64,000 bases of DNA from Falsiroseomonas algicola (GTDB lineage: Bacteria; Pseudomonadota; Alphaproteobacteria; Acetobacterales; Acetobacteraceae). The stretch's first letter is position 1. Every line of letters begins with the position of its first letter. The position numbers and the translations under genes were made by a program. The notes below the pieces were generated by a model. It ran no database searches, was not told the DNA's origin, and was given only the letters and a program-made list of their open reading frames with translations. The stretch covers positions 558,001 to 622,000 of the forward strand of contig NZ_JAAIKB010000002.1 in assembly GCF_011040385.1 (NCBI RefSeq), written 5' to 3'. Positions 1 through 64,000 of this stretch are shown piece by piece.

Positions 1-412
1 GGCTCGGGCCCTCGATCCGGCCGCGGAGGCGGAACAGCAGGTAGGTGCTGATGGCGCTGCCGATGAAGACGCCGACCTGGCCCTCGGTGCGGCGCGGGTC
101 GCAATGCGCGTCCTCCAGCGCATGCCAGGCGGTCTCCAGCAGCACGCGCTGCTGTGGGTCCATCAGCGCGGCCTCATGCGGGGCCATGCCCCAGAAGCCG
201 GCGTCGAAGCGGTCGATGCCGTCCAGCACCGCGGCGGCGGGGACGTAGCGGGGATCGTCGATCGCGGCCGCGGGCACGCCCTCGCCCAGCAGCGTCGCGC
301 GGTCGAGGCGCGTGATGCCTTCGTGCCCGTTCGCGAGCAGCGACCAGAGGGCGTGCAGGTCCGGCGCGCCGGGGAAGCGGCCGGCCATGCCGATGATGGC
401 GATGCCGCTCAT
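1..412 (-). CDS. Type I polyketide synthase, N-terminal ketosynthase fragment (PKS5)
   Basis: Only the first 137 codons lie in the window; the gene runs off the left edge. The protein opens directly with the KS strand (MSGIAIIGMAGRFPGAPDL) and reaches the KS substrate-entry helix region (MDPQQRVLLETAWHALEDA), ending before the active-site cysteine. No N-terminal docking helix precedes the KS. The ATG lies in the ATGA overlap with the stop of the NRPS gene, so the two are probably translationally coupled and this KS should accept the chain from the NRPS PCP. Later domains, including any AT, cannot be seen. KS identity is certain; chain order is inferred from gene order. Confidence 0.93.
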   Translation of the reverse strand, partial: MSGIAIIGMAGRFPGAPDLHALWSLLANGHEGITRLDRATLLGEGVPAAAIDDPRYVPAAAVLDGIDRFDAGFWGMAPHEAALMDPQQRVLLETAWHALEDAHCDPRRTEGQVGVFIGSAISTYLLFRLRGRIEGPS

Positions 413-3400
413 CGGCGCTGGGCCGCGCGGCGGCGCGCGGCGCGGTCGAGCCCGCCCTGCACCGCGCCCTCCGCTGCCTCCCCGGCCAGGGCACCGGCGA
501 TGGCGGCGATGCTCGGCAGGCGGAACAGGTCCACGACGGAAAGGCGGCTGCCCATGCGTTCCGCCAGCAGGCGCTGGAGGCGCACCATGTGCAGCGAGGT
601 GGCGCCGGCATCGAAGAGGTTGCGCTGCGACGCGACGGCCTGGCCGAGCGCTTCCGCCACCAGCGCGGCCACGCCGGATTCGGTGGCGCCCGCGGGCGCA
701 GCGGTCTCCTGGCTCGGCGGCTTCAGCGCGGCGCGGTCCACCTTGCCGTTGGCGCTCAGCGGCAGCGATTCCAGCAGATGCAGGTGGCGCGGGACCATAT
801 AGGCGGGCAGCAGCGCGGCGCAGTGTTCACGCAGTGCGCCGGCCAGGTCGATGCCCGCGACCTCGGTGGCGGGCACGCCGCAGGCGAAGGCGTGCAGCAC
901 CGGCGCGCCATCCTTCAGCAGCAGGCCGATGGCGCAGAGGCCGAGGCCCTGCGCCTCCGCCGCCTGCATCATCCGCTGCCCGGCGCGCCCGGCGGCGAGC
1001 AGCGCGGTGCGGCTGCGCGGCGCTTCCAGCAGCAGCAGCGCGCCGGCGGCGGCCGCGACGCGGGCGGTGGCGGGATCGGGGATGGCGATGCCGGGCCAGC
1101 CGGCCTCCGCCCGGTTCAGCACGGTCACGGGCATGCCGGCGGCCGCGACCACCGCTTCCAACGCGGCCGGCGGCGGCGTGGCCTCCGTGAAGCGGCGGAT
1201 GGTGCGGCGGGTGTCGTAGCTCTCCTCGCTCGCGCGATGCGGCAGGGGAAGGCGCGCGGTACCGTCTCGTCGCAGACCGGGGCGGCAGAGGACGCGGCGC
1301 GCGCGGTCCCAGGATTCGCGACGCGGTGCGACGAAGGCGTGCAGCGCCTTGCCACCGGGACCCTCCACCACCGTCGCGCAGGAGGCGGCGACCTCGGGGT
1401 GCGATTCCAGCGCGGCCTCGATCTCCCCCAATTCGATCCGGTAGCCCTGGATCTTCACCTGGAAATCCTCGCGGCCGAGGAATTCGATCGGCGTCGGGCC
1501 GGTGCCATCGCCATGCGGCCGGAAGCGGCCGAGATCGCCGGTGCGGTAGCGGCGTTCGCCGGTGAAGGGGTTGGTGACGAAGCGCTCTGCCGTGCGGACG
1601 GGGTCGCGCCAATAGCCGCGGGCCAGGCCCGCGCCCGATATCTCGATCTCGCCCGTCACCCAATCGGGACAGGGCGCGCCGCGCGCATCGACGACATGCA
1701 GCATCTGGCCCGCCAGCGGCAGGCCATAGGGGATGCTGGGCCAGGCTGGGTCGAGGGCGCCGATCTCATGTGCGTTGGACCAGATCGCCGCTTCGGTCGC
1801 CCCGCCGAGCGCGACCAGCGCGGCCTGAGGCAGCGCGGCCTGGAGGCGGCGGACGAGTTCCACCGGCACCCAGTCACCCGACATCATCACGAGGCGCAGC
1901 GCATGGCCCACGGGCAGCCCGTGTTCCATCTGCATCGCCATCAGCGCCGGCACGCTGTTCCAGACCGTGACGCGGTGGCGCGCCAGCAGCGCCGCCCAGG
2001 CGCCGGGATCGCGCGCGGCTTCCGGCGGCGGCAGCACTACCGCGCCGCCCTTGGCGAGCGGGCCGAAGATGTCCCAGACCGAGAGGTCGAAGCCGAGCGC
2101 GGAGAGGCCGAAGGCGCGATCCTCCGCGCCGATGGCCCAGCGGCGATTGATCTCATCCACTGTGGCCACCGCCGCCTGGTGTTCGATCATCACGCCCTTG
2201 GGCTGGCCGGTGGAGCCGGACGTGTAGATGACGTAGGCGAGGCGCGAGGGGTCATCGATGGCGGGCAGCGCGGGCGGCGGGCCTTGATGCGCCGCGGCGA
2301 GCGCCGCGTCGATGTCGGCAGGATCCTTGATCGGCAGCGCCTCCCCCTGTGCGATCAGGTGGCGCCGGCGTTCGGACGGCAGCGCGGGGTCGACGGGCAG
2401 GTAGGCGGCGCCGGCCTTCAGCACGGCGAGCACGGCCACGACCTGGCGCCAGCCCTTCGGCAGCACGATGGCGACGAGGCGATTCCGCGTCTCGCCGCCG
2501 AGCCGCTCGCGCAGCGTCGCGGCCAAATGGCCGGCGGCGGCGTGCAGGGTCGCGTGGTCCAGCACGCGCTCCGCATCGATCACCGCCGGGCGGTCGGGCG
2601 TGGCGCGGGCCGCTTCCTCCAGCGCCACGTGCAGCAGGCGTGGCGGGGCGGCTTCGGTCAGGCTCGCGCGGGGCTGGGACGGGCGGCAGGCGCTGGCGTC
2701 GCGCGTCCAGCCTTCCCCGCTCAGCAGCGCGGCGAGCAGGCCCGCCTGCGCGGCCACCAGCGCGTCCAGCACGCCGGGCGGGAAGGCGGCCTCCACCGCA
2801 TCCCAGCCCAGCACCAGCGCGCCGGCTTCCTCGAACACATGGTGGTCCAGCACCACCTGCGGCGTCTGAGTCACCGCGAAGACCGTCTCGCCCAGCCAGG
2901 CGAGCGGCGAGGTCGCGCCGCCCAGCGAGGGATGCCCGACGGTGGAAGTGAAGACGACGGGCACGGCCGCGGCTTCCGGCCGCAGGCGCCGGATCTCCCG
3001 CAGCACCGCGACGCCGCTCATGGAGGCATGGTCGAGATCGGCGGCGAGGCGCGCCTGCAGCGCACGGGCGCGATCCTCGAAGCGCGGCGGCGTGACGTCC
3101 GCTTCCAGCAGGATCGTGGAGGTGAAGTCGCCGACCACGCCCTCCATCCCCGGTGGTGCGGCGAATTGCGTGAGGGTGATGGCGAAGCGTGACCGGCGGC
3201 TCCATCCCGCCAGCGCATCGGCCAGCGCGGTGGCGAGCAGGACGGAGGCGGTGATGCCGCGCGCGGCGGCGGCGGCACGCAGCGCCTGCCACTCGGCGGC
3301 CGGGATGCGATGCGTGCGGCGCGTGAAGCGCGGCGGGCCGGCGACCGGCAGCAGCGGCAGATCGGGCCCGGGCGGGAAATCGGCCAGCCGCGCCTGCCAA

Positions 3401-4128
3401 TAGGCGCGGTCGCGATCGCTCGGCTGCGGCAGGCGCCGCGCATGGTCGGCGAAGCGCGCGGCGGGTGGTGGCGACACCGCATCCGGCGCGGCGTAAAGCG
3501 CGCCCCAGTCGCGGAACAGCGTGACCAGCGCGGCCGCATCCGCCAGCAGCAGGTCGATCCCGACGCCGAGCCGCACCCGCCCGTCCGGCAGCAGCGCGGC
3601 CTTCAGCGAGAAGAGCGGCCAGGCCTGCGGGTCGAAGACGTGGTGTGAGCGCGTCTCCCGCTCCGCCGCCAGCACGGCCCCGGCATCGGCGGCCTCGCGC
3701 AGGTCGATGCGCTCGATCGTCACGCGCGGGACCTCCGGCAGCACGCGCTGGCGGCCATCGGGCGTGACGACGGCGCGCAGCATCGGGTGGCGCGCGACCA
3801 GGCGATTCCAGGCTTCCTCCAGCCGGTCGAGGTCGATGCTGTCGGATTCGAATTCGCGGTAGGCGTGGCAGCCGACGCGGCCGAGTTCGAGTTCGGCCGA
3901 GCGGCCGACCAGATAGGCCTGCTGGATCTCCGTCAGCGGGAAGGGCTCGTCGGCGGGCGTGTCATCGCCGCGCAGCAGGGCGAGGATCGCCGCCTTCTCT
4001 GCCCGCAGCCGGTCGCGATCGGCTTCCGTCAGCACGCCGCGCGGCGCGCGCAGCGAGACTTCGTCGCCGCTGACGGAGAGCGTGACGCCGCGGCGTTCCA
4101 GGTCCTGCAGGAAGGCGGCGGTGGTCAC
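409..4128 (-). CDS. NRPS module: TubC-type docking, heterocyclization (Cy), adenylation with truncated inserted oxidase, PCP
   Basis: This 1,239-residue protein starts at a GTG in a GTGA overlap with the PKS4 stop; an open frame further upstream is out-of-frame reading of PKS4. Residues 1-60 look like a TubC-type docking domain. A Cy domain follows (about 65-490; FPLTEIQQAYLVGR and DLLLADAAA in place of the usual DxxxxDxxS). The A domain has A3 near residue 640 (YTSGSTGQPKG), A8 near 895 (KIQGYRIELGEIE) and A10 near 1122 (LPLSANGKVDR). The pocket motifs FDLSVWD, WNSVP, MMSGDW and GGATEAAIW resemble the cysteine code, so it likely makes a Cys-derived thiazoline. Between A8 and A10 lies a shortened McbC/SagB-type FMN oxidase-like segment (about 960-1085) lacking the central part of such domains. 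The PCP serine is in GATSLHMV near 1175. Whether the ring is oxidised to thiazole is uncertain. Confidence 0.93.
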   Translation of the reverse strand: MTTAAFLQDLERRGVTLSVSGDEVSLRAPRGVLTEADRDRLRAEKAAILALLRGDDTPADEPFPLTEIQQAYLVGRSAELELGRVGCHAYREFESDSIDLDRLEEAWNRLVARHPMLRAVVTPDGRQRVLPEVPRVTIERIDLREAADAGAVLAAERETRSHHVFDPQAWPLFSLKAALLPDGRVRLGVGIDLLLADAAALVTLFRDWGALYAAPDAVSPPPAARFADHARRLPQPSDRDRAYWQARLADFPPGPDLPLLPVAGPPRFTRRTHRIPAAEWQALRAAAAARGITASVLLATALADALAGWSRRSRFAITLTQFAAPPGMEGVVGDFTSTILLEADVTPPRFEDRARALQARLAADLDHASMSGVAVLREIRRLRPEAAAVPVVFTSTVGHPSLGGATSPLAWLGETVFAVTQTPQVVLDHHVFEEAGALVLGWDAVEAAFPPGVLDALVAAQAGLLAALLSGEGWTRDASACRPSQPRASLTEAAPPRLLHVALEEAARATPDRPAVIDAERVLDHATLHAAAGHLAATLRERLGGETRNRLVAIVLPKGWRQVVAVLAVLKAGAAYLPVDPALPSERRRHLIAQGEALPIKDPADIDAALAAAHQGPPPALPAIDDPSRLAYVIYTSGSTGQPKGVMIEHQAAVATVDEINRRWAIGAEDRAFGLSALGFDLSVWDIFGPLAKGGAVVLPPPEAARDPGAWAALLARHRVTVWNSVPALMAMQMEHGLPVGHALRLVMMSGDWVPVELVRRLQAALPQAALVALGGATEAAIWSNAHEIGALDPAWPSIPYGLPLAGQMLHVVDARGAPCPDWVTGEIEISGAGLARGYWRDPVRTAERFVTNPFTGERRYRTGDLGRFRPHGDGTGPTPIEFLGREDFQVKIQGYRIELGEIEAALESHPEVAASCATVVEGPGGKALHAFVAPRRESWDRARRVLCRPGLRRDGTARLPLPHRASEESYDTRRTIRRFTEATPPPAALEAVVAAAGMPVTVLNRAEAGWPGIAIPDPATARVAAAAGALLLLEAPRSRTALLAAGRAGQRMMQAAEAQGLGLCAIGLLLKDGAPVLHAFACGVPATEVAGIDLAGALREHCAALLPAYMVPRHLHLLESLPLSANGKVDRAALKPPSQETAAPAGATESGVAALVAEALGQAVASQRNLFDAGATSLHMVRLQRLLAERMGSRLSVVDLFRLPSIAAIAGALAGEAAEGAVQGGLDRAARRRAAQRR

Positions 4129-7100
4129 AGCGTCAGCACCTCCGTCTCCTCCGCCTCGGCCTCGATCCGCGCGGCCAGCGTTTCGGCATCGGCGCCGCCG
4201 AGCAGGTCCGCCAGGCCGAGCGCGGTGCCGAAGCGCCGGTTGATGCGGTTGCGCAGGTCCATGGCCATGAGGCTGTCGAGCCCGCAGGCGACGAGGGCGC
4301 GGCCGGGGGGCGGCACCTCGCCCAGGATCTGGCGGATGAGGTCCGCGACCTGGTCCCGCACCGGGCCGTCGCTCATCGTGGTGGCGGGCAGCAAGGGGGC
4401 GAAGGCGGGCGGGGCGGTTTCGGCGAAGCGCGCCCAGTCGAAGGCGGCGATCATCACCGCGGGCTCTTGCGACAGGATGGCGGCGTCGAGCGCGGCCATG
4501 GCGCGATCCGGCGCCATGGGCAGCAGGCCGCGGGCGGAGACGCGCGTCGCGCGGGCGGCGTCGAGCGCCGCGGCCATGCCGACCTCGGCCCAGCGGCCCC
4601 AGAGGATGGATTGCGCGGGCAGGCCCTGCGCGCGCCGCTGCAGCGCGAAGGCATCGAGCGCCGCATTGGCCGCGGCATAGCCCGCCTGGCCGGCGGCGCC
4701 GATCACGCTGGCGACGGAGCCGAAGAGCAGGAAGTGCTCGGGCCGCTGCGGCAGCGCGTGCAGCGCCTGGGCGCCGACGAGCTTCGGCGCGATCACGCGC
4801 TGCATCCGGGCCTCGGTCTGGTCCTCGATCATCGCGTCGTCGAGCACGCCGGCGGCATGGATGATGGTGTGCAGCGGCGGCATGCCGGACAGCGCCTGCG
4901 CGATGCGGGCGGTGGCGTCGGGGGCGGCGATGTCGCAGGCCAGCACGCGTGCCTGCGGGAAGGGCGCCTCGGCCGCGGTGCGGCCGATGAGCAGCAGCGC
5001 CTGCGCCCCCCGGTCCAGCGCCCAGCGCGCCGCCTGCCGCCCGATGCCGCCAAGGCCGCCGGTGATGAGCACGGTGCCGGAGAGTGCGACCTGGCCGCCG
5101 GGGGGATCGATCCGCGCGAGGCGCGGCACGAAGCGGCCCTCGGCGCGCAGCATCACGGAGGGTTCTGCGCCATCGCCCTCGAGTTCCGCGCGCAGCAGCG
5201 CCGGTGGCGCATCGGGCGCGACAGTGATGGCGCGGGCGCGCAGTTCCGGGCGTTCCGCCGCCAGCGCGGTGGCGAGGCCATGCAGCTGCGCCTGGCATCC
5301 GGTGCCGCGCGTGACGAAGGCCAGCGGCGCGGGCGGGCTCAGCGACCGGTGCACCAGCGCCAGCGCCTGGCCGAGGCTGGGATCCTCGATCGCCGTGGCG
5401 GGCGGCCCGGGTGCGGGCGGGGGCGCGGGCACCCAGGACAGGGCGGCCAGCACCGGCGCGGCCTGCGCCTCCGCCAGGCGGCGGATGGCGAGGCCGTGGA
5501 TGGACGCGATGGGGGCATCGCCGGTTGCCAGCAGGTCGATGACCTCGCCCTGCCGCCGTGCGGTGACGGTGAGCGGGCCGGCGAGCGGCGCATGCAGGTC
5601 GAGCCGCGCGATGCCGATGGGCAGCACGGGTTCCGCCGGCAGCGTGCCGCCTGCCGCTTGCAGCACGGCGTCGAGCAGCGCGGGGTGGAAGGGCGCGCCG
5701 GGGATGGCGGGCAATGCCTCGATCGTCGCCTGCGTGGTCTCGCCACGGGCGATGCGGGCGATGCCCTGGAAGGTCGGGCCGATATCGATGCCGAGCGCGG
5801 CCAGATGCGCGATCCAGGTCGCGCGGGTGTCGGTGGTTTCGGTCAATGGCGCGGCAAGGGCCAGCGGCGCGGCCGGCACGGCGACCCGCGCCGTCGCGTG
5901 CGACAGCCAGCCCGAGCCGGCGCGGGAGGCGACGCGGAGTGCTCCATCGGGCTCGCCCAGCGCCACCAGGCGCACCGACGCCGCTTCCAGCACCACCGGC
6001 TCCGCGAAGGCGATGTCCGCCAGCGCCGTCGTGCCGGGCGGCGCGGCGGCCAGCAGCAGCGCGATCATGACCGCACCCGGCACGACGATGCGGCCCTGCA
6101 CGCGGTGGTCTGCCAGCCAGGGCAGCAGCGCCAGGTCAAGCACCGCCTCCACCTGCCGCGCCGCCGCGGGGCTGTCGATCACGCGGCCGGGGAAGAGTGC
6201 CGTCTCCGGCGCCGCGGCGCGGAGGCGCGGAAAGACCTGGCGGCTCAGCGGCACCGGCAGCAGGGGCGCGCGGCGGGCGGGCAGCGCGGGCGGCGCTTCC
6301 AGCACCAGATGCGCATTGGTGCCGGAGAAGCCGAAGCCGCTGACGCCGACGCGCTTCGGCGCCTCGGCCAGCAGCGCCGTCGGCACCTCTATCGGCGCGG
6401 CGCCGAGATCGACATGCGGGTTGAGGCGCCTGAAATGCAGGCTCGCCGGCACCGCGCCGCGATCCAGCATCAGCACCGCCTTGATGAGTCCCGCGATACC
6501 CGCCGCGGCGGCGGTATGCCCGATATTCGTCTTGAGCGAACCGACGCGCAGCGGCTGCGTGCGGCCCTGGCCGAAAACGGCGGCCAGCGCGTGCAACTCC
6601 ACGGGATCGCCCAGCGCCGTGCCGGTGCCATGCGCCTCGATCGCGTCGATATCGGCGGGCGCCAGGCCGGCATCGGTCAGCGCCGCGCGGATCACCGCCT
6701 GCTGCGCGCCAAGGCTCGGCGCGGTGATGCCGGCGCTGCGGCCATCCTGGTTCAGCGCGGCGCCGCGGATGACGGCCAGCACCGGATCGCCCGCGGCTTC
6801 CGCATCGGCCAGGCGCTTCAGCACCACCATGCCGCCGCCCTCGCCCTGGCCGAAGCCATCGGCGCTGGCATCGAAGGCCTTGCAGCGGCCATCCGGCGCC
6901 ATCATGCGTGCGCGGCTGAGCGCGATGGAGACCTGCGGCGCCAGCATCAGATGCGCGCCGCCTGCCAGCGCCATGTCGCATTCCCTTGCCCGCAGCGCCT
7001 GCACGGCGAGATGCGTGGCGACGAGGGAGGAGGAGCAGGCGGTATCCACCACCAGGGCGGGGCCGTTCAGGCCCAGCGCATAGGCGATGCGCCCCGCGGC

Positions 7101-7640
7101 CAGCGACGCGACCGCGCCCGCCAGCGCATGCGTGCCGAGCCGCGCCGGGTCCGTCATCACGGCCTGGAGGTGATCGCCGGCATTGAGGCCGAGGAAGACG
7201 CCGGTCGCGCTGCCACTCAGCGCATCGGGTTTCAGCGCCGCGGCTTCCAGCGCTTGCCAGGCGAGTTCCAGCAGCAGCCGGTGCTGCGGGTCCATGCCCG
7301 CGGCTTCCCTTGCCGCAATCCCGAAGCGGGCTGCGTCGAAGGCATCGACATCGGTGATGAAGCCTCCCTCGCGGAAGGTGATGCGGCCGGGCGCGTCGGG
7401 ATCGGCCGAATGCCAGGCCTCGGCGTCCCAGCGATCGGCGGGAATGGGCCCGACGGCGTCGCGGCCCTGCGCCAGCAGGTCCCACAGCGCGGCGGGCGAG
7501 TCGGCGCCTGGGAAGCGGCAGGCCATGCCGATGACGGCGATCGGCGTGTTGCGCGCGGCGGAGAGTTCGTCCACGCGCCTGCGCAGCGCCTGGATCGTGC
7601 GCACCGCCTCCCGCATCCGGTCCTCGGGGGCGAGGCTCAT
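4125..7640 (-). CDS. Type I PKS module KS-DH-KR-ACP without AT (PKS4)
   Basis: A 1,171-residue single module. Residues 1-32 form a charged helix (REAVRTIQALRRRVDELSAA) like the class 2 N-terminal docking helices of cyanobacterial and myxobacterial PKSs. The KS is intact (DTACSSS near residue 201, EAHGTGTAL, NIGHTAAAAG). No AT follows. A DH lies near 500-720 with HRVQGRIVVPG matching HxxxGxxxxP and HPALLDAVLQ as second motif. The KR has GGLGGIG near 862 and retains the catalytic Ser and Tyr (FGSVAS ... GYAAAN). The ACP has CGLDSL near 1120. It should add an alpha,beta-unsaturated two-carbon unit once an extender is supplied in trans. The acidic tail (EAEAEETEVLTL) may be the short motif that binds the TubC-type domain of the next protein. 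The start overlaps the PKS3 stop by 4 bases (ATGA). Confidence 0.93.
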   Translation of the reverse strand: MSLAPEDRMREAVRTIQALRRRVDELSAARNTPIAVIGMACRFPGADSPAALWDLLAQGRDAVGPIPADRWDAEAWHSADPDAPGRITFREGGFITDVDAFDAARFGIAAREAAGMDPQHRLLLELAWQALEAAALKPDALSGSATGVFLGLNAGDHLQAVMTDPARLGTHALAGAVASLAAGRIAYALGLNGPALVVDTACSSSLVATHLAVQALRARECDMALAGGAHLMLAPQVSIALSRARMMAPDGRCKAFDASADGFGQGEGGGMVVLKRLADAEAAGDPVLAVIRGAALNQDGRSAGITAPSLGAQQAVIRAALTDAGLAPADIDAIEAHGTGTALGDPVELHALAAVFGQGRTQPLRVGSLKTNIGHTAAAAGIAGLIKAVLMLDRGAVPASLHFRRLNPHVDLGAAPIEVPTALLAEAPKRVGVSGFGFSGTNAHLVLEAPPALPARRAPLLPVPLSRQVFPRLRAAAPETALFPGRVIDSPAAARQVEAVLDLALLPWLADHRVQGRIVVPGAVMIALLLAAAPPGTTALADIAFAEPVVLEAASVRLVALGEPDGALRVASRAGSGWLSHATARVAVPAAPLALAAPLTETTDTRATWIAHLAALGIDIGPTFQGIARIARGETTQATIEALPAIPGAPFHPALLDAVLQAAGGTLPAEPVLPIGIARLDLHAPLAGPLTVTARRQGEVIDLLATGDAPIASIHGLAIRRLAEAQAAPVLAALSWVPAPPPAPGPPATAIEDPSLGQALALVHRSLSPPAPLAFVTRGTGCQAQLHGLATALAAERPELRARAITVAPDAPPALLRAELEGDGAEPSVMLRAEGRFVPRLARIDPPGGQVALSGTVLITGGLGGIGRQAARWALDRGAQALLLIGRTAAEAPFPQARVLACDIAAPDATARIAQALSGMPPLHTIIHAAGVLDDAMIEDQTEARMQRVIAPKLVGAQALHALPQRPEHFLLFGSVASVIGAAGQAGYAAANAALDAFALQRRAQGLPAQSILWGRWAEVGMAAALDAARATRVSARGLLPMAPDRAMAALDAAILSQEPAVMIAAFDWARFAETAPPAFAPLLPATTMSDGPVRDQVADLIRQILGEVPPPGRALVACGLDSLMAMDLRNRINRRFGTALGLADLLGGADAETLAARIEAEAEETEVLTL

Positions 7641-10600
7641 GCGCTGGCGCCCAGGCTCGCGCCGGCGGCGCCGAGTTCCGCTTCCAGCAGCGCCGCCAGC
7701 TCATCCTCCTCCATCGCATCCAGCGCATCGCCAGTGGCGGCGGGCAGGAGATCGGCGAAGACGGTGGCGCCGAGATGCCGCGCCAGCGCGTCGCAACTTG
7801 GATGCTCGAAGACGAGGGTGGCGGGCAGCTTCACCTCGCAGGCCGCAGCGAGCGCGTTGCGAAGCTCCACCGTCATCAGCGAATCGAGGCCGAGTTCGCG
7901 GAGCGGCGCCTCGGCCGGCGGCAGCGTGCCGGCGGCGAGGCCGAGGATGCGTGCGACGGTGTCGCGCACCGCGGCGAGCAAAAGCGCGGCGCGCTCGCCC
8001 TGGGGCGCGTCCTGCAGTCGGTCCCGCAGCGTCGTGGCGGTGGGCTGGCTGGGCGCGGCGTCGGATGTTGCGGCCGCCGCGGTGGTCGTGCGGAAGCGCG
8101 GGAAGACGGGCGGCACCGGGTGCGGCGCGAAGCGGGCGAGGAAGCGGCCCCAATCCACGTCGAGGATGCCGAGCGTGGCCTGCTCCGCCGAGAGCGCCAG
8201 GCCGAGCGCGGCCAGCGCCTGGTCCGGCGCCATCGGCAGCAGGCCGCGCCGGGCCACGCCGGCGCCGGCCCGCGCGGCCGCACCGATTTCGTCCCAGGCG
8301 CCCCAGGCGATGCTGAGCGCGGGCAGGCCCTCCGCGCGCCGTGCTTCCGCGATCGCGTCCATCGCCGCATTGGCGGCGGCGTGGTTGGCCTGGGCGGCGG
8401 AGCCGAGCAGCGCGGCGGAGGAGGAGAAGAGGACGAAGTGGCGCGGTGGGAGGCGACGCGTCAGCCGGTCCAGCAGCCGCGCGCCTTCCAGCTTCGGGCG
8501 CAGCACGGCCGCCATCTTAGCGGGGGTCTGCTGGGCCAGGAGTCCGTCATCCAGGATCCCGGCGGCGTGCATGATGCCGATCAGCGGCGGGCCTTCGTGC
8601 TCGATCCGTGCGAGGAGAGCGGCGAGCACCGCTTCATCCGCCACGTCGCCGATCACGGTCGTGACGCGCACATCGGGCGGGAAGGCGCCGATGTCGTGCG
8701 GCGTACGGCCGAGCAGCACGAGATGCGAGGCGCCCTGATCCGCCAGCCAGCGCGCGACGGCGAGGCCGACGCCAGCAAGGCCGCCGGTGACGAGCCAGGT
8801 GCCCTCCACCCGCAGGCTGGGCGCGGCTTCGGGGGCATGCAGGCGATCGAGGCGCGCCAGGTGGCGGTGGCCCTGGCGCCAGGCAATCCGCGTCTCCGCC
8901 GTGCCGGCGGCGACTTCGCGGTCGAGCGCCGCGGGATCATCGGAATCGACGAGCGTGAGGCGAAGCTCCGGCGCCTCGATGGCCAGGGCGTTGGCGAGGC
9001 CCCAGAGCGCGGCCTGGGCGGGATCGGGGGCGTCGCCGGCGGTGATGGCGCGCGCGCGGTCCGTGCCGATCCAGATGCGCGGCGGGCTGGGGCGCGATGC
9101 GGCCTGTTGCAGGATGGGCAGCGCCCCGGCCAGCACGGCCTCTGCATTGGCGCCGCGGGGGGCGCGCCAGACGATGTCAGTGGTAGCGCGGGCGCGGCGC
9201 GCGACCAGCACGAACTGACCGCTGAGTGCCGCGGTACGGGCATCGCCGGGCTGATGGGCCTGCGCGACGAAGCCCAGCTCCGCCAGCAGCGCGACCCAGG
9301 TCGGCGGCGGCAGCAGCGCATGGCCGGGGCGGAGATCGGTGTCGGCGAAGGCCCACATGCCGTCGGTCAGGCCGAAGGTGAGGTCGCCCCAGGCCAGCTC
9401 GCCGGCATTCTCCACCAGCAGCAGCGCGCCCTCCTCCGCAAGCAGAGAGGCCGCGTGGCGCAGCGTGCGCCGCAGGTCAGGCGTGGCGTGCAGGACATTG
9501 GCGGCGACGACGATGTCCACGACGCCTGTCGCGGTGGGTGGCGCGCTGATGTCCAGCACCTCGCCTTCGAGCCCGAAGCGGCGGCGCGCGGCTTGCACGA
9601 AGGCGGGAGAGACATCGGTGACGCGGTAGCTGTCCCCCGCGCGCAGCCGCGGCAGCAGGGCCTGCGTGGTGCCGCCGGTGCCGCAGCCGATCTCCAGCAC
9701 GCGCGCGGCGCCACGGCCTTCGAGCAGCTGGGCGAAGGCGGCGGCGGCGATGCCGTTGACGGCGCGCGCGGCGGGGGAGGCGGCGTAGAGCGCTTCCGCC
9801 GCCGCGCCGCCATCGCCGAAGAGCAGGTCGAGCGGATCGGCGCGGCCTTCCAGCACGGCGCGGAGATGCGGGCCGCTGCGGGCGAGCAGCCGCGCCTCCG
9901 GCAGGTCCGGCACCGGCAGCGTCGCGGGGTCTTCCGTGTTGGCGGCGATGCGCAAGAGATGCGCGTGCAGGCGCGCGAAGCGCGGCGCGGGCGTGCAATC
10001 CGCAAGGCGCGCGGCGCCGATCCAGGCGCGGGCCAGGCGGTCCGTGGCGGCCGCGGCGTCTTCAGCCTCCGCAAGCAGGGCTGCGCCTTCCGCCACGGCC
10101 TTCGCGACGGGATCGGGCTGCCAGGTCAGGTGGTGGAACCAGCCGCGCCAGGGCTCCGCCTGTTCCCATCGATCCGGCGCGGCCAGGCGCGCGCGGTTGG
10201 CGGCGAGCAGGCGCGTGAGCGGCGCCGTCGCATCCTGCCGTGCGACCAGCAGCACGTAGCGCATCACGCCCCGTCGCAGCGCGCGGCCGATATTGTCGTT
10301 GGAGAGCAGGTGGCGGCGCGTGAGGTCCGAGAGGCCATGCTGCGCGACCAGGCGATCAACCTCGGCCTCGAAGCCGGGATCGTCGAGGAAGTGCGCGACC
10401 TCGGCGCTGGTGTCCACGCAATCGGTCAGGCGCAGGCCGCGTTCCGCAAGCAGGCGCGCCCATTCCTCCGCGGTGGAGGTGAAGGAGGCCGTGTCGGGCG
10501 CGGCGATGCCATCGCCGGCGGCGACGAAATCGGCGATGACGAGGGCCCCGCCGGGCTCCAGATGGTCCCGGATATTATCGAAGAGGCCGGCCTTGTCCTC

Positions 10601-13600
10601 GATGAGGCCCGAGACCTCGACGCCGAAGATCACGTCATAGCGGCCCGGGAAGGGGTCGCGCGCGCTGTCGCGGTGATGGATGCGGACGCGATCGGAGAGG
10701 CCGGCGCGGGCGGTGCGGGCACGGCCGACCTGCACCTGCTCGGCGGAGATGGTGCAGCCATCGAGGCGGAGATGCGGGTGGCGCAGCGCGATGTCGCAGA
10801 GATCGGCGGCGTGGCCACAGCCGAAGTCGAGCACGCGGCGCGCGCGGTTGAAGTCGATGGGTGCGAAGATCGCCTGCTTCAGCGCGTGCTGCGCGCGGCG
10901 GAGCAGCGCGTAGCCGTCGGGCTCCGACGGGCCGGCGAAGAGTGCGCGGAGCCAGGAGAAGCCGGCGCGCGGCGCGGGCATGAGGCCGAAGGTGAGATGC
11001 CCTTCGCTGCCATCGCCGGGATCGGCGTAGTGGCTCGCGATGGTGGTGAGCTCGTCATAGAAGCCGGTGACGCGAGCATCGCCGACTTCCGGCGCCGCGC
11101 GATCGGCGGTGTTGGCGACGGGACGGTCGAGCGTCGGGTCCGTGAGCCAGAACCGTTCGCGCTGGAACGGATAGGTCGGCGCGGAGGTGGCGCGCGTGGG
11201 GTAGGGCTGGTGGAAGGCGGGCCAGTCGATCTCCGCGCCGTCCTGCCAGAGGCGGGCCACGCCCTGCATCGCCGTGGTCCAGCCGAGCGTCGCGCCATCC
11301 TGCCCGGGCCGTGCCCGCGCCAGGGAGGGCAGCGTGACCAGCGCGGGCATGGCCGCGCGGGCGAAGCCGGACAGCACCGGCATGGCGCCGAGTTCGACGG
11401 CATGCGTCACGCCCATCGCGGCCAAGGTCGCGAGGCCCTGCGCGAAGCGGACGGGCTGCCGCGCATGGGCGCGCCAATAGGCCGCGTCGTGCCGCGCGAC
11501 GACGCTGCCCGCGAGGTTGCCGATGACGGGGATGGCGGGCGGGTTGTGCGGGATGGCGCGCGCCTCCGCTTCCAGCGCGTCCAGCATCGGGTCGAGCAGG
11601 CGCGAGTGGAAGGCGTGGGAGACGGCGAGGGGCCGCGCCTCCAGCCCCGTTTTCGCCAGCGCGGGATCGTCGAGCAGCGCGGCGATGGCGGCCTGCGGGC
11701 CGGCGACGGTGATGGCCTCCGGCCCGTTCTCGCCGGAGAGTTCCAGCGCGGGGTGGCGTGCGAGGATGGCCTGGCCGTTCGGCCCGAGCACCGCGGCCAT
11801 GGCGCCGCCGGCCGGCAGCGCCTGGGTGAGCCGCCCGCGGGTGGCGACGAGGCGCGCGGCATCCTCCAGCGCCAGCACGCCGGCGAGGTGGGCGGCGGCA
11901 TATTCGCCGAGGCTGTGGCCGAGCAGCGCCACGGGCTCCACGCCCCAGCTTCGCCACAGCGCGCCGAGGCCGGCGGAGAGGGCGAAGAGGGCGGGCTGGG
12001 CGATGTCGGCGCGGGCGAGGGCGGCGCCATCCTCGCAAAGGCGGGCGAGCGGCGCGGGCAGGCCCATCACGGCGTCGCAGCGGTCGAGCACGCGGCGGAA
12101 GACGGGGGCGGTCTCGGCCAGGCCGCGGGCCATGCCGGGGAAGGCGCTGCCCTGGCCGGTGACGAGGAAGGCGATGCGCGGGCGGGCGGCGGTGGTGGCC
12201 TGCGCGGTGGCCAGCGCCTGGGCGGCGGAGGCGGCATCGGACGCGACGATGGCGATGCGGCGGGGGAGGCTTGCGCGGCCGGTGGCGGCGGTGCGGGCGA
12301 GTGCGGGGAGGTCGGCGCCCGGCGTCGCCAGCGCCTCCTGCCAGCGCGCCACCAGCGCGCTCAGCGCGGCGGGATCGCGGGCGCTGAGGGGCAGCACCTG
12401 CGCGGGCCTCGGATCGACGGCGGGCTCGGTGGCAGGGGCGGCACCGAGCACGACATGGGCGTTGGTGCCGGAGAAGCCGAAGGAGCTGACGCCGATGTTC
12501 CGCAACGGCGCCGCTTCCAGCCGCGTCGGCACGGCGATGGCCGCACCGGTCAGGTCGATATGCGGGTTGAGGCGCGTGAAGTGGAGGCTCGGCGCCACCT
12601 GCTGGTGGCGGAGCATGAGCATGGCCTTGATGAGGCCGGCGATGCCGGCGGCGGCCTCTGTATGGCCGATATTCGTCTTGGCGGAGCCGACGGCCAGCGG
12701 GCGCGCACGATCACCGGCGAAGACGCTGCGCAGTGCATGCATCTCGATGGGATCGCCGAGCGCGGTGCCGGTGCCATGGGCCTCGATCGCGTCGATGTCG
12801 GCGGGCGACAGCGATGCATCGGCGAGCGCCGCGCGCAGGACGGCTTCCTGGGCGGGGCCGGAGGGCGCGGTGAGGCCGGCGCTGCGGCCATCCTGGTTGA
12901 CGGCGCTGCCATGGATGATGGCGAGCACGCGATCGCCCGCTGCGACCGCATCCGACAGGCGCTTCAACACGACAACGCCGCAGCCCTCGCCATGGGCGAA
13001 GCCGTCGGCGTTCGCATCGAAGGCGCGGCATCGGCTGGTTGGCGACGCGGCGCCGAGCTTGGCGCTGGCCACCAGCGGCAGCGGTGAGAGGATCAGGTGC
13101 ACGCCACCCGCCAGCGCCAGCGCGCATTCTCCTGCACGCAGCGACTGCACGGCGAGATGCACGGCCACCAGCGAGGAGGAGCACGCCGTGTCCAGCGCCA
13201 CCGCCGGCCCCGTGAGCCCCAGCCGGAAGGCGATGCGCCCCGGCGCGATGGAGGTATGCGTGCCGGAGGCCGACCAGGCGTTGATCAGCGACGCATCGGG
13301 CGACCCGCGCCCGATCAGCCCGTAATTGCTGTTGTAGAGCCCGAGATAGACGCCGCCCGCGACGCCATCGAGCCGGTCGGGCGCGATCGCTGCATCCTCC
13401 AGCGCCTCCCACGCGACTTCCATGACGAGTCGCTGCTGCGGGTCCATCGCCTCCGCCTCCCGCGGCGCGATGCCGAAGAAGGCGGCGTCGAAATCCTCGA
13501 TGCGGTCGAGAAGCGCAGCCTCCGCCTGGGTCGTCCGGCCCGAGGCTTCGGGATCGGCCGCCTGCCACGCCGCGTGGTCCCAGCGCCGGATCGGCTGCAC

Positions 13601-13711
13601 GGCATTGCCGCCGCGCGACAGGAACGACCACAGCGCCGCTGGGCCCGCGGCGCCGCCGGCGTAGCGGCATCCCATGCCGATGATGGCGATCGGCTCACGC
13701 CCAGCGGTCAA
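7637..13711 (-). CDS. Type I PKS module KS-AT-MT-MT-KR(inactive?)-ACP (PKS3)
   Basis: A 2,024-residue protein. I chose the TTG at 13711, which overlaps the PKS2 TGA and has a GGGGAGG ribosome site 9 bases upstream. Order: KS (about 5-425; DTACSSS), AT (about 500-815; GHSLGE near 597 and HAFHS near 697, the malonyl-CoA signature), a first methyltransferase (about 880-1200; motif I VLDFGCGHAADL), a second methyltransferase (about 1250-1510; VLEIGCGTGGTT), KR (GGLAGVG near 1640) and ACP (LGLDSL near 1942). The first MT resembles enol/O-methyltransferase domains of myxobacterial PKSs and the second the usual C-MT. The KR keeps Ser in FSSSAALLG but has His1777 where the catalytic Tyr of YAAAN belongs, so the beta-keto group is probably left unreduced. 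The C-terminus (AMEEDELAALLEAEL) is a class 2 docking helix matching the start of PKS4. Methyl positions are inferred. Confidence 0.93.
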   Translation of the reverse strand: MTAGREPIAIIGMGCRYAGGAAGPAALWSFLSRGGNAVQPIRRWDHAAWQAADPEASGRTTQAEAALLDRIEDFDAAFFGIAPREAEAMDPQQRLVMEVAWEALEDAAIAPDRLDGVAGGVYLGLYNSNYGLIGRGSPDASLINAWSASGTHTSIAPGRIAFRLGLTGPAVALDTACSSSLVAVHLAVQSLRAGECALALAGGVHLILSPLPLVASAKLGAASPTSRCRAFDANADGFAHGEGCGVVVLKRLSDAVAAGDRVLAIIHGSAVNQDGRSAGLTAPSGPAQEAVLRAALADASLSPADIDAIEAHGTGTALGDPIEMHALRSVFAGDRARPLAVGSAKTNIGHTEAAAGIAGLIKAMLMLRHQQVAPSLHFTRLNPHIDLTGAAIAVPTRLEAAPLRNIGVSSFGFSGTNAHVVLGAAPATEPAVDPRPAQVLPLSARDPAALSALVARWQEALATPGADLPALARTAATGRASLPRRIAIVASDAASAAQALATAQATTAARPRIAFLVTGQGSAFPGMARGLAETAPVFRRVLDRCDAVMGLPAPLARLCEDGAALARADIAQPALFALSAGLGALWRSWGVEPVALLGHSLGEYAAAHLAGVLALEDAARLVATRGRLTQALPAGGAMAAVLGPNGQAILARHPALELSGENGPEAITVAGPQAAIAALLDDPALAKTGLEARPLAVSHAFHSRLLDPMLDALEAEARAIPHNPPAIPVIGNLAGSVVARHDAAYWRAHARQPVRFAQGLATLAAMGVTHAVELGAMPVLSGFARAAMPALVTLPSLARARPGQDGATLGWTTAMQGVARLWQDGAEIDWPAFHQPYPTRATSAPTYPFQRERFWLTDPTLDRPVANTADRAAPEVGDARVTGFYDELTTIASHYADPGDGSEGHLTFGLMPAPRAGFSWLRALFAGPSEPDGYALLRRAQHALKQAIFAPIDFNRARRVLDFGCGHAADLCDIALRHPHLRLDGCTISAEQVQVGRARTARAGLSDRVRIHHRDSARDPFPGRYDVIFGVEVSGLIEDKAGLFDNIRDHLEPGGALVIADFVAAGDGIAAPDTASFTSTAEEWARLLAERGLRLTDCVDTSAEVAHFLDDPGFEAEVDRLVAQHGLSDLTRRHLLSNDNIGRALRRGVMRYVLLVARQDATAPLTRLLAANRARLAAPDRWEQAEPWRGWFHHLTWQPDPVAKAVAEGAALLAEAEDAAAATDRLARAWIGAARLADCTPAPRFARLHAHLLRIAANTEDPATLPVPDLPEARLLARSGPHLRAVLEGRADPLDLLFGDGGAAAEALYAASPAARAVNGIAAAAFAQLLEGRGAARVLEIGCGTGGTTQALLPRLRAGDSYRVTDVSPAFVQAARRRFGLEGEVLDISAPPTATGVVDIVVAANVLHATPDLRRTLRHAASLLAEEGALLLVENAGELAWGDLTFGLTDGMWAFADTDLRPGHALLPPPTWVALLAELGFVAQAHQPGDARTAALSGQFVLVARRARATTDIVWRAPRGANAEAVLAGALPILQQAASRPSPPRIWIGTDRARAITAGDAPDPAQAALWGLANALAIEAPELRLTLVDSDDPAALDREVAAGTAETRIAWRQGHRHLARLDRLHAPEAAPSLRVEGTWLVTGGLAGVGLAVARWLADQGASHLVLLGRTPHDIGAFPPDVRVTTVIGDVADEAVLAALLARIEHEGPPLIGIMHAAGILDDGLLAQQTPAKMAAVLRPKLEGARLLDRLTRRLPPRHFVLFSSSAALLGSAAQANHAAANAAMDAIAEARRAEGLPALSIAWGAWDEIGAAARAGAGVARRGLLPMAPDQALAALGLALSAEQATLGILDVDWGRFLARFAPHPVPPVFPRFRTTTAAAATSDAAPSQPTATTLRDRLQDAPQGERAALLLAAVRDTVARILGLAAGTLPPAEAPLRELGLDSLMTVELRNALAAACEVKLPATLVFEHPSCDALARHLGATVFADLLPAATGDALDAMEEDELAALLEAELGAAGASLGASA

Positions 13712-16700
13712 GACTTCTGCCCTCCCCACGGCGCCATCATGCGGGAGCCGGACGGCGGCTGCCAGTCCGAACCCATGATCACCAGGTTGCCTGCCTCGGT
13801 CGCCATGGCGGCATCGAAGGCCTGGAGCGCGATGGCGGGCGGCAGGGATGGCGCGCGGCCATGGTCCCATAGCGTCGCATCAGCGGCCATGCCGACGCCC
13901 TGCCAGGCGCACCAGGCGATGCAGCGCGCCGGAAAGCCCGCCTGCCGTCGCGCGGTGGCCACGGCCTCCAGCGCGCCATTGGCGGCAGCGTAGCCCGCGG
14001 TCCCCGGCAGCCCGAACCACGCCGAGGTGGATGAGAACAGGACGAGTTCGACCTCGCCCATCGGCCTTGTCGCCTCATCCAGCCACCGCGCGGCATCCGC
14101 CTTCGCCGGGAAGGCCGGCGCAAAGCGCGACCAGGTGGCGGTCGCGACGCGGCCATCGGCGGTGATGCCTGCCGCATGAATGACGCCGCGAAGCGGACCG
14201 TCGCGCTGGACATCGTCGATGAGGGCGAAGGTGGCGGCTCGGTCCGTCAGGTCGACACTCCTGGTCTCGACAACGGTGCCCGGCAGGTCGAAGGGCGTGG
14301 GGCGACGACTGGCGACGACGATGCGCGAAGCGCCGCGCGCCGCGAGATGGGCGGCGGTGTGGCGTCCGATGCCACCGCTGCCGCCTGTGATGAGCCAGGT
14401 TCCGCCGGGCGAGGGTTGCTGCGCCGGAACACCGCCTGCCGGACGCAGGCGCAGCGCCTCCCTCCGCCGCGGCAGCAGGCGGGTGCGCGGCTCTCCATCG
14501 GTCGTCGCCAACTCGCGCCGCAGCGCCTCCGCGGGATCGGGGAGGGCGGGGTCGAGCCGTATGGTGCGCAGCGCCCATAGGGGCTCTTCCGCGGCCACTG
14601 CGCTTGCGAAGGCTTCGAGAAGCGGCGCGAGCGGAGACGCCGAGGGCACGGCGATCGCGATGCGCGCCGCTCTGCCGGACAGTGCCTGGAGACGCGCCAG
14701 CAGGGCCGGCATCACCGCCTCCCGCAGCGCCGCCGGATCCCCTGCGTTGCTGCCCAGTGCGGAGACGTCGAGCAGCGAGGTCGTCTCTCCCTCACCCATG
14801 GCGGTCCGCAGGGCCTCGGCGATGGGGCCCTCGCCGGCAATGGTCCAGCCGCGCGCCAGACTGGCTGGCGCGGCGATCGGTTCCCAGACGGGCGCCAGCA
14901 GGGCAAAGCGACCTGCCTTCGGCGCTGTCGGGACCTGGGCACGCGCCAGGCTGGCAGCAGCCTGGACGAGATTGGGATGGCTGTAGGCGAAGTCGGGCCG
15001 GATCGGGCGTCCGAGGCGCTGCGACAGCGCCCGCGCGAAGTCGACGGCGGTGAGCGAGTCCATGCCGAGCGCGGTGAGCGGTGCCTGTGGGTCCAGCATC
15101 GTCGGATCCGGCGTGCCGAGCAGCGGCGCCAGGATGCCCTGCAGCAGCGCGACATCGATGATGGCCGGCGCTGCGGGTTCGATGGCTGGGGCGGAGGCCG
15201 GCGCTGCCATGTCGATGACGACGCGCCGCGCTTCCGGTGACGCCAGCAGCGCCGGCAGGGCGCGCAGGCCCATCGCGGGCAGGATGGGGGTGACGCCGAA
15301 GGCCTTCCAGGTCGCGGCGGCGCGCTGGCCCATGCGGGCACCGATGCCAGCCGCCCAGGGGCCCCAGGCCAGGGCCAGGGCGGGCAGGCCATCGCGCCGA
15401 CGCGCCTCCGCCAACTGGTCGATGGCGGCATTCGCGGCGGCATAGGCTCCTTGGCGCGCGGAGGGCAGGACACCCACGACGGAGGAGAAGACGACGAAGG
15501 CGGAGAGCCGCACGCCGTGGCGGCGCGTCGCCTCGTCCAGCGTCCGGGCGCCGCCGAGCTTGGCGCGCAGCACGGCGGCGATGCGCGCCTCCGTCAGCGC
15601 TTCCAGTGCATCGTCATCGGTGATGGCGGCGGCGTGGATGATGCCGCGGAGCGGCGTGGCATCATCGGCGAGGCGCCCCACCAGCGGATCGATAAAGCCG
15701 GCATCGGCGACGTCGCCCTGCGCGGTGCAGGCGCCCGCCGTCGGGCTCACGTCCACGCGGCAGGCGATGGCGCCCTGCGCCTCCAGCCAGTCGGCGACCA
15801 TGCGGCCGAGGCCGCTCGCCGCGCCGGTGACGATCCACCGTGTGCCGGGTTCAACGGTGAAGCGGGGCGGCGTGCCCAGCATCACCACTGTCCGGCCCGG
15901 CAGCGACGAGGCGGCAAGCGCATCGCCGAGCGCGTCGCGTTGGATGGGGTGGCGCGGCAGCGGCGGCAGGTCGCGGAGTCGCGCGAAGAGCGCGGCCAGC
16001 CGATCCTCGGGCACCGCATCCAGGTCGAAATGCCCGGCAGCCCGCTTGTCCAGGTTCACGACCGGGATCGGCGCCAGCCTGGCCGCGACCTCCGGCGGGA
16101 AGGCGCCGAAGGCGAGGTCAATGCCCCGCAGGTCCCAGCCTTCCGGCGCGCGGCTGTCGAGCACGGCGGTGATGCCGCGGCGCGCAAGCCAGGCGTGGCG
16201 GGGCCTGCTGGCTGTCGCGACGATGGTGGCGCCGGCGCGGCGCAGCACCTCGATGGCGGCGAGGCCGGTCGCGCTGCTGGCCTGGTGGACCAGCACCCTG
16301 GTGCCAGGCGCTACGGGCGGCAGGGAGGCCAGGGCCGTCAGGTAGGGAACCGGCATGGTCGCGGCATCGAGGAGGTCGGCGCAGGGTGCATGTGCGACGC
16401 GTGCCGCCGGCACGGTCACGCGGTCGGCGATCGCGCCCGGCGCCAGCAGGATGACGGCGTCGCCTGGCGCGAAGCCGTGGACGCCCTCGCCGACCGCCTC
16501 GACGATCCCCGCGCCATCGGCGCCGAGTGTGCTGCCAATCGGGGCAAGGCCGCCGGCCAGCAGCCGGTCGCGGAAGGTGAGGCCGGCAGCCACCATGGCG
16601 ATGCGGAGTTGGCCGGGGCCTGGCGGCGGGGCACTGGCCGAAATCCAGCCGAGGCGGCCATCGCGCCATGCCGCGGCGGTGTCGGCGCCCGTGTGCCGGG

Positions 16701-19179
16701 CCGGCGGTTCCAGGCGCCGGGCGAGGCGCTGACCGCCGCGCAGCGCCACGGCGGGTTCGTCATCGGCGCCCCGTTCCGCCTCCAGGGCGGCCTGCTGTGC
16801 TGCCGCGGGCTGGTCGGGGTCGAGGTCGATCAGCCGGCAGGCGCGGCCGGGCTGCTCGGCCATGACGGCCATGGCGAGGCCCCAGAGCGCGGCCTGGTCG
16901 GGATCGGGGGGCGTGACTTCCCGGCCGGTCGCCTGGGCGCCGCGCGTGACGATGCGGAGCGGCCGGCGGTCCGCGCGGCGAAGATGCTCCAGCAGCGCGC
17001 CGCACAGGGCGGCGGCCGGGCCGGCGGGTGCAAGCCAGCAATCCGTGTCGGTGATGGAGACGGACGGTGGTGGCACCGGGCGCCAGGCGATGCAGCGAGA
17101 CCAGTCCAGGCTGCGATCGGGCAGCGGGGCGAAGCGCGCGCCCTGCGCCAGCAGCACGGGCAGGCCGGCCGCATCGACCAGCCCCAGATCAGCGGTCAGC
17201 GTGCCATCGGGATGGCGGGTCTCGATGCGGAGCCAGGCCTGCGCTGGCGACTGGCCTGGCCCCGGTGTCAGGCGCGCGATTGAAGCCAGCATCACCGGCG
17301 GCGCCGCCGGCGGCAGCAGCGCGTAAGCCAGTTGCGCCGCCGCCTCCCAGAGCCCGGGGCCGCTGCCGGCCAGCGTGCCGCTGGCGATGTCGCCGGCGAT
17401 GCCAATGCGATGCAGGCAGCGCGCCTGCTCGCCATAGTCGAAGCCGGCGGCGGCGATTCGGCGGTAGAGGTCGGCGGCTTCCTTCGTAGCCGCGGGGAGG
17501 TCGGGCAGGGCAGGCCAGGTCGCGGCCACGTCTTCGCGTCGTCCCGACAGATGGGTGATCCATGCATCCTCGGCAGGCGCGCTGCTCTCCAGCGCCAGTC
17601 GATCACCGTCCCTCAGCACGCGGATGCGGCGTGGCGTGGCGACGACGAGGCCGGCGGGGAAGGCGATATCCGCCAAGGGCTCACGGGAGCCCAGCAGCGC
17701 CAGCAGCACGCCGACATGCGCGAAGCCGCCGGTGCCGGCCAGCAGCGCGTCGTCGGGCGCCAGCAGGCGTTCCGGGTTCGGCGCGGTGGCGATGGGCGGG
17801 AGCGGCAGGCTTTCGCGCTGGAAGACGGGCGGCGGCAGCGGCGCGCGCGCCGGTGCTGCCCGCAGTGGCGGGGCCTCCAGCACGGCATGTGCGTTGGTCC
17901 CGGAGAAGCCGAAGGCGCTGACCCCGGCGCGGCGAATGCCAGGCATCGGCGCGGTCGCTACGACGATCGGCGTGGTGCCGGCCGCGATGGAGGGGTTCCG
18001 CCGGTGATGATTCAGGCTTGGCGGAACGACGCCATCGCGCACCGCCAGCGCGGCCTTGATCAGCCCCGCGATGCCAGCGGCGGCTTCCGTATGGCCGATG
18101 TTGGATTTCACCGACCCCAGCGCCAGTGGACGGCTGCGTCCGGCGAAGGCGGTGGCCAGCGCATGCCATTCGATGGGATCGCCAAGCGCGGTGCCGGTGC
18201 CATGGGCCTCGACATAATCGATGTCGTCCGCCGCCAGCCCGGCATCGCGCAGCGCATCGCGGATCAGCGCCGTCTGCGCCGGCCCGTTCGGGGCCGTGAG
18301 ACCGGCGCTGCGGCCATCCTGGTTCACCGCGGATCCGCGCAGCACCGCCACGACCGGGTCCGCGTCCCGCATGGCGTCGTCCAGCCGCTTCAACAGCACG
18401 ACGCCACAGCCCTCGCCGCGGCCATAGCCATCGGCGCTGGCATCGAAGGATTTGCAGCGGCCATCGGGGGCCAGCATGCCGGCTTCCTGGAAGCTCCGCG
18501 TCAGCGACGGCATCAGCATCAGCGACGTGCCGCCGACGATCGCCGCGTCGCAATCGCCGGCGCGCAGCGCGCGCATCGCCTGGTGGATGGCGACGAGGGA
18601 GGAGGAGCAGGCGGTATCGATCGTCATTGCCGGACCATGCAGGTCCAGCAGGTAGGCGATGCGGCCGGCCGCGACGGCGGGGCTGCTGCCACTGCCGAAG
18701 AAGCGGTCGAGCCCCGCCTCCGGCATGCGGCGCAGCCAGTCATGCGTCGCGAGGCCGATGAAGACGCCGGCGCGGCTGCCGGCCAGTGCTTCCGGCGCCA
18801 GCGCGGCGTCGGCAAGCGCTTCCCAGGTGACTTCCAGCAGCAGCCGCTGCTGCGGGTCCATCGCGGCGGCTTCGCGGTGGGAGAGGCCGAAGAAGCGCGG
18901 ATCGAAATGCTCGACATCCGGCAGGAAGCCGCCGGGCAAGGCGGCCTCATCCTCCCATCGTCCTGGCGGGCGGGGGCCGATGGCGTCACGGCCCTCGGCC
19001 AGCAGCCGTGCGAAGGCGGGGAGATCAGGCGCGCCGGGGAAGCGGCACGCCATGCCGGTGATGGCGATGGGTGCGCCGGTGGTACCGCCGCCGTGCTCCG
19101 CCGCCGCCAGCTTCTCCTTCAGCGCGCGGATCTCGATCAGCGCGCGGCGCAGCACCTCCTTGGGGTCGGTGCCGCTCAT
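13708..19179 (-). CDS. Type I PKS KS-DH*-ER*-KR-ACP-KR without AT (PKS2)
   Basis: An 1,823-residue protein starting in an ATGA overlap with PKS1. An N-terminal helix (EVLRRALIEIRALKEKLAAA) precedes an intact KS (DTACSSS near residue 190, HGTGTALGDPIE). No AT is present. The DH-like region (about 490-720) has lost HxxxGxxxxP, and the second motif reads LWEAAAQ instead of LLDAALQ. The ER-like region (about 860-1090) has TFRD, but its nucleotide motif GGVGxAA is replaced by SSATGLAA. KR1 (TGAASGLG near 1118; Ser and Tyr retained) comes before the ACP (LGMDSL near 1372). A second KR with its own structural subdomain follows the ACP (about 1450-1810; GGSGGIG near 1598; FSSTSA and GYAAAN). The predicted net chemistry is beta-hydroxy formation; what the second KR does is unknown. 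It carries no C-terminal docking helix. Confidence 0.92.
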   Translation of the reverse strand: MSGTDPKEVLRRALIEIRALKEKLAAAEHGGGTTGAPIAITGMACRFPGAPDLPAFARLLAEGRDAIGPRPPGRWEDEAALPGGFLPDVEHFDPRFFGLSHREAAAMDPQQRLLLEVTWEALADAALAPEALAGSRAGVFIGLATHDWLRRMPEAGLDRFFGSGSSPAVAAGRIAYLLDLHGPAMTIDTACSSSLVAIHQAMRALRAGDCDAAIVGGTSLMLMPSLTRSFQEAGMLAPDGRCKSFDASADGYGRGEGCGVVLLKRLDDAMRDADPVVAVLRGSAVNQDGRSAGLTAPNGPAQTALIRDALRDAGLAADDIDYVEAHGTGTALGDPIEWHALATAFAGRSRPLALGSVKSNIGHTEAAAGIAGLIKAALAVRDGVVPPSLNHHRRNPSIAAGTTPIVVATAPMPGIRRAGVSAFGFSGTNAHAVLEAPPLRAAPARAPLPPPVFQRESLPLPPIATAPNPERLLAPDDALLAGTGGFAHVGVLLALLGSREPLADIAFPAGLVVATPRRIRVLRDGDRLALESSAPAEDAWITHLSGRREDVAATWPALPDLPAATKEAADLYRRIAAAGFDYGEQARCLHRIGIAGDIASGTLAGSGPGLWEAAAQLAYALLPPAAPPVMLASIARLTPGPGQSPAQAWLRIETRHPDGTLTADLGLVDAAGLPVLLAQGARFAPLPDRSLDWSRCIAWRPVPPPSVSITDTDCWLAPAGPAAALCGALLEHLRRADRRPLRIVTRGAQATGREVTPPDPDQAALWGLAMAVMAEQPGRACRLIDLDPDQPAAAQQAALEAERGADDEPAVALRGGQRLARRLEPPARHTGADTAAAWRDGRLGWISASAPPPGPGQLRIAMVAAGLTFRDRLLAGGLAPIGSTLGADGAGIVEAVGEGVHGFAPGDAVILLAPGAIADRVTVPAARVAHAPCADLLDAATMPVPYLTALASLPPVAPGTRVLVHQASSATGLAAIEVLRRAGATIVATASRPRHAWLARRGITAVLDSRAPEGWDLRGIDLAFGAFPPEVAARLAPIPVVNLDKRAAGHFDLDAVPEDRLAALFARLRDLPPLPRHPIQRDALGDALAASSLPGRTVVMLGTPPRFTVEPGTRWIVTGAASGLGRMVADWLEAQGAIACRVDVSPTAGACTAQGDVADAGFIDPLVGRLADDATPLRGIIHAAAITDDDALEALTEARIAAVLRAKLGGARTLDEATRRHGVRLSAFVVFSSVVGVLPSARQGAYAAANAAIDQLAEARRRDGLPALALAWGPWAAGIGARMGQRAAATWKAFGVTPILPAMGLRALPALLASPEARRVVIDMAAPASAPAIEPAAPAIIDVALLQGILAPLLGTPDPTMLDPQAPLTALGMDSLTAVDFARALSQRLGRPIRPDFAYSHPNLVQAAASLARAQVPTAPKAGRFALLAPVWEPIAAPASLARGWTIAGEGPIAEALRTAMGEGETTSLLDVSALGSNAGDPAALREAVMPALLARLQALSGRAARIAIAVPSASPLAPLLEAFASAVAAEEPLWALRTIRLDPALPDPAEALRRELATTDGEPRTRLLPRRREALRLRPAGGVPAQQPSPGGTWLITGGSGGIGRHTAAHLAARGASRIVVASRRPTPFDLPGTVVETRSVDLTDRAATFALIDDVQRDGPLRGVIHAAGITADGRVATATWSRFAPAFPAKADAARWLDEATRPMGEVELVLFSSTSAWFGLPGTAGYAAANGALEAVATARRQAGFPARCIAWCAWQGVGMAADATLWDHGRAPSLPPAIALQAFDAAMATEAGNLVIMGSDWQPPSGSRMMAPWGGQKS

Positions 19180-22100
19180 GCCGGTGCGCCCAGTTCCTGC
19201 GCCAGCAGCGCGGCCAGTTCGGCCTCGTCCATCGCCTCCAGGTCGTTGAAGCCCAGCGCGCCGAGCAGATGGTCCGTCAGCGCGGCCAGCGTCGGATGGT
19301 CGAAGAGCAGCGTCGAGGGCAGGTCGAGGGAGAGCGAGGCGGCGAGTTCGTTCCTGAGGCTGACGGAAAGCAGCGAATCGAGGCCGAGGTCGCGCAGGGC
19401 TCGGCTGGGCGCCAGGTCGGTCCCCGGCGGCAGGCCGAGCGTCGCCAGGACACGCTGCGCGAGCGCGGCCTGGAGCAGCGCCGCCCGCTCCTCGGCAGGC
19501 GCTGCCTGCAGCGCGGCGCGCAGGTCGGCGCTCGGTGCGGGCTGCCGGGGCGCGACGCGATCCATGACCAGGCGGTGCACCGCCCCCGACCCGATCGCCT
19601 GGCCCATCGCCGCGGCGGCGCGACGGGGCGCCATGGGGCGGAGGCCCTGGCCTTCCAGCCGGTTGCGCTGCGCCGCGGGCAGGGCCGCGAACATGCCGCC
19701 GGCCCAGGGACCGAAAGCGACGGACAGTCCAGGCATTCCCTCGGCCCGCCGCGCCGCGGCCAGCCGGTCCAGCCAGGCATTGGTGGCGGCATAGGCCGCC
19801 TGGCCTGGCGCCTCCAGGCTGGCGGCGGTCGAGGAGACGAGGATGAAGTGGTCGAGCGGCAGGTGGCGCGTCAGGGCGTCGAGGTGGCGCGCGCCGTCCA
19901 GCTTGGCGGCCAGCGTGTCGCCGATATCCGTGGACGACAGCGTTGCCAGCATGCCGTCGCGCACCACGCCGGCGGCGTGAACGATCCCACGGAGCCCCGG
20001 CAGCGCGGCGATCAGCCTCCGCAGCGCCTCGGGGGCGGCGACGTCGATGGAGGTGGCCTCATGCCGGCCGGCGGGCGCGCTGCGCGATGCCAGCACGATC
20101 CGTGTCGCGCCCTGCGCCGCCAGCCAATCCGCGATGGCGGTGCCGACCGTGCCGGCGCCGGTGACGAGCCAGGTGCCGGAGATGGCGGGCTGCCGTGGCG
20201 GCGCCAGGACCAACTTCCCGATGGCGCGCCCCTGGGCAAGGGCCTGGAAGGCGTCCTCGGCGAGCGCCATCGGCAGCACGCTCCGCCGCGGCAGGGGAAG
20301 GGCGCCGTCCTTCAGCAGGGCAAGCACGCGGCCCATGCGGTCAGCGAACCAGCCGCGATCGGCGGCGATGGGCGCTTCGAGGTCGTAGCTGACGTGGCGG
20401 ATGGGATGCGGGGCTGCGGGCGGCGCGGCGCTGCCGATCTCGAGGAAGACGCCGCCGGATCGCAACAGCGCGGCGGAGGCCGCGGCCATGGCGGGCGACA
20501 GGGCGTGCAGGACGATGTCGAAGCCCTCCGCCCCCGCCCAGCGCCGCGCTTCCGCGGCGAAGCCCGTGGAGCGGCTGTCGGCGACGGCTTCCGCGCCGGC
20601 CGCGAGCGCCGCCTGGCGCTTCCCGGCGCTGGCCGTGGCGAAGACGCGCGCGCCGGCCTGGCGCGCCAGCGCGATGGCCGCCGCGCCGACGCCACCAGCG
20701 CCGGCATGGACCAGCACGCGCTGGCCGGGGCTGATCCCGGCGATGTCATGCAGGCCGCGCCAGGCGGTGAGGTAGGCGACGGGCAGGGTGGCGGCGGCTT
20801 CGGCATCGAGCCAGGCGGGGCGCGGGACGATGCGATGGGCGGGCACCAGGGCCTCGCCCGCCAGCAGGCCGGGCGCGAAGGCGATGACGGCATCGCCAAC
20901 GGCCAGGCCAGCCACGCCGGGGCCGACCGCCAGGACCCGCCCAGAGGCTTCCAACCCAAGCGACGCGTCATCGCCAGGCGCGCGGCCCAGAGCGACCAGC
21001 GTGTCCTTGAAGTTAAGGCCGGCGGCGTCGATGGCGATGGTGACCTCGCCGGGACCGGGTGCGCGCGGCGTGACCGGCAGGCGGCGGAGGGCGGTGAGGG
21101 CGTGGTCGAGCGCGGGGGTCAGGCGCTCCGGCGCCTCGGCCGCCGGCGGTGCGCGCTGGAGTTCGGGTGACAGCAGCAGGCCGTGGCGCAGCGCGAAGCG
21201 GCCGGGTGAGCCGCCGAGGTCGGGGGGCAGCGCGGCCTCGGCGGGATCGAGGTCGATCCAGCGGCAGCGCAGCGCCGGATGCTCGGCGGCGATGCTGCCG
21301 AGCAACCCGCCCAGCACGGCGGAGGCGGGCACCGGGCCGGGCGCGACAGGCGGCGCGGTGGAGGCGCCGCGGCTGACCAGGACGAGTTGCGGCGGCGGTG
21401 TGAACGCCGCGGCGTCCCGCACCAGTGCCGCGACCGCCGCGATGCAGGCAGCTGGATCCGTCGCGGTGAGCGGCCGCAGGTCGATGATGCCGTCGCAAGC
21501 GGGCAGGGGGTCGTTGCCCACCTCATCGGCGCTGGACGTCGCCAGCACTTCCGCCCCCGGCCCGATGGCGTGCCAGCGGCCGCGAAGGGGCTGGGCAGGC
21601 TCCGCGGCCGGGCGCCAGGCGATGTCGTGCTGCCAGGCGCCGGGCGTCGCGGCAGGCCGGCGCAGCGTGATGCCGCGCAGCATGGCCACCACCGCCCCGT
21701 CCGCGCGCAGGATGGCGGCATCGCCCGTCGCCGCGCCATCCTCCAGGCTGTGCAGGCGGGCGCGGGCGCGCAGCCTGCCCTCGGGCGGCGCCTCGCACCA
21801 GGCGGCCTCGATGCGCTGCGGCAGCCAGGGCTGGTCCTCCATCGGCAGCAGGGCCGTCAGGGTCTGGATGGCGGCGTCCAGCAGCATCGGGTCCAGCGCC
21901 TCCGCGGGCAGCAGCGCGGCCTCCGCGGCGCCGTCTTCGCGTGTGAGCGTGGCGATGCGGCGATAGAGCGGGCCGAAGCGGAAGCCGCGGCGGTCGAGTT
22001 CGTCAGCGAGGATGGCGCCATCCTCTGCCGTGGCAGCGTCACTCGGGGCGGCGGGCACGGCGCCACCGGCACCGCCCTGCCGGGCGCTGGCCGTCATCGC

Positions 22101-25100
22101 CCAGCCCTCGGGCAGGTCGGCGTGCAGGGAGACGTCTCCGTCGGGCGCCTGCACGAACTGGACCTCGATCCCGCCATCAGGGATCGCAAGGGGGCGCAGC
22201 AGGGTGACATCCTGCAGCGCCGACACGCCGCTGGAGAAGGCGAAGGCGAGGAAGGCCGTGGCGGGGAGCAGCACGGCGCCCTCCACCGCATGGTCCGCCA
22301 GCCAGGGTGAGGCGCGGTCGAGCCGGAAGGCGGAGACGGCCTCGCCGCTGCGGGCGGACAGGCGCGGCGCAGGTGGTTGCCAGGCGGCATCGGCAGCGGC
22401 CTCCGCCAGCCAGTGGCGGCGTGGGGAGAAGGGCGTCCTCGGCAGGGCCACGCGGCGGCCGCGGGGCAGGGGGAACTCCGGCGGGCTGCCCTGCTGCACG
22501 GTCGCCATCGCCAGGGCGGCGGGGCTGTCGGCGACCAGCCAGTGGCGCAGCCGGGCACGGCCCATCCAGGCGGTGTGGCAGGCATCCTCGAAGGCGATGG
22601 CGCCGGCCTGCAACTGGGCCAGCACTGCTTCCCGCAGTTGCTCCAGCGCTTCCGGCGTCGCGGCCGAGAGCAGCAGGCGCGCCGCGCCATCGCCCTGTGG
22701 TGGCGCCGGCGGTGGCGGCGCTTCCAGAACCAGATGCGCGTTGGTGCCGCTGGCGCCGAAGGCGCTGAGCCCGGCCCGCGCCTGCGGCCTGTCGAAGCGT
22801 TCCGCGACCACCGGCACATGCAGCGCTGCCATGGCGGAGGCGTGCGGGTTGGCGCGGTGGAAATGCAGCTGCGGGGGAATGCGGCCAGTGCCGAGCATCG
22901 CGGTGACCTTCGCCAGGCCGGCGATGCCCGCCGCGGCCTCGGCATGGCCGATGCTCGCCTTCAGCGCGCCGATGGTCAGCGGTGTGGCGCGGCCGCCGAA
23001 GACTGCGGCCAGCGCATCCATCTCCACGGGATCGCCGAGGGCCGTGCCGGTGCCATGCGCCTCCACATAGTCGATCGCGGCGGGCTCGAGCCCTGCATCG
23101 GCCAGCGCCGCGCGGATCACGGCCTCCTGCGCCGCGCCATTCGGCGCGGTGAAGCTGGAGGAGCGGCCATCATGGTTCACCGCGCTGCCGCGGATCACCG
23201 CCAGCACGCGGTCGCCATCCGCCTCCGCGCGCGCCAGCGGTTTCAGCACCGCGATCCCGGCGGCCTCGGCGCGCACATAGCCATCGGCGCCCGCATCGAA
23301 GGTGGCGCAGCGGCCGGAGGGGGAGAGCAGCCCGGCGCGCGTCAGCATGGCGGAGCCTTCCGGCGCCAGGATCAGGTTCACGCCGCCGGCCAGCGCCAAT
23401 TCGGCCTCGCCCCGGCGGAGCGACTGCACGGCCAGGTGCAGCGCGACGAGGGAGGAGGAGCAGGCGGTGTCCACCACCAGTGCCGGCCCATGAAGGCCGA
23501 GCTGATAGGCGATGCGGCCCGCCAGCGTGTTGCTCGGCTGGCCTGTGAGGCTCAGCGCGTCGAGCGTGCCCGCCTGACGCCGGGCCAGGGCGGCGTAGTC
23601 GCTGCCCGTGGCGCCGAGGAAGACGCCGACGCGGCCGCCCTTCACGCTGTCCGGGGCGATTCCTGCCGATTCCAGCGCATGCCAGGCGGCCTCCAGCAGC
23701 AGCCGCTGCTGCGGGTCCATCGCCGCTGCATCGCGCGGGGCGATGCCGAAGAAGGCGGCATCGAAGAGATCGATGCCGTCCAGCCAGCCCGCCCGGTGCG
23801 GCGCGCCGGGCCGGCCAGGCGGCAGTGCGCGCACCGAATCCTGCCCCGCCAGCAACTGCGCCAGCAGCGCATCGGGATCCTCCGCGCCACCGGGGAAGCG
23901 GCCTGCGAGGCCGATGATGGCGATGGTGTCGCCCTGCGTGCCGGCGGTGGCCGGTGCGCTCGGCACGCTACGGGCCTGGCCCGCGAGCCAATCCGCGAGC
24001 TTCGCGATGGAGGGCTGGGCGAAGAGCAGCGCGGCGGGGATGGGAATGCCGGCGGCGTCCTCGATCCTGCGGCGCAGCGCCACCGCGAGCAGGCTGTCGA
24101 GCCCCTGTTCGAACAGGCCGGCTTCCGGATCGAGGCGCCCGGCATCGGCATGGCCGAGCAACTCCGCGACCAGCGCCGCCAGGCCATTGCGGTCCAGCTG
24201 CGCGGGCGGCCGCCGTGCCTCGGCGACTGGCGCGGCGGTGGGGACGATGTGGGGCAGGAGTTCGGCGAATAGCGCGGCATCGCGCCGTGTGGCGTAGGAG
24301 GCCGCGAAGCGCGGCCAGTCGATCCGTGCCACGATCCGCAGGGCCTCGCCCGCGCCCAGCGCCTCGAGCGCCGCCGCGAAGGCGTCCGGCGGCGCCATGG
24401 CGAGCATGCCGGCGGCGTCCAGCGCGGCATCCTCCGCCGGTGTCAGCAGGCCTTTTTCCGTGAAGCGGCCGAAGGCGACGCTGGTGGCGGGCAGGCCGCC
24501 CGCGCGCGCCTCCGCCGCCCATGCGTCCAGCGCGCGGTTGGCGGCGGCATAGGCCACGCGGTCGCGCACGCCCCAGATGCCGGCGGCGGAGGAGAAGAGC
24601 AGCAGGCCGTCAGGGCGCGGGATCGCAGCGGCGAGCGTCCGGGCGACGGCGAGCTTGGCGGCCATCACCGCCTCCGCCGGGCCATCCGCCAGGCCGGCGG
24701 CGTGGACGACGAGGCCCGGACGCCGATCCAGCGCGGCCGCCAGGCGCGCAGGGGCATCGGCGGCGGTGAGGTCGAGTGCGAGATGCCGGGCGCCGGGCGG
24801 CAGGGAGGCCGGATCGACGGCGCGGCGGCCGACCAGCAGCAGATGCCGCGCGCCCTGCTGGGAAAGGAAATGCGCGAGGGCAAGGCCCAGGCGACCTGTG
24901 CCGCCGGCGATGACGTGCAGCGCCTCCGGGTCCGGCCGGAACGCCGTCCGGCCGGGCTCCGACCGAACCAGGCGCGCCATCGCGACCTGCCCCTCGGCCG
25001 CGCGAAACTCGCCCCGCGCCGTGCCGATCATCGCGCCGAGGCCGGACAGCGTCGCCGGCTGGTCATCAGCCAGCTCGATGATCGCGGCGACGCTTCCGGG

Positions 25101-28100
25101 CCTGTCCAGCGCGATCCCCCGCACGGCGCCGATGGCCGCAGCGCCGGCGAGGCCGGGCCGCGCAAGCAGCGTGAGGGGATTGCCCAGTGCGGCCAGCGCT
25201 TCCGCTTCCTCGACGATGCGGGCCGGCATCGCCGCCGGATCGGGGCACCAGAGCGCGCCATCGGCGTCCGGCGCATCGACGACGCCGAGCGCGGTCGCGA
25301 GCGCTGCGTCGCCGTGACGCTGGAAGCGTGGAACGGCATGCGGCCGGCGCGCGAGCACCAGGAGATGCGCGTCGCCATCCGGCAGGGCGGCGACTGGCCC
25401 GAAGCCGGCCTCGACCAGAGCGGCCTGCCAGGCCTCCCCGCCCAGCAGCGCATGCGCGGGACGCAGCGGGTCACCGGTGAAGCGCCACCATCCTTCGGTC
25501 ACGCCGAAGACGAGGTCCACCCAGCGCGGCGCCCGCGACAGTTCCGCCAGCGCCAGCAATCCGCCCGGCGCCAGGCGCGCCTGCAGGGCGGCCAGCGCCG
25601 GGCGAAGGCGGGACGCGGCATGGACGGCATTGGCGGCGACGATGACGTCGAAGGGGCCATCGACGCCCTCCGGCCGGTCGAGGTCGAAGAGGGCGGTGGC
25701 GATGCCATGGCCAAAGCGGCGGCGGAGCGCCGCGAGGAAGGCCGGCGTCACATCCGTGAGCGTCACCTCGCTGCCCGATGGCAGGTGGGGCAGCAGGGCG
25801 GCCGTCAGGGCGCCGGTGCCGGCGCCGATCTCCAGCAAGCGGATCGGGCGGCCTGACGCGTGCTGCGCCACCGCCTCCGCCACGGCCTGCTGCGCGGCGG
25901 CAAAGGGCGGTGCGGCGTAGACGGCGGCCGCGGCTTCCAGGTCCCCGCCACTGAACAGGGCGTCGAGCGCGGTGGTGCGGCCGGCCAGGATGTCCGGCAG
26001 TGCCCCGCCGACGCGGCGCAGCAGGGCGGCCGCGGGGCTGTCCTCCGCGCGCAGTGCCGGCCGGGGCGACCAGGAGGCGAGGCGTGCCGCCAGTGCCCGA
26101 TGGGCGGGAGCGACGATGGGTGTGGCCGCCAGGGCCTGCGCCGCGAAGACGGTCGCTTCCGCCTCCAGCCCCTCATCGGGCCGCGGGGCAGCCAGCCTCG
26201 GCGCGGGCAGCGCCAAGGAGGGCAGTGGCAGCGGGCGCCATTTCAGCGCGTAGGACAGGTAGCTGGCAGGACGCGGCAGCCAATGGCGTTCGCGTTCGAA
26301 GGGATAGGTCGGCGCATCGGTGATGCGCCAGGGTTCGCCAAACTCGAACGCTTCAGCATCGATATCCGCGCCCGCGACGAAGGCGGCGGCGCAGCGGTCG
26401 AGGAAGCTGGGCCAATCCTCGCCATCGGCGCGTCGCCCATCGAAGCCGATGGTGGTGCCGGGCGGCACGACGCCGCGCCGGAGGTTGCCGGACCGCAGCA
26501 GGCGGCAGGCTTCATCGGCATCGGCGGCGTGGAGCGCCAGTCGATGCGCAAAGCGGTCGCGGCCGGCCAGCGCGGTGTGGCAGAGGTCGGGGAAGGCGGT
26601 GGCTGGGCTTGCCGCCAGGTGGTCCGCCCAGCGTCGCGCCAGCGCATCCAGCGCGGCGGCGCTGCGTGCGGAGAGCACCAGCAGGTGCCGGGGGCGCTGG
26701 CCCTGCCGGGTAGTGCCGATCGCGGCGAGGAGTGCCGCCGCGTCGGCCGCGCCGCGCCTGAGCGGGGCGGTGACGGCGGCATCGGGCACGGCCTGGCGGA
26801 TCGGCAGCGCGAGCAGCGGATGCGGGCCGAGTTCGACGAAATGCCGATGGCCCTGCGCCGCCAGGGCGGCGATGCCCTGCCGGAACAGGACGGGCTGCCG
26901 GAGGTTCCGGCCCCAATACGCCGCGTCCAATGCCTCACCCGGCAGCAAGGCGCCTGTGACTGTCGAGACGAAGGGGATCGCGCCGCGGCGCGGGCAGAGC
27001 GTCGCCATCGATGCCACGAGGCGCGGGACCAGCGGGTCCATCTGGGCGCTGTGGTAGGCGACGGGGACGCGGACCGGCATGGCGGTAATCCCCGCCGCAT
27101 CCAGCGCCGCCATCGCCGCCTCGATCGCCGCCGGCGGGCCGGAGAGCACCGTGGTGGCGGGGCCGTTCTCGCCCGCTATCTCCACGTCCCGGGGGAGAAG
27201 GGGGCGCACGCGCTCGACGGTGCTTGCCGCAACGGCCATGGCGCCCTGGCCCGCGCATCCCGCCTGCAATGCGCTGCGCGTCATGGCGAGGCGCAGCGCA
27301 TCCTCCCGCGTCAGCACGCCAGCCACGCAGGCAGCGGCGACCTCGCCGAGGCTGTGGCCGATGACGGCGGCTGGCCGGATGCCGTGGCTGACGAGCAGGT
27401 CGGCGAGCGCGATCTGGTAGGCGGCATGGGCGGGCTGCCCGAGTTCCACGGTCTCGACGCGCGCGTCGCCCAGGATGTCGATGACGGAGGCTGTGAAGCC
27501 CAGCGCCTGGAGGACGGTATCGGAAGCGCGCAGCGAGTCGGCGAAGGCCGGCGCCGCCATCAGGCCCCGGGCCATGCCGGGCCAGGCCGCGCCGTTGCCG
27601 GCGAAGACGAAGACGGGCGGCGCGCCGGCCATGGGCTCGGGCGGCGGGGCTTCCAGCAGCAGGTGGGCGTTGGTGCCGCCGAAGCCGAAGGAACTGACGC
27701 CGCCGATCGCACGTCCATCGGCGCGGGCCGGCCAGGGCGTTGCTTCGGACTGGATGGTGATGCCCGCCATGTCGATGGCGGGATTGGCGCGCTGGAAATG
27801 CAGGCTGCGCGGGATGTGGCGATGGCGCAGCGCCAGCGCCAGCTTTGCCAGCCCCGCCGCCCCCGCGGCCGCTTCGAGATGGCCGATATTCGTCTTCACG
27901 GAGCCGATGCGGAGCGGCCGATCGGCAGCACGACCCTGCCCCAGCACGGCGGCGAGGGCATTCGCCTCGATCGGGTCGCCAAGCGCCGTGCCGGTGCCAT
28001 GGGCCTCGACATAGTCCACATCCTGCGGCGCCAGCGCCGAATCGGCGAGGGCGTCCCGCAGCATGGCGCGCTGAGCGACAGGGTTGGGCGCCGTCAGCCC

Positions 28101-29222
28101 GTTGCTCGGCCCGTCATTGTTGATGGCGCCGCCGCGGATGACGGCGAAGATGCGCCGGCCGGCTGCGCGCGCGGCGGAGAGCGGTTCGAGGACGAGAATG
28201 GCGCCGCCTTCGCCGCGCACATAGCCATCGGCACCGGCATCGAAGGCCTTGCAGCGCCCGTCCGGCGCCATCGCGCCGAACTTGGTCATGGCGATGGAAC
28301 TCTCCGGCGACAGCACAAGGTGGACGCCGCCAGCAAGGGCCAGCGTCGATTCGCCCGCGCGGATGCTGCGGCAGGCCTGGTGCACCGCGACCAGGGCGGA
28401 GGAGCAGGCCGTGTTCACCGTCAGCGCCGGCCCCATCAGGCCGAAGGCGTGGGCGATCCGGGCGCTGATGATGCTGGTGTCCTGGCCGGTGGCGGTATGG
28501 GCGGCGATGCCGGCGGGATCGGCAAGCAGCCGCGCATAGTCGCTCCACATCGCGCCCATGAAGACGCCCGCGCGCGCGCCGTTGAGGCGGGAGGCGCGGA
28601 TGCCCGCATCCTCCAGCGCTTCCCAGGCAAGTTCGAGGGCGAGGCGCTGCTGCGGGTCGGCCTGCGCTGCCTCACGCGGTGACAGGCCGAAGAAGCCGGC
28701 ATCGAAGCCAGCCACGTCCTGGAGGAAGCCGCCGCGGCTGGTGCGCATGCGGCCGGGCGCGTCGGGGTCCGGATCCGTCAGCGTCGCCGCATCCCAGCGA
28801 TCGGCCGGCACCTCGCCGACCGCATCCATTCCCGACAGCAGCATCGACCAGAAAGCGGCGGGTGAGTCGGCGCCGGGCAGGCGGCAGGCGAGGCCGGTGA
28901 TTGCGATGGGGTCGTCGGCCGGCAGGGGCCGGACCGGAGCGGGCCCTTCCTGGGTGGCGGCGCCGGCAAGCCAGGCGGCGAGGCGCTGCAGCGTCGGGTG
29001 GTCCCAGACCAGCGTGGGCGGCAGGGCGCGGCCCGTCAGTGCCGCGATATCGGCAACAAGGCCAGCCGCCAGCAGCGATGTCAGGCCGTGGCGCTGCAGG
29101 CGCTCCGCCGGATCGATGGAGGCGGCATCGATGCCGAGCCTGGCGGCGGCGAGTTCGCGGAGCCGCCGCACCAGGTCCCCGGTGCCTGCATCGCCCGGGT
29201 GCCCTTGTTCATCCCGCGTCAA
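19176..29222 (-). CDS. Bimodular type I PKS: ACP / KS-AT-MT-KR-ACP / KS-DH-ER-KR-ACP (PKS1)
   Basis: A 3,348-residue synthase. Start is uncertain: TTG at 29222 (used) or GTG at 29171 with GGGGA just upstream. Residues 15-90 are an ACP (HGLTSL, with Thr in place of the usual Asp before Ser) with no loading enzyme. Module 1 has a KS (about 101-522; NTACSS near 271), an AT (GHSLGE near 623; VAYHS at the specificity site, malonyl-like), a C-methyltransferase (LLEIGAGTGAL near 1132), a complete KR (GGTGRLG near 1440) and an ACP (GLDSLLAV near 1708). Module 2 has a KS (DTACSSS near 1918) with KS-AT and post-AT linkers but no AT between them, DH (HAVEGAVLLP near 2315, LDAAIQ), ER (LNFKD near 2737, GAGGVGAAA near 2845), KR (GAGTVG near 3022) and ACP (GLDSLLSV near 3280). 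The tail EAMDEAELAALLAQEL is a class 2 docking helix. Module 1 should give alpha-methyl-beta-hydroxy and module 2 a saturated unit. Confidence 0.94.
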   Translation of the reverse strand: MTRDEQGHPGDAGTGDLVRRLRELAAARLGIDAASIDPAERLQRHGLTSLLAAGLVADIAALTGRALPPTLVWDHPTLQRLAAWLAGAATQEGPAPVRPLPADDPIAITGLACRLPGADSPAAFWSMLLSGMDAVGEVPADRWDAATLTDPDPDAPGRMRTSRGGFLQDVAGFDAGFFGLSPREAAQADPQQRLALELAWEALEDAGIRASRLNGARAGVFMGAMWSDYARLLADPAGIAAHTATGQDTSIISARIAHAFGLMGPALTVNTACSSALVAVHQACRSIRAGESTLALAGGVHLVLSPESSIAMTKFGAMAPDGRCKAFDAGADGYVRGEGGAILVLEPLSAARAAGRRIFAVIRGGAINNDGPSNGLTAPNPVAQRAMLRDALADSALAPQDVDYVEAHGTGTALGDPIEANALAAVLGQGRAADRPLRIGSVKTNIGHLEAAAGAAGLAKLALALRHRHIPRSLHFQRANPAIDMAGITIQSEATPWPARADGRAIGGVSSFGFGGTNAHLLLEAPPPEPMAGAPPVFVFAGNGAAWPGMARGLMAAPAFADSLRASDTVLQALGFTASVIDILGDARVETVELGQPAHAAYQIALADLLVSHGIRPAAVIGHSLGEVAAACVAGVLTREDALRLAMTRSALQAGCAGQGAMAVAASTVERVRPLLPRDVEIAGENGPATTVLSGPPAAIEAAMAALDAAGITAMPVRVPVAYHSAQMDPLVPRLVASMATLCPRRGAIPFVSTVTGALLPGEALDAAYWGRNLRQPVLFRQGIAALAAQGHRHFVELGPHPLLALPIRQAVPDAAVTAPLRRGAADAAALLAAIGTTRQGQRPRHLLVLSARSAAALDALARRWADHLAASPATAFPDLCHTALAGRDRFAHRLALHAADADEACRLLRSGNLRRGVVPPGTTIGFDGRRADGEDWPSFLDRCAAAFVAGADIDAEAFEFGEPWRITDAPTYPFERERHWLPRPASYLSYALKWRPLPLPSLALPAPRLAAPRPDEGLEAEATVFAAQALAATPIVAPAHRALAARLASWSPRPALRAEDSPAAALLRRVGGALPDILAGRTTALDALFSGGDLEAAAAVYAAPPFAAAQQAVAEAVAQHASGRPIRLLEIGAGTGALTAALLPHLPSGSEVTLTDVTPAFLAALRRRFGHGIATALFDLDRPEGVDGPFDVIVAANAVHAASRLRPALAALQARLAPGGLLALAELSRAPRWVDLVFGVTEGWWRFTGDPLRPAHALLGGEAWQAALVEAGFGPVAALPDGDAHLLVLARRPHAVPRFQRHGDAALATALGVVDAPDADGALWCPDPAAMPARIVEEAEALAALGNPLTLLARPGLAGAAAIGAVRGIALDRPGSVAAIIELADDQPATLSGLGAMIGTARGEFRAAEGQVAMARLVRSEPGRTAFRPDPEALHVIAGGTGRLGLALAHFLSQQGARHLLLVGRRAVDPASLPPGARHLALDLTAADAPARLAAALDRRPGLVVHAAGLADGPAEAVMAAKLAVARTLAAAIPRPDGLLLFSSAAGIWGVRDRVAYAAANRALDAWAAEARAGGLPATSVAFGRFTEKGLLTPAEDAALDAAGMLAMAPPDAFAAALEALGAGEALRIVARIDWPRFAASYATRRDAALFAELLPHIVPTAAPVAEARRPPAQLDRNGLAALVAELLGHADAGRLDPEAGLFEQGLDSLLAVALRRRIEDAAGIPIPAALLFAQPSIAKLADWLAGQARSVPSAPATAGTQGDTIAIIGLAGRFPGGAEDPDALLAQLLAGQDSVRALPPGRPGAPHRAGWLDGIDLFDAAFFGIAPRDAAAMDPQQRLLLEAAWHALESAGIAPDSVKGGRVGVFLGATGSDYAALARRQAGTLDALSLTGQPSNTLAGRIAYQLGLHGPALVVDTACSSSLVALHLAVQSLRRGEAELALAGGVNLILAPEGSAMLTRAGLLSPSGRCATFDAGADGYVRAEAAGIAVLKPLARAEADGDRVLAVIRGSAVNHDGRSSSFTAPNGAAQEAVIRAALADAGLEPAAIDYVEAHGTGTALGDPVEMDALAAVFGGRATPLTIGALKASIGHAEAAAGIAGLAKVTAMLGTGRIPPQLHFHRANPHASAMAALHVPVVAERFDRPQARAGLSAFGASGTNAHLVLEAPPPPAPPQGDGAARLLLSAATPEALEQLREAVLAQLQAGAIAFEDACHTAWMGRARLRHWLVADSPAALAMATVQQGSPPEFPLPRGRRVALPRTPFSPRRHWLAEAAADAAWQPPAPRLSARSGEAVSAFRLDRASPWLADHAVEGAVLLPATAFLAFAFSSGVSALQDVTLLRPLAIPDGGIEVQFVQAPDGDVSLHADLPEGWAMTASARQGGAGGAVPAAPSDAATAEDGAILADELDRRGFRFGPLYRRIATLTREDGAAEAALLPAEALDPMLLDAAIQTLTALLPMEDQPWLPQRIEAAWCEAPPEGRLRARARLHSLEDGAATGDAAILRADGAVVAMLRGITLRRPAATPGAWQHDIAWRPAAEPAQPLRGRWHAIGPGAEVLATSSADEVGNDPLPACDGIIDLRPLTATDPAACIAAVAALVRDAAAFTPPPQLVLVSRGASTAPPVAPGPVPASAVLGGLLGSIAAEHPALRCRWIDLDPAEAALPPDLGGSPGRFALRHGLLLSPELQRAPPAAEAPERLTPALDHALTALRRLPVTPRAPGPGEVTIAIDAAGLNFKDTLVALGRAPGDDASLGLEASGRVLAVGPGVAGLAVGDAVIAFAPGLLAGEALVPAHRIVPRPAWLDAEAAATLPVAYLTAWRGLHDIAGISPGQRVLVHAGAGGVGAAAIALARQAGARVFATASAGKRQAALAAGAEAVADSRSTGFAAEARRWAGAEGFDIVLHALSPAMAAASAALLRSGGVFLEIGSAAPPAAPHPIRHVSYDLEAPIAADRGWFADRMGRVLALLKDGALPLPRRSVLPMALAEDAFQALAQGRAIGKLVLAPPRQPAISGTWLVTGAGTVGTAIADWLAAQGATRIVLASRSAPAGRHEATSIDVAAPEALRRLIAALPGLRGIVHAAGVVRDGMLATLSSTDIGDTLAAKLDGARHLDALTRHLPLDHFILVSSTAASLEAPGQAAYAATNAWLDRLAAARRAEGMPGLSVAFGPWAGGMFAALPAAQRNRLEGQGLRPMAPRRAAAAMGQAIGSGAVHRLVMDRVAPRQPAPSADLRAALQAAPAEERAALLQAALAQRVLATLGLPPGTDLAPSRALRDLGLDSLLSVSLRNELAASLSLDLPSTLLFDHPTLAALTDHLLGALGFNDLEAMDEAELAALLAQELGAPA

Positions 29223-29961
29223 CCAGCACCCCGAGATCGTCAGCAAGCGCGTCGGCCAGGGCCTGACGCTGCGGCACGAGGTAGAAATGGCCGCCCGGGA
29301 AGACGCGGCGCTTCGCAGGCCCTGCACAGAGCTTCGCCCAGCCCTCCATCTCCGCCGTCTGTGGATCGGCGTCGCCGCCATAGATGCCGATGGGGCAGGG
29401 CAGTGGGGCGCCGTCCGCGTGGCGATGCGTCTCGAAGACCGCGAAATCAGCCTTCAGGATCGGCAGGAACAGCGCCATCAATTCGCGCTCCGCCAGGATG
29501 GCCTGCGGGATGGCATCGTAGCGGCGGACGAGTTCGGCGACGAAGGCATCGTCGGGCAGCGGGTGGAGCGGCGCCTCATGTCCCTCGAAAGTCGGCGCGC
29601 GGCGGCCGGAGACGATGAGCGACACGGGTGGCACCTCGCCGCGACGGACCAGTTCGCGGGCGAGTTCATAGGCCAGCAGCGCGCCCATCGAATGGCCGAA
29701 GAAGGCTGTTGGCTGCTGCAAGGCCGGGGCCAGCGCATCGGCCATGGCGGAGACCAGCGGCGCCATGCGGGTGAAGGGGGGCTCGCCCAGCCGCGCCTCC
29801 CGGCCCGGCAGCTGGATGGCCGCCAGCGCGATGGAAGGGGGCAGCAGCGCGGCAAGCGGATGGAACACGGAAGCTCCGCCGCCCGCATGCGGGAAGCAGA
29901 CCAATTGCAGCGCCGCGCGCGGTCGCGGCTGCGGAAAGGTCAACCAGCTTGAACGCACCAT
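29209..29961 (-). CDS. Type II (external) thioesterase of the PKS/NRPS operon
   Basis: A 250-residue alpha/beta hydrolase of the TEII family that removes mis-primed acyl groups from carrier proteins. It shows the GrsT-like start (LQLVCFPHAGGGASVFHPL), the nucleophile elbow GHSMGALLAYELAREL near residue 88, the acid in YGGDAD and the catalytic His in FPGGHFYLV. I chose the ATG at 29961, preceded by GGGGTGG, because the longer open frame upstream is arginine-rich and unlike the family. It is the first gene of the operon and its stop overlaps the chosen PKS1 start by 14 bases. A starter-loading or substrate-release role is possible, but a stand-alone proofreading TE is the usual role of this family. 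Confidence 0.92.
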   Translation of the reverse strand: MVRSSWLTFPQPRPRAALQLVCFPHAGGGASVFHPLAALLPPSIALAAIQLPGREARLGEPPFTRMAPLVSAMADALAPALQQPTAFFGHSMGALLAYELARELVRRGEVPPVSLIVSGRRAPTFEGHEAPLHPLPDDAFVAELVRRYDAIPQAILAERELMALFLPILKADFAVFETHRHADGAPLPCPIGIYGGDADPQTAEMEGWAKLCAGPAKRRVFPGGHFYLVPQRQALADALADDLGVLVDAG

Positions 29962-30230
29962 TCCACCCCATGCGCGATGCCGCCAGTGGCGCAAGAAAGC
30001 CCCTGTCCTGTCAACCCGAGAGGCGCTTCGCGCGCGGAGACAGGTGAGACACCGCCTGTCGAAAAGCGGCGCCACGGCATCGCGGAGGCGAAGACAACCC
30101 TTCCCTCGCCGGCGGATAATTCGGTATAGGATTGGCGCCGCCTTCCGAGGCAGCCACATAGCCAGGCGCGGTCACCAGGCGCGGTCAACGGCTTGATCGT
30201 ACCGGACCCGGCACAGGGAGCAGTTTCGCG
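29962..30230. promoter_or_regulatory. Divergent intergenic region between the PKS operon and the rightward genes
   Basis: These 269 bases separate the leftward thioesterase/PKS operon from the rightward small genes, so they must hold promoters for both unless transcription starts further away. An A/T-richer stretch near 30110-30135 (ggataattcggtatagga) is the best promoter-like patch, but I cannot assign -35/-10 pairs with confidence. I see no convincing operator palindrome and no gene. Confidence 0.4.
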
Positions 30231-30593
30231 ATGCGCGTGCGGATGATCTCGGGCGTCAAGCGGATCACGGTGCTGAAGGCAGGCCAGCCCGCCGTGACCC
30301 GCCGGAGCAAGCCTTCGCTGGATGAGGAGACCGGGAGCGCTGAGCGGCTCAAGGTCTGGACGGTGGACGGCAGCCGCGTGACGCGGGACGACATCCACCT
30401 CGACCTGGGCGCCCGCAAGAAGCAGACCGGCATCCTCAAGGTGATCGACAAGAAGCTTCGGAAGCTGGCGCGGCGTGAGCAGAAGGCGTTGGGTCATTAC
30501 CTCGCCCTGCATGAGCAATCAAACCGCAAGCGCCGCAACGGCTGGGCCAAGGATATCGGGCGCAACCTGGTGCGCGTCATCCGGCGCGGCTGA
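30231..30593 (+). CDS. Small basic protein, DUF6312-like
   Basis: A 120-residue, Lys/Arg-rich protein (ISGVKRITVLKAG; KVIDKKLRKLARREQKALGHY) with no membrane segment or signal peptide. The ATG at 30231 has AGGGAG 10 bases upstream; ATG 30243 is a possible alternative. It resembles, from memory, the DUF6312 family of alphaproteobacterial proteins, whose function is unknown. It lies 66 bases ahead of a DUF6200-like gene and an ABC1 kinase in the same direction. The high positive charge would suit binding to a nucleic acid or an acidic partner, and the next protein ends in a run of aspartates, so the two could pair; that is inference only. Confidence 0.75.
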   Translation: MRVRMISGVKRITVLKAGQPAVTRRSKPSLDEETGSAERLKVWTVDGSRVTRDDIHLDLGARKKQTGILKVIDKKLRKLARREQKALGHYLALHEQSNRKRRNGWAKDIGRNLVRVIRRG

Positions 30594-30659
30594 CCTATCC
30601 TGCCCGGTCGCCAGCGCGATCCGGCTTCCGCATCCATTCGCCAACCGCGAGGACACAGC

Positions 30660-30917
30660 ATGAGTGAGGCCAGTGCCGACGTGAAGGACGCCAAGGGCGT
30701 CGTTTGCGTCCTTGATCTCGGGGAGCATTCCCGCAAGCGCGTCCGCCGCCTTCGCCGTGGCGAGGGCAAGCTGATGGACAAGGTGGAGGACGCGATCGCG
30801 GCCCTGCACGAGGAAGGCGTTCTGGACGGCGCGGCGCAGACCGTCGTGGTGGTCGTGCGGCAGGAGCAGCGCCTGGGCGACATGTTCCGCGACGACGACG
30901 ACGATGACGACGATTGA
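30660..30917 (+). CDS. Small protein with poly-aspartate tail, DUF6200-like
   Basis: An 85-residue protein with GAGGA 6 bases before its ATG. The core (VVCVLDLGEHSRKRVRRLRRG ... TVVVVVRQEQR) fits my recollection of the DUF6200 family: a hydrophobic strand ending in DLG, a basic run, an acidic helix (KLMDKVEDAIAALHEEG) and a second valine-rich strand. The C-terminus is eight consecutive Asp residues encoded by GAC/GAT repeats. It is cytosolic by sequence. Function is unknown. Its position just before an ABC1/UbiB-like kinase may point to a shared role. Confidence 0.75.
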   Translation: MSEASADVKDAKGVVCVLDLGEHSRKRVRRLRRGEGKLMDKVEDAIAALHEEGVLDGAAQTVVVVVRQEQRLGDMFRDDDDDDDD

Positions 30918-31051
30918 TCGATAGGTCTGCGAGACCGATTGCGGCGCGCCCGGCTGACGGGGGCGCTGCCAGGCCGGTGTTGCCGTCGCGGCAGGCCGCC
31001 TAGGGCGGGGAGAGAGCGTCAATTCTGGTCAAGCGGATCGCAGGGTTCCGG
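30918..31051. other. Short intergenic spacer with two small stem-loops
   Basis: The gap holds two short inverted repeats, GGTCT-gcg-AGACC at 30924-30936 and TGCCG-tcg-CGGCA at 30981-30993. Neither is followed by a T-run, so neither is a clear terminator. A GGGGAGAGAG run near 31007-31016 could serve as a ribosome site for the kinase gene if that gene starts at a rare codon near 31022-31027. Confidence 0.35.
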
Positions 31052-32911
31052 TTGGATGTCATCCGGTCCCGCCGCAACGCCGCCACGACGCTCGTGGCGT
31101 TGGAGCCCCGCCAGCCCGAGCGTGAATTTCCGCCCGATCTGGATTCGATCGTCCCGACCCCGTTGGCGTCGGGCCGGCCCTCCAAACCCATTCGCATCGA
31201 GCCTCTGCCCCCGGCTTCCCGGTTCCGGGGGCTGGCCGTGTTCGCCGCGCTGCTTCGCTTCGTCGGCCTGCGCCTCTGGTTGCGCGCGACGGGGCGAATG
31301 ACGGCGACGCGGGATGCCGCGCTGGCCCGGGAACTCTTCGAACGCCTCAGCGGCATGTGGATCAAGGCCGGGCAACTCCTCTCTCTGCGCACGGACCTCC
31401 TCACGGATGAGATGTGCGAAGCGCTCTCCAGCCTGCAGCACCGCGTCGCAGGCTTCCCGCCCGAGGTCGCGATGCAGGTGGTGGAGGAGGATCTGAGCGT
31501 ACCCATCTCCCGGGTCTTTTCCTCCTTCGAACCCATGCCCTTCGCGGCGGCCTCCATCTGCCAGGCCCATCGCGCGACGCTGCTGGAGAACAACCGCGCG
31601 GTCGTCGTGAAGGTCATGCGGCCGGATGTGGCGCGGAGTTTCGCCCGCGACCTTGGGCTGCTGCGGGGCCTGGTGGCGGTGTTCAGCGTGCTCGGCATCG
31701 GCAGCCGCTTCCACCTGGTGGATGGCTTGCGCGAGCTGCGCGCGGTGCTGAGCGAGGAGACCGACTACCGCTTCGAGGCCGTCAACCTGAAGCGGATGCG
31801 GCGCAACCTGCGCCGGCACAAGGTGTCCGTGCCCCGGGTGCTGTCACGCTATTGCGGTCCGCGGATGCTGGTGATGGACGAGATCCCCGGCGTGCTGATG
31901 TCGCACTACATCCAGATGCGCAGTGAGAACATCGCCGCCGTCCGCCGATGGGAGCATGAGAACAACGTCGATCCCCTGAAGCTCGGCAAGGCGCTGATGG
32001 TGACCGTGCTGCGCCAGATCCTGGAGGACAACGAGTTCCACGCCGACCTGCACCCCGGCAACATCATGATCATGGCGGACAACCGCATCGCGCTGCTGGA
32101 TCTTGGCAGCGTGGGACGGCTGGACCGCCGGACCTGGCAACTCTACCGCTACACCATGGGGGCGCTGGCGACGCGAGACTTCGAACGGGCCGCGGACTAC
32201 ACGCTGTTGCAGCAGCCGGGCCTTGGCGTGGTCGATCATGCAAGGCTGCGCAGCGACCTGGCGGAGGCGCTGCGTCGATGGGAACTGCGCAGCGAGTTCC
32301 CGAACACTTCCTACGCCGACAAGTCGGTGGCTTCCATGGGCGATGAGATCACCCGCGTGATGGCCAGGCACAACGTCCCGGTGGGCTGGGGGCTGATGCG
32401 GGTCGGGCGCGCGCTGTCCACGCTCGATGCCTCGTTGCAGGTGCTGGTCCCGGACGGCAACTTCATGGAGTTCACGCGGGCCTACTTCAAGGATCGCATG
32501 CGGCGGCAGCGGACGCTGAAAGGCGCGATGCGCCCGCTGAAATCGGCGCTGCAGGACGTCATGGGCCTCGCCAATGATGCCAATGTGGTCCTGGGCTCCG
32601 CCGTGCGGTTTCAGGGGCTCCGCCTGCAGGGCATGGCGGACCGCGTGCAGCAGTTCCGCCTCGCGGTGCTGAAGGTCTTCAACCGCGGGATCTGGACGCT
32701 CATCCTGTTCACGCTCGGCATGATGCTGCTCAGCCGGTACATCGACCATCTGCCGGTAGCGTGGCGGCCGCCGGCAGAGCGGCTGCTGCAATTCGTGCTG
32801 GAGCCGCTGCCTGACCTGGATGGCATCTACTGGCTGCTCTTCCTGGCCGTGGCGCTGTTCATCTCCAACGTGTTGCGGACGGCGCGGAAATCCCTGTCGG
32901 CGACCCAATAG
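31052..32911 (+). CDS. ABC1/UbiB (COQ8-like) family atypical kinase
   Basis: A 619-residue membrane-anchored atypical kinase. Family signatures are all present: the KxGQ motif (WIKAGQLLSLRTDLL, Lys105), the Ala-rich loop (AAASICQAH), ExD (SEETDYRFEAVN), the catalytic loop HADLHPGN (His330) and DLG in place of DFG (LLDLGSVGRL). Two C-terminal hydrophobic segments (IWTLILFTLGMMLL and YWLLFLAVALFISNVL) match the usual UbiB membrane anchor. Family members support ubiquinone biosynthesis or act as ATPases on lipid substrates. No ubiE or ubiJ lies beside it, so it is probably not the canonical ubiB; three COQ4-like genes lie 4.4-9 kb downstream. The first usable codon seen is TTG at 31052; an upstream ATT or CTG start is possible. 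Confidence 0.93.
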   Translation: MDVIRSRRNAATTLVALEPRQPEREFPPDLDSIVPTPLASGRPSKPIRIEPLPPASRFRGLAVFAALLRFVGLRLWLRATGRMTATRDAALARELFERLSGMWIKAGQLLSLRTDLLTDEMCEALSSLQHRVAGFPPEVAMQVVEEDLSVPISRVFSSFEPMPFAAASICQAHRATLLENNRAVVVKVMRPDVARSFARDLGLLRGLVAVFSVLGIGSRFHLVDGLRELRAVLSEETDYRFEAVNLKRMRRNLRRHKVSVPRVLSRYCGPRMLVMDEIPGVLMSHYIQMRSENIAAVRRWEHENNVDPLKLGKALMVTVLRQILEDNEFHADLHPGNIMIMADNRIALLDLGSVGRLDRRTWQLYRYTMGALATRDFERAADYTLLQQPGLGVVDHARLRSDLAEALRRWELRSEFPNTSYADKSVASMGDEITRVMARHNVPVGWGLMRVGRALSTLDASLQVLVPDGNFMEFTRAYFKDRMRRQRTLKGAMRPLKSALQDVMGLANDANVVLGSAVRFQGLRLQGMADRVQQFRLAVLKVFNRGIWTLILFTLGMMLLSRYIDHLPVAWRPPAERLLQFVLEPLPDLDGIYWLLFLAVALFISNVLRTARKSLSATQ

Positions 32912-33013
32912 TTCGCCGGGCGCGGCCGCGGTCGGGGCTGCAAGCCGCTTCAAATTCGTGCTATCTTCCGTAAGGTTTCACGGTTGCCGTGGCCGTGCAG
33001 AGGATGGATCGGC

Positions 33014-34105
33014 ATGCCGTCGCGACTCGTCATCGCAAGCGTATCCGCCCTGGCCGGCCTTGTGGGTGGTGCCGTCGTTGCGCGCTACGCGTGGCCGGCG
33101 ATGGGCACGACGCCGACCGCACCGTCCCGCGTGGCCGCGGCGGAACCGGCGCCGGCATCGGTCGAGGTCGCTCGCGCGACCCGGGGGCGGGTGGAGCAGG
33201 CGCTGAACTCGCTCGGCACGTTGCAGGCGCGGGAAAGCGTGCCTGTCGCGTCGCTCAATCCGGGCATCGTCACGGCGATCCACTTCCAGGAGGGCAGCCG
33301 GGTCGAGGCCAATGCCCTGCTGGTTGACCTCGACCAGCGCATCGCGCGCGCCAACCTGGCCTCGGCGGAGACGGAGCTGCGCGCGGCGCAGCTTCGCTTC
33401 GAACGCAGCCAGCAATTGTCGGGGTCGGGCTTCCGGTCCCGCCAGCAACTGGATGACGACCGGGCTTCGATCGACCGTGCCGCGGCGGAGGTAGCGGTGC
33501 GCCAGACCCAGCTGGCGCAGCTGAGCGTCCGCGCGCCCTTTGCCGGCATCCTGGGCCAGCGCGAATTCGGCCTCGGCGAATACATCGAGGCCGGCAAGCG
33601 TCTGGTGATGATCGAGGACCGGTCGGTGCTGCGGGTCAACTTCCGGGTGCCGGAGCGGTTCCTGCCGCGGCTCGCGATCGGCCAGTCGGTGGAGCTGACG
33701 CTGGATGCGGTGCCGGGCCGCCGCTTCACCGGCCGCGTCACGCTGCTGGATGCGAGGCCGGGGACCAATGACCGGGACATCCAGGTCCGGGCGGAGATTC
33801 CGAATGACCCGCCCGTGCTGCCCTCCGGGCTTTTCGCACGCGTCCGCCTGGTGATCGAGAGCCGGGCGGACGCGATCGTCGTGCCACCTTCCGCCGTGCT
33901 CTACACGCTGACGGGCGCCTATGTGTTCAAGGTGGAGGATGGCCGCGCCCGACGGACGCCGGTGCGCGTTGGGTTGCAGCTCGCGGATCGCGTGGAGATC
34001 GTCCAGGGGCTCGATGCCGATGACCAGGTGGTCACGGCCGGGCAGTTCAACCTCGACGACGGAAGGCGGGTGACCATGATGGCCCGGACGCCGGGCCAGC
34101 GCTGA
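33014..34105 (+). CDS. RND efflux periplasmic adaptor (HlyD/MFP family)
   Basis: A 363-residue membrane-fusion protein. The N-terminus has a single hydrophobic anchor (SRLVIASVSALAGLVGGAVV), followed by a lipoyl half-motif (VASLNPGIVTAIHFQEGSRV), a coiled-coil hairpin (SAETELRAAQLRFERSQQL ... IDRAAAEVAVRQTQLAQL), the second lipoyl half (VRAPFAGILGQREFGLGEYI) and beta-barrel and membrane-proximal domains. I chose ATG 33014 (AGAGGATGG upstream), giving a normal inner-membrane anchor, over an upstream in-frame start. Its stop TGA shares a base with the permease ATG, so the pair is co-translated. It links an inner-membrane pump to an outer-membrane channel; no TolC-like gene lies in the window. 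Confidence 0.94.
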   Translation: MPSRLVIASVSALAGLVGGAVVARYAWPAMGTTPTAPSRVAAAEPAPASVEVARATRGRVEQALNSLGTLQARESVPVASLNPGIVTAIHFQEGSRVEANALLVDLDQRIARANLASAETELRAAQLRFERSQQLSGSGFRSRQQLDDDRASIDRAAAEVAVRQTQLAQLSVRAPFAGILGQREFGLGEYIEAGKRLVMIEDRSVLRVNFRVPERFLPRLAIGQSVELTLDAVPGRRFTGRVTLLDARPGTNDRDIQVRAEIPNDPPVLPSGLFARVRLVIESRADAIVVPPSAVLYTLTGAYVFKVEDGRARRTPVRVGLQLADRVEIVQGLDADDQVVTAGQFNLDDGRRVTMMARTPGQR

Positions 34106-37100
34106 TGTCGGTCTCCGACCTTTTCATCCGGCGCCCGGTCTTCGCGATCGTCATCAACCTGATCGTCGCGCTGGTCGGGCTGCTCGGGCTGTCGCGGCTG
34201 GCGATCCGCGAATTGCCGCAATTCGACCTGCCCTTCGTCTCCATCACCACGATCTACAGCGGCGCCACGCCGGACCTGATCGAGCGGACGGTGACCACGC
34301 CGATCGAGCAGGCAGTGTCTGCCGTGGGGGGGATCGACACCATCGTCTCCACCAGCAGCGAGGGCAGCAGCCAGATCCAGATCGCCTTCCGCGCTGGCAC
34401 CAACCCGCTCAACGCGGTGACGCAGGTGCGTGACAAGGTCGGGCAGCTGGCGAATGTGCTGCCGGCCGATGCGCTGGCGCCGACCGTCGCGCAGCTGAGC
34501 CTGGATGCCGTCCCCGTCATCTATCTCTCGCTGACCGACGCATCGCGCAGCGCGATGGAGGTGACGGAGATCGTGGCCCGCGTGGTCAGGCCGGCGCTGG
34601 CTTCCGTCGATGGCGTGGCCGCGTCGCAGACCCTCGGCGAGCGCCGCTACGCCATCCGCGTCTGGCTCGATCCCTGGGCGCTGGCTGCGCATAACGTGAC
34701 GGCGCCGGAGGTGCATGACGCCATCATCTCCCAGAACCTGTCCGTGCCGTCCGGCACGCTGGAACGGGATGGGCGGAAGGCGCTGGTCTATACCGACACG
34801 GCGCTGCTGCGGCCGGAGCAGTTCGCCGAGGTCGTCGTGCGTCGTGGCCTCGGCGACGACGGGCTGGTGAAGCTTGGCGACGTGGCGCGGGTGGAGGTGG
34901 GGCCGGAAAGCATCACCAACGCCATCCGCATCGATGGCCGGGGCGGCGTCGCCGTCGGCGTGCTGGCGCAATCCTCCGCCAATCCGCTGGAGGTGGCGCA
35001 GGCCGTGCGCGCGCTGGTCCCGGGGCTGCGGGGCCTTCTGCCAGCGGGACTGACGCTGGACGTGGTCTTCGACCGGTCCGAGGCGATCGAGATCGCGGTG
35101 AAGGAGGTGGCGGAGACCATCGTCGTCGCCGTCGGGCTGGTGACGGTGGTCATCCTGCTGTTCCTGGGGTCCTTCCGCTCCTCCATCATCACGCTGGTGA
35201 CCATTCCGCTGTCGCTGCTCGGCATGCTCGGCTTCATGTATGCGGTAGGCTACAGCATCAACACCTTCACCCTGCTGGCGATGGTGCTGGCCATCGGCCT
35301 GGTCGTGGACGACGCCATCGTCGATGTGGAGAATGTCCAGCGTCACATCGACATGGGCAGCGATCCGGTGGCGGCGGCCTTCATCGGCAGCCGGGAGATC
35401 GGCTTCGCCATCGTGGCGACGACGCTGACGCTGGCGGCCGTCTACCTGCCGATCGGGCTGATGCCGGGGCTGCTCGGCAGCCTCTTCGCCGAATTCGCCT
35501 TCACGCTCGCGGCCGGCGTGGTGATCTCCGGCTTCGTGTCGCGGACGCTGTCACCGGCCATGTGTTCGCGCATGCTGCGCGCGAAGCGGCCCGACGGGAT
35601 GGCGGCGAGGATCGACCGTGCCTTTGCGCGGCTGGCGCGCGGCTATGCCCGCCTGCTGCGGGGGACGCTTCGGTTCCGCTGGTTCGTGCTGCTGGGCAGC
35701 ATCGGCGTCTTCGCCGGCGGCATCATGCTGATGACGCGGCTGCCAGGCGAATTCGCGCCGCAGGACGACCCCGGATACGTCATCGTCGAGTTCACGGCGC
35801 CATCCGACGCCACGACCTACTACATGGACGAATTGGCCGCGCGGGTGGACGCGGCTTTCGCCACGGTGCCGGAACGCCGCGGCACCATGATCATGAACGG
35901 CATGTCGTCGCCGACTTCGGGCCTAGGCTTGCTGCTGCTCAAGCCATGGAAGGAGCGTGAGGCGACCGCGGTCGAGATCGGGGCGCGCATCATGCCGGTG
36001 CTCAACCGCATCGCGGGCGCCCGTTTCACCCTGCTCGATCCCAATCCGCTGGCGGGCGGGAACGTGGCGCCGGTGCAGTTCGTAGTCCGCACCACGGGCA
36101 ATTACGAGAATCTGTCGCAGGTGATGGAGCAGTTGCGGGACTTCGCCCGGCGGCATCCCGCCTTCGCCTCCCCGGCGCTGGATCTCGACCTCAACACGCG
36201 TCGCATCGATGTGGTGATCGATCGGCCCTTGGCCGCCGTCGTCGGGATCGACATCGTCCGCATCGGCCAGACGATCAACACCTTCCTCGGCGGCCAACAG
36301 GCCGGCAATTTCGGCTGGGAGGGGCAGCAGTACAAGGTCTTGCTTCAGATCGAGGAGCAGGACCGCCGCGACTCCGACATCGTCAACAACATCTACCTGC
36401 GCAGCGCGGCGGGGGATGTCGTGCCGCTGTCCTATGTGGTGTCGCAGCGGGAGACGGTGGGCGCCTCCAGCCTGCCGCGCTTCCAGCAGCTGCGATCGGC
36501 GCGCATCACCTCCACCGTTGCGCCCGGATGGTCGCTGTCCGAAGCGCTGGCGGCGCTGGAGCAGGAGGCGGCGCGCATCCTGCCGCCAGGCTACCAGGTG
36601 GACTATGACGGCCCGTCGCGCGCGCTGAAGCAGGCTGATGCCAGCGTGGGTATCGTGTTCCTGCTGGCGCTCGCTTTCATCTACCTGACGCTCGCGGCGC
36701 AGTTCGAAAGCTTCCGGGATCCCTTCATCGTGCTGTCGGTGGTGCCGCTGGCGATGGTCGGCGCCGCGATCGGGCTGCTGGCGGTCCAGGGATCGCTCAA
36801 TGCCTACAGCTTCATTGGCCTTGTCACCCTGATCGGCCTGGTCGCGAAAAGCGGCATCCTGATCACGGAATTCGCCAATCAGCTGCGCGACGAGGGGCAT
36901 GAGCTGCGCGAGGCTGTGGTCGAGGCTGCGGCAACGCGGCTGCGCCCGATCCTGATGACGACGGTCGCCACTATTCTCGGCGCCGTGCCCCTGCTGCTGA
37001 CCGTAGGACCGGGGGCGCGATCGCGGGAGGATCTCGGTGCCGTCGTCGTGGGCGGCATGCTGTTCGGGACCGTGGTTTCGCTGTTCGTGGTGCCGGCCTG

Positions 37101-37176
37101 CTACGTCGTGCTGTCGCGAAAGAAGCGGAAGCCGCTTGTCTCTCCGCCGCCGATCGGGGAGGGGGCGAAGGGCTGA
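34105..37176 (+). CDS. RND multidrug efflux permease (HAE1-like)
   Basis: A 1,023-residue AcrB/MexB-type proton-driven pump. It begins with the typical MSVSDLFIRRPVFAIVIN and has the two-fold repeat of 12 membrane segments with two large periplasmic loops. The TM4 proton-relay aspartates (Asp402-Asp403 in LVVDDAIVDVENV) and the TM10 lysine (Lys915 in GLVAKSGILITEFANQ) are present, so it should be active. Length is normal. It overlaps the adaptor gene by one base. It lies 4 kb from the PKS operon and in the opposite direction, so product export is possible but unproven; substrates are unknown. Confidence 0.95.
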   Translation: MSVSDLFIRRPVFAIVINLIVALVGLLGLSRLAIRELPQFDLPFVSITTIYSGATPDLIERTVTTPIEQAVSAVGGIDTIVSTSSEGSSQIQIAFRAGTNPLNAVTQVRDKVGQLANVLPADALAPTVAQLSLDAVPVIYLSLTDASRSAMEVTEIVARVVRPALASVDGVAASQTLGERRYAIRVWLDPWALAAHNVTAPEVHDAIISQNLSVPSGTLERDGRKALVYTDTALLRPEQFAEVVVRRGLGDDGLVKLGDVARVEVGPESITNAIRIDGRGGVAVGVLAQSSANPLEVAQAVRALVPGLRGLLPAGLTLDVVFDRSEAIEIAVKEVAETIVVAVGLVTVVILLFLGSFRSSIITLVTIPLSLLGMLGFMYAVGYSINTFTLLAMVLAIGLVVDDAIVDVENVQRHIDMGSDPVAAAFIGSREIGFAIVATTLTLAAVYLPIGLMPGLLGSLFAEFAFTLAAGVVISGFVSRTLSPAMCSRMLRAKRPDGMAARIDRAFARLARGYARLLRGTLRFRWFVLLGSIGVFAGGIMLMTRLPGEFAPQDDPGYVIVEFTAPSDATTYYMDELAARVDAAFATVPERRGTMIMNGMSSPTSGLGLLLLKPWKEREATAVEIGARIMPVLNRIAGARFTLLDPNPLAGGNVAPVQFVVRTTGNYENLSQVMEQLRDFARRHPAFASPALDLDLNTRRIDVVIDRPLAAVVGIDIVRIGQTINTFLGGQQAGNFGWEGQQYKVLLQIEEQDRRDSDIVNNIYLRSAAGDVVPLSYVVSQRETVGASSLPRFQQLRSARITSTVAPGWSLSEALAALEQEAARILPPGYQVDYDGPSRALKQADASVGIVFLLALAFIYLTLAAQFESFRDPFIVLSVVPLAMVGAAIGLLAVQGSLNAYSFIGLVTLIGLVAKSGILITEFANQLRDEGHELREAVVEAAATRLRPILMTTVATILGAVPLLLTVGPGARSREDLGAVVVGGMLFGTVVSLFVVPACYVVLSRKKRKPLVSPPPIGEGAKG

Positions 37177-37292
37177 GGCGGTCCTGTTGCCGTCGTCCAA
37201 GACTCTGGACTTCCGTCGCTCGCGGCGATTCGCCTAAGCTTCCCTTGCGAGGGCGCAACCTCGCGGCGCGGCCCGTCATCGAAGGGTGAAGC

Positions 37293-38363
37293 ATGAAGCT
37301 CCTCCATCCGACGCCTGCACAGCTTGCGACGATGGTCCAGGCGATGGCGGCCGTGGTGTCGGCCGAAGGGCGCATGGCGCCGGTGCCGGTGGAACTGGCC
37401 AGCATCGCAGCCATGCAGCGCCACCTGCTGGGACAGGCCGAGCCGCTGCGGGCGCGGGGCGGCGCTCTGCCGGCCGATCTGACCGATGCACTGCCAGGCC
37501 CCGACCTGCGCAGGCTGGCGGTTCAGCTGCTCATCATCCTCGCCGTGGTCGGACGACGCGTGCCGGCGGAGAAGGTGGCGGTGGTGGTCGAGGCCGCGCG
37601 GCGGCTCGGGGTGGAGGAGCGCGGCGTCCTGCTGCTGCAGCGTGCCTCCCAGGGCCAGTTCAAGCGCATCGCCTTCGCGCTGATGAAGGGCTTCGTCGAT
37701 TGGTGGTCCCCGAGCGGGAAGGCGGGAATCCGCGACTGGATGCGCTTCATGTGGTGGATGCTGCCGCAGTTGCATGGCGCCGGTACCGCGCGGCAGCATG
37801 CAGAGCTGGCGGCCCGCTATGCCGCCTTGGGCTCTCTGCCGGAGGGGACCTTCGGGCGTGCATTGCATGGCTTCTACGCCGACAACGACATCAGCCTGCC
37901 GGGCCAGCCCAAGAGCGTCCCCTGGGTCATGCACGAGGTCTATCACGTGCTCAGCGAATACGGCGTGAAGCTGGAAGCGGAGATGCTGCTGACGGCCTTC
38001 GTGGGTGGCTCGCTCGGCGAGAACTGCATGGACCAGATCCTCTTCGGCCTGCTGTCCTACCAGACCGGCAGCCCGCTGATCGGTGGCGTCGTGGCCGAGG
38101 GGCTGCTCGACCCCGACAGCTACTTCGCCGCGATGGCGCGCGGGGCGGCGATGACGGCGAATGTCGTCCAGGGCTGGGATCTCTGGGCCGTGGCCGATAT
38201 GGATCTGCAGGAGTTGCGCGCCCACTACGGGATCCCTCCGATCTCGGAGCATGAGCGTGCCGTGGTGGGCGGCTACAACGGCCTGCTGACCGGGCCGGGG
38301 CATTCGACGCCTGCGGATTGGCCCGGCATCGGCCAGGGCTTCGCGCAGCCGATGGCAGCCTGA
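37293..38363 (+). CDS. TerB-like/COQ4-like fusion protein A
   Basis: A 356-residue cytosolic protein, the first of three paralogues. The N-terminal half holds a TerB-like helical stretch (LLIILAVVGRRVPAEKVAVV). The C-terminal half resembles COQ4: a GTFGRALHGFY segment leads to His214-Glu-x-x-His and then, after 11 residues, Glu (HEVYHVLSEYGVKLEAE). This matches the COQ4 metal-binding pattern HDxxHx11E with Glu replacing Asp. COQ4 acts in ubiquinone biosynthesis, recently as the oxidative decarboxylase of ring carbon 1. It has a unique C-terminal tail (GPGHSTPADWPGIGQG). GAAGGGTGAAGC precedes the ATG. It lies 116 bases after the RND permease and probably has its own promoter. The family assignment is by motif and could be wrong at the level of substrate. 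Confidence 0.75.
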   Translation: MKLLHPTPAQLATMVQAMAAVVSAEGRMAPVPVELASIAAMQRHLLGQAEPLRARGGALPADLTDALPGPDLRRLAVQLLIILAVVGRRVPAEKVAVVVEAARRLGVEERGVLLLQRASQGQFKRIAFALMKGFVDWWSPSGKAGIRDWMRFMWWMLPQLHGAGTARQHAELAARYAALGSLPEGTFGRALHGFYADNDISLPGQPKSVPWVMHEVYHVLSEYGVKLEAEMLLTAFVGGSLGENCMDQILFGLLSYQTGSPLIGGVVAEGLLDPDSYFAAMARGAAMTANVVQGWDLWAVADMDLQELRAHYGIPPISEHERAVVGGYNGLLTGPGHSTPADWPGIGQGFAQPMAA

Positions 38364-38412
38364 GGCGCAAGGCGGATGGCGTCGTGCGGGTGGCGGGAGG
38401 AAGGCCAGCGGC

Positions 38413-38805
38413 ATGGTGGATGAAGCGACGGCGCCGGGCATCAGCCGGGTCTGGACCGATGCAGTGGTCCGCAAGCGCCTGGTGGAGGCGCCGCGGCCGA
38501 CGCTGGCGGAGCTTGGCATTCCCCTCGCCGACGGCGCGGCCGTGCGGATCGTCGGCAGCAAGGGCGCGCCGGGCGATGTGGACGATCCGTCGCTCATCCA
38601 GGTCGTGATGGAGCAGGATGGCGGCTACGCCTATTTCTTCATCCCGTCGCCGCGGTCGCCTTGCGCGCAGCAGGCTGCCTATGGGCTGATCCTGACGCGA
38701 TCGGTGGAGGATCCCGCCTTGGGGCGTCGCGTCCTGCTCGATGCGGACCGGGCTTGCCGGAGCCTGGCGGCGCAGCTGCGGGAAGTGGCGGAGGCCTCGC
38801 CGTGA
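38413..38805 (+). CDS. Small protein resembling the NHLP (nitrile-hydratase-type) leader fold
   Basis: A 130-residue protein with a strong ribosome site (GGAGGAAGG). Residues 12-78 follow the pattern of nitrile hydratase alpha-subunit and NHLP leader peptides: VWTDAVVRKRLVEAPRPTLA, then ELGIPLADGAAVRIVG and a strand ending FFIPSPRSP. In NHLP RiPP precursors a Gly-Gly or Gly-Ala cleavage site and a core peptide follow; here a helical segment follows instead (CAQQAAYGLIL ... LAAQLREVAEA), with no such site. It may be a stand-alone binding partner or scaffold. It sits between two COQ4-like paralogues and its TGA overlaps the GTG of the next gene, so they are co-translated. Function unknown. Confidence 0.7.
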   Translation: MVDEATAPGISRVWTDAVVRKRLVEAPRPTLAELGIPLADGAAVRIVGSKGAPGDVDDPSLIQVVMEQDGGYAYFFIPSPRSPCAQQAAYGLILTRSVEDPALGRRVLLDADRACRSLAAQLREVAEASP

Positions 38806-39815
38806 GGCTTTTCGACCCCACCGCCGGCCAGTTGTCGGTCATCGTCGATGCCGCCTACGCCGTGGCATCGGGCGGCGGCGCACTCGAACCGGAGCCGATC
38901 GAGCGGGACGCGATCGACGCCTTCCAGCGTCACATGCTGGGGCAGGCGGAACCGAGGCGCAGCACAGGCGGTCCCCTGCCGGCGGCGCTGGAGACGAGCA
39001 TTCCAGACCCCGAGCTGCGACGGCAGACGGTCCGCCAGCTGGCCATCCTGTCGCTCGTCGATGGCGCCATGCGTCGGGAGAAGGTGGCCGTGGTCGAGGA
39101 AGCGGCGCGGCGGCTTGGCGTTTCGGAGTTCGGCCTGACGGTGCTGTCGCAATTGTCGAAGCGGCAGGGTCGCGGCCACGCCTTCGGCTTCATGAAGCGT
39201 GTGGTGGCGCATTACTGGTCCTTCGACGGGCGAGCCACGATGCGGGACTGGCTCGGCATGGTCTGGACGGCGGCGCCTTGGATGCCAGGTCTCGGTCGGT
39301 ATCTCGGCCGCGGCGCCCTTCTCGCGCGGTATCGGGCGCTGGCGGATCTGCCGCCGGGCAGCTTCGGCCGGGCCGTGCACGGCTATTACGCGAAGCACGG
39401 CTTTCCGATGCCGGGCGAGCCGAAGAGCCTGCCGGAAGGCTGGGCGCGGCACGAGATCTACCACGTGCTCAGCGGCTACGCGACGAACCTGCAGGGGGAG
39501 TTGCTGCTGGCCGGATTCATCGCCGGCAACACGGATGAACTGTGCCTCGACATCGTCCTCCCGGCCCTCATCCAGCTGCATGTCGGGGTGAAGTTCGTCC
39601 CGGGGCCGGTCTCGCAGGGAAAGCTGCAGCCTGACGCCTTCTTCCGCGCCATGGCGCGCGGCGCCGCGATGCAGGTGGACCTGCTGGATGGCTGGCGGAT
39701 GTGGGACGTCGTCGAGGTGCCGCTGGAGGATCTGCGCCGGCGCTACGGCATCCCGCCGCTGACGGCGCCGGAATGCGAGGCGCTGGCACCCCACAAGGCA
39801 CTGCTTCCCGCCTGA
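38802..39815 (+). CDS. TerB-like/COQ4-like fusion protein B
   Basis: A 337-residue paralogue of proteins A and C. The GTG at 38802 (GTGA overlap with the NHLP-like gene) gives VRLFDPTAGQLSVIVDAAYA, aligning with the starts of the other two. It has the TerB-like helix pair (LAILSLVDGAMRREKVAVVE) and the COQ4-like motif at His217 (HEIYHVLSGYATNLQGE), again HExxH-x11-E. Like protein C it contains the block GFPMPGEPKS and a C-terminal PGPV..GKLQPDAFFRAMARGAA stretch. No signal peptide or membrane segment is evident. Expected role: a metal-dependent, lipid- or quinone-related activity, unproven. Confidence 0.75.
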   Translation: MRLFDPTAGQLSVIVDAAYAVASGGGALEPEPIERDAIDAFQRHMLGQAEPRRSTGGPLPAALETSIPDPELRRQTVRQLAILSLVDGAMRREKVAVVEEAARRLGVSEFGLTVLSQLSKRQGRGHAFGFMKRVVAHYWSFDGRATMRDWLGMVWTAAPWMPGLGRYLGRGALLARYRALADLPPGSFGRAVHGYYAKHGFPMPGEPKSLPEGWARHEIYHVLSGYATNLQGELLLAGFIAGNTDELCLDIVLPALIQLHVGVKFVPGPVSQGKLQPDAFFRAMARGAAMQVDLLDGWRMWDVVEVPLEDLRRRYGIPPLTAPECEALAPHKALLPA

Positions 39816-39868
39816 CCGACCATGCATTGATTCGGGACGGTTCGTCCCACGCTGTGCGGAGATCCAGC

Positions 39869-40879
39869 ATGCAGGTGATCACGCCGACGCCGGCCCAGGC
39901 GCTGTCGCTCGTCCAGGCCATGCACGCCGTCGCGACGGCGGAAGGCACCGTCGCGATGCTTCCGATCGAGGCCGAGAGTATCGCGGCCATCCAGCGGCAC
40001 CTGCTGCATCAGGACGAGCCCGTGCAGCCGCCAGCGCTGGTCATGCCGCAGGACCTCGCCGCCGTCATCGACACGCCCGTCCTTCGGCGGGAAGCCGTGC
40101 GGATCCTGGCCATGGTGGCGGTGCTCGACAAGCAGGTGACGGATGCCAAGGTCCGCCTGGTGGAAGGCGCGGCCGCCACGCTGGGCGTGGAGGAATACGG
40201 CGTCGGCCTGCTGCGCCTGGCGCAGCAGCGCCAGTTCCGCAAGCTGGCCTTCAAGGTGATAATGCGGTCGGTCGCGCATTACTGGTCGCCGACTGGCAAG
40301 GCGCGGCTGCGCGACTGGCTCGACATGGCGCGGATTGCCATGCCGGCGATCCCGGGCCTCTACGCCATGCTGGTCGACCGGACCTTGCTCGAACGTTATC
40401 GCGCATTGGAGGCGCGGCCGGCCGGCACGCTGGGCCATGGGCTGTTCCGCTTCTACCGGGACCGCGGGTTCCCGATGCCCGGTGAGCCGAAGAGCTTTCC
40501 GGAAGGCTGGTCCAAGCACGAGATCTACCACATCATCAGCGAGTACGAGACGTCGCTGCAGGGCGAGATGCTGAACGCCGCGTTCAGCGGCGGCAATACG
40601 GAGGTCCTGTGCATGGACCTGCTGCTGATGACGCTGCTGCAGTTCCACGCCGGCTTCCAGGTCATGCCCGGGCCCGTCCTGAAGGACGAGTTGAAGCCCG
40701 ATGCCTTCTTCCGCGCCGTCGCCCGGGGGGCGGCGACCCAGGTGGACGTGCTGGCGGGCTGGGATTGGTGGTCAGCCGTCGATCAGCCCATTGCGGAACT
40801 CCGCCAGCGCTTCCAGGTGCCCCCGTTGCGGCCGGAGGAACGGCGTTGGCTGGCTGAAAACGGATGCCTCCTGGCGTGA
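39869..40879 (+). CDS. TerB-like/COQ4-like fusion protein C
   Basis: A 336-residue third paralogue. ATG 39869 with GGAG upstream was chosen because the preceding in-frame sequence is unlike the family. The TerB-like part reads ILAMVAVLDKQVTDAKVRLV and the COQ4-like motif is at His217 (HEIYHIISEYETSLQGE). It is closer to B than to A in the block around GFPMPGEPKSFPEGWSKHE. It follows B by 53 bases in the same direction and ends just before a hairpin and the tRNA-Thr gene. Retention of the metal-site residues in all three copies argues for active, selected genes. Confidence 0.75.
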   Translation: MQVITPTPAQALSLVQAMHAVATAEGTVAMLPIEAESIAAIQRHLLHQDEPVQPPALVMPQDLAAVIDTPVLRREAVRILAMVAVLDKQVTDAKVRLVEGAAATLGVEEYGVGLLRLAQQRQFRKLAFKVIMRSVAHYWSPTGKARLRDWLDMARIAMPAIPGLYAMLVDRTLLERYRALEARPAGTLGHGLFRFYRDRGFPMPGEPKSFPEGWSKHEIYHIISEYETSLQGEMLNAAFSGGNTEVLCMDLLLMTLLQFHAGFQVMPGPVLKDELKPDAFFRAVARGAATQVDVLAGWDWWSAVDQPIAELRQRFQVPPLRPEERRWLAENGCLLA

Positions 40880-40904
40880 CCGTGGCGGGGATTGCTGTTC
40901 CACG

Positions 40905-40924
40905 CCCCGCTCTGGCGGGGGTTG
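40905..40924 (+). terminator. Candidate terminator after the COQ4-like cluster
   Basis: A perfect GC-rich stem CCCCGC-tctg-GCGGGG (40905-40920) lies 25 bases after the stop of protein C. It is followed only by gttg, so the T-run is poor. It could be a weak intrinsic terminator or just a stem-loop that insulates the tRNA gene. Confidence 0.45.
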
Positions 40925-40988
40925 CGCAGGCACGGTCGAACCGCTAGGAACCGACCCGCCCGATTGGCCCAGGCCAGATCGACCGGTC

Positions 40989-41063
<75 letters not shown>

Positions 41064-41120
41064 CCCCATCCGTTGAATTAGAACGGAAAGCAGGCAAACC
41101 AAGGCTTTGCGGGTATTCCG

Positions 41121-41142
41121 GTGATACACCGGGGTGATACAC
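41121..41142. repeat. Left paired integrase arm-type repeats
   Basis: Two copies of GTGATACAC start at 41121 and 41134, 13 bases apart. The same arrangement in the same orientation occurs at 47556-47577 (19 of 22 bases identical). Each pair lies 57-60 bases inside the att core, which fits arm-type binding sites for the integrase N-terminal domain. An AAACCAAGG block (41096-41104) lies between core and arms, as AAACCTAGG does on the right. Confidence 0.65.
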
Positions 41143-41154
41143 GTGGCCCTGCCG

Positions 41155-42690
41155 ATGTGCCGACCGACCAAGCATCCGAAGACCGGCGTTTACCGTATCC
41201 GCATGAGGGTCCCGAAGGACCTGATTGCGGCCATCGGGAAACGCGAACGCATTGAAAGCCTGGGGACCAAGAACCCGGGGGAGGCGCGGAAGCTTGCCCC
41301 CGCAGCCTGCGAACGCATTGAAGCGGAGTTCGCCGCAGCCCGCGCCGCCGCTGGTCCTGCCAGCCCGCTGTCGCTGCGCGAGGTCATGGCGCTTTGTGGC
41401 GAGTGGTATTGCGAGACGCTTCGCGATTTCGAGGACGACCCCGGCCCTGCGGCAGGCTGGGCCGCCTATGAAGATCAGTTGTTTCATTCCCTTCGGCGCG
41501 ATGAGCGCGGGGATATTGTCGGGTTCGATCCCAGCAGCGCCGATCTTGAAGAAGCCCGCTTGTTTCTGGCGAAGCGCGGCATCGCAGCCGACGCGGGCAG
41601 CCTTCACACATTCGCGGCGGCGCTGTTCGACACGAAGCGGAAGGTCGCCGCGACGCTGGCGCAGCGGGCAGAAGGGGACTACTCGCCCGACCCGCACGCC
41701 GCATCATTCCCGAAGCGGCAGCAGCAGGCACCGGCACGGCCCGGAGCGGAACCGCCATTGCCCGCCGAAGACCTTTTGAAGGCTTGGGCTGCGGAGCGGA
41801 GGCCGTCGCCCGCGACCCTCGCCAAGTATGGCGGGACATTCCGCGCTGTCGCCCGAGTGCTGGGGTTCGATGACGTGCGGCGGATCACCCCCGATGACGT
41901 TGTGCGCTTCAAGCGGCATCGGCTGGAAACAGAGAAACGCGACCCAGGCACCGTTGAAGACGACATTCGGAACGCTGGTGCAGTGTGCACTTGGGCCACG
42001 ACGAACAGGATGCTGCCGGCAAACCCGTTCGCGAAGTTGGCGCCAAAGGCGGCTCGGAAACTCAACGCTCGTGATGGCTATGACGACGATGACGCGAAGC
42101 GAATGCTCGTTGCAGCGCGGGCGGAAACAGGGTGGCTGCGGTGGGCGCCTTGGCTTCTTTGCTTCACCGGAGCGCGGATAGGCGAACTGGCGGAACTGCG
42201 GCGGAGAGACGTTCGCGAGGACAGCGGCGTGCCCATCCTCGATATCGTGCCGCACACGCTGAGGCCCGGGAAGAATGAGACGATGCAACGCATGATCCCG
42301 TTGCATCCGGCGCTGATCGGTGAGGGTTTCCTCGCCTATGTCGCGACGCTGCCCGCCGACCCGAACGGCCCGTTGTTTCCGTCCATCAAGCCCGACCCTC
42401 ACGGCAAGCGCGACACGCCAGCGCAGACCACGTTGGGCCGCTGGGTCCGCGCCAAGGTGAAGATCACCGACCCGAAGAAGGCCCCGGCGCATTCGTGGCG
42501 GCACCGGATGATTGACCAGTTGCGGACCGTGCGGGCCGTGCAGGAAGTTCAGGACGCCATCACGGGACACTACAACCCACGCAACGCGGGCGCGGGATAT
42601 GGCAAGGGCTTTCGCGGAATGCCCGATGAGGTCTTGAAGGACCTCGGGCGAGTGCCGTCCCCGGTGCCGCCGCTGGGCGCGGGCGGATAG
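41155..42690 (+). CDS. int: Tyrosine site-specific recombinase (integrase)
   Basis: A 511-residue integrase. The N-terminus (MCRPTKHPKTGVYRIRMRVP) matches the DUF6538-type arm-binding start of alphaproteobacterial integrases, which is why I chose ATG 41155 over GTG 41134. The core-binding domain spans roughly 200-300. The catalytic residues are Arg in FTGARIGEL, a Lys in RPGKNETMQRMIPLH, His-x-x-Arg in HSWRHRMID, His in GHYNPRN and the nucleophile Tyr in AGAGYGKG. It lies 92 bases from attL and should catalyse integration into and excision from the tRNA-Thr gene. Confidence 0.95.
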   Translation: MCRPTKHPKTGVYRIRMRVPKDLIAAIGKRERIESLGTKNPGEARKLAPAACERIEAEFAAARAAAGPASPLSLREVMALCGEWYCETLRDFEDDPGPAAGWAAYEDQLFHSLRRDERGDIVGFDPSSADLEEARLFLAKRGIAADAGSLHTFAAALFDTKRKVAATLAQRAEGDYSPDPHAASFPKRQQQAPARPGAEPPLPAEDLLKAWAAERRPSPATLAKYGGTFRAVARVLGFDDVRRITPDDVVRFKRHRLETEKRDPGTVEDDIRNAGAVCTWATTNRMLPANPFAKLAPKAARKLNARDGYDDDDAKRMLVAARAETGWLRWAPWLLCFTGARIGELAELRRRDVREDSGVPILDIVPHTLRPGKNETMQRMIPLHPALIGEGFLAYVATLPADPNGPLFPSIKPDPHGKRDTPAQTTLGRWVRAKVKITDPKKAPAHSWRHRMIDQLRTVRAVQEVQDAITGHYNPRNAGAGYGKGFRGMPDEVLKDLGRVPSPVPPLGAGG

Positions 42691-42784
42691 CACACGCGAG
42701 GCGGGGTAATCCGGTTAGCCGGTTTGGTGGGATTGAGGACCACCTAAGCATAGAAGGCGGCCGTCCCCCGGTGATCGCCGATGC

Positions 42785-42924
42785 GGTGCAGTCAGGTGCA
42801 CCGAACGGGCCCGGGGGGGGCATTACCCCCTTTCTATGCACGAGAAGGCCGGCCGGGTGCAGTCAGCTTCACCGGACGGGCCCCGGCGCGGGCCATCAGG
42901 GCCCATCTATGCACGAGGAAGGCC
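42785..42924. repeat. Tandem pair of about 70-bp hairpin-containing repeat units
   Basis: Unit 1 (42785-42850) and unit 2 (42856-42924) both run hairpin, then CCGaACGGGCCC-like block, then TCTATGCACGAG and AAGGCC. The hairpin is GGTGCA-gtcagg-TGCACC in unit 1 and GGTGCA-gtcagc-TTCACC in unit 2. A third hairpin copy lies at 45657. The 397 bases 42691-43087 between integrase and the next gene hold these repeats and no convincing gene. They could be operators, RNA processing sites or an accessory recombination site. Confidence 0.7.
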
Positions 42925-43087
42925 CGCAAGCGCCCCTTCGTGCCGCCCGTCCATGGGCATTTTCACAAACTCCAACACGACCAGCACCGCCACGGTGGCG
43001 CGGGGCGAAGCGCCGGGGCCCTTCAGGGGACCTGTGGACGCGTTTGCCCTGGGCCCGTGCGTTGCCGCGTCGCGAGCAATCGAGAAT

Positions 43088-43486
43088 ATGGAAAACAAGC
43101 ACAACCCTTTCCCCAACAACGCCTTCGCGGATTTCGCGACCGCTTGGGGGGACCGACCGCCGACGACCACCGCGACCGGCGTGAAGGTGCGCACCGCCAG
43201 TGGCGAAACGGTGACGATGGACCACGACGGGTGGGCCGCGCTCCGTGCAGTTTGCGATGGCCGTTCGCCCAAGCTGTTCTTTAATCTCAGCGGTCAGGGC
43301 TTCGGATATGTCCGCTACTGGGACGCGGAGCGCGGGAACCTCGGCATGGCGGCCCGCGTGGTGCTGGGCGACGAAGTGAAGCCCGGCGACGTGGTGCGGT
43401 ATCGGGACGGCAACCGCCTGAACCTCACGCGAGCGAACCTCTACTTGGCCCGCCGCCGGGCCGTGACGCGACACCCACAAGCATGA
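43088..43486 (+). CDS. Putative HNH/AP2-like DNA-binding small protein
   Basis: A 132-residue protein starting MENKHNPFPNNAFADF; the longer open frame upstream reads the repeat region and is Pro/Arg-rich. The C-terminal part (VKPGDVVRYRDGNRLNLTRANL then YLARRR) follows the pattern of AP2 and HNH-associated DNA-binding proteins, in which a turn with D/N-G-N-x-x-N/D-x-R-x-x-N-L is conserved. No HNH catalytic histidines are seen. It overlaps the ParB-like gene by four bases (ATGA), so they form an operon. The start is moderately certain; no strong ribosome site is visible. Confidence 0.6.
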   Translation: MENKHNPFPNNAFADFATAWGDRPPTTTATGVKVRTASGETVTMDHDGWAALRAVCDGRSPKLFFNLSGQGFGYVRYWDAERGNLGMAARVVLGDEVKPGDVVRYRDGNRLNLTRANLYLARRRAVTRHPQA

Positions 43487-44217
43487 GCCCCGTCCAGGCC
43501 CGGCAGGGGCCCGTGAAGGTGGCCATCGCGGACCTTGTTCGGGACCCGGCCTACCGGGCCCGCCAGGGTTCATCCGAAGACATCCTGCGGCAGTATGCCA
43601 ACGCCATCCGGAGCGGCGTGGCGATGCCGCCCGTTTTGGTGGCGCGGGTGGAGGGCGCGGCAGTTCTTGTTGACGGGCACTACCGGGTTGACGCGCATCG
43701 GCGGCTTGGCATTCCGTGCATTGACGCGAACTTCGTGGAAGCGACACGCGAGGAGGTCCTTTGGCTGGCAGCCGAAGCGAACCTGCGGCACGGGGAGCGA
43801 TTGAAGCCCCGCGAGGTGCGGACAGCATTTCGGGCATTCATCGCGGCGCGGCGGCATCTGAAGTCCCGGAAGCGGCGTGACGAGGCGCACGCCCTTCTGT
43901 CTTACCGGGAAATCGCGCAGGCCCTCGGCGGGTCCGTGGCGCATACCACCGTCCGGAAATGGATGGTGGTGGACTTTCCGGATATCGCCCGGCGGATGGG
44001 CGGCGAGGAAGGACCGGCGGGCAATGAGCCCCCGGCGCCGCCGTCACCGGAGAAACTGGCAGAGGCGGAGGCCATCGAGAAACTTCAACAGGCCCGGGCG
44101 ATTGCCAGGGGCGTCCGGGACCCGGAACGGCGGGGCGTCATCGTCGCGGCGGCTGATAAGGTCCGGAACGCCATGGCCCAAGACGGGCCCTTTGAGTTGC
44201 CCTCTCAGGAGTTTTGA
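43483..44217 (+). CDS. ParB/Srx-fold N-terminal domain protein
   Basis: A 244-residue protein. Residues 10-110 show a ParB N-terminal fold: an IADLVRDPAYRARQ start, IRSGVAMPPVLVAR and the signature VDGHYRVDAHRRLGI, then EEVLWLAAEANLRHGERL. A middle helical region (LLSYREIAQALGGSVAHTTV) looks like a helix-turn-helix. The C-terminus is helical and charged. No ParA lies nearby, so plasmid-style partition is unlikely; ParB-fold proteins on mobile elements often act as CTP- or DNA-binding regulators. Expressed with the HNH/AP2-like gene and ended by the terminator at 44315. Confidence 0.85.
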   Translation: MSPVQARQGPVKVAIADLVRDPAYRARQGSSEDILRQYANAIRSGVAMPPVLVARVEGAAVLVDGHYRVDAHRRLGIPCIDANFVEATREEVLWLAAEANLRHGERLKPREVRTAFRAFIAARRHLKSRKRRDEAHALLSYREIAQALGGSVAHTTVRKWMVVDFPDIARRMGGEEGPAGNEPPAPPSPEKLAEAEAIEKLQQARAIARGVRDPERRGVIVAAADKVRNAMAQDGPFELPSQEF

Positions 44218-44314
44218 AGGGGCCATGGCGGGTTTGTTGTAAAGGGGTGTTGCAAGGCAACAGCCTTGGCCGGAAGTGCCTGATATCGCGGGGACTTTCG
44301 GCCGAACCCGCCCC

Positions 44315-44340
44315 CCTCCCGTTACTGTTCGGGAGGTTTT
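44315..44340 (+). terminator. Rho-independent terminator of the ParB-like operon
   Basis: A perfect 7-bp stem CCTCCCG-ttactgtt-CGGGAGG is followed by TTTT, 98 bases after the ParB-like stop codon. The stretch 44218-44495 otherwise contains a small GTTGCaagGCAAC inverted repeat near 44250-44262 and no gene that I can support. Confidence 0.8.
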
Positions 44341-44495
44341 GGGCCGCTACCTGAGACGCCTACCGCACGTCGCGCCGTCGCGACTTCCCCCCGTGGGGTA
44401 GGGGTCGCACGCGCGGGAGCAATGTCGCGGGCGGGCGGGCGCGTCGCGGGGCAGATCGGGCGCACCCGGCGGGCGGGGTGACGGGGAGGGCGGAC

Positions 44496-44759
44496 TTACC
44501 GGGTTCCCTCCGCTGCCCGCACCTCCGCAAGCGTCGCGCCGCAGAATATGCGGGGGAAGGACGCGGAGGTGGTTAGGCAGCCTATGGCTTCGCCAGTCGT
44601 GGTATCGAGGCGCACAAGCCCGGCAGGACCAGCGGCCATCTGGTAGCGACCCGGCGGCCCGGACCGGCTTTGTGCATCTGCCCACGGCGCGGATGACAGC
44701 AGTGCCCCGCCAACGGCGCCTGCCAGGACAAGTCCGACACTCTTTGCGCTGATCCTCAC
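44496..44759 (-). CDS. Small exported protein of unknown function
   Basis: An 87-residue protein read from GTG 44759, with GAGGG just upstream. Residues 1-29 form a classic signal peptide (basic start MRISAKS, hydrophobic VGLVLAGAVGGALLSS, cleavage after WADA). The mature part is short, with two cysteines (GEAIGCLTT and PRIFCGAT) that may form a disulfide. I do not recognise a family. It points toward the ParB operon and is divergent from the serine recombinase. Confidence 0.65.
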   Translation of the reverse strand: MRISAKSVGLVLAGAVGGALLSSAPWADAQSRSGPPGRYQMAAGPAGLVRLDTTTGEAIGCLTTSASFPRIFCGATLAEVRAAEGTR

Positions 44760-44858
44760 GGTTCCCTCGGCATGGTGACGCTGGATAGTGCGGGACCGTT
44801 CCGATCCTGCCAAGCCGCCTGCCGTGACGGGAACAGTGCAACGAACGTTGATCGGCTG

Positions 44859-44887
44859 TTGACACGGTGGCGGGGGCTTCCCATCCT
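44859..44887 (+). promoter_or_regulatory. Candidate sigma-70-type promoter for the serine recombinase
   Basis: A perfect TTGACA (44859-44864) lies 17 bases before CATCCT (44882-44887), and the recombinase ATG is 30 bases further on. The -10 hexamer is poor, so this is tentative. Confidence 0.35.
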
Positions 44888-44917
44888 GGCGGGACCGCAA
44901 CGGGTGAGGCCGGGACC

Positions 44918-45637
44918 ATGGACGCGACCACGCAGGCACGGACCTTCGTCGCCTATCTTCGTGTCAGCACGGACAAGCAAGGCAAGAGCGGGCTTGGTCT
45001 AGAGGCCCAGCAAGCCGCCATAACGGCCTTTCTGAGGCCCGGTGATCGGCTACTCGCGCCACCCTTCGTGGAGGTGGAGAGCGGCCGGAACGTGGAGCGG
45101 CCCCAGCTTCGCGCCGCCATGGATCGCTGCCGCCGCACCGGAGCGACCTTGCTGATCGCGAAGCTAGACCGCCTCTCTCGGGATGCTCACTTCCTTCTGG
45201 GTTTGCAGAAGGCGGGGGTGGAGTTCGTCGCGGCCGACATGCCGAACGCTAACAGGCTCACGGTCGGTATCATGGCGATGGTCGCGGAGGAGGAGGCGCG
45301 GGCCATATCGGTCCGCACGAAAGCCGCGCTTGCCGCTGCGAAGGCCCGGGGGACCAAGCTGGGGGGAGACCGGGGCTATCGCCCGTCATCCCCTCCCGAC
45401 GCCAAGGCAGGCGGTGCGGCATCTGGCGCTGCCCGGTCTCTCTCGGCGGATCATGCGGCGTTCCGCGTCGCCACGACTATCGAGGCGGTGAAGGCGGAGG
45501 GGGCTGCGTCGCTTCGCCAGATCGCGGACGCATTGACGGCGCGGGGCGTCCCGACCCCCTCCGGGGAAGGTGCATGGACCGCCACCGCCGTCCGCCGCGT
45601 CTTGGCCCGGGTGGAGCGGGTGACAGCGCCGGCTTAG
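44918..45637 (+). CDS. Serine recombinase (resolvase/invertase family)
   Basis: A 239-residue recombinase. The N-terminal catalytic domain has FVAYLRVSTDKQGKSGLGLE with the nucleophile Ser in RVSTD, LLIAKLDRLSRDAHFL and the conserved Arg-rich helix (EEEARAISVRTKAAL). The C-terminal part (IEAVKAEGAASLRQIADALT ... WTATAVRRVLARV) is a short helix-turn-helix DNA-binding domain, not the long domain of large serine integrases. The start at 44918 is set by alignment of the catalytic strand; an upstream in-frame start is possible. It may act as a resolvase or invertase within the element, perhaps on the hairpin repeats. Confidence 0.9.
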   Translation: MDATTQARTFVAYLRVSTDKQGKSGLGLEAQQAAITAFLRPGDRLLAPPFVEVESGRNVERPQLRAAMDRCRRTGATLLIAKLDRLSRDAHFLLGLQKAGVEFVAADMPNANRLTVGIMAMVAEEEARAISVRTKAALAAAKARGTKLGGDRGYRPSSPPDAKAGGAASGAARSLSADHAAFRVATTIEAVKAEGAASLRQIADALTARGVPTPSGEGAWTATAVRRVLARVERVTAPA

Positions 45638-45656
45638 ATGAAGCGGCCGGGCTAGC

Positions 45657-45686
45657 GGTGCAGTCCGCTGCACCGGAAGGGGTCCC
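45657..45686. repeat. Third copy of the GGTGCA hairpin repeat
   Basis: GGTGCA-gtccgc-TGCACC (45657-45674) followed by ggaaggggtccc matches the hairpin and flank of the two units at 42785 and 42856. It starts 20 bases after the serine recombinase stop. Confidence 0.65.
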
Positions 45687-45907
45687 CGAAATACCCACAA
45701 GGGACAGCGCCAGGACCTTGTGTTGTAAACATGCAACACCCCCTCTTGTGTCATGTTGTTTTGCCGATTGCAGAAGAGGCAGACATCTATTTTGTCCCGC
45801 CACAGGGATTTTATTTCGACTTGAGAATATCTTTACTGATCGGCCGCGCGATCCTACTTCCGTTGTTGCCGGCATGGACCGCCGGTAACACTCGCTGGGA
45901 AGCGAAC
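45687..45907. other. A/T-rich spacer with a small palindrome
   Basis: This spacer holds GTGTTG-taaacatg-CAACAC at 45720-45739 and an unusually A/T-rich stretch near 45770-45850 (for example attttatttcgac and gagaatatctttactg), quite unlike the surrounding DNA. An open frame crosses it into the next gene, but its residues do not look like a gene start. It may be regulatory or a remnant. Confidence 0.4.
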
Positions 45908-46120
45908 ATGAGCCTTCAACTCACTATCGACGGGTTCGGCACATTCCTTCGCGTCGGGCCATGGGAGACCTATGGGCGGATAGACCGCATTGGGGCCTCG
46001 TCCTGGGGCATCTTCCGGGAACCGGGGGCGGTGGAGGTGGACGCCGGTCGCCTTCGGGCGACGGTCTCTCGGGTCCCGCAGGGGGCCCGCCACGATGACC
46101 GGGAAGGGGCGGCGGCATGA
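45908..46120 (+). CDS. Small protein of unknown function, paralogue of a broken copy at 46743
   Basis: A 70-residue protein starting MSLQLTIDGFGTFLRVG, with GGGAAG five bases before the ATG. It reads WETYGRIDRIG, then FREPGAVEVDAGRLRATVSR. A clear second copy of the region from WETYGR onward lies at 46743-46898. Conservation of the two copies at protein level suggests a real coding sequence. Function unknown; no signal peptide or membrane segment. Its stop overlaps the next ATG (ATGA). Confidence 0.65.
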   Translation: MSLQLTIDGFGTFLRVGPWETYGRIDRIGASSWGIFREPGAVEVDAGRLRATVSRVPQGARHDDREGAAA

Positions 46121-46557
46121 GCCCGGAAGACCGGACCGCCAAGGATGCCAAGCGGGCAGCCGCGAAGGCTGCGAAGTTCTTCGACGCGATCCGCGACGAC
46201 GGCGACGCGCAGATCAAAGCGGCGTTGGCAGGCTTTTTTGAGGCGTCGCAGCGGGACAAGGCCCGCATCCGCGACCTTGAAGCCATCGCTAATCTTGCGG
46301 CGGAAGCGGACCCGGCGGTTGATGCTGCGATCCGGGAGGCCGCGCATAGGGTGGCCCGGATGACAGAGGCGGAGCGGGCAGAGGCCGCCATGCCGAAGCT
46401 GATGAGGGAAGCGTTCTTGGCCAGCGAACGTCCCGACCCCATCCCCCTTGATCCTGCCCCGGCCGCCCGGGGGACCGCCAAGGACCGCAGCAAGCCCCGG
46501 ACTACCCCGCGAAAGGCTGGCGCGGGCCGGCGCAAGACAGCCAAAGGAAACCCCTAG
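46117..46557 (+). CDS. Helical charged protein of unknown function
   Basis: A 146-residue protein, Ala/Lys/Glu-rich and mostly helical (AKDAKRAAAKAAKFFDAIRD; EAIANLAAEADPAVDAAIRE), with a basic, proline-containing tail (KPRTTPRKAGAGRRKTAKGN) that could bind DNA or RNA. It is translationally coupled to the preceding gene (ATGA). I recognise no family. Confidence 0.65.
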   Translation: MSPEDRTAKDAKRAAAKAAKFFDAIRDDGDAQIKAALAGFFEASQRDKARIRDLEAIANLAAEADPAVDAAIREAAHRVARMTEAERAEAAMPKLMREAFLASERPDPIPLDPAPAARGTAKDRSKPRTTPRKAGAGRRKTAKGNP

Positions 46558-46742
46558 GAACTCTGTAGAGGGGCCTCTGGGGGCGGGCCGGCGCCAAGGG
46601 ACTGCCCCCTTTCATTTGCGACAAGGACGGCCTGCGCCTATCGTGCCGGGGGCGGCATGAGAGCGGGGACACCTCGCATTCGCTACCGCCATTGCCCGCC
46701 AGAAGTAGCAGCCCCGCCCCATGCCGAAGCGCCCGCCAGCGG

Positions 46743-46898
46743 GAAGCCTATGCGCGGATCGACCGCAGCGGGTCCGCAACGTGGGCGGTCTTCCGGGAGC
46801 CGGGGGCGGTAGAGGTGGCAGCCGGGCGCTTCCGGCTAACGGTCTCACGGGTCCCGCAAGGGGCCCTGAGCGAGGCCCATGAGCGCAGAACGGCGTGA
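46743..46898 (+). pseudogene. Truncated duplicate of the 45908 gene
   Basis: The translation REAYARIDRSGSATWAVFRE and VEVAAGRFRLTVSRVPQG aligns with residues 18-65 of the 45908 protein. The first 17 residues are missing and the frame upstream (46692 on, TTG start) is unrelated. The spacer 46558-46742 also has ccccctttcatttgcgac, echoing the repeat at 42825. It is probably a remnant of a duplication; translation from a TTG cannot be excluded. Confidence 0.6.
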
Positions 46899-46958
46899 CT
46901 ATGTATGACGACGCGACACGGAATGCAGGCCCAGATTGTCGGCAGGCCTCCGCCGCAT

Positions 46959-47483
46959 TTACCTATCCCAAAGCGCTCGGTTCCATTCATCAACCTGGAC
47001 TAACAGGCCGTAGCTGTAGAGCTTCGCGGCCCCTTTGCTGCGCGGGATGAAAGCGCCACGAAGCGAAGCATAGCGGCCACCAGCCGGATCAGCGGCGAAA
47101 GCGCTCATGTGCTGCCTTGGTAGCTCAAGGATGTTGTATCGCAATATCTGCGTCACCTCTCCTTCTTCGCGCGGGCCAGTGCTCAAGACGAGCGCGTGTG
47201 ACCAGTCGTTGGCCTCACCCCGCGTGGCTTGTATGAAGTCAACGTCAGGGTCCGCTTCACCATCCATGACCCATGTAAATCCCACGTCTAGGTCAACGAC
47301 TTGGCCATCATGCTTCCAGAGAAACTCAGAGAGAGAAGCGCCATCGCCAGGGAGTTGGCCGTGGAAGCGCGGCGGTGATGGCCGCTTTGGCGCCCGTGGA
47401 TGATGGAAGGTGAGGCCGGCATAGATCGCCGCGACGAAGCTTGCGACCAGCGCCGCCAAGCCAACCCATTCCGTTGCGTTCAT
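46959..47483 (-). CDS. Membrane-anchored protein of unknown function
   Basis: A 174-residue protein with one N-terminal membrane segment (WVGLAALVASFVAAIYAGL) and a soluble domain of mixed beta character (VVDLDVGFTWVMDGEADPDV; LLVQVDEWNRALWD). It faces the opposite way from most of the element and lies next to attR, the usual place for cargo genes. I recognise no family. The GATAGC-11-GCTATC inverted repeat at 47531-47553 lies in its upstream region and may be an operator. Confidence 0.7.
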   Translation of the reverse strand: MNATEWVGLAALVASFVAAIYAGLTFHHPRAPKRPSPPRFHGQLPGDGASLSEFLWKHDGQVVDLDVGFTWVMDGEADPDVDFIQATRGEANDWSHALVLSTGPREEGEVTQILRYNILELPRQHMSAFAADPAGGRYASLRGAFIPRSKGAAKLYSYGLLVQVDEWNRALWDR

Positions 47484-47530
47484 GCGACGAAGATAGCAAA
47501 CCGCCAGCGTGAAGCCATCCCTTTAAGGGC

Positions 47531-47553
47531 GATAGCCATCATGTTGAGCTATC
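47531..47553. repeat. Inverted repeat upstream of the membrane-anchored gene
   Basis: GATAGC (47531-47536) and GCTATC (47548-47553) are perfect inverted copies separated by 11 bases, 48 bases ahead of the leftward gene start. It could be an operator or a stem-loop. Confidence 0.4.
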
Positions 47554-47555
47554 CC

Positions 47556-47577
47556 GTGATCCACCGAAGTGATACAC
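47556..47577. repeat. Right paired integrase arm-type repeats
   Basis: GTGATCCAC (47556) and GTGATACAC (47569) are 13 bases apart, mirroring the left pair in spacing, orientation and distance from the core. The perfect palindrome AAACCTAGGTTT (47611-47622) lies between them and attR. Confidence 0.65.
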
Positions 47578-47637
47578 ACGGGCCATCGAAACCCGCCGGA
47601 AACCCGCAAAAAACCTAGGTTTCGCCCGCTAAAGCCC

Positions 47638-47663
47638 GAGTTCAATCCTCTCCAGCAGCACCA
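47638..47663. repeat. attR core: 26-bp direct repeat
   Basis: An exact copy of the tRNA-Thr 3' end (41038-41063) without the rest of the tRNA. It marks the right boundary of the element, 37 bases before the end of the FNR-type regulator gene. Confidence 0.93.
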
Positions 47664-47699
47664 TTCTCCCGCTCGCGTTGGCCTGCGCCGCTCCCTTGC

Positions 47700-48443
47700 C
47701 TAATCAGCGTCGCCGTCGATCAGTTCGGTCAGGGCTTGGCGTTGCAGGAGTTCCACGCGGCCATGGGATGGTTCCCTGATCCATCCCCGACGGCGGAAGG
47801 CTGTGAAACTCCGGCTCACGGTCTCAAGCGTCAGGCCCAGGAAATCGGCGATGTCGGCCCGGGTCATCGGCATGTCGAGCACAGGACCCGGGAGGTGGCG
47901 CTGCCGGCCGCTTTCCGCCAAGGAAAGAAGGAACGCCGCAAGCCTGGCCTCCGCCGTGCGCCGTCCCACCGTCACCAGCTGATCCTGCGTCGCCGTTAAT
48001 TCCTGGATGCAGAGGTCCAGGAACCGGCGTTCCAGGGCCGGGTAGCTTCGCATGAGTGAGTCGAGCCTCCGGCGGTCCAGCCGGCAGACGGTGGCGGCGG
48101 TCAGGAGTTGGGCGGCGAAGGGGTAGGTGCCGGACGGCGTGTAGCCGACCACATCGCCAGCGAACCGGAAGCCGACCACCTGTTCCCGTCCGTCGGGGAG
48201 GAGGCGAACGAGCTTCGCCGTGCCGGTGACCAGGGTGAAGACATGGCCGGCCTTGTCGCCTTCCTGGAACAGGTGGTCCCGCGCCGCGAAGGTGACGTGC
48301 TCCGCCTCCGCCAGAACGTCATCAAGCGTGGCGGCGTCCAGTGGTCGGCAGAGGCCGGCGACGCGGGACCCGCAGGTCCCGCAGATCTCACCCTCGCCCA
48401 GCGCGTCACGAACAAGGCGCCCGGCAGCGTCGAGCGGATTCAC
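47700..48443 (-). CDS. FNR-type Crp/Fnr family transcriptional regulator
   Basis: A 247-residue oxygen-responsive regulator. The N-terminal cysteines Cys21, Cys24 and Cys32 (ICGTCGSRVAGLC) with Cys120 match the four ligands of an FNR [4Fe-4S] cluster. A cyclic-nucleotide-type beta-barrel follows (FQEGDKAGHVFTLVTGTAKL). The DNA-binding helix carries ExxSR (TRADIADFLGLTLETVSRSF), the FNR-box signature. I prefer the GTG at 48443, six bases after GGGGGAGG, over the TTG at 48449 that directly abuts that site. It probably adjusts respiration and related genes at low oxygen. It is outside the mobile element. Confidence 0.93.
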   Translation of the reverse strand: MNPLDAAGRLVRDALGEGEICGTCGSRVAGLCRPLDAATLDDVLAEAEHVTFAARDHLFQEGDKAGHVFTLVTGTAKLVRLLPDGREQVVGFRFAGDVVGYTPSGTYPFAAQLLTAATVCRLDRRRLDSLMRSYPALERRFLDLCIQELTATQDQLVTVGRRTAEARLAAFLLSLAESGRQRHLPGPVLDMPMTRADIADFLGLTLETVSRSFTAFRRRGWIREPSHGRVELLQRQALTELIDGDAD

Positions 48444-48534
48444 GTCCAACCTCCCCCAGCTTGTTGGGGAGAGGTTATCCGACTGTTTCGCTCGGCTTCA
48501 AGGGGGCTGGACAGTCGCGTCTGTCAGGCCCGGG

Positions 48535-48909
48535 TTACTCCGGTGTGACGGTCAGCGCATCGACCGCGATCGTCACCGTTCCCGGCCCGGCCACGGTCAC
48601 GGGCGACGCCAGGGCGGACCATGTCAGGGGGTTTCCGCCAGTCGCGGCATCGAAAAGCCCGATATGGCTCATCGTCCCGGCGGCGGCCGTGAAGGTGAAG
48701 CGGATCGCTTCCACGTTGCGCTGCTGCCCCGTGCCGGTGAAGGTCACGCGTTGCCGTGCATAGCCCGTGCCGGCCGGTTCGCCGGAAATGCCGGCGGCAT
48801 CCGTGCCACCCGTGCCGATGGCGGCCCAGGCGGCCGTCGGCAGTGTCGGCAGGCGGCCACACAGGGCGCGGGCCAGCAGGTTCTTCGCGTGGTCGGTCAG
48901 GTCGGTCAT
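48535..48909 (-). CDS. Phage-tail-like protein
   Basis: A 124-residue beta-rich protein (AIGTGGTDAAGISGEPAGTG; ARQRVTFTGTG; FTAAAGTMSHIGLFDAATGG). The GIGTGG...GEP...R..VTF...A...I...GLFDA pattern is typical of small phage tail-fibre-associated proteins. The helical start (TDLTDHAKNLLARALCGRL) fits the family. It lies downstream of the tail-spike-like gene in the same direction. Confidence 0.7.
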   Translation of the reverse strand: MTDLTDHAKNLLARALCGRLPTLPTAAWAAIGTGGTDAAGISGEPAGTGYARQRVTFTGTGQQRNVEAIRFTFTAAAGTMSHIGLFDAATGGNPLTWSALASPVTVAGPGTVTIAVDALTVTPE

Positions 48910-48936
48910 GCCGATCTCCTTGCGATGGGGTCGTTG

Positions 48937-49206
48937 TCAGAAGCTGCCGATGATGTCGCGGGCCTCGCCCGGGTCGGCGGCTGTCAGTCCGGCAGGCGTC
49001 TCGATGGGCCCGTTCGCGACGACGGCCACGAAGGCGGTCCCCTCCATGGTGACGAGGGGCTGGCCGACCGGCGGGATGAAGCCGCCGATACGGGGGTCCG
49101 ATGCGTCAGCCGGATCCTCGCCGGGCGCGCGCCAGCCGAACTGGCGAAGCCCGTCCAGCGCTGCCTCGGCGGGACCCTTCCAGTAGATCATGGTCCATTC
49201 GGTCAT
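48937..49206 (-). CDS. Small protein in the tail-like cassette
   Basis: An 89-residue protein beginning MTEWTMIYWKGPAEAALDG. The ATG at 49206 was chosen because the frame upstream is Arg-rich and unlike a protein start. It is mostly strand and turn, with no signal peptide. It sits between the tail-spike-like gene and the tail-fibre-type gene, so a role as tail accessory or chaperone is possible. I recognise no family. Confidence 0.6.
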   Translation of the reverse strand: MTEWTMIYWKGPAEAALDGLRQFGWRAPGEDPADASDPRIGGFIPPVGQPLVTMEGTAFVAVVANGPIETPAGLTAADPGEARDIIGSF

Positions 49207-49228
49207 CGATCGCGTCCTTCGCGGCAGG

Positions 49229-51586
49229 TCATGGCGCCGCAGCACCGGAGAGGATGAGCAGGCGCGTGGTGCCGCCATCCGGGCTGAAGGCCAGCAGCGT
49301 CGCCAGCCCGTCCGGCCTGATCCTGGTCAGCCCATCGGCGTTGATCGGCGCGCTGCCGGTGAAGCCGGTCATCGAGATGGACAGGTCGGCGCTGGTGCGA
49401 TTGATGACGAGGCAGGTGAAGCCATCGCCGGTCGCCGCCCAGTCGATCGACAGCGTCGTGCCCGCATTGGCGGAGACGATGCGGGCGTGGTGGGAGGCGA
49501 GGGTCAGCGCGGTGGCGGCGGAGGTCGCGACCACCGGCAGCCGCCGGCTGGTGAACTGGGCGTCCACATACCCCTTGTTCGCCGCCTGGTTGTTGGCCGT
49601 CGGATCGGCCGGAAGGAGCAGCGGGCCGGTCAGCGTCACCGTCCCCGTCGGGCCGACGCGCAGGCGTTCCGCCAGAGTGCCGCCGCTGCGGGTCTCCACC
49701 ACGAAGGACCCGGCTTCCGATCCGGCGGTGACGACGTCGCTGACGCCGCCCGCCCGGGCGAAGGAGGTTTCGGTGCCGGTGGTGTTGTTCCCGTTGAACA
49801 CCACGCGGCCGACGGCATCATTGGCGGCCGGTGCCGTCGACCGGCGGCGCAGCGTCACCGTCATGGGCGCGGTCATGCCCGAATCGGCGCCGAAGACGAC
49901 GCCGCCATTCGGGTTGTTGACGGTGTCGCCAGCGATCTCGAGAGGCGCCAGCGCGCCGCTGCCGATGCTGAGGGAGTAGGTGACGGCGGCATCCTGGTTC
50001 TCGACGTCGAGCTCGCCGCCGAGCGACGCCGACCGTCGGCGGAGCAGGGCCCGTTCCTGGTCGGGGGAGGAGCCGAGCGCCTGCAGCCGGTTGCCGACCA
50101 GCACGATGCGCGACAGGTCGGCACCGGTCTGGCCTTCGAAGGTCGCCGAACGCGTGTCGGACGCGACGACGGAGAGGCTGTCGCCGGCCGTGGCCAGGAA
50201 GACGCGGGCGGCCGGCAGGTCGCAGGCGACGAGTGTCAAGCCGCCATCGAAGACCCCCACGGCGCGACCGGCACCACCACCGCCGACCATCACGCCGACG
50301 AACTGGTTGTCGCCCTGGTTGGGTGAGGAGGAATTGATGCGGATGGCTGTCGCCATGCTGCTGATGAAGCCGCCGACCCACTTGGTGCGGAAGGCGGTGC
50401 CCTGGATCAGCGCACCGACCGTCGCCGGATCCCGCAGCGAGAGCAGGTCATCGACGCTGCAGTTATGCAGCTGGATCGACTGCGCGCCGTTGCCGATGTC
50501 GAAGCCGGTCCGGTAGCCGTAGGAGAAGCAACTGACGAACTCCGCAACGTCGCTGTCCTCCACACGGAAGGCGGTGCCCGACCGGCGGTTGTTCCAGATC
50601 GCGATGTTGCCGCCGCCGGACCAGGTGCCGGAGAAGCTGCTGCCCTGGAGATCGATGCGCGTCGCATCAACGACCGTGACGACGAAGAGGCCGTTGGCAC
50701 CGGGGACGCCACCGATGCCATAGGTGTTGACGAGGTCGCCGGTCACCAGCCCATGGGCGCCAGTCCCGGTCAGCCTGACGAGGCCTGCGCCGTTGTTGGC
50801 GACGCCGCCGACACCCGTCTGCGCCAGGGAGACGTTGGAGACATTGCCCGTCAGGAAGGGCCAGAAATGCACCTCGTGGATGCGGGTGATGTCGTAGGTC
50901 CGCGTGAGGTATATGCCATTCTGGTTGTCGCCCCGTACGCGGCGGACGCTGAGACGTTGGCTGTTGTCGGACCGGATAGCCAGGTTGAAGCCGAGGATCA
51001 GCAGGTCTTCAACCAGGACGTCGTGGTGGGTGCCGGACCCGTCGCCGATCGTGATGGCGGTTCCCGCCATTGACGATCGCAGCGTGATGCCCGCGCGCAT
51101 GTTGGTTGGCGGCGCGCCAAGCCCATCCCGGAACAGCGTCATGGCGCGCAGCGTCGCCGCCCGCATGACACGCACGGTCCGCGCGGGGTCGATCACCAGC
51201 GTGCCGGGAATGCCGCGGTAATCGGCGGAGGCGCGCTGTCCGCCCGGGAAGGTCGTCGGACCCTCCAGGCAGACTTTCTCGAGCACCGTGATGTCGGAGG
51301 CGACGACGCGATAGCGGCGCGGGCCGAGGCGCACGGTACCGCCCCCCGCGGCCGAGGCCGCATTGATGGCGGCCTGGATCGCGGCGGCATCGTCGGTCGT
51401 GCCGTTACCGACGGCGCCATAGTCCCGCACATGGAACATGCGTTCGGCGTGCACGCCGGCGGTGATCTGCGCGAAGGTGGCGCGCCGGGTCTGCGCCGCG
51501 GTACCGCTGCCCTGCACGAAGGGCGCGATATCCGCGGCCGCCAGCGCGGATGCGACCGGCAGTTCTGAAATCCTGGCATCAGGCAT
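49229..51586 (-). CDS. Beta-helical tail-spike-like protein (pectate-lyase superfamily fold)
   Basis: A 785-residue protein. Residues 50-75 show the pectate-lyase-3/tail-spike start FHVRDYGAVGNGTTDDAAAI, followed by many short turns of a right-handed beta-helix (IDPARTVRVMRAATLRAMTL; DVLVEDLLILGFN). The N-terminus (MPDARISELPVASALAAADI) resembles the head-binding segment of tail fibres. The C-terminal third has a fibre-like Gly/Thr/Asn repeat (GTLAERLRVGPTGTVTLTG; NNQAANKGYVDAQFT) and a beta domain. No secretion signal is seen. It would bind or cut surface polysaccharide if part of a phage, gene transfer agent or tailocin. Other tail genes are absent here. Confidence 0.8.
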   Translation of the reverse strand: MPDARISELPVASALAAADIAPFVQGSGTAAQTRRATFAQITAGVHAERMFHVRDYGAVGNGTTDDAAAIQAAINAASAAGGGTVRLGPRRYRVVASDITVLEKVCLEGPTTFPGGQRASADYRGIPGTLVIDPARTVRVMRAATLRAMTLFRDGLGAPPTNMRAGITLRSSMAGTAITIGDGSGTHHDVLVEDLLILGFNLAIRSDNSQRLSVRRVRGDNQNGIYLTRTYDITRIHEVHFWPFLTGNVSNVSLAQTGVGGVANNGAGLVRLTGTGAHGLVTGDLVNTYGIGGVPGANGLFVVTVVDATRIDLQGSSFSGTWSGGGNIAIWNNRRSGTAFRVEDSDVAEFVSCFSYGYRTGFDIGNGAQSIQLHNCSVDDLLSLRDPATVGALIQGTAFRTKWVGGFISSMATAIRINSSSPNQGDNQFVGVMVGGGGAGRAVGVFDGGLTLVACDLPAARVFLATAGDSLSVVASDTRSATFEGQTGADLSRIVLVGNRLQALGSSPDQERALLRRRSASLGGELDVENQDAAVTYSLSIGSGALAPLEIAGDTVNNPNGGVVFGADSGMTAPMTVTLRRRSTAPAANDAVGRVVFNGNNTTGTETSFARAGGVSDVVTAGSEAGSFVVETRSGGTLAERLRVGPTGTVTLTGPLLLPADPTANNQAANKGYVDAQFTSRRLPVVATSAATALTLASHHARIVSANAGTTLSIDWAATGDGFTCLVINRTSADLSISMTGFTGSAPINADGLTRIRPDGLATLLAFSPDGGTTRLLILSGAAAP

Positions 51587-51631
51587 CGGGGGGTCCTGTC
51601 CTGGTCTGGGGCGGGGGAGGGGCGGGGGAGG

Positions 51632-52282
51632 TCAGATCAGGATCCGCCCGCCATCCTCCAGCAGCAGGGAGACGCCGCTCTGCAGCAGCAGCCCGAAGGG
51701 AGCCGTGACGGAGAAGGGCGCCGAGCTGTCGGCGACGGCGGGATCGATGGTCGCCTGCACCCGCATGCGATAGCCCGTGCCGGCCGGCGGCGCGGGCAGC
51801 GTCGCAGTGGCGGTGCCGGCCGACACGGTCGCGGTCTGCGGGCCACGGACGGTGGCACCCGTGGCGTCGCTGATGCTGAAGGCGACTTCGGGGACCGGGC
51901 CCACGATCGTGGCCTGCGCATTGACGGTCCCGTTGGAGACGATGCCCGCGGCCAGCGGCGCCAGAACCGCCGTCATCGCCACCGCCGTCGCCGCCTGGCG
52001 GACGGAGAAGCGCTGCGCCGCCGTGCGGTTCACGCGGAAGGGCGCCGCGGCGGTGTCCAGCACCACGCCGGCGGCCACGACATCACCCGTCCGCACCGGC
52101 AGCAGCGCCACGGCGTCGGAGGCCTGGAGCAGGATCAGGTCGCCGGTATCCAGGCGCGCCGCGGCGGGGGCGAAGTAGGTGGCGCCCAGCGCCGTCGCCC
52201 GCGTATCGGTGGTCCGATACAGCCAGAGCGTGAACCCGCTGCCCGTGAGCAGGGGGATGAGCGAGGCATTGTCGAAGGCCAT
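51632..52282 (-). CDS. Beta-rich protein of the tail-like cassette
   Basis: A 216-residue protein starting MAFDNASLIPLLTGSGFTLW, with GGAG six bases before the ATG at 52282 (a second ATG at 52285 is possible). It reads LYRTTDTRATALGATYFAPA then GDLILLQASDAVALLPVRTG, a pattern common in small phage tail proteins, and ends in an Ig-like domain (TATVSAGTATATLPAPPAGT) and FGLLLQSGVSLLLEDGGRIL. It precedes the tail-spike-like gene in the same direction (45 bases) and likely forms part of the same operon. Exact function unknown. Confidence 0.65.
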   Translation of the reverse strand: MAFDNASLIPLLTGSGFTLWLYRTTDTRATALGATYFAPAAARLDTGDLILLQASDAVALLPVRTGDVVAAGVVLDTAAAPFRVNRTAAQRFSVRQAATAVAMTAVLAPLAAGIVSNGTVNAQATIVGPVPEVAFSISDATGATVRGPQTATVSAGTATATLPAPPAGTGYRMRVQATIDPAVADSSAPFSVTAPFGLLLQSGVSLLLEDGGRILI

Positions 52283-52528
52283 CATTGTCTCCGTTCGGGC
52301 AGGCGTACGCAGGAGGCGCGCAGGAGCGCGCCCCAGGCGATGCGGGGGTTGAAGGGAAATCATCCTGTCCCAAGGCAGAGCCCCGGTGCGGACAGGATCG
52401 GCTTCAAGCGACTGGAGGAGGGGCCGCCCTGCTGGCAGGGCCTGGGCATATGGCGGCCTGGCGACGACCGCTGCCTCGCGGCGTGGACGCAGATCGCCCC
52501 TTGATGCCGCCATTGCTACCGCGACTTT

Positions 52529-52559
52529 TTGCAATGGTCAAGGAAAAAAGACCTACAAA
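52529..52559 (+). promoter_or_regulatory. Weak promoter-like site ahead of the polyamine transporter operon
   Basis: In the 356-base gap 52283-52638 an A/T-rich patch (52525-52563) carries TTGCAA (52529) and TACAAA (52554) with a 19-base spacing, about 80 bases before the potF start. Spacing and match are imperfect. The rest of the gap shows no gene. Confidence 0.3.
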
Positions 52560-52638
52560 TCTTCGCCGCACCTACCCCGATGCGTCATCGCGGCAGCGTG
52601 TTAGGCTCCGCCGTCATTCAATCGCGGGAGTGCCTCGG

Positions 52639-53739
52639 ATGATGCGTCGTGTGGCCGTGATGGCTGCCCTGCTGGTCTCGATCTGCCTGTCGCCGAATGC
52701 GCAGGCCCAGCCGCAGCAGGTCGTGAACGTCTTCAACTGGAACGACTACATCGACCCCTACATGGTGCAGCGCTTCGTGCGGGAAACCGGCATCCGGGTC
52801 CGCTACGACATCTACGACAGCCTGGAGACGCTGGAGGGCCGCATGTCCGCCGGCCGCACGGGCTACGACATCGTCGTGCCGACTAGCGAGCCGACCTTCT
52901 CCCGCCTCGCCCGCGCCGGCGCTTTCCGGCCGCTCGACCGCAGCCTGATCCCGAACCTCGCCAACATCGACCCCGCGCTTCAGCAGCAGGTCGCAAGCGC
53001 CGATCCGGAGAACCGCTTCGGGGCTCTCTACCTCTATGGCACTATCGGCCTTGGCATCAATGTGGACCGGGTGCGCGCCCTGGCCCCCGACGCCCCCATG
53101 GACAGCCTGCGGCTGCTGCTGGACCCCGCGAATGCGCGGCGGCTCCGCGCCTGCGGCATCGTCATGATGGATAGCGCCGCCGACGTGATCCCGATGGTGC
53201 TGCGTTATCTGGGCAAGGATCCGAACAGCACGGCGCCCGAGGACCTGCGTGACGTGGAACGCACGCTGATGACGATCCGGCCCTTCATCCGCGCCTTCTC
53301 CTCCGGCGGCGTGATCGAGGCGCTGGCCGGCGGCCAGTTCTGCATGGCCTTCGCCTATTCCGGCGACGTCATCCAGGCGGCGGCGCGGGCGGAGGAAGCG
53401 AATCGCGGCGTGACGATCCAGTACGTCGCGCCGAAGGAAGGCGCGCAGCTGTGGTTCGACCTGCTGGCGATCCCGGCCGATGCGCCCAACCCGGAAGCGG
53501 CGCACGCCTTCATCAACTTCCTTCTCCAGCCCGACGTGATGGCCAACATCACCAACCATGTCCGCTATCCCAACGGCGTGCCGGCCAGCCGGCCGCTGGT
53601 GGCGGCGGAAGTGGCGAACGATCCCTCCGTCTTCCCGACCGATGAGATGCGCGCCCGCTTCTTCACCATCGGGGCGGTGCCGCAGGCGGCCGAACGCGCC
53701 CGCAACCGCGTCTGGGCGCGCTTCAAGGCGGGGCGGTGA
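52639..53739 (+). CDS. potF: Polyamine ABC transporter, periplasmic substrate-binding protein
   Basis: A 366-residue PotD/PotF family binding protein. A signal peptide (MMRRVAVMAALLVSICLS ... AQAQ) is followed by the family start VVNVFNWNDYIDPYMVQRF, then YDIYDSLETLEGRMSAGRTG and YDIVVPTSEPTFSRLARAG, which line the polyamine site in relatives. ATG 52639 has GGGAG eight bases upstream; the long open frame before it is non-coding. It delivers putrescine or spermidine to the permease encoded downstream and is coupled to the ATPase gene by a GTGA overlap. Confidence 0.94.
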   Translation: MMRRVAVMAALLVSICLSPNAQAQPQQVVNVFNWNDYIDPYMVQRFVRETGIRVRYDIYDSLETLEGRMSAGRTGYDIVVPTSEPTFSRLARAGAFRPLDRSLIPNLANIDPALQQQVASADPENRFGALYLYGTIGLGINVDRVRALAPDAPMDSLRLLLDPANARRLRACGIVMMDSAADVIPMVLRYLGKDPNSTAPEDLRDVERTLMTIRPFIRAFSSGGVIEALAGGQFCMAFAYSGDVIQAAARAEEANRGVTIQYVAPKEGAQLWFDLLAIPADAPNPEAAHAFINFLLQPDVMANITNHVRYPNGVPASRPLVAAEVANDPSVFPTDEMRARFFTIGAVPQAAERARNRVWARFKAGR

Positions 53740-54911
53740 GCAGCACCGCTGCGGAGCAGCCCAAGAGCCCTGTCGCGGCACGGCCCGGCGCGGCCGAGCC
53801 CTGGCGCGACCCGGCCGCTGATCCGTTCCTGCGGATCGAGGGGGTGACGAAGCGATTCGAGGGCTACGTGGCCCTCGATGCTGTCACCCTGCCCATCTAC
53901 CGCGGCGAGCTCTTCGCCCTGCTCGGCGCCTCCGGGTCGGGGAAGTCGACGCTGCTGCGCTGTCTTGCCGGCTTCATCGAACCGGATGCCGGCCGGATCG
54001 TACTGGACGGCCAGGATCTGGCGGGCGTGCCGCCCTATGAGCGCCCGATCAACATGATGTTCCAGTCCTACGCGCTGTTCCCGCACATGACGGTGGCGCA
54101 GAACATCGGCTTCGGGCTGCGTCAGGAAGGCGCGTCGAAATCCGTCATCGCCGACCGGGTGGCGGAGATGCTGGCGCTGGTCCGGATGGAAGGCTTCGGC
54201 GGCCGCAAGCCCGCGGCGCTGTCCGGCGGCCAGAAGGCGCGCGTCGCCCTGGCGCGGGCGCTCGCCAAGCGCCCGAAGCTGCTGCTGCTGGATGAACCGC
54301 TCTCTGCGCTCGACAAGAATCTGCGGGAGGCGACGCAGTTTGAGCTCGTGAACATCCAGGAACGCACCGGCACCACCTTCGTCATCGTCACCCATGACCA
54401 GGAGGAGGCGATGACGATGGCGACCCGCCTTGCGGTCATGGACCGGGGCACGCTGGCGCAGGTCGGCACGCCCGGCGAGGTCTATGAATTCCCGAACAGC
54501 CGCTTCACCGCCGAATTCCTCGGCACCGCCAACATCCTGGAAGGCGTCGTCGAGGCGGCGGACGACCAGGCGACACGCATCGGCAGTTCCGAACTCGATT
54601 TCGACATCCTGGCGGAGCCCGGGGCGCTGAAGCCCGTCGGCAGCCGCGCCTATGTCGCCATCCGGCCGGAGCGCATGCGGATCGAGCGGACCGACGCAGC
54701 GACGCCGCTCGGCGACAACCGCCTGGTCGGGCGCGTCCGGGACATCGCCTATTTCGGGGACTTCTTCATGTATTACGTCGTCCTCGACAACGGGAAGGAG
54801 ATCCGCGTCAGCCAGCCCAACCTTCGGCGCATGACGGCGCGGCCGGTGGATTGGGAGGACCGCGTCGCGGTGACCTGGGATGCCGAGGCGAGCATGGTGC
54901 TGCCTGAATGA
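53736..54911 (+). CDS. potA: Polyamine ABC transporter, ATP-binding protein
   Basis: A 391-residue ATPase. Walker A is GASGSGKS (about residue 66), the Q-loop lies in MFQSYALFPHMT, the signature is LSGGQKAR, Walker B is LLLLDEP and the switch is VTHDQEEA. The C-terminal TOBE domain (VAIRPERMRIERT; DIAYFGDFFMYYV) is that of PotA/PotG. It starts at GTG inside a GTGA overlap with potF, and its stop overlaps the potB start (ATGA), so the four genes form one operon. Confidence 0.95.
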   Translation: MSSTAAEQPKSPVAARPGAAEPWRDPAADPFLRIEGVTKRFEGYVALDAVTLPIYRGELFALLGASGSGKSTLLRCLAGFIEPDAGRIVLDGQDLAGVPPYERPINMMFQSYALFPHMTVAQNIGFGLRQEGASKSVIADRVAEMLALVRMEGFGGRKPAALSGGQKARVALARALAKRPKLLLLDEPLSALDKNLREATQFELVNIQERTGTTFVIVTHDQEEAMTMATRLAVMDRGTLAQVGTPGEVYEFPNSRFTAEFLGTANILEGVVEAADDQATRIGSSELDFDILAEPGALKPVGSRAYVAIRPERMRIERTDAATPLGDNRLVGRVRDIAYFGDFFMYYVVLDNGKEIRVSQPNLRRMTARPVDWEDRVAVTWDAEASMVLPE

Positions 54912-55789
54912 AGGGGCGGCTCGGCCGCGCCCTGGTGCTGGCGCTTCCCTGGAGCTGGATGGCGCTGTTCTTCGTGGTGCCCTTCGTGATCGTGCTGACG
55001 ATCGCCTTCGCCGAACCCAGCGAGGGCCTGCCGCCCTACACGCCGCTGTGGCGCTGGACGGAGGAAGGGGGGCCGATCATCCAGCTGAACCTGGCGAATT
55101 TCCGCCTGTTCCTGGAGGATCCCTTCTACCTGGAGGCGGGCCTGCGGAGCCTTCGCGTCGCCGCCGTTTCCGCCACGCTCTGCCTGCTGGTCGGCTACCC
55201 CATGGCGCTGGCCATCGCCCGGGCGCCGGAACGCTGGCGGACCCTGCTGCTGATGCTGGTGATCCTGCCCTTCTGGACCTCCTTCCTGCTGCGCATCACC
55301 GCCTGGATCGGCATCCTGCAGGACCAGGGCTGGCTGAACGGGGCCCTGCTGGCGCTCGGCGTCATCCAGGAACCGCTGCAGCTGCTCTACACCGACATCG
55401 CGCTCTATCTCGGCGTCACCTACTGCTACCTGCCCTTCATGGTGCTGCCGCTCTACGCCACGCTCTCCAAGCTGGACCCGGCGCTGCTGGAGGCGGCGGA
55501 GGATCTGGGCGCCAGGCCGTCCCGGGCCTTCCTCCAGGTGACGCTGCCGCTCTCCATGCCCGGGGTGGTCGCGGGGTTCCTGCTGGTCTTCATTCCGGCC
55601 GTCGGGGAATTCGTGATTCCCGAGCTGCTGGGCGGGCCTGATGCGCAGCTGGTCGGCCGCGTGCTCTGGATGGAGTTCTTCCAGAACCGGGACTGGCCGC
55701 TGGCCTCCGCCCTGGCGGTCGTGCTGCTGCTGCTGCTGGTGGCCCCCATCGCGATCTTCCAGGCGCGCGCTGCGCGGGAAGCGGCGTGA
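54908..55789 (+). CDS. potB: Polyamine ABC transporter, permease
   Basis: A 293-residue inner-membrane permease with about six membrane segments (LPWSWMALFFVVPFVIVL; TLLLMLVILPFWTSFLL). The EAA coupling loop is EAAEDLGARPSRAFLQVTLP. It matches PotB/PotH in length and order and pairs with PotC below. Confidence 0.94.
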   Translation: MKGRLGRALVLALPWSWMALFFVVPFVIVLTIAFAEPSEGLPPYTPLWRWTEEGGPIIQLNLANFRLFLEDPFYLEAGLRSLRVAAVSATLCLLVGYPMALAIARAPERWRTLLLMLVILPFWTSFLLRITAWIGILQDQGWLNGALLALGVIQEPLQLLYTDIALYLGVTYCYLPFMVLPLYATLSKLDPALLEAAEDLGARPSRAFLQVTLPLSMPGVVAGFLLVFIPAVGEFVIPELLGGPDAQLVGRVLWMEFFQNRDWPLASALAVVLLLLLVAPIAIFQARAAREAA

Positions 55790-56589
55790 CCATGCGGCGC
55801 GCTGCCCGCCTGGCCGTGCCGCTCGGCATCGGCTTCGCCTTCCTCTACCTGCCCATCCTGTTGATGGTGCTGTTCTCCTTCAACGACAGCCGGCTGGTGA
55901 CCACCTTCACCGGCTTCTCCACGCGCTGGTATGTCGCGCTATGGGAGAACGAGGCGCTGATGCAGGCGGCGGGCCTGTCGCTCCGCATCGCCGCCGTCTC
56001 GGCCACCATGGCGACGGTGCTCGGCGTGATCGCGGGCTTCGCCCTGGCGCGAATGGGCCGTTTCCGCGGCCGCACCGCCTTCGCCGGCGCCATGGCCGCG
56101 CCGCTGGTGATGCCGGAGGTGATCACCGGCCTGTCGCTGCTGCTGATGTTCGTCGCCATGGAACAGGCCTTCGGCTTTCCGGCAGGGCGGGGGGCGGACA
56201 CGGTGGCGATCGCCCATGCGACCTTCGGCGCGGCCTATGTGGCGGTGGTGGTGCAGGCCCGGCTGGCCGATTTCGACACCAGCCTGGAGGAGGCGGCGAT
56301 GGACCTGGGCGCCAGGCCGTGGAAGGTCTTCTTCCTGATCACCCTGCCGCTGACCGCCCCCGCCATCGCCGCGGGATGGCTGCTGGCCTTCACCCTCTCG
56401 CTCGATGACCTGGTCATCGCCAGCTTCGTCTCCGGCCCCGGTGCCTCCACCCTGCCGATGGTCATCTTCTCCGCCGTGCGGCTGGGGCTGACGCCGGACC
56501 TCTATGCGCTGGCGACCCTTCTGGTCGGGCTTGTCGCGGTCGGCCTCGTCATCGCGTCCTGGATCGCCTGGCCTCGCCGCCGCGGCTGA
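55786..56589 (+). CDS. potC: Polyamine ABC transporter, permease
   Basis: A 267-residue inner-membrane permease with six segments (LGIGFAFLYLPILLMVLFSF) and the EAA loop EEAAMDLGARPWKVFFLITL. The GTG at 55786 overlaps the potB stop; ATG 55792 two codons later is equally plausible. It forms the heterodimeric channel with PotB. Confidence 0.94.
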   Translation: MTMRRAARLAVPLGIGFAFLYLPILLMVLFSFNDSRLVTTFTGFSTRWYVALWENEALMQAAGLSLRIAAVSATMATVLGVIAGFALARMGRFRGRTAFAGAMAAPLVMPEVITGLSLLLMFVAMEQAFGFPAGRGADTVAIAHATFGAAYVAVVVQARLADFDTSLEEAAMDLGARPWKVFFLITLPLTAPAIAAGWLLAFTLSLDDLVIASFVSGPGASTLPMVIFSAVRLGLTPDLYALATLLVGLVAVGLVIASWIAWPRRRG

Positions 56590-56633
56590 GAAGGCGCCAT
56601 GCTTTCTCCACAAGCCTGTTCCACACTGCCCGC

Positions 56634-56996
56634 ATGCGCAACGCCGGCCTGATCCTCGCTGCCTGTCTGCTCCTCGGCGCCTGCGCGGAGCGTTGGTCCC
56701 GCCCGGGCACGAGCGAGGCGGAGGCCGACGCGATGGTCGAGGCCTGCCGGAACGAGGCCGCGCTGGCGGTTCCCCCGCACTACGTCTGGCAGATGACCTC
56801 ACCGGCGCGGATCGAACGGGACCGGAATTGCTGGCGGGAGGGGTCGCAGGAGCGCTGCCGGGTCACCGAACGCTACCGGCCCGCCCAGTACTCCCAGGTC
56901 GATATGAACAGCGGGCCACGGGAGGGCTGGCGCCGGACCTGCATGACGGAGCGCGGCTTCACCTTCCAGGGATATCGTCCGCTTCGCCTGGAATAG
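56634..56996 (+). CDS. Small lipoprotein of unknown function
   Basis: A 120-residue protein with a lipoprotein signal (MRNAGLILAACLLLGAC; lipobox LGAC, lipidated Cys17). The mature part has a run of Cys residues (VEACRNEA, RNCWREG, ERCRVTE, RRTCMTE) that suggests disulfides in the periplasm. It lies between the transporter operon and the aminotransferase with small gaps. Family unknown. Confidence 0.8.
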   Translation: MRNAGLILAACLLLGACAERWSRPGTSEAEADAMVEACRNEAALAVPPHYVWQMTSPARIERDRNCWREGSQERCRVTERYRPAQYSQVDMNSGPREGWRRTCMTERGFTFQGYRPLRLE

Positions 56997-57033
56997 AGGC
57001 AACCCGGTGGACGATCCGTGCAGGCGGGTCTAG

Positions 57034-58715
<1,682 letters not shown>

Positions 58716-58769
58716 GCCGCCGCGCTGGCTTGGCTACACCACCGGCCTTCGCACGGGAAAGCACTCACC

Positions 58770-59972
58770 ATGCCCGCTCTCGCCACACGGTTGAACGACA
58801 TCAAGCTGGCCGCCACCGCGGTCATGACCAACCGCGCGCGGGAGATCGCGGCCTCCGGCCAGAAGGTCATCAGCCTGGCGATCGGGGAGCCCAATTTCGA
58901 CAGCCCCCGCCACGCCATCGAGGCCGGCTACCAGGCCGCGCTGCGGGGCGAGACCAAGTACCCGCCGCAGGACGGCACGCGCGCGCTGAAGGAAGCCGTG
59001 CAGCGCAAGTTCAAGCGCGACAACAACCTCGACTACGCGCTGAACGAGATCATGATCTCCAACGGCGGCAAGCAGGTGATCATGAACGCGCTGTTCGGCA
59101 CCTGCGATCCGGGTGACGAGGTGCTGATCCCCGCCCCCTACTGGACCAGCTACGCGGAGATGGCGAAGCTCGCGACGGCCACGCCGGTGACCATCGCCTG
59201 CCCGCAGAACAACGGCTTCAAGCTGCGGCCGGAGGATCTGGACGCTGCCATCACGCCGAAGACCAAGTGGCTGTTCCTCAACTTCCCGAATAACCCGACG
59301 GGCGCCGCCTGTTCTCGCGCGGAGATGAAGGCGCTGGCGGAGGTGCTGCTGAAGCACCCGCATGTCTGGGTGCTGACCGACGACATGTATGAGCACCTCG
59401 TCTATGACGGGTTCGAGTTCTGCACCATCGCGGATGTGGAGCCGCGGCTGAAGGACCGTGTGTTGACGGTCAACGGCGTGTCCAAGACCTATGCGATGAC
59501 GGGCTGGCGCATCGGCTTCTGCGGCGGTCCGAAGAACCTGATCGCCGCGATGGTGAACATGCAGAGCCAGATCAGCGCCGGCACCAGCAGCGTCGGCCAG
59601 GCCGCCGCCATCGCCGCGCTGGACGGGCCGCAGGACGGCGTGAAGGAACGCGCCGAGATCTACCGCCAGCGCCGCAACATGGTGGTGGACATGCTGAACC
59701 AGGCGCCGGGCATCCAGTGCCACAAGCCGGAAGGTGCCTTCTACGTCTTCCCGAATGTCGCGGGCTGCCTCGGCAAGACCAGCAAGGGTGGGCGCAGGAT
59801 CGAGACCGACCTCGACTTCGCCCTGGCGGTGCTGGAGGAAGCCTATGTCGCCACGGTGCATGGCAGCGCCTATGGCATGAGCCCCTATGTGCGCATCTCC
59901 TACGCCACGGATACGGAAAGCCTGCGGGAGGCCTGCACCCGCATCCAGGAGTTCTGCAAAGGCCTGTCGTGA
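58770..59972 (+). CDS. Class I PLP-dependent aminotransferase (aspartate aminotransferase type) 2
   Basis: A 400-residue paralogue of the gene at 57082, colinear with it through the whole length. Same signature motifs: KVISLAIGEPNFDSP, NGGKQVIMNALFGTCDPGDE, NFPNNPTGAAC, Lys239 in [19 protein letters not shown] and VRISYATDTESLREACTR. The substrate-site neighbourhood differs (ATGGKQ versus [14 protein letters not shown] versus NFPNNPTG), so the two may differ in substrate. Its stop overlaps the GTG of the dual GNAT gene. Confidence 0.93.
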   Translation: MPALATRLNDIKLAATAVMTNRAREIAASGQKVISLAIGEPNFDSPRHAIEAGYQAALRGETKYPPQDGTRALKEAVQRKFKRDNNLDYALNEIMISNGGKQVIMNALFGTCDPGDEVLIPAPYWTSYAEMAKLATATPVTIACPQNNGFKLRPEDLDAAITPKTKWLFLNFPNNPTGAACSRAEMKALAEVLLKHPHVWVLTDDMYEHLVYDGFEFCTIADVEPRLKDRVLTVNGVSKTYAMTGWRIGFCGGPKNLIAAMVNMQSQISAGTSSVGQAAAIAALDGPQDGVKERAEIYRQRRNMVVDMLNQAPGIQCHKPEGAFYVFPNVAGCLGKTSKGGRRIETDLDFALAVLEEAYVATVHGSAYGMSPYVRISYATDTESLREACTRIQEFCKGLS

Positions 59973-60967
59973 CCGCGACGCTTCGCCCCGGGCGGGATGA
60001 CGACGAAGCGGGCTTCATCGCGCTGATCGATGCCTGCTGGTCGGAATACCCGAACTGCATCCTGGACGTGGATGCGGAGGTTCCGGAGCTTCGGGCGCTG
60101 GCGACCTATTTCGCGGAGGCCGGCGGCGCGCTCTGGGCCGCGGAGCAGGATGGCCGCCTGATCGGCATGGCGGCGACGCGGCCGCTCAACCAGGACCAGG
60201 CCTGGGAGATCTGCAAGGTCTATGTGAGCGCGGAGGCGCGTGGCACCGGCCTCGCGCACCGTCTCCTCGAAGCGGCGGAGCAGCATGTGCGGGAGGCCGG
60301 CGCGCATCGCCTTGTGCTCTGGACCGATACACGGTTCGAGGCCGCGCATCGCTTCTATGAGAAGCGCGGCTTCGTCCGCCAGGGCTCCATCCGCATCCTG
60401 GACGACATCTCCAACAGCCTGGAGTTCCGCTACACCAAGCCCATCCGCGGCCTGGTGGTGGAAGCGCTGGACGCCGCCGCGGCCGCCAGCGCGGAGCGGC
60501 GCCTGGCGACCCTGCTGGTCGACTGCGTGGCGGAGGGCGCGAGCCTGTCCTACCTGCGTCCGCTCTCGGCCGCCGTGGCGCGGGATGCGTGGCGGCGCGT
60601 GTCGTCGGAGGTCGCGCTGGGCCGGCGGATCCTGCTGGTGGCCTGGCTGGACGGCGTGCTGGTCGGCACCGTGCAACTCGGCCTGGCCACGGAGCCGAAC
60701 CAGCCGCATCGCGTGGATGTCGAGAAGCTGATGGTCGATCCCGCCCATCGCCGCCAGGGCGTGGGCCGGGCGCTGATGCGGCGCGTGGACCAGACGGCGC
60801 GCGGGGTCGCGCGGCGCCTGATGGTGCTGGACACGCGCCGTGGCACGGCGGCGGAGGCGCTGTATCGTGCCACCGGCTGGACCGAGGGCGGCTGCATCCC
60901 CGGCGGCGAGCTGGACGAGGCCATGCAGCCCCGGGACATCCTCTATTTCTGGAAGGCCGTGCCGTGA
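59969..60967 (+). CDS. Tandem two-domain GNAT acetyltransferase
   Basis: A 332-residue protein with two GNAT domains. The first (about 1-160) has VYVSAEARGTGLAHRLLEAA and FYEKRGFVRQGS; the second (about 165-332) has VEKLMVDPAHRRQGVGRALM and LYRATGWTEGGCI. Both keep the acetyl-CoA R/Q-x-x-G-x-G/A loop. GTG 59969 overlaps the aminotransferase stop. Either domain could be catalytic or structural; acceptor unknown. Confidence 0.9.
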   Translation: MTATLRPGRDDDEAGFIALIDACWSEYPNCILDVDAEVPELRALATYFAEAGGALWAAEQDGRLIGMAATRPLNQDQAWEICKVYVSAEARGTGLAHRLLEAAEQHVREAGAHRLVLWTDTRFEAAHRFYEKRGFVRQGSIRILDDISNSLEFRYTKPIRGLVVEALDAAAAASAERRLATLLVDCVAEGASLSYLRPLSAAVARDAWRRVSSEVALGRRILLVAWLDGVLVGTVQLGLATEPNQPHRVDVEKLMVDPAHRRQGVGRALMRRVDQTARGVARRLMVLDTRRGTAAEALYRATGWTEGGCIPGGELDEAMQPRDILYFWKAVP

Positions 60968-61470
60968 TCTCGCCCGACCATGTCCGCCTGATGGCCGCCT
61001 ACAATGCCGAGATGAACCGGCGCCTCTACGCCGCCGCGGACCGCCTCAGCGACGCGCAGCGAAGGGAGGATCGTGGCGCCTTTTTCGGCTCCATCCACGC
61101 CACGCTCAACCACCTCGTCTGGGGCGACACGACCTGGATGTCGCGCTTCGCGGGATGGGAGGCGCCGAAGGGCGGCATCCCCGCCAGCGTGGCGCTGCAT
61201 GAGGACTGGACCGCGCTGAAGGCCATCCGCGCCGAGACGGACAGTCGGATCGAGTCCTGGGCCGCGACGGTCGATCCCGCCTGGCTCGCCGGCACGCTGT
61301 CCTGGTTCAGCGGCGCCATGCAGCGCGACGTGACTCGCCCGACCTGGGTGCTGGTGACGCATTTCTTCAACCACCAGACCCATCACCGCGGCCAAGCCCA
61401 CGCCCTCATCACCGGCTTCGGCGAGAAGACCGGGGATACCGATATCCCCTTCATCCTCCCCTTCGATTGA
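60964..61470 (+). CDS. DinB-like four-helix bundle protein
   Basis: A 168-residue DinB/YfiT-like protein. It has LMAAYNAEMNRRLYAAADRL, a first histidine in HATLNHLVWGDTTWMSRFAG and the paired HFFNHQTHHRGQAHALI near the C-terminus, together forming the three-His metal site. The GTG at 60964 overlaps the preceding stop. Members are metal-dependent thiol transferases or unknown hydrolases. It converges on the dehalogenase gene with a 20-base overlap. Confidence 0.88.
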   Translation: MISPDHVRLMAAYNAEMNRRLYAAADRLSDAQRREDRGAFFGSIHATLNHLVWGDTTWMSRFAGWEAPKGGIPASVALHEDWTALKAIRAETDSRIESWAATVDPAWLAGTLSWFSGAMQRDVTRPTWVLVTHFFNHQTHHRGQAHALITGFGEKTGDTDIPFILPFD

Positions 61471-62341
61471 GGAAGCCCTCCAGCGCGGCCAGCACTTCCT
61501 CCGGCGCTTCCTCCGCGAGGTAGTGGCCTGAATTGACGGGGCCGCCGCTGACCGGCCCGCTGGCGTAGCGCCCCCAGACCTCCAGCGGCTGGTACCAGAC
61601 GCCGACCTTCCCCTTGGCGCCCCAGAGCGCCAGCAGCGGGCATTGCACCTTCTGGCCGGCCTCCCGGCTGGCGCGGTCATGGTCCAGGTCGATGGTGGTG
61701 GCGGCGCGATATTCCTCGCAGATCGCCTCCACCGTGCCGGGCGTGCGCAAGGCGGCCAGGTAGTCGGCACGGGCCTCCGGATGGAAGAAGCCCTTGTCCT
61801 TGGGCTCGCGGGAGGTGTGCATGTCGAACCACTCCTCGACATCCCGCAGGATCAGCCGTTCCGGCTTCGGATGCGGCTGGGCCAGCCAGAACCAGTGATA
61901 GTAGCCCATGGCGAAGGCCATGTCGGTGGTCTCGAAGTGGTGCAGCGTCGGCACGATATCCATGGTGCAGAGCCGCTCCACCGCCGCCGGCCAATCCAGC
62001 GCCATCCGATGCGCGACCCGCGCGCCGCGGTCATGCGCCACCACCTGGAAGCGATCGAAGCCGAGGCCGCGCATCAGGGCCACCATGTCCGCCGCCATGG
62101 CCCGCTTCGCATAGGCCGCATGGTCCGCGGAGACGGGATGCTTGCCGGACAGCCCGTAGCCCCGCAGGTCCGGGCAGACCACGCTGAAGTCCCGCGCCAG
62201 CACCGGGGCCACCTTGTGCCACATGGCATGCGTCTGCGGATTGCCGTGCAGCAGCAGCAGGGGAGGGCCCTTGCCGCCCCGGCGCAGCCGCAGCGCCTGG
62301 CCATCCGCGTCCCGCGTTTCCTCGATGAAGCCCTCGAACAT
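61451..62341 (-). CDS. Alpha/beta hydrolase, haloacetate (fluoroacetate) dehalogenase type
   Basis: A 296-residue hydrolase. It shows LLLLHGNPQTHAMWHKVAPV, DLRGYGLS, the nucleophile Asp104 in VAHDRGARVAHRMALDWP, the His-Trp pair in YYHWFWLAQPHPKP that binds fluoride or halide in fluoroacetate dehalogenases, and the catalytic His in NSGHYLAEEAPEE. The Asp nucleophile excludes an ordinary Ser esterase. It should split a carbon-halogen bond of a haloacetate-like acid. ATG 62341 was chosen from the conserved start; the longer open frame upstream is antisense to another gene. Confidence 0.88.
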   Translation of the reverse strand: MFEGFIEETRDADGQALRLRRGGKGPPLLLLHGNPQTHAMWHKVAPVLARDFSVVCPDLRGYGLSGKHPVSADHAAYAKRAMAADMVALMRGLGFDRFQVVAHDRGARVAHRMALDWPAAVERLCTMDIVPTLHHFETTDMAFAMGYYHWFWLAQPHPKPERLILRDVEEWFDMHTSREPKDKGFFHPEARADYLAALRTPGTVEAICEEYRAATTIDLDHDRASREAGQKVQCPLLALWGAKGKVGVWYQPLEVWGRYASGPVSGGPVNSGHYLAEEAPEEVLAALEGFLNRRGG

Positions 62342-62446
62342 GCCGGCCGCTCCTTCCTGGTGGCGCCAGCCTAGACCGTCGGCGCGGGGCGTTGACCCCC
62401 GCCGCGGCTGCGGCCAGCCTTGCGACAGGAACGGGAGAGAGACGGG

Positions 62447-63364
62447 ATGGAAAGCGGGATCAGCCGGGTCGCCTTCATCGGCATCGGCCGCATGGGCTGG
62501 CCCATGGCCATCAGGCTGCTGCAGGCCGGCTTCACCGTCGCCGTGCATGATGCCGTGCCCGGCCGTGCCGCCGACTTCGCCGTGAAGCATGGCGGGATTG
62601 CCGCGACCAGCGCGGCGGAGGCCGCCGCGGGGGCCGGCGCCGTCATCACCATGCTGCCGACGAGCCGCGAGGTGGCGGAGGTCGTCACCGCCATCCGCCC
62701 GCGCCTCGCCCCCGGCGCCATCATCATCGAGATGTCCTCCGGCGAACCCTCCGCCACCCGTGCCATCGCGCATGACCTGGCGACGCAAAGCATCGCCATG
62801 GTCGATGCCCCGGTCTCCGGCGGCGTCGCACGGGCGGAAACGGGCACCCTCGCCATCATGACGGGCGGCGATGCGGTGCCGCTGGACCGCGTGGATCCGC
62901 TTCTGCGCGCCATGGGCGGCAGCATCACGCGCTGCGGCGATATCGGTGCTGGCCAGGCGATGAAGGCTCTGAACAACCTCGTCAGCGCGGCCGGCTTCCT
63001 GATCAGCGTGGAGGCGCTGCTGATCGGCAGTCGCTTCGGGCTCGACCCCGCCGTGATGGTGGAGGTGCTGAACAACTCCACCGGCATGAACAACAGCACC
63101 CAGCGCAAGCTGAACCAGTTCGTGCTCTCCCGGAAATTCAATTCCGGCTTCGGCCTGGACCTGATGGTGAAAGACCTGTCGATCGCATTGCAGGTGGGGC
63201 GGGAGACGGGGACGCCCGCGCCACTGGCCGCGCAGACGCGGGAATTGTGGGCGGCCGCGGCGTCGCTGCTCGGCCCGGGGCAGGACCACACCGCGGCGGC
63301 GCGGTTCAGTGAGGCGCTGGCGGCCGCCGAACTCGAATCGCCCCAGATCGCGAAGAAGGCGTAG
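62447..63364 (+). CDS. NAD(P)-dependent beta-hydroxyacid dehydrogenase (3-hydroxyisobutyrate dehydrogenase type)
   Basis: A 305-residue oxidoreductase. The Rossmann motif is VAFIGIGRMGWPMAIRLLQA, the substrate loop is DAPVSGGVARAETGTL and the catalytic Lys is in GQAMKALNNLVSAAG. GGGAGAGAG precedes ATG 62447. Substrate could be 3-hydroxyisobutyrate, tartronate semialdehyde or a related acid. It is divergent from the dehalogenase and 4 bases from the MBL gene. Confidence 0.92.
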   Translation: MESGISRVAFIGIGRMGWPMAIRLLQAGFTVAVHDAVPGRAADFAVKHGGIAATSAAEAAAGAGAVITMLPTSREVAEVVTAIRPRLAPGAIIIEMSSGEPSATRAIAHDLATQSIAMVDAPVSGGVARAETGTLAIMTGGDAVPLDRVDPLLRAMGGSITRCGDIGAGQAMKALNNLVSAAGFLISVEALLIGSRFGLDPAVMVEVLNNSTGMNNSTQRKLNQFVLSRKFNSGFGLDLMVKDLSIALQVGRETGTPAPLAAQTRELWAAAASLLGPGQDHTAAARFSEALAAAELESPQIAKKA

Positions 63365-63368
63365 CGCC

Positions 63369-64000
63369 ATGTGGGAAGTCCTGGCGCTGCGCTATGCGCG
63401 GCATGAACGCACCGCGCAGTCCAACTTCATGATGCCGGTGGCGGATGCGCATGACGCCATGCCGATGGACTACTTCGTCTGGCTGCTGCGCGGGCCGGAG
63501 GGTCGCCTCGTGCTGGTCGATACCGGCTTCAGCGAGGAGACGGCGGCGAAGCGCGGCCGCACCATCCTGCGTCCGGTCGGCGATTGCCTGCGCGATGTCG
63601 GCGTCGATCCCGCCGCGATCCAGGATGTGGTCGTGACGCATCTGCACTACGACCATGCCGGCAACCTCGACCTCTTCCCGAATGCTCGCCTGCACATCCA
63701 GGACAATGAGGTCTCCTTCGCCACCGGCCGCCACATGTGCAGCCATTGCCTGCGCCATCCCTTCGAGGTCGAGGACGTCGTCCGCCTGGTCCGCGCCGTC
63801 TATGCGGAGCGCGTGGTGTTCCACGACGGGGAAGCGGAGGTCGCGCCCGGCGTCACGCTGCACGGCGTCGGCGGCCATTCCGGCGGGCTGCAGATGGTCC
63901 GCATCGTGACGGCGCGCGGGCCGCTCGTCATCGCCGGCGATGCCAGCCACTACTACGCCAACATGGCGCGGGAGAATCCCTTCCCGATCGTCTTCGACCT
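63369..64000 (+). CDS. MBL-fold metallo-hydrolase, 3'-truncated by the window
   Basis: The first 210 codons lie in the window. The motif HLHYDHAGNL (HxHxDH) is complete and GGHSGGLQ supplies the third ligand; the aspartate in VIAGDASHYY is the bridging one. The order and the DTGFSEETAAKRGR start resemble N-acyl homoserine lactonase-type enzymes, but other lactonases or hydrolases fit too. It follows the dehydrogenase by four bases and is probably in its operon. Confidence 0.88.
   Translation, partial: MWEVLALRYARHERTAQSNFMMPVADAHDAMPMDYFVWLLRGPEGRLVLVDTGFSEETAAKRGRTILRPVGDCLRDVGVDPAAIQDVVVTHLHYDHAGNLDLFPNARLHIQDNEVSFATGRHMCSHCLRHPFEVEDVVRLVRAVYAERVVFHDGEAEVAPGVTLHGVGGHSGGLQMVRIVTARGPLVIAGDASHYYANMARENPFPIVFD

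What the first reader, a model, noticed from the sequence alone, without database searches (positions are those of the whole stretch)
7637..13711. Tandem methyltransferases next to a KR with Tyr replaced by His: likely alpha-methyl-beta-methoxyacrylate unit
PKS3 holds two MT domains in a row: DFGCGH type (motif near residue 962) and EIGCGTG type (near 1340). They precede a KR whose catalytic Tyr is His1777 (CAC at 8381-8383, reverse strand) while its Ser is kept. An unreduced beta-keto group that is C-methylated and enol-O-methylated would give a beta-methoxyacrylate-like unit, as known from the myxothiazol and melithiazol type of myxobacterial PKSs. The residues are read directly; the O- versus C-assignment and product are inference. 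The unit is internal here, not at the chain end.
Basis: partly seen in the sequence, partly recalled or inferred. Interest (0 to 1): 0.78.

Follow-up and report, generated by a model that had tools for sequence, protein, structure and literature searches.

The report
Doubly methylating polyketide module with His-ketoreductase
One station of a bacterial chemical assembly line carries two methyl-adding domains and a reductase whose usual catalytic tyrosine is a histidine; related enzymes suggest the reductase still works, so the product is more likely a methoxy-methyl unit than the fungicide-like methoxyacrylate first proposed.

Summary
PKS3 (window 7637-13711, minus strand, 2024 aa) is KS-AT-MT1-MT2-KR-ACP, and His1777 (8381-8383) replaces the KR tyrosine.

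The methoxyacrylate reading is not favoured. MT1 keeps Glu1032, linked in print to beta-hydroxy O-methylation; beta-keto enzymes have Gln. The KR keeps its NADPH motif, Lys, Ser and Asn, is under purifying selection, and has His in 7 of 7 orthologous modules.

In a survey, 33 of 130 module KRs had His, all 33 in modules with a C-MT before the KR; no other residue replaced Tyr there. 25 of the 33 belong to this cluster and its relatives; in unrelated lines with C-MT before KR it was His 8, Tyr 9. 23 of the 33 modules keep a dehydratase with both catalytic residues. One His-KR lies in a CyrB-like protein whose proposed pathway needs that reduction.

Best reading: C-methylation, reduction by an unorthodox but active His-KR, then O-methylation, giving a saturated alpha-methyl-beta-methoxy unit. 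Reductase activity is inferred, not shown. New variant of a known kind.

The parts
7637..13711 (-). PKS3, KS-AT-OMT-CMT-KR(His)-ACP, 2024 aa, TTG start overlapping the PKS2 stop (TTGA)
12431..13693 (-). KS domain
11282..12181 (-). AT domain (one of three cis-ATs in the line)
10238..11062 (-). MT1, StiD/StiE-type O-methyltransferase
10616..10618 (-). Glu1032, aligned with the Glu of StiD/StiE (that this is the catalytic Glu is inferred from the LynB2 pocket numbering in PMC10127204)
9221..9886 (-). MT2, CurJ-type C-methyltransferase; His1408 and Glu1434, 26 residues apart (dyad assignment recalled)
8255..8803 (-). KR catalytic subdomain (Lys1740, Ser1764, His1777, Asn1781; LDD motif)
8381..8383 (-). 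His1777 codon CAC at the KR tyrosine position
7769..7981 (-). ACP (Ser1944)
13870..14403 (-). extra C-terminal KR (Tyr) of the preceding protein PKS2, candidate to reduce the PKS3 intermediate in trans
4125..7640 (-). PKS4, next module KS-DH-KR(Tyr)-ACP without AT; ATGA overlap with PKS3

Best explanation
PKS3 is one chain-extension module. After condensation, MT2 methylates the alpha carbon at the beta-keto stage. The KR then reduces the beta-ketone with NADPH, using His1777 in place of the usual tyrosine as proton donor or relay with Ser1764 and Lys1740. MT1 O-methylates the resulting beta-hydroxyl. The unit passed to PKS4 is a saturated alpha-methyl-beta-methoxyacyl group. Shown by sequence: domain order, MT family membership, Glu1032, the conserved His and the otherwise intact KR site. 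Inferred: extender unit, order of steps, KR activity, His as catalyst, product.
For: MT families. Glu1032 in 7 of 7 orthologous modules. Glu/Gln rule and MtaE/StiD versus MtaF/LynB2: PMC10127204 passages. His survey: of 130 module KRs, those with C-MT before KR had His 33 and Tyr 13; KR directly before C-MT, Tyr 26; others Tyr 57, Asn 1; dereplicated to 114: 21/13, 26, 53/1. Of the 21 dereplicated His-KRs, 21 keep Lys, 20 keep Ser (one Thr), 14 keep Asn. 23 of 33 His-KR modules have a DH with catalytic His and Asp, and 6 also an ER; outside this cluster's relatives it is 6 of 8. dN/dS of the PKS3 KR catalytic subdomain is 0.14-0.26 over five comparisons; the Tyr-KRs of the line give 0.12-0.32 over the two nearest genomes. 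L057, a CyrB-like protein beside an annotated glycine amidinotransferase, has a His-KR; the review PMC2885083 (passages) proposes that the CyrB KR and DH act on the product of its MT-bearing module.
Against: No assay, product or structure; structure prediction never ran. Loss of Tyr normally means an inactive KR (recalled; title of Xie 2016 seen in a reference list); tetromadurin KR14 lacks Tyr where the carbon stays a ketone, though KR12 also lacks it where the product has a hydroxyl, cause unclear (PMC7489565 passages). 25 of the 33 His-KRs come from this cluster and its relatives; in unrelated lines Tyr (9) is as common as His (8) after a C-MT. 7 of 21 His-KRs also lost the Asn (5 Ser, 1 Cys, 1 Ala), and the NADPH motif is altered in a few, most in G342. 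The KR structural subdomain of PKS3 evolves faster (dN/dS 0.22-0.58; 50-53% identity in the three distant orthologues). The Glu/Gln rule is weakly tested here: 17 of 18 PKS O-MTs had Glu, and no LynB2- or MtaF-type sequence was available. The tree-based independence test had 3 usable pairs and no power. L057 was matched to CyrB by layout and recalled gene sizes, not by sequence, and the CyrB pathway is a proposal.
Confidence: 0.66

Rival explanations
1. One reading: the His-KR is dead, the beta-keto group is C-methylated and its enol O-methylated by MT1, giving an internal alpha-methyl-beta-methoxyacrylate unit.
For: Tyr is absent; inactive KRs often lack Tyr (e.g. tetromadurin KR14); beta-keto O-methylation by a member of this broad O-MT family is experimentally shown (LynB2, PMC10127204 passages).
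Against: MT1 has Glu, not Gln; the published methoxyacrylate modules MtaF, CtaF and HliF lack a KR; in the survey only His replaces Tyr after a C-MT; KR catalytic subdomain under purifying selection; four sister His-KR modules keep DH and one of them also ER, which need a hydroxyl.
Confidence: 0.17
2. The His-KR is only structural and the hydroxyl is made in trans by the extra Tyr-KR at the C-terminus of PKS2; MT1 then methylates it.
For: PKS2 ends KR-ACP-KR, its last KR has the full Lys-Ser-Tyr-Asn set and lies directly before PKS3; the layout is kept in G004, G006 and G746.
Against: None of the other four His-KR modules of the line has a spare KR in its own or the adjoining protein; the extra KR is less conserved (72% between G000 and G004) than the PKS3 His-KR (90%).
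Confidence: 0.12
3. The His-KR is a slow or partial reductase, or an epimerase-only domain, giving mixtures at this carbon.
For: His is a plausible but non-standard donor (inference; no call bears on it).
Against: No direct evidence either way; DHs kept in most His-KR modules argue for efficient reduction.
Confidence: 0.05

Closest known systems
MtaE / CtaE (myxothiazol, cystothiazole), KS-AT-MT-KR-ACP
   Same: O-MT and KR in one module; O-MT said to act on beta-hydroxy and to keep the Glu (PMC10127204 passages)
   Different: No second MT is described for them there; PKS3 has a C-MT and a His-KR.
StiD / StiE O-MTs (stigmatellin; PDB 6ect, 6ecu, 6ecv, 6ecw, 6ecx)
   Same: MT1 matches over nearly its full length with the same Glu
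   Different: PKS3 carries a C-MT between the O-MT and the KR
CurJ C-MT (PDB 5thy, 5thz)
   Same: MT2 is its relative, with the aligned His and Glu
   Different: In PKS3 it is paired with an O-MT
MtaF / CtaF / HliF / LynB2 O-MT modules (methoxyacrylate or methyl vinyl ether)
   Same: Broad O-MT family
   Different: No KR described there, and Gln in place of Glu in LynB2, MtaF and CtaF; PKS3 has both a KR and Glu

Membership tests
StiD/StiE-type PKS O-MT | Sequence match to the solved StiD/StiE domains | tested here: met
   E down to 2.6e-67
StiD/StiE-type PKS O-MT | Catalytic Glu | tested here: met
   rule from PMC10127204
StiD/StiE-type PKS O-MT | Methylates a beta-hydroxyl | not testable with these tools
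   needs an assay
CurJ-type C-MT | Sequence match to the CurJ C-MT | tested here: met
   3.3e-39
Methoxyacrylate-forming O-MT module (MtaF/LynB2 type) | Gln at the Glu position | tested here: not met
   Glu1032
Methoxyacrylate-forming O-MT module (MtaF/LynB2 type) | Module without a KR | tested here: not met
   KR present, (whether it is active is the open question)
Canonical active PKS KR | Lys-Ser-Tyr-Asn tetrad | tested here: not met
   Tyr is His1777; the other three kept
Canonical active PKS KR | NADPH motif | tested here: met
Canonical active PKS KR | Ketoreduction | not testable with these tools
   needs an assay

The most novel reading that the evidence does not exclude
KRs that directly follow a C-MT include a recurrent functional class in which His replaces Tyr as catalytic acid. 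The weaker or differently tuned donor could hold back reduction so that alpha-methylation happens first, making the KR itself the timer of methylation. Rules that call such KRs inactive would then mispredict many products.
Probability: 0.4. Interest if true: 0.78.

Novelty: new variant of a known kind. Interest (0 to 1): 0.6.

Why it matters
The catalytic tyrosine is the standard sign of a working ketoreductase. If a group of C-methylating modules uses histidine instead, predicted structures of many polyketides would be wrong at those carbons (keto or methoxyacrylate instead of hydroxyl, alkene or methoxy). It would also open a testable idea for how modules make methylation precede reduction.

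Tried and rejected
Dead-KR reading: weakened by the survey, the DHs and Glu1032, not excluded. Sequencing error: rejected, the His is in 7 of 7 orthologous modules. Single origin of His: the tree needs 10 changes of the label over 114 rows, and starred branches force at least 3 against the Tyr C-MT KRs, so gains or losses recur; direction is unknown, and the Tyr/His column itself was not left out of the tree. Sign test on independent pairs: 3 pairs, no power. Fisher test on the dereplicated table (21/13 versus 0/80, p 2e-14) ignores kinship and is not used as proof. Glu/Gln rule as an internal control: 17 of 18 O-MTs had Glu, so it discriminates little here; the one Gln (G373) was not followed up.

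Survey limits: of 38 plasmid records with a C-MT match, 24 were read; the 14 left were duplicates, records of crop or human germs, and some Streptomyces and Bacillus records. The first four of the 24 were fetched from a query that included a His-KR; all four records are also in the C-MT-only list, but the Janthinobacterium module read is not that list's best place. Genome searches scored at most 7 candidates per genome, so counts there are lower bounds. Rows dropped before counting: KR matches under 120 aa and lone SDR genes (8). Loci L112-L117 were used for the O-MT check only.

Yersiniabactin HMWP1 and microcystin McyG/McyD would be yardsticks with known products; they were not fetched. Literature on a His-for-Tyr KR; I saw the listings and passages of two listed papers (PMC7489565, PMC13324335), nothing on point; the other papers were not opened. 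Tandem O-MT/C-MT in print: listing only. Papers with the recalled DOIs of the StiD and CurJ structure work are not held. Searches (Roseomonas, polyketide, thiazole; DET69, cylindrospermopsin) gave no paper. Structure of the KR: never ran.

Full report
WHAT IS THERE. PKS3 is the third of a run of minus-strand genes joined by four-base start/stop overlaps (ATGA, TTGA, ATGA, GTGA, ATGA), which suggests one translationally coupled operon. Its own start is TTG at 13711. Pfam and profiles built here give KS-AT-MT1-MT2-KR-ACP. The line continues about 40 kb beyond the window start to C22:518119. In biosynthetic order, assuming gene order, it is: ACP, KS-AT-CMT-KR, KS-DH-ER-KR, KS-(degenerate DH, ER)-KR-ACP-KR, PKS3, KS-DH-KR, Cy-A-T, KS-DH-CMT-ER-KR, KS-DH-CMT-KR, KS-DH-ER-KR, KS-AT-DH-CMT-KR, KS-DH-CMT-KR with three ACPs, Cy-A-T-TE and a last MT.

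THE METHYLTRANSFERASES. MT1 matches the solved stigmatellin O-MTs StiE and StiD almost end to end (2.6e-67, 1.8e-65). MT2 matches the CurJ C-MT (3.3e-39), then fungal and DisA C-MTs, with His1408 and Glu1434 26 residues apart, the spacing I recall for the catalytic dyad of fungal C-MTs. PMC10127204 (passages read) states that StiD, StiE, MtaE and CtaE act, or are postulated to act, on beta-hydroxy groups and keep a catalytic Glu, while LynB2, BarF, JamN, MtaF and CtaF act, or are postulated to act, on beta-keto groups and have Gln. MT1 has Glu1032, as do 7 of 7 orthologous modules. In a wider set 17 of 18 PKS O-MTs have Glu. Nine of the 18 sit in KS-OMT modules without a KR of their own; in the five of these where the preceding module can be seen, it has a KR. 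Calothrix has KS-AT-OMT-KR with Glu and a Tyr-KR. So the rule fits these but is not strongly tested by them.

THE KETOREDUCTASE. The window line has 11 KRs: His in 5 of the 6 that follow a C-MT, Tyr in the 5 others. To see whether this is local, C-MT modules were gathered from the window's phylum (7 of 398 genomes with a match, own genome included), family (11 of 397) and plasmids (38 records, 24 read), by similarity to a C-MT of this line. With neighbouring modules and the orthologues this gave 130 module KRs: C-MT before KR, His 33 and Tyr 13; KR directly before C-MT, Tyr 26; others, Tyr 57 and Asn 1. After dereplication to 114: 21 and 13; 26; 53 and 1. Of the 33, 25 belong to this cluster and its relatives (G000, G004, G006, G013, G746, L037-L039); the other 8 are Nostoc C052, Dolichospermum, Gloeocapsa, Janthinobacterium, G342, G492, G508 and G742. 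Of the 13 Tyr, 4 are one module type of this cluster and 9 lie elsewhere. Among the nine plasmid records with C-MT before KR, His is in 4 and Tyr in 5. The His organisms span Pseudomonadota and Cyanobacteriota. The tree puts Nostoc C052 (His) beside Nostoc ATCC 53789 (Tyr) with support 99/98, in the same AT-DH-CMT-KR layout, so the two residues interchange in otherwise equal modules.

IS THE HIS-KR ALIVE? For: only His replaces Tyr in these C-MT modules; of 21 dereplicated His-KRs all keep Lys, 20 Ser and 14 Asn, and the NADPH motif is mostly intact; 23 of 33 modules keep a DH with catalytic His and Asp, and 6 an ER, and in the 8 unrelated lines 6 keep such a DH; the PKS3 KR catalytic subdomain has dN/dS 0.14-0.26 (five comparisons) against 0.12-0.32 for the Tyr-KRs of the line (two genomes). 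L057 carries an annotated glycine amidinotransferase next to a protein with adenylation, ACP, KS-AT-DH-CMT-KR(His)-ACP; that is the layout of CyrA/CyrB, and the gene sizes agree with what I recall. The review PMC2885083 (passages) proposes KR and DH action in CyrB, which also carries an MT. Against: no assay; Tyr loss usually inactivates; 7 of 21 also lost the Asn, and the NADPH motif is altered in a few; the structural subdomain of the PKS3 KR evolves faster (0.22-0.58); similar domains share ancestry, so counts are not independent, and the formal test had no power; Tyr is as common as His in unrelated C-MT modules. DH domains in the line vary in constraint (0.18-0.47).

CONCLUSION. The module most likely makes an alpha-methyl-beta-methoxy, saturated unit: C-methylation, reduction, O-methylation. 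The absence of a DH fits, since the hydroxyl is to be capped, not eliminated. The published methoxyacrylate modules MtaF, CtaF and HliF lack a KR. An O-MT and a C-MT in one KR-bearing module is not among the four PKS module types listed in PMC2613160 of 2008 (passages), and I found no paper on a His-for-Tyr KR in the held library (listings and a few passages); most subscription papers are not held, so neither is claimed as unpublished. Named records with a close MT1 relative are Roseomonas ponticola, Falsiroseomonas stagni and MAGs labelled Acetobacteraceae, Rhodospirillales 69-11, Rhodopila and Proteobacteria; the first two and the Acetobacteraceae MAG have the contig lengths of G006, G004 and G013.

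Noticed in passing
window 409-29381 and L005-L007: Only three modules of the line carry an AT (PKS1 first module, PKS3, P0008); no separate AT gene was found in the cluster. The genome has six PF00698 matches in all, so the AT-less modules must be loaded from neighbours or a distant AT.
   Followed up: partly
window 13870-14403: PKS2 ends in an extra KR after its ACP, kept in G004, G006 and G746; its own DH and ER look degenerate.
   Followed up: partly
L005:1119-12230 (P0009): Last protein has three closely similar tandem ACPs, Cy-A followed by a nitroreductase-like stretch (likely oxidase, giving thiazole), a TE and then a C-MT-like domain after the TE.
   Followed up: partly
L006:2311-8322 and window 7637-13711: P0008 and PKS3 are 83% identical over PKS3 residues 3-873, KS-AT, a sign of recent duplication or gene conversion.
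   Followed up: no
window 31052-37176: A UbiB/ABC1-like kinase gene and an RND efflux pair (HlyD-like, AcrB-like) stand beside the cluster on the plus strand; export or self-protection is possible.
   Followed up: no
L116 (G373 C79): A divergent PKS O-MT with Gln at the Glu position after two ACPs in a trans-AT-like line, possibly of the beta-keto type.
   Followed up: no
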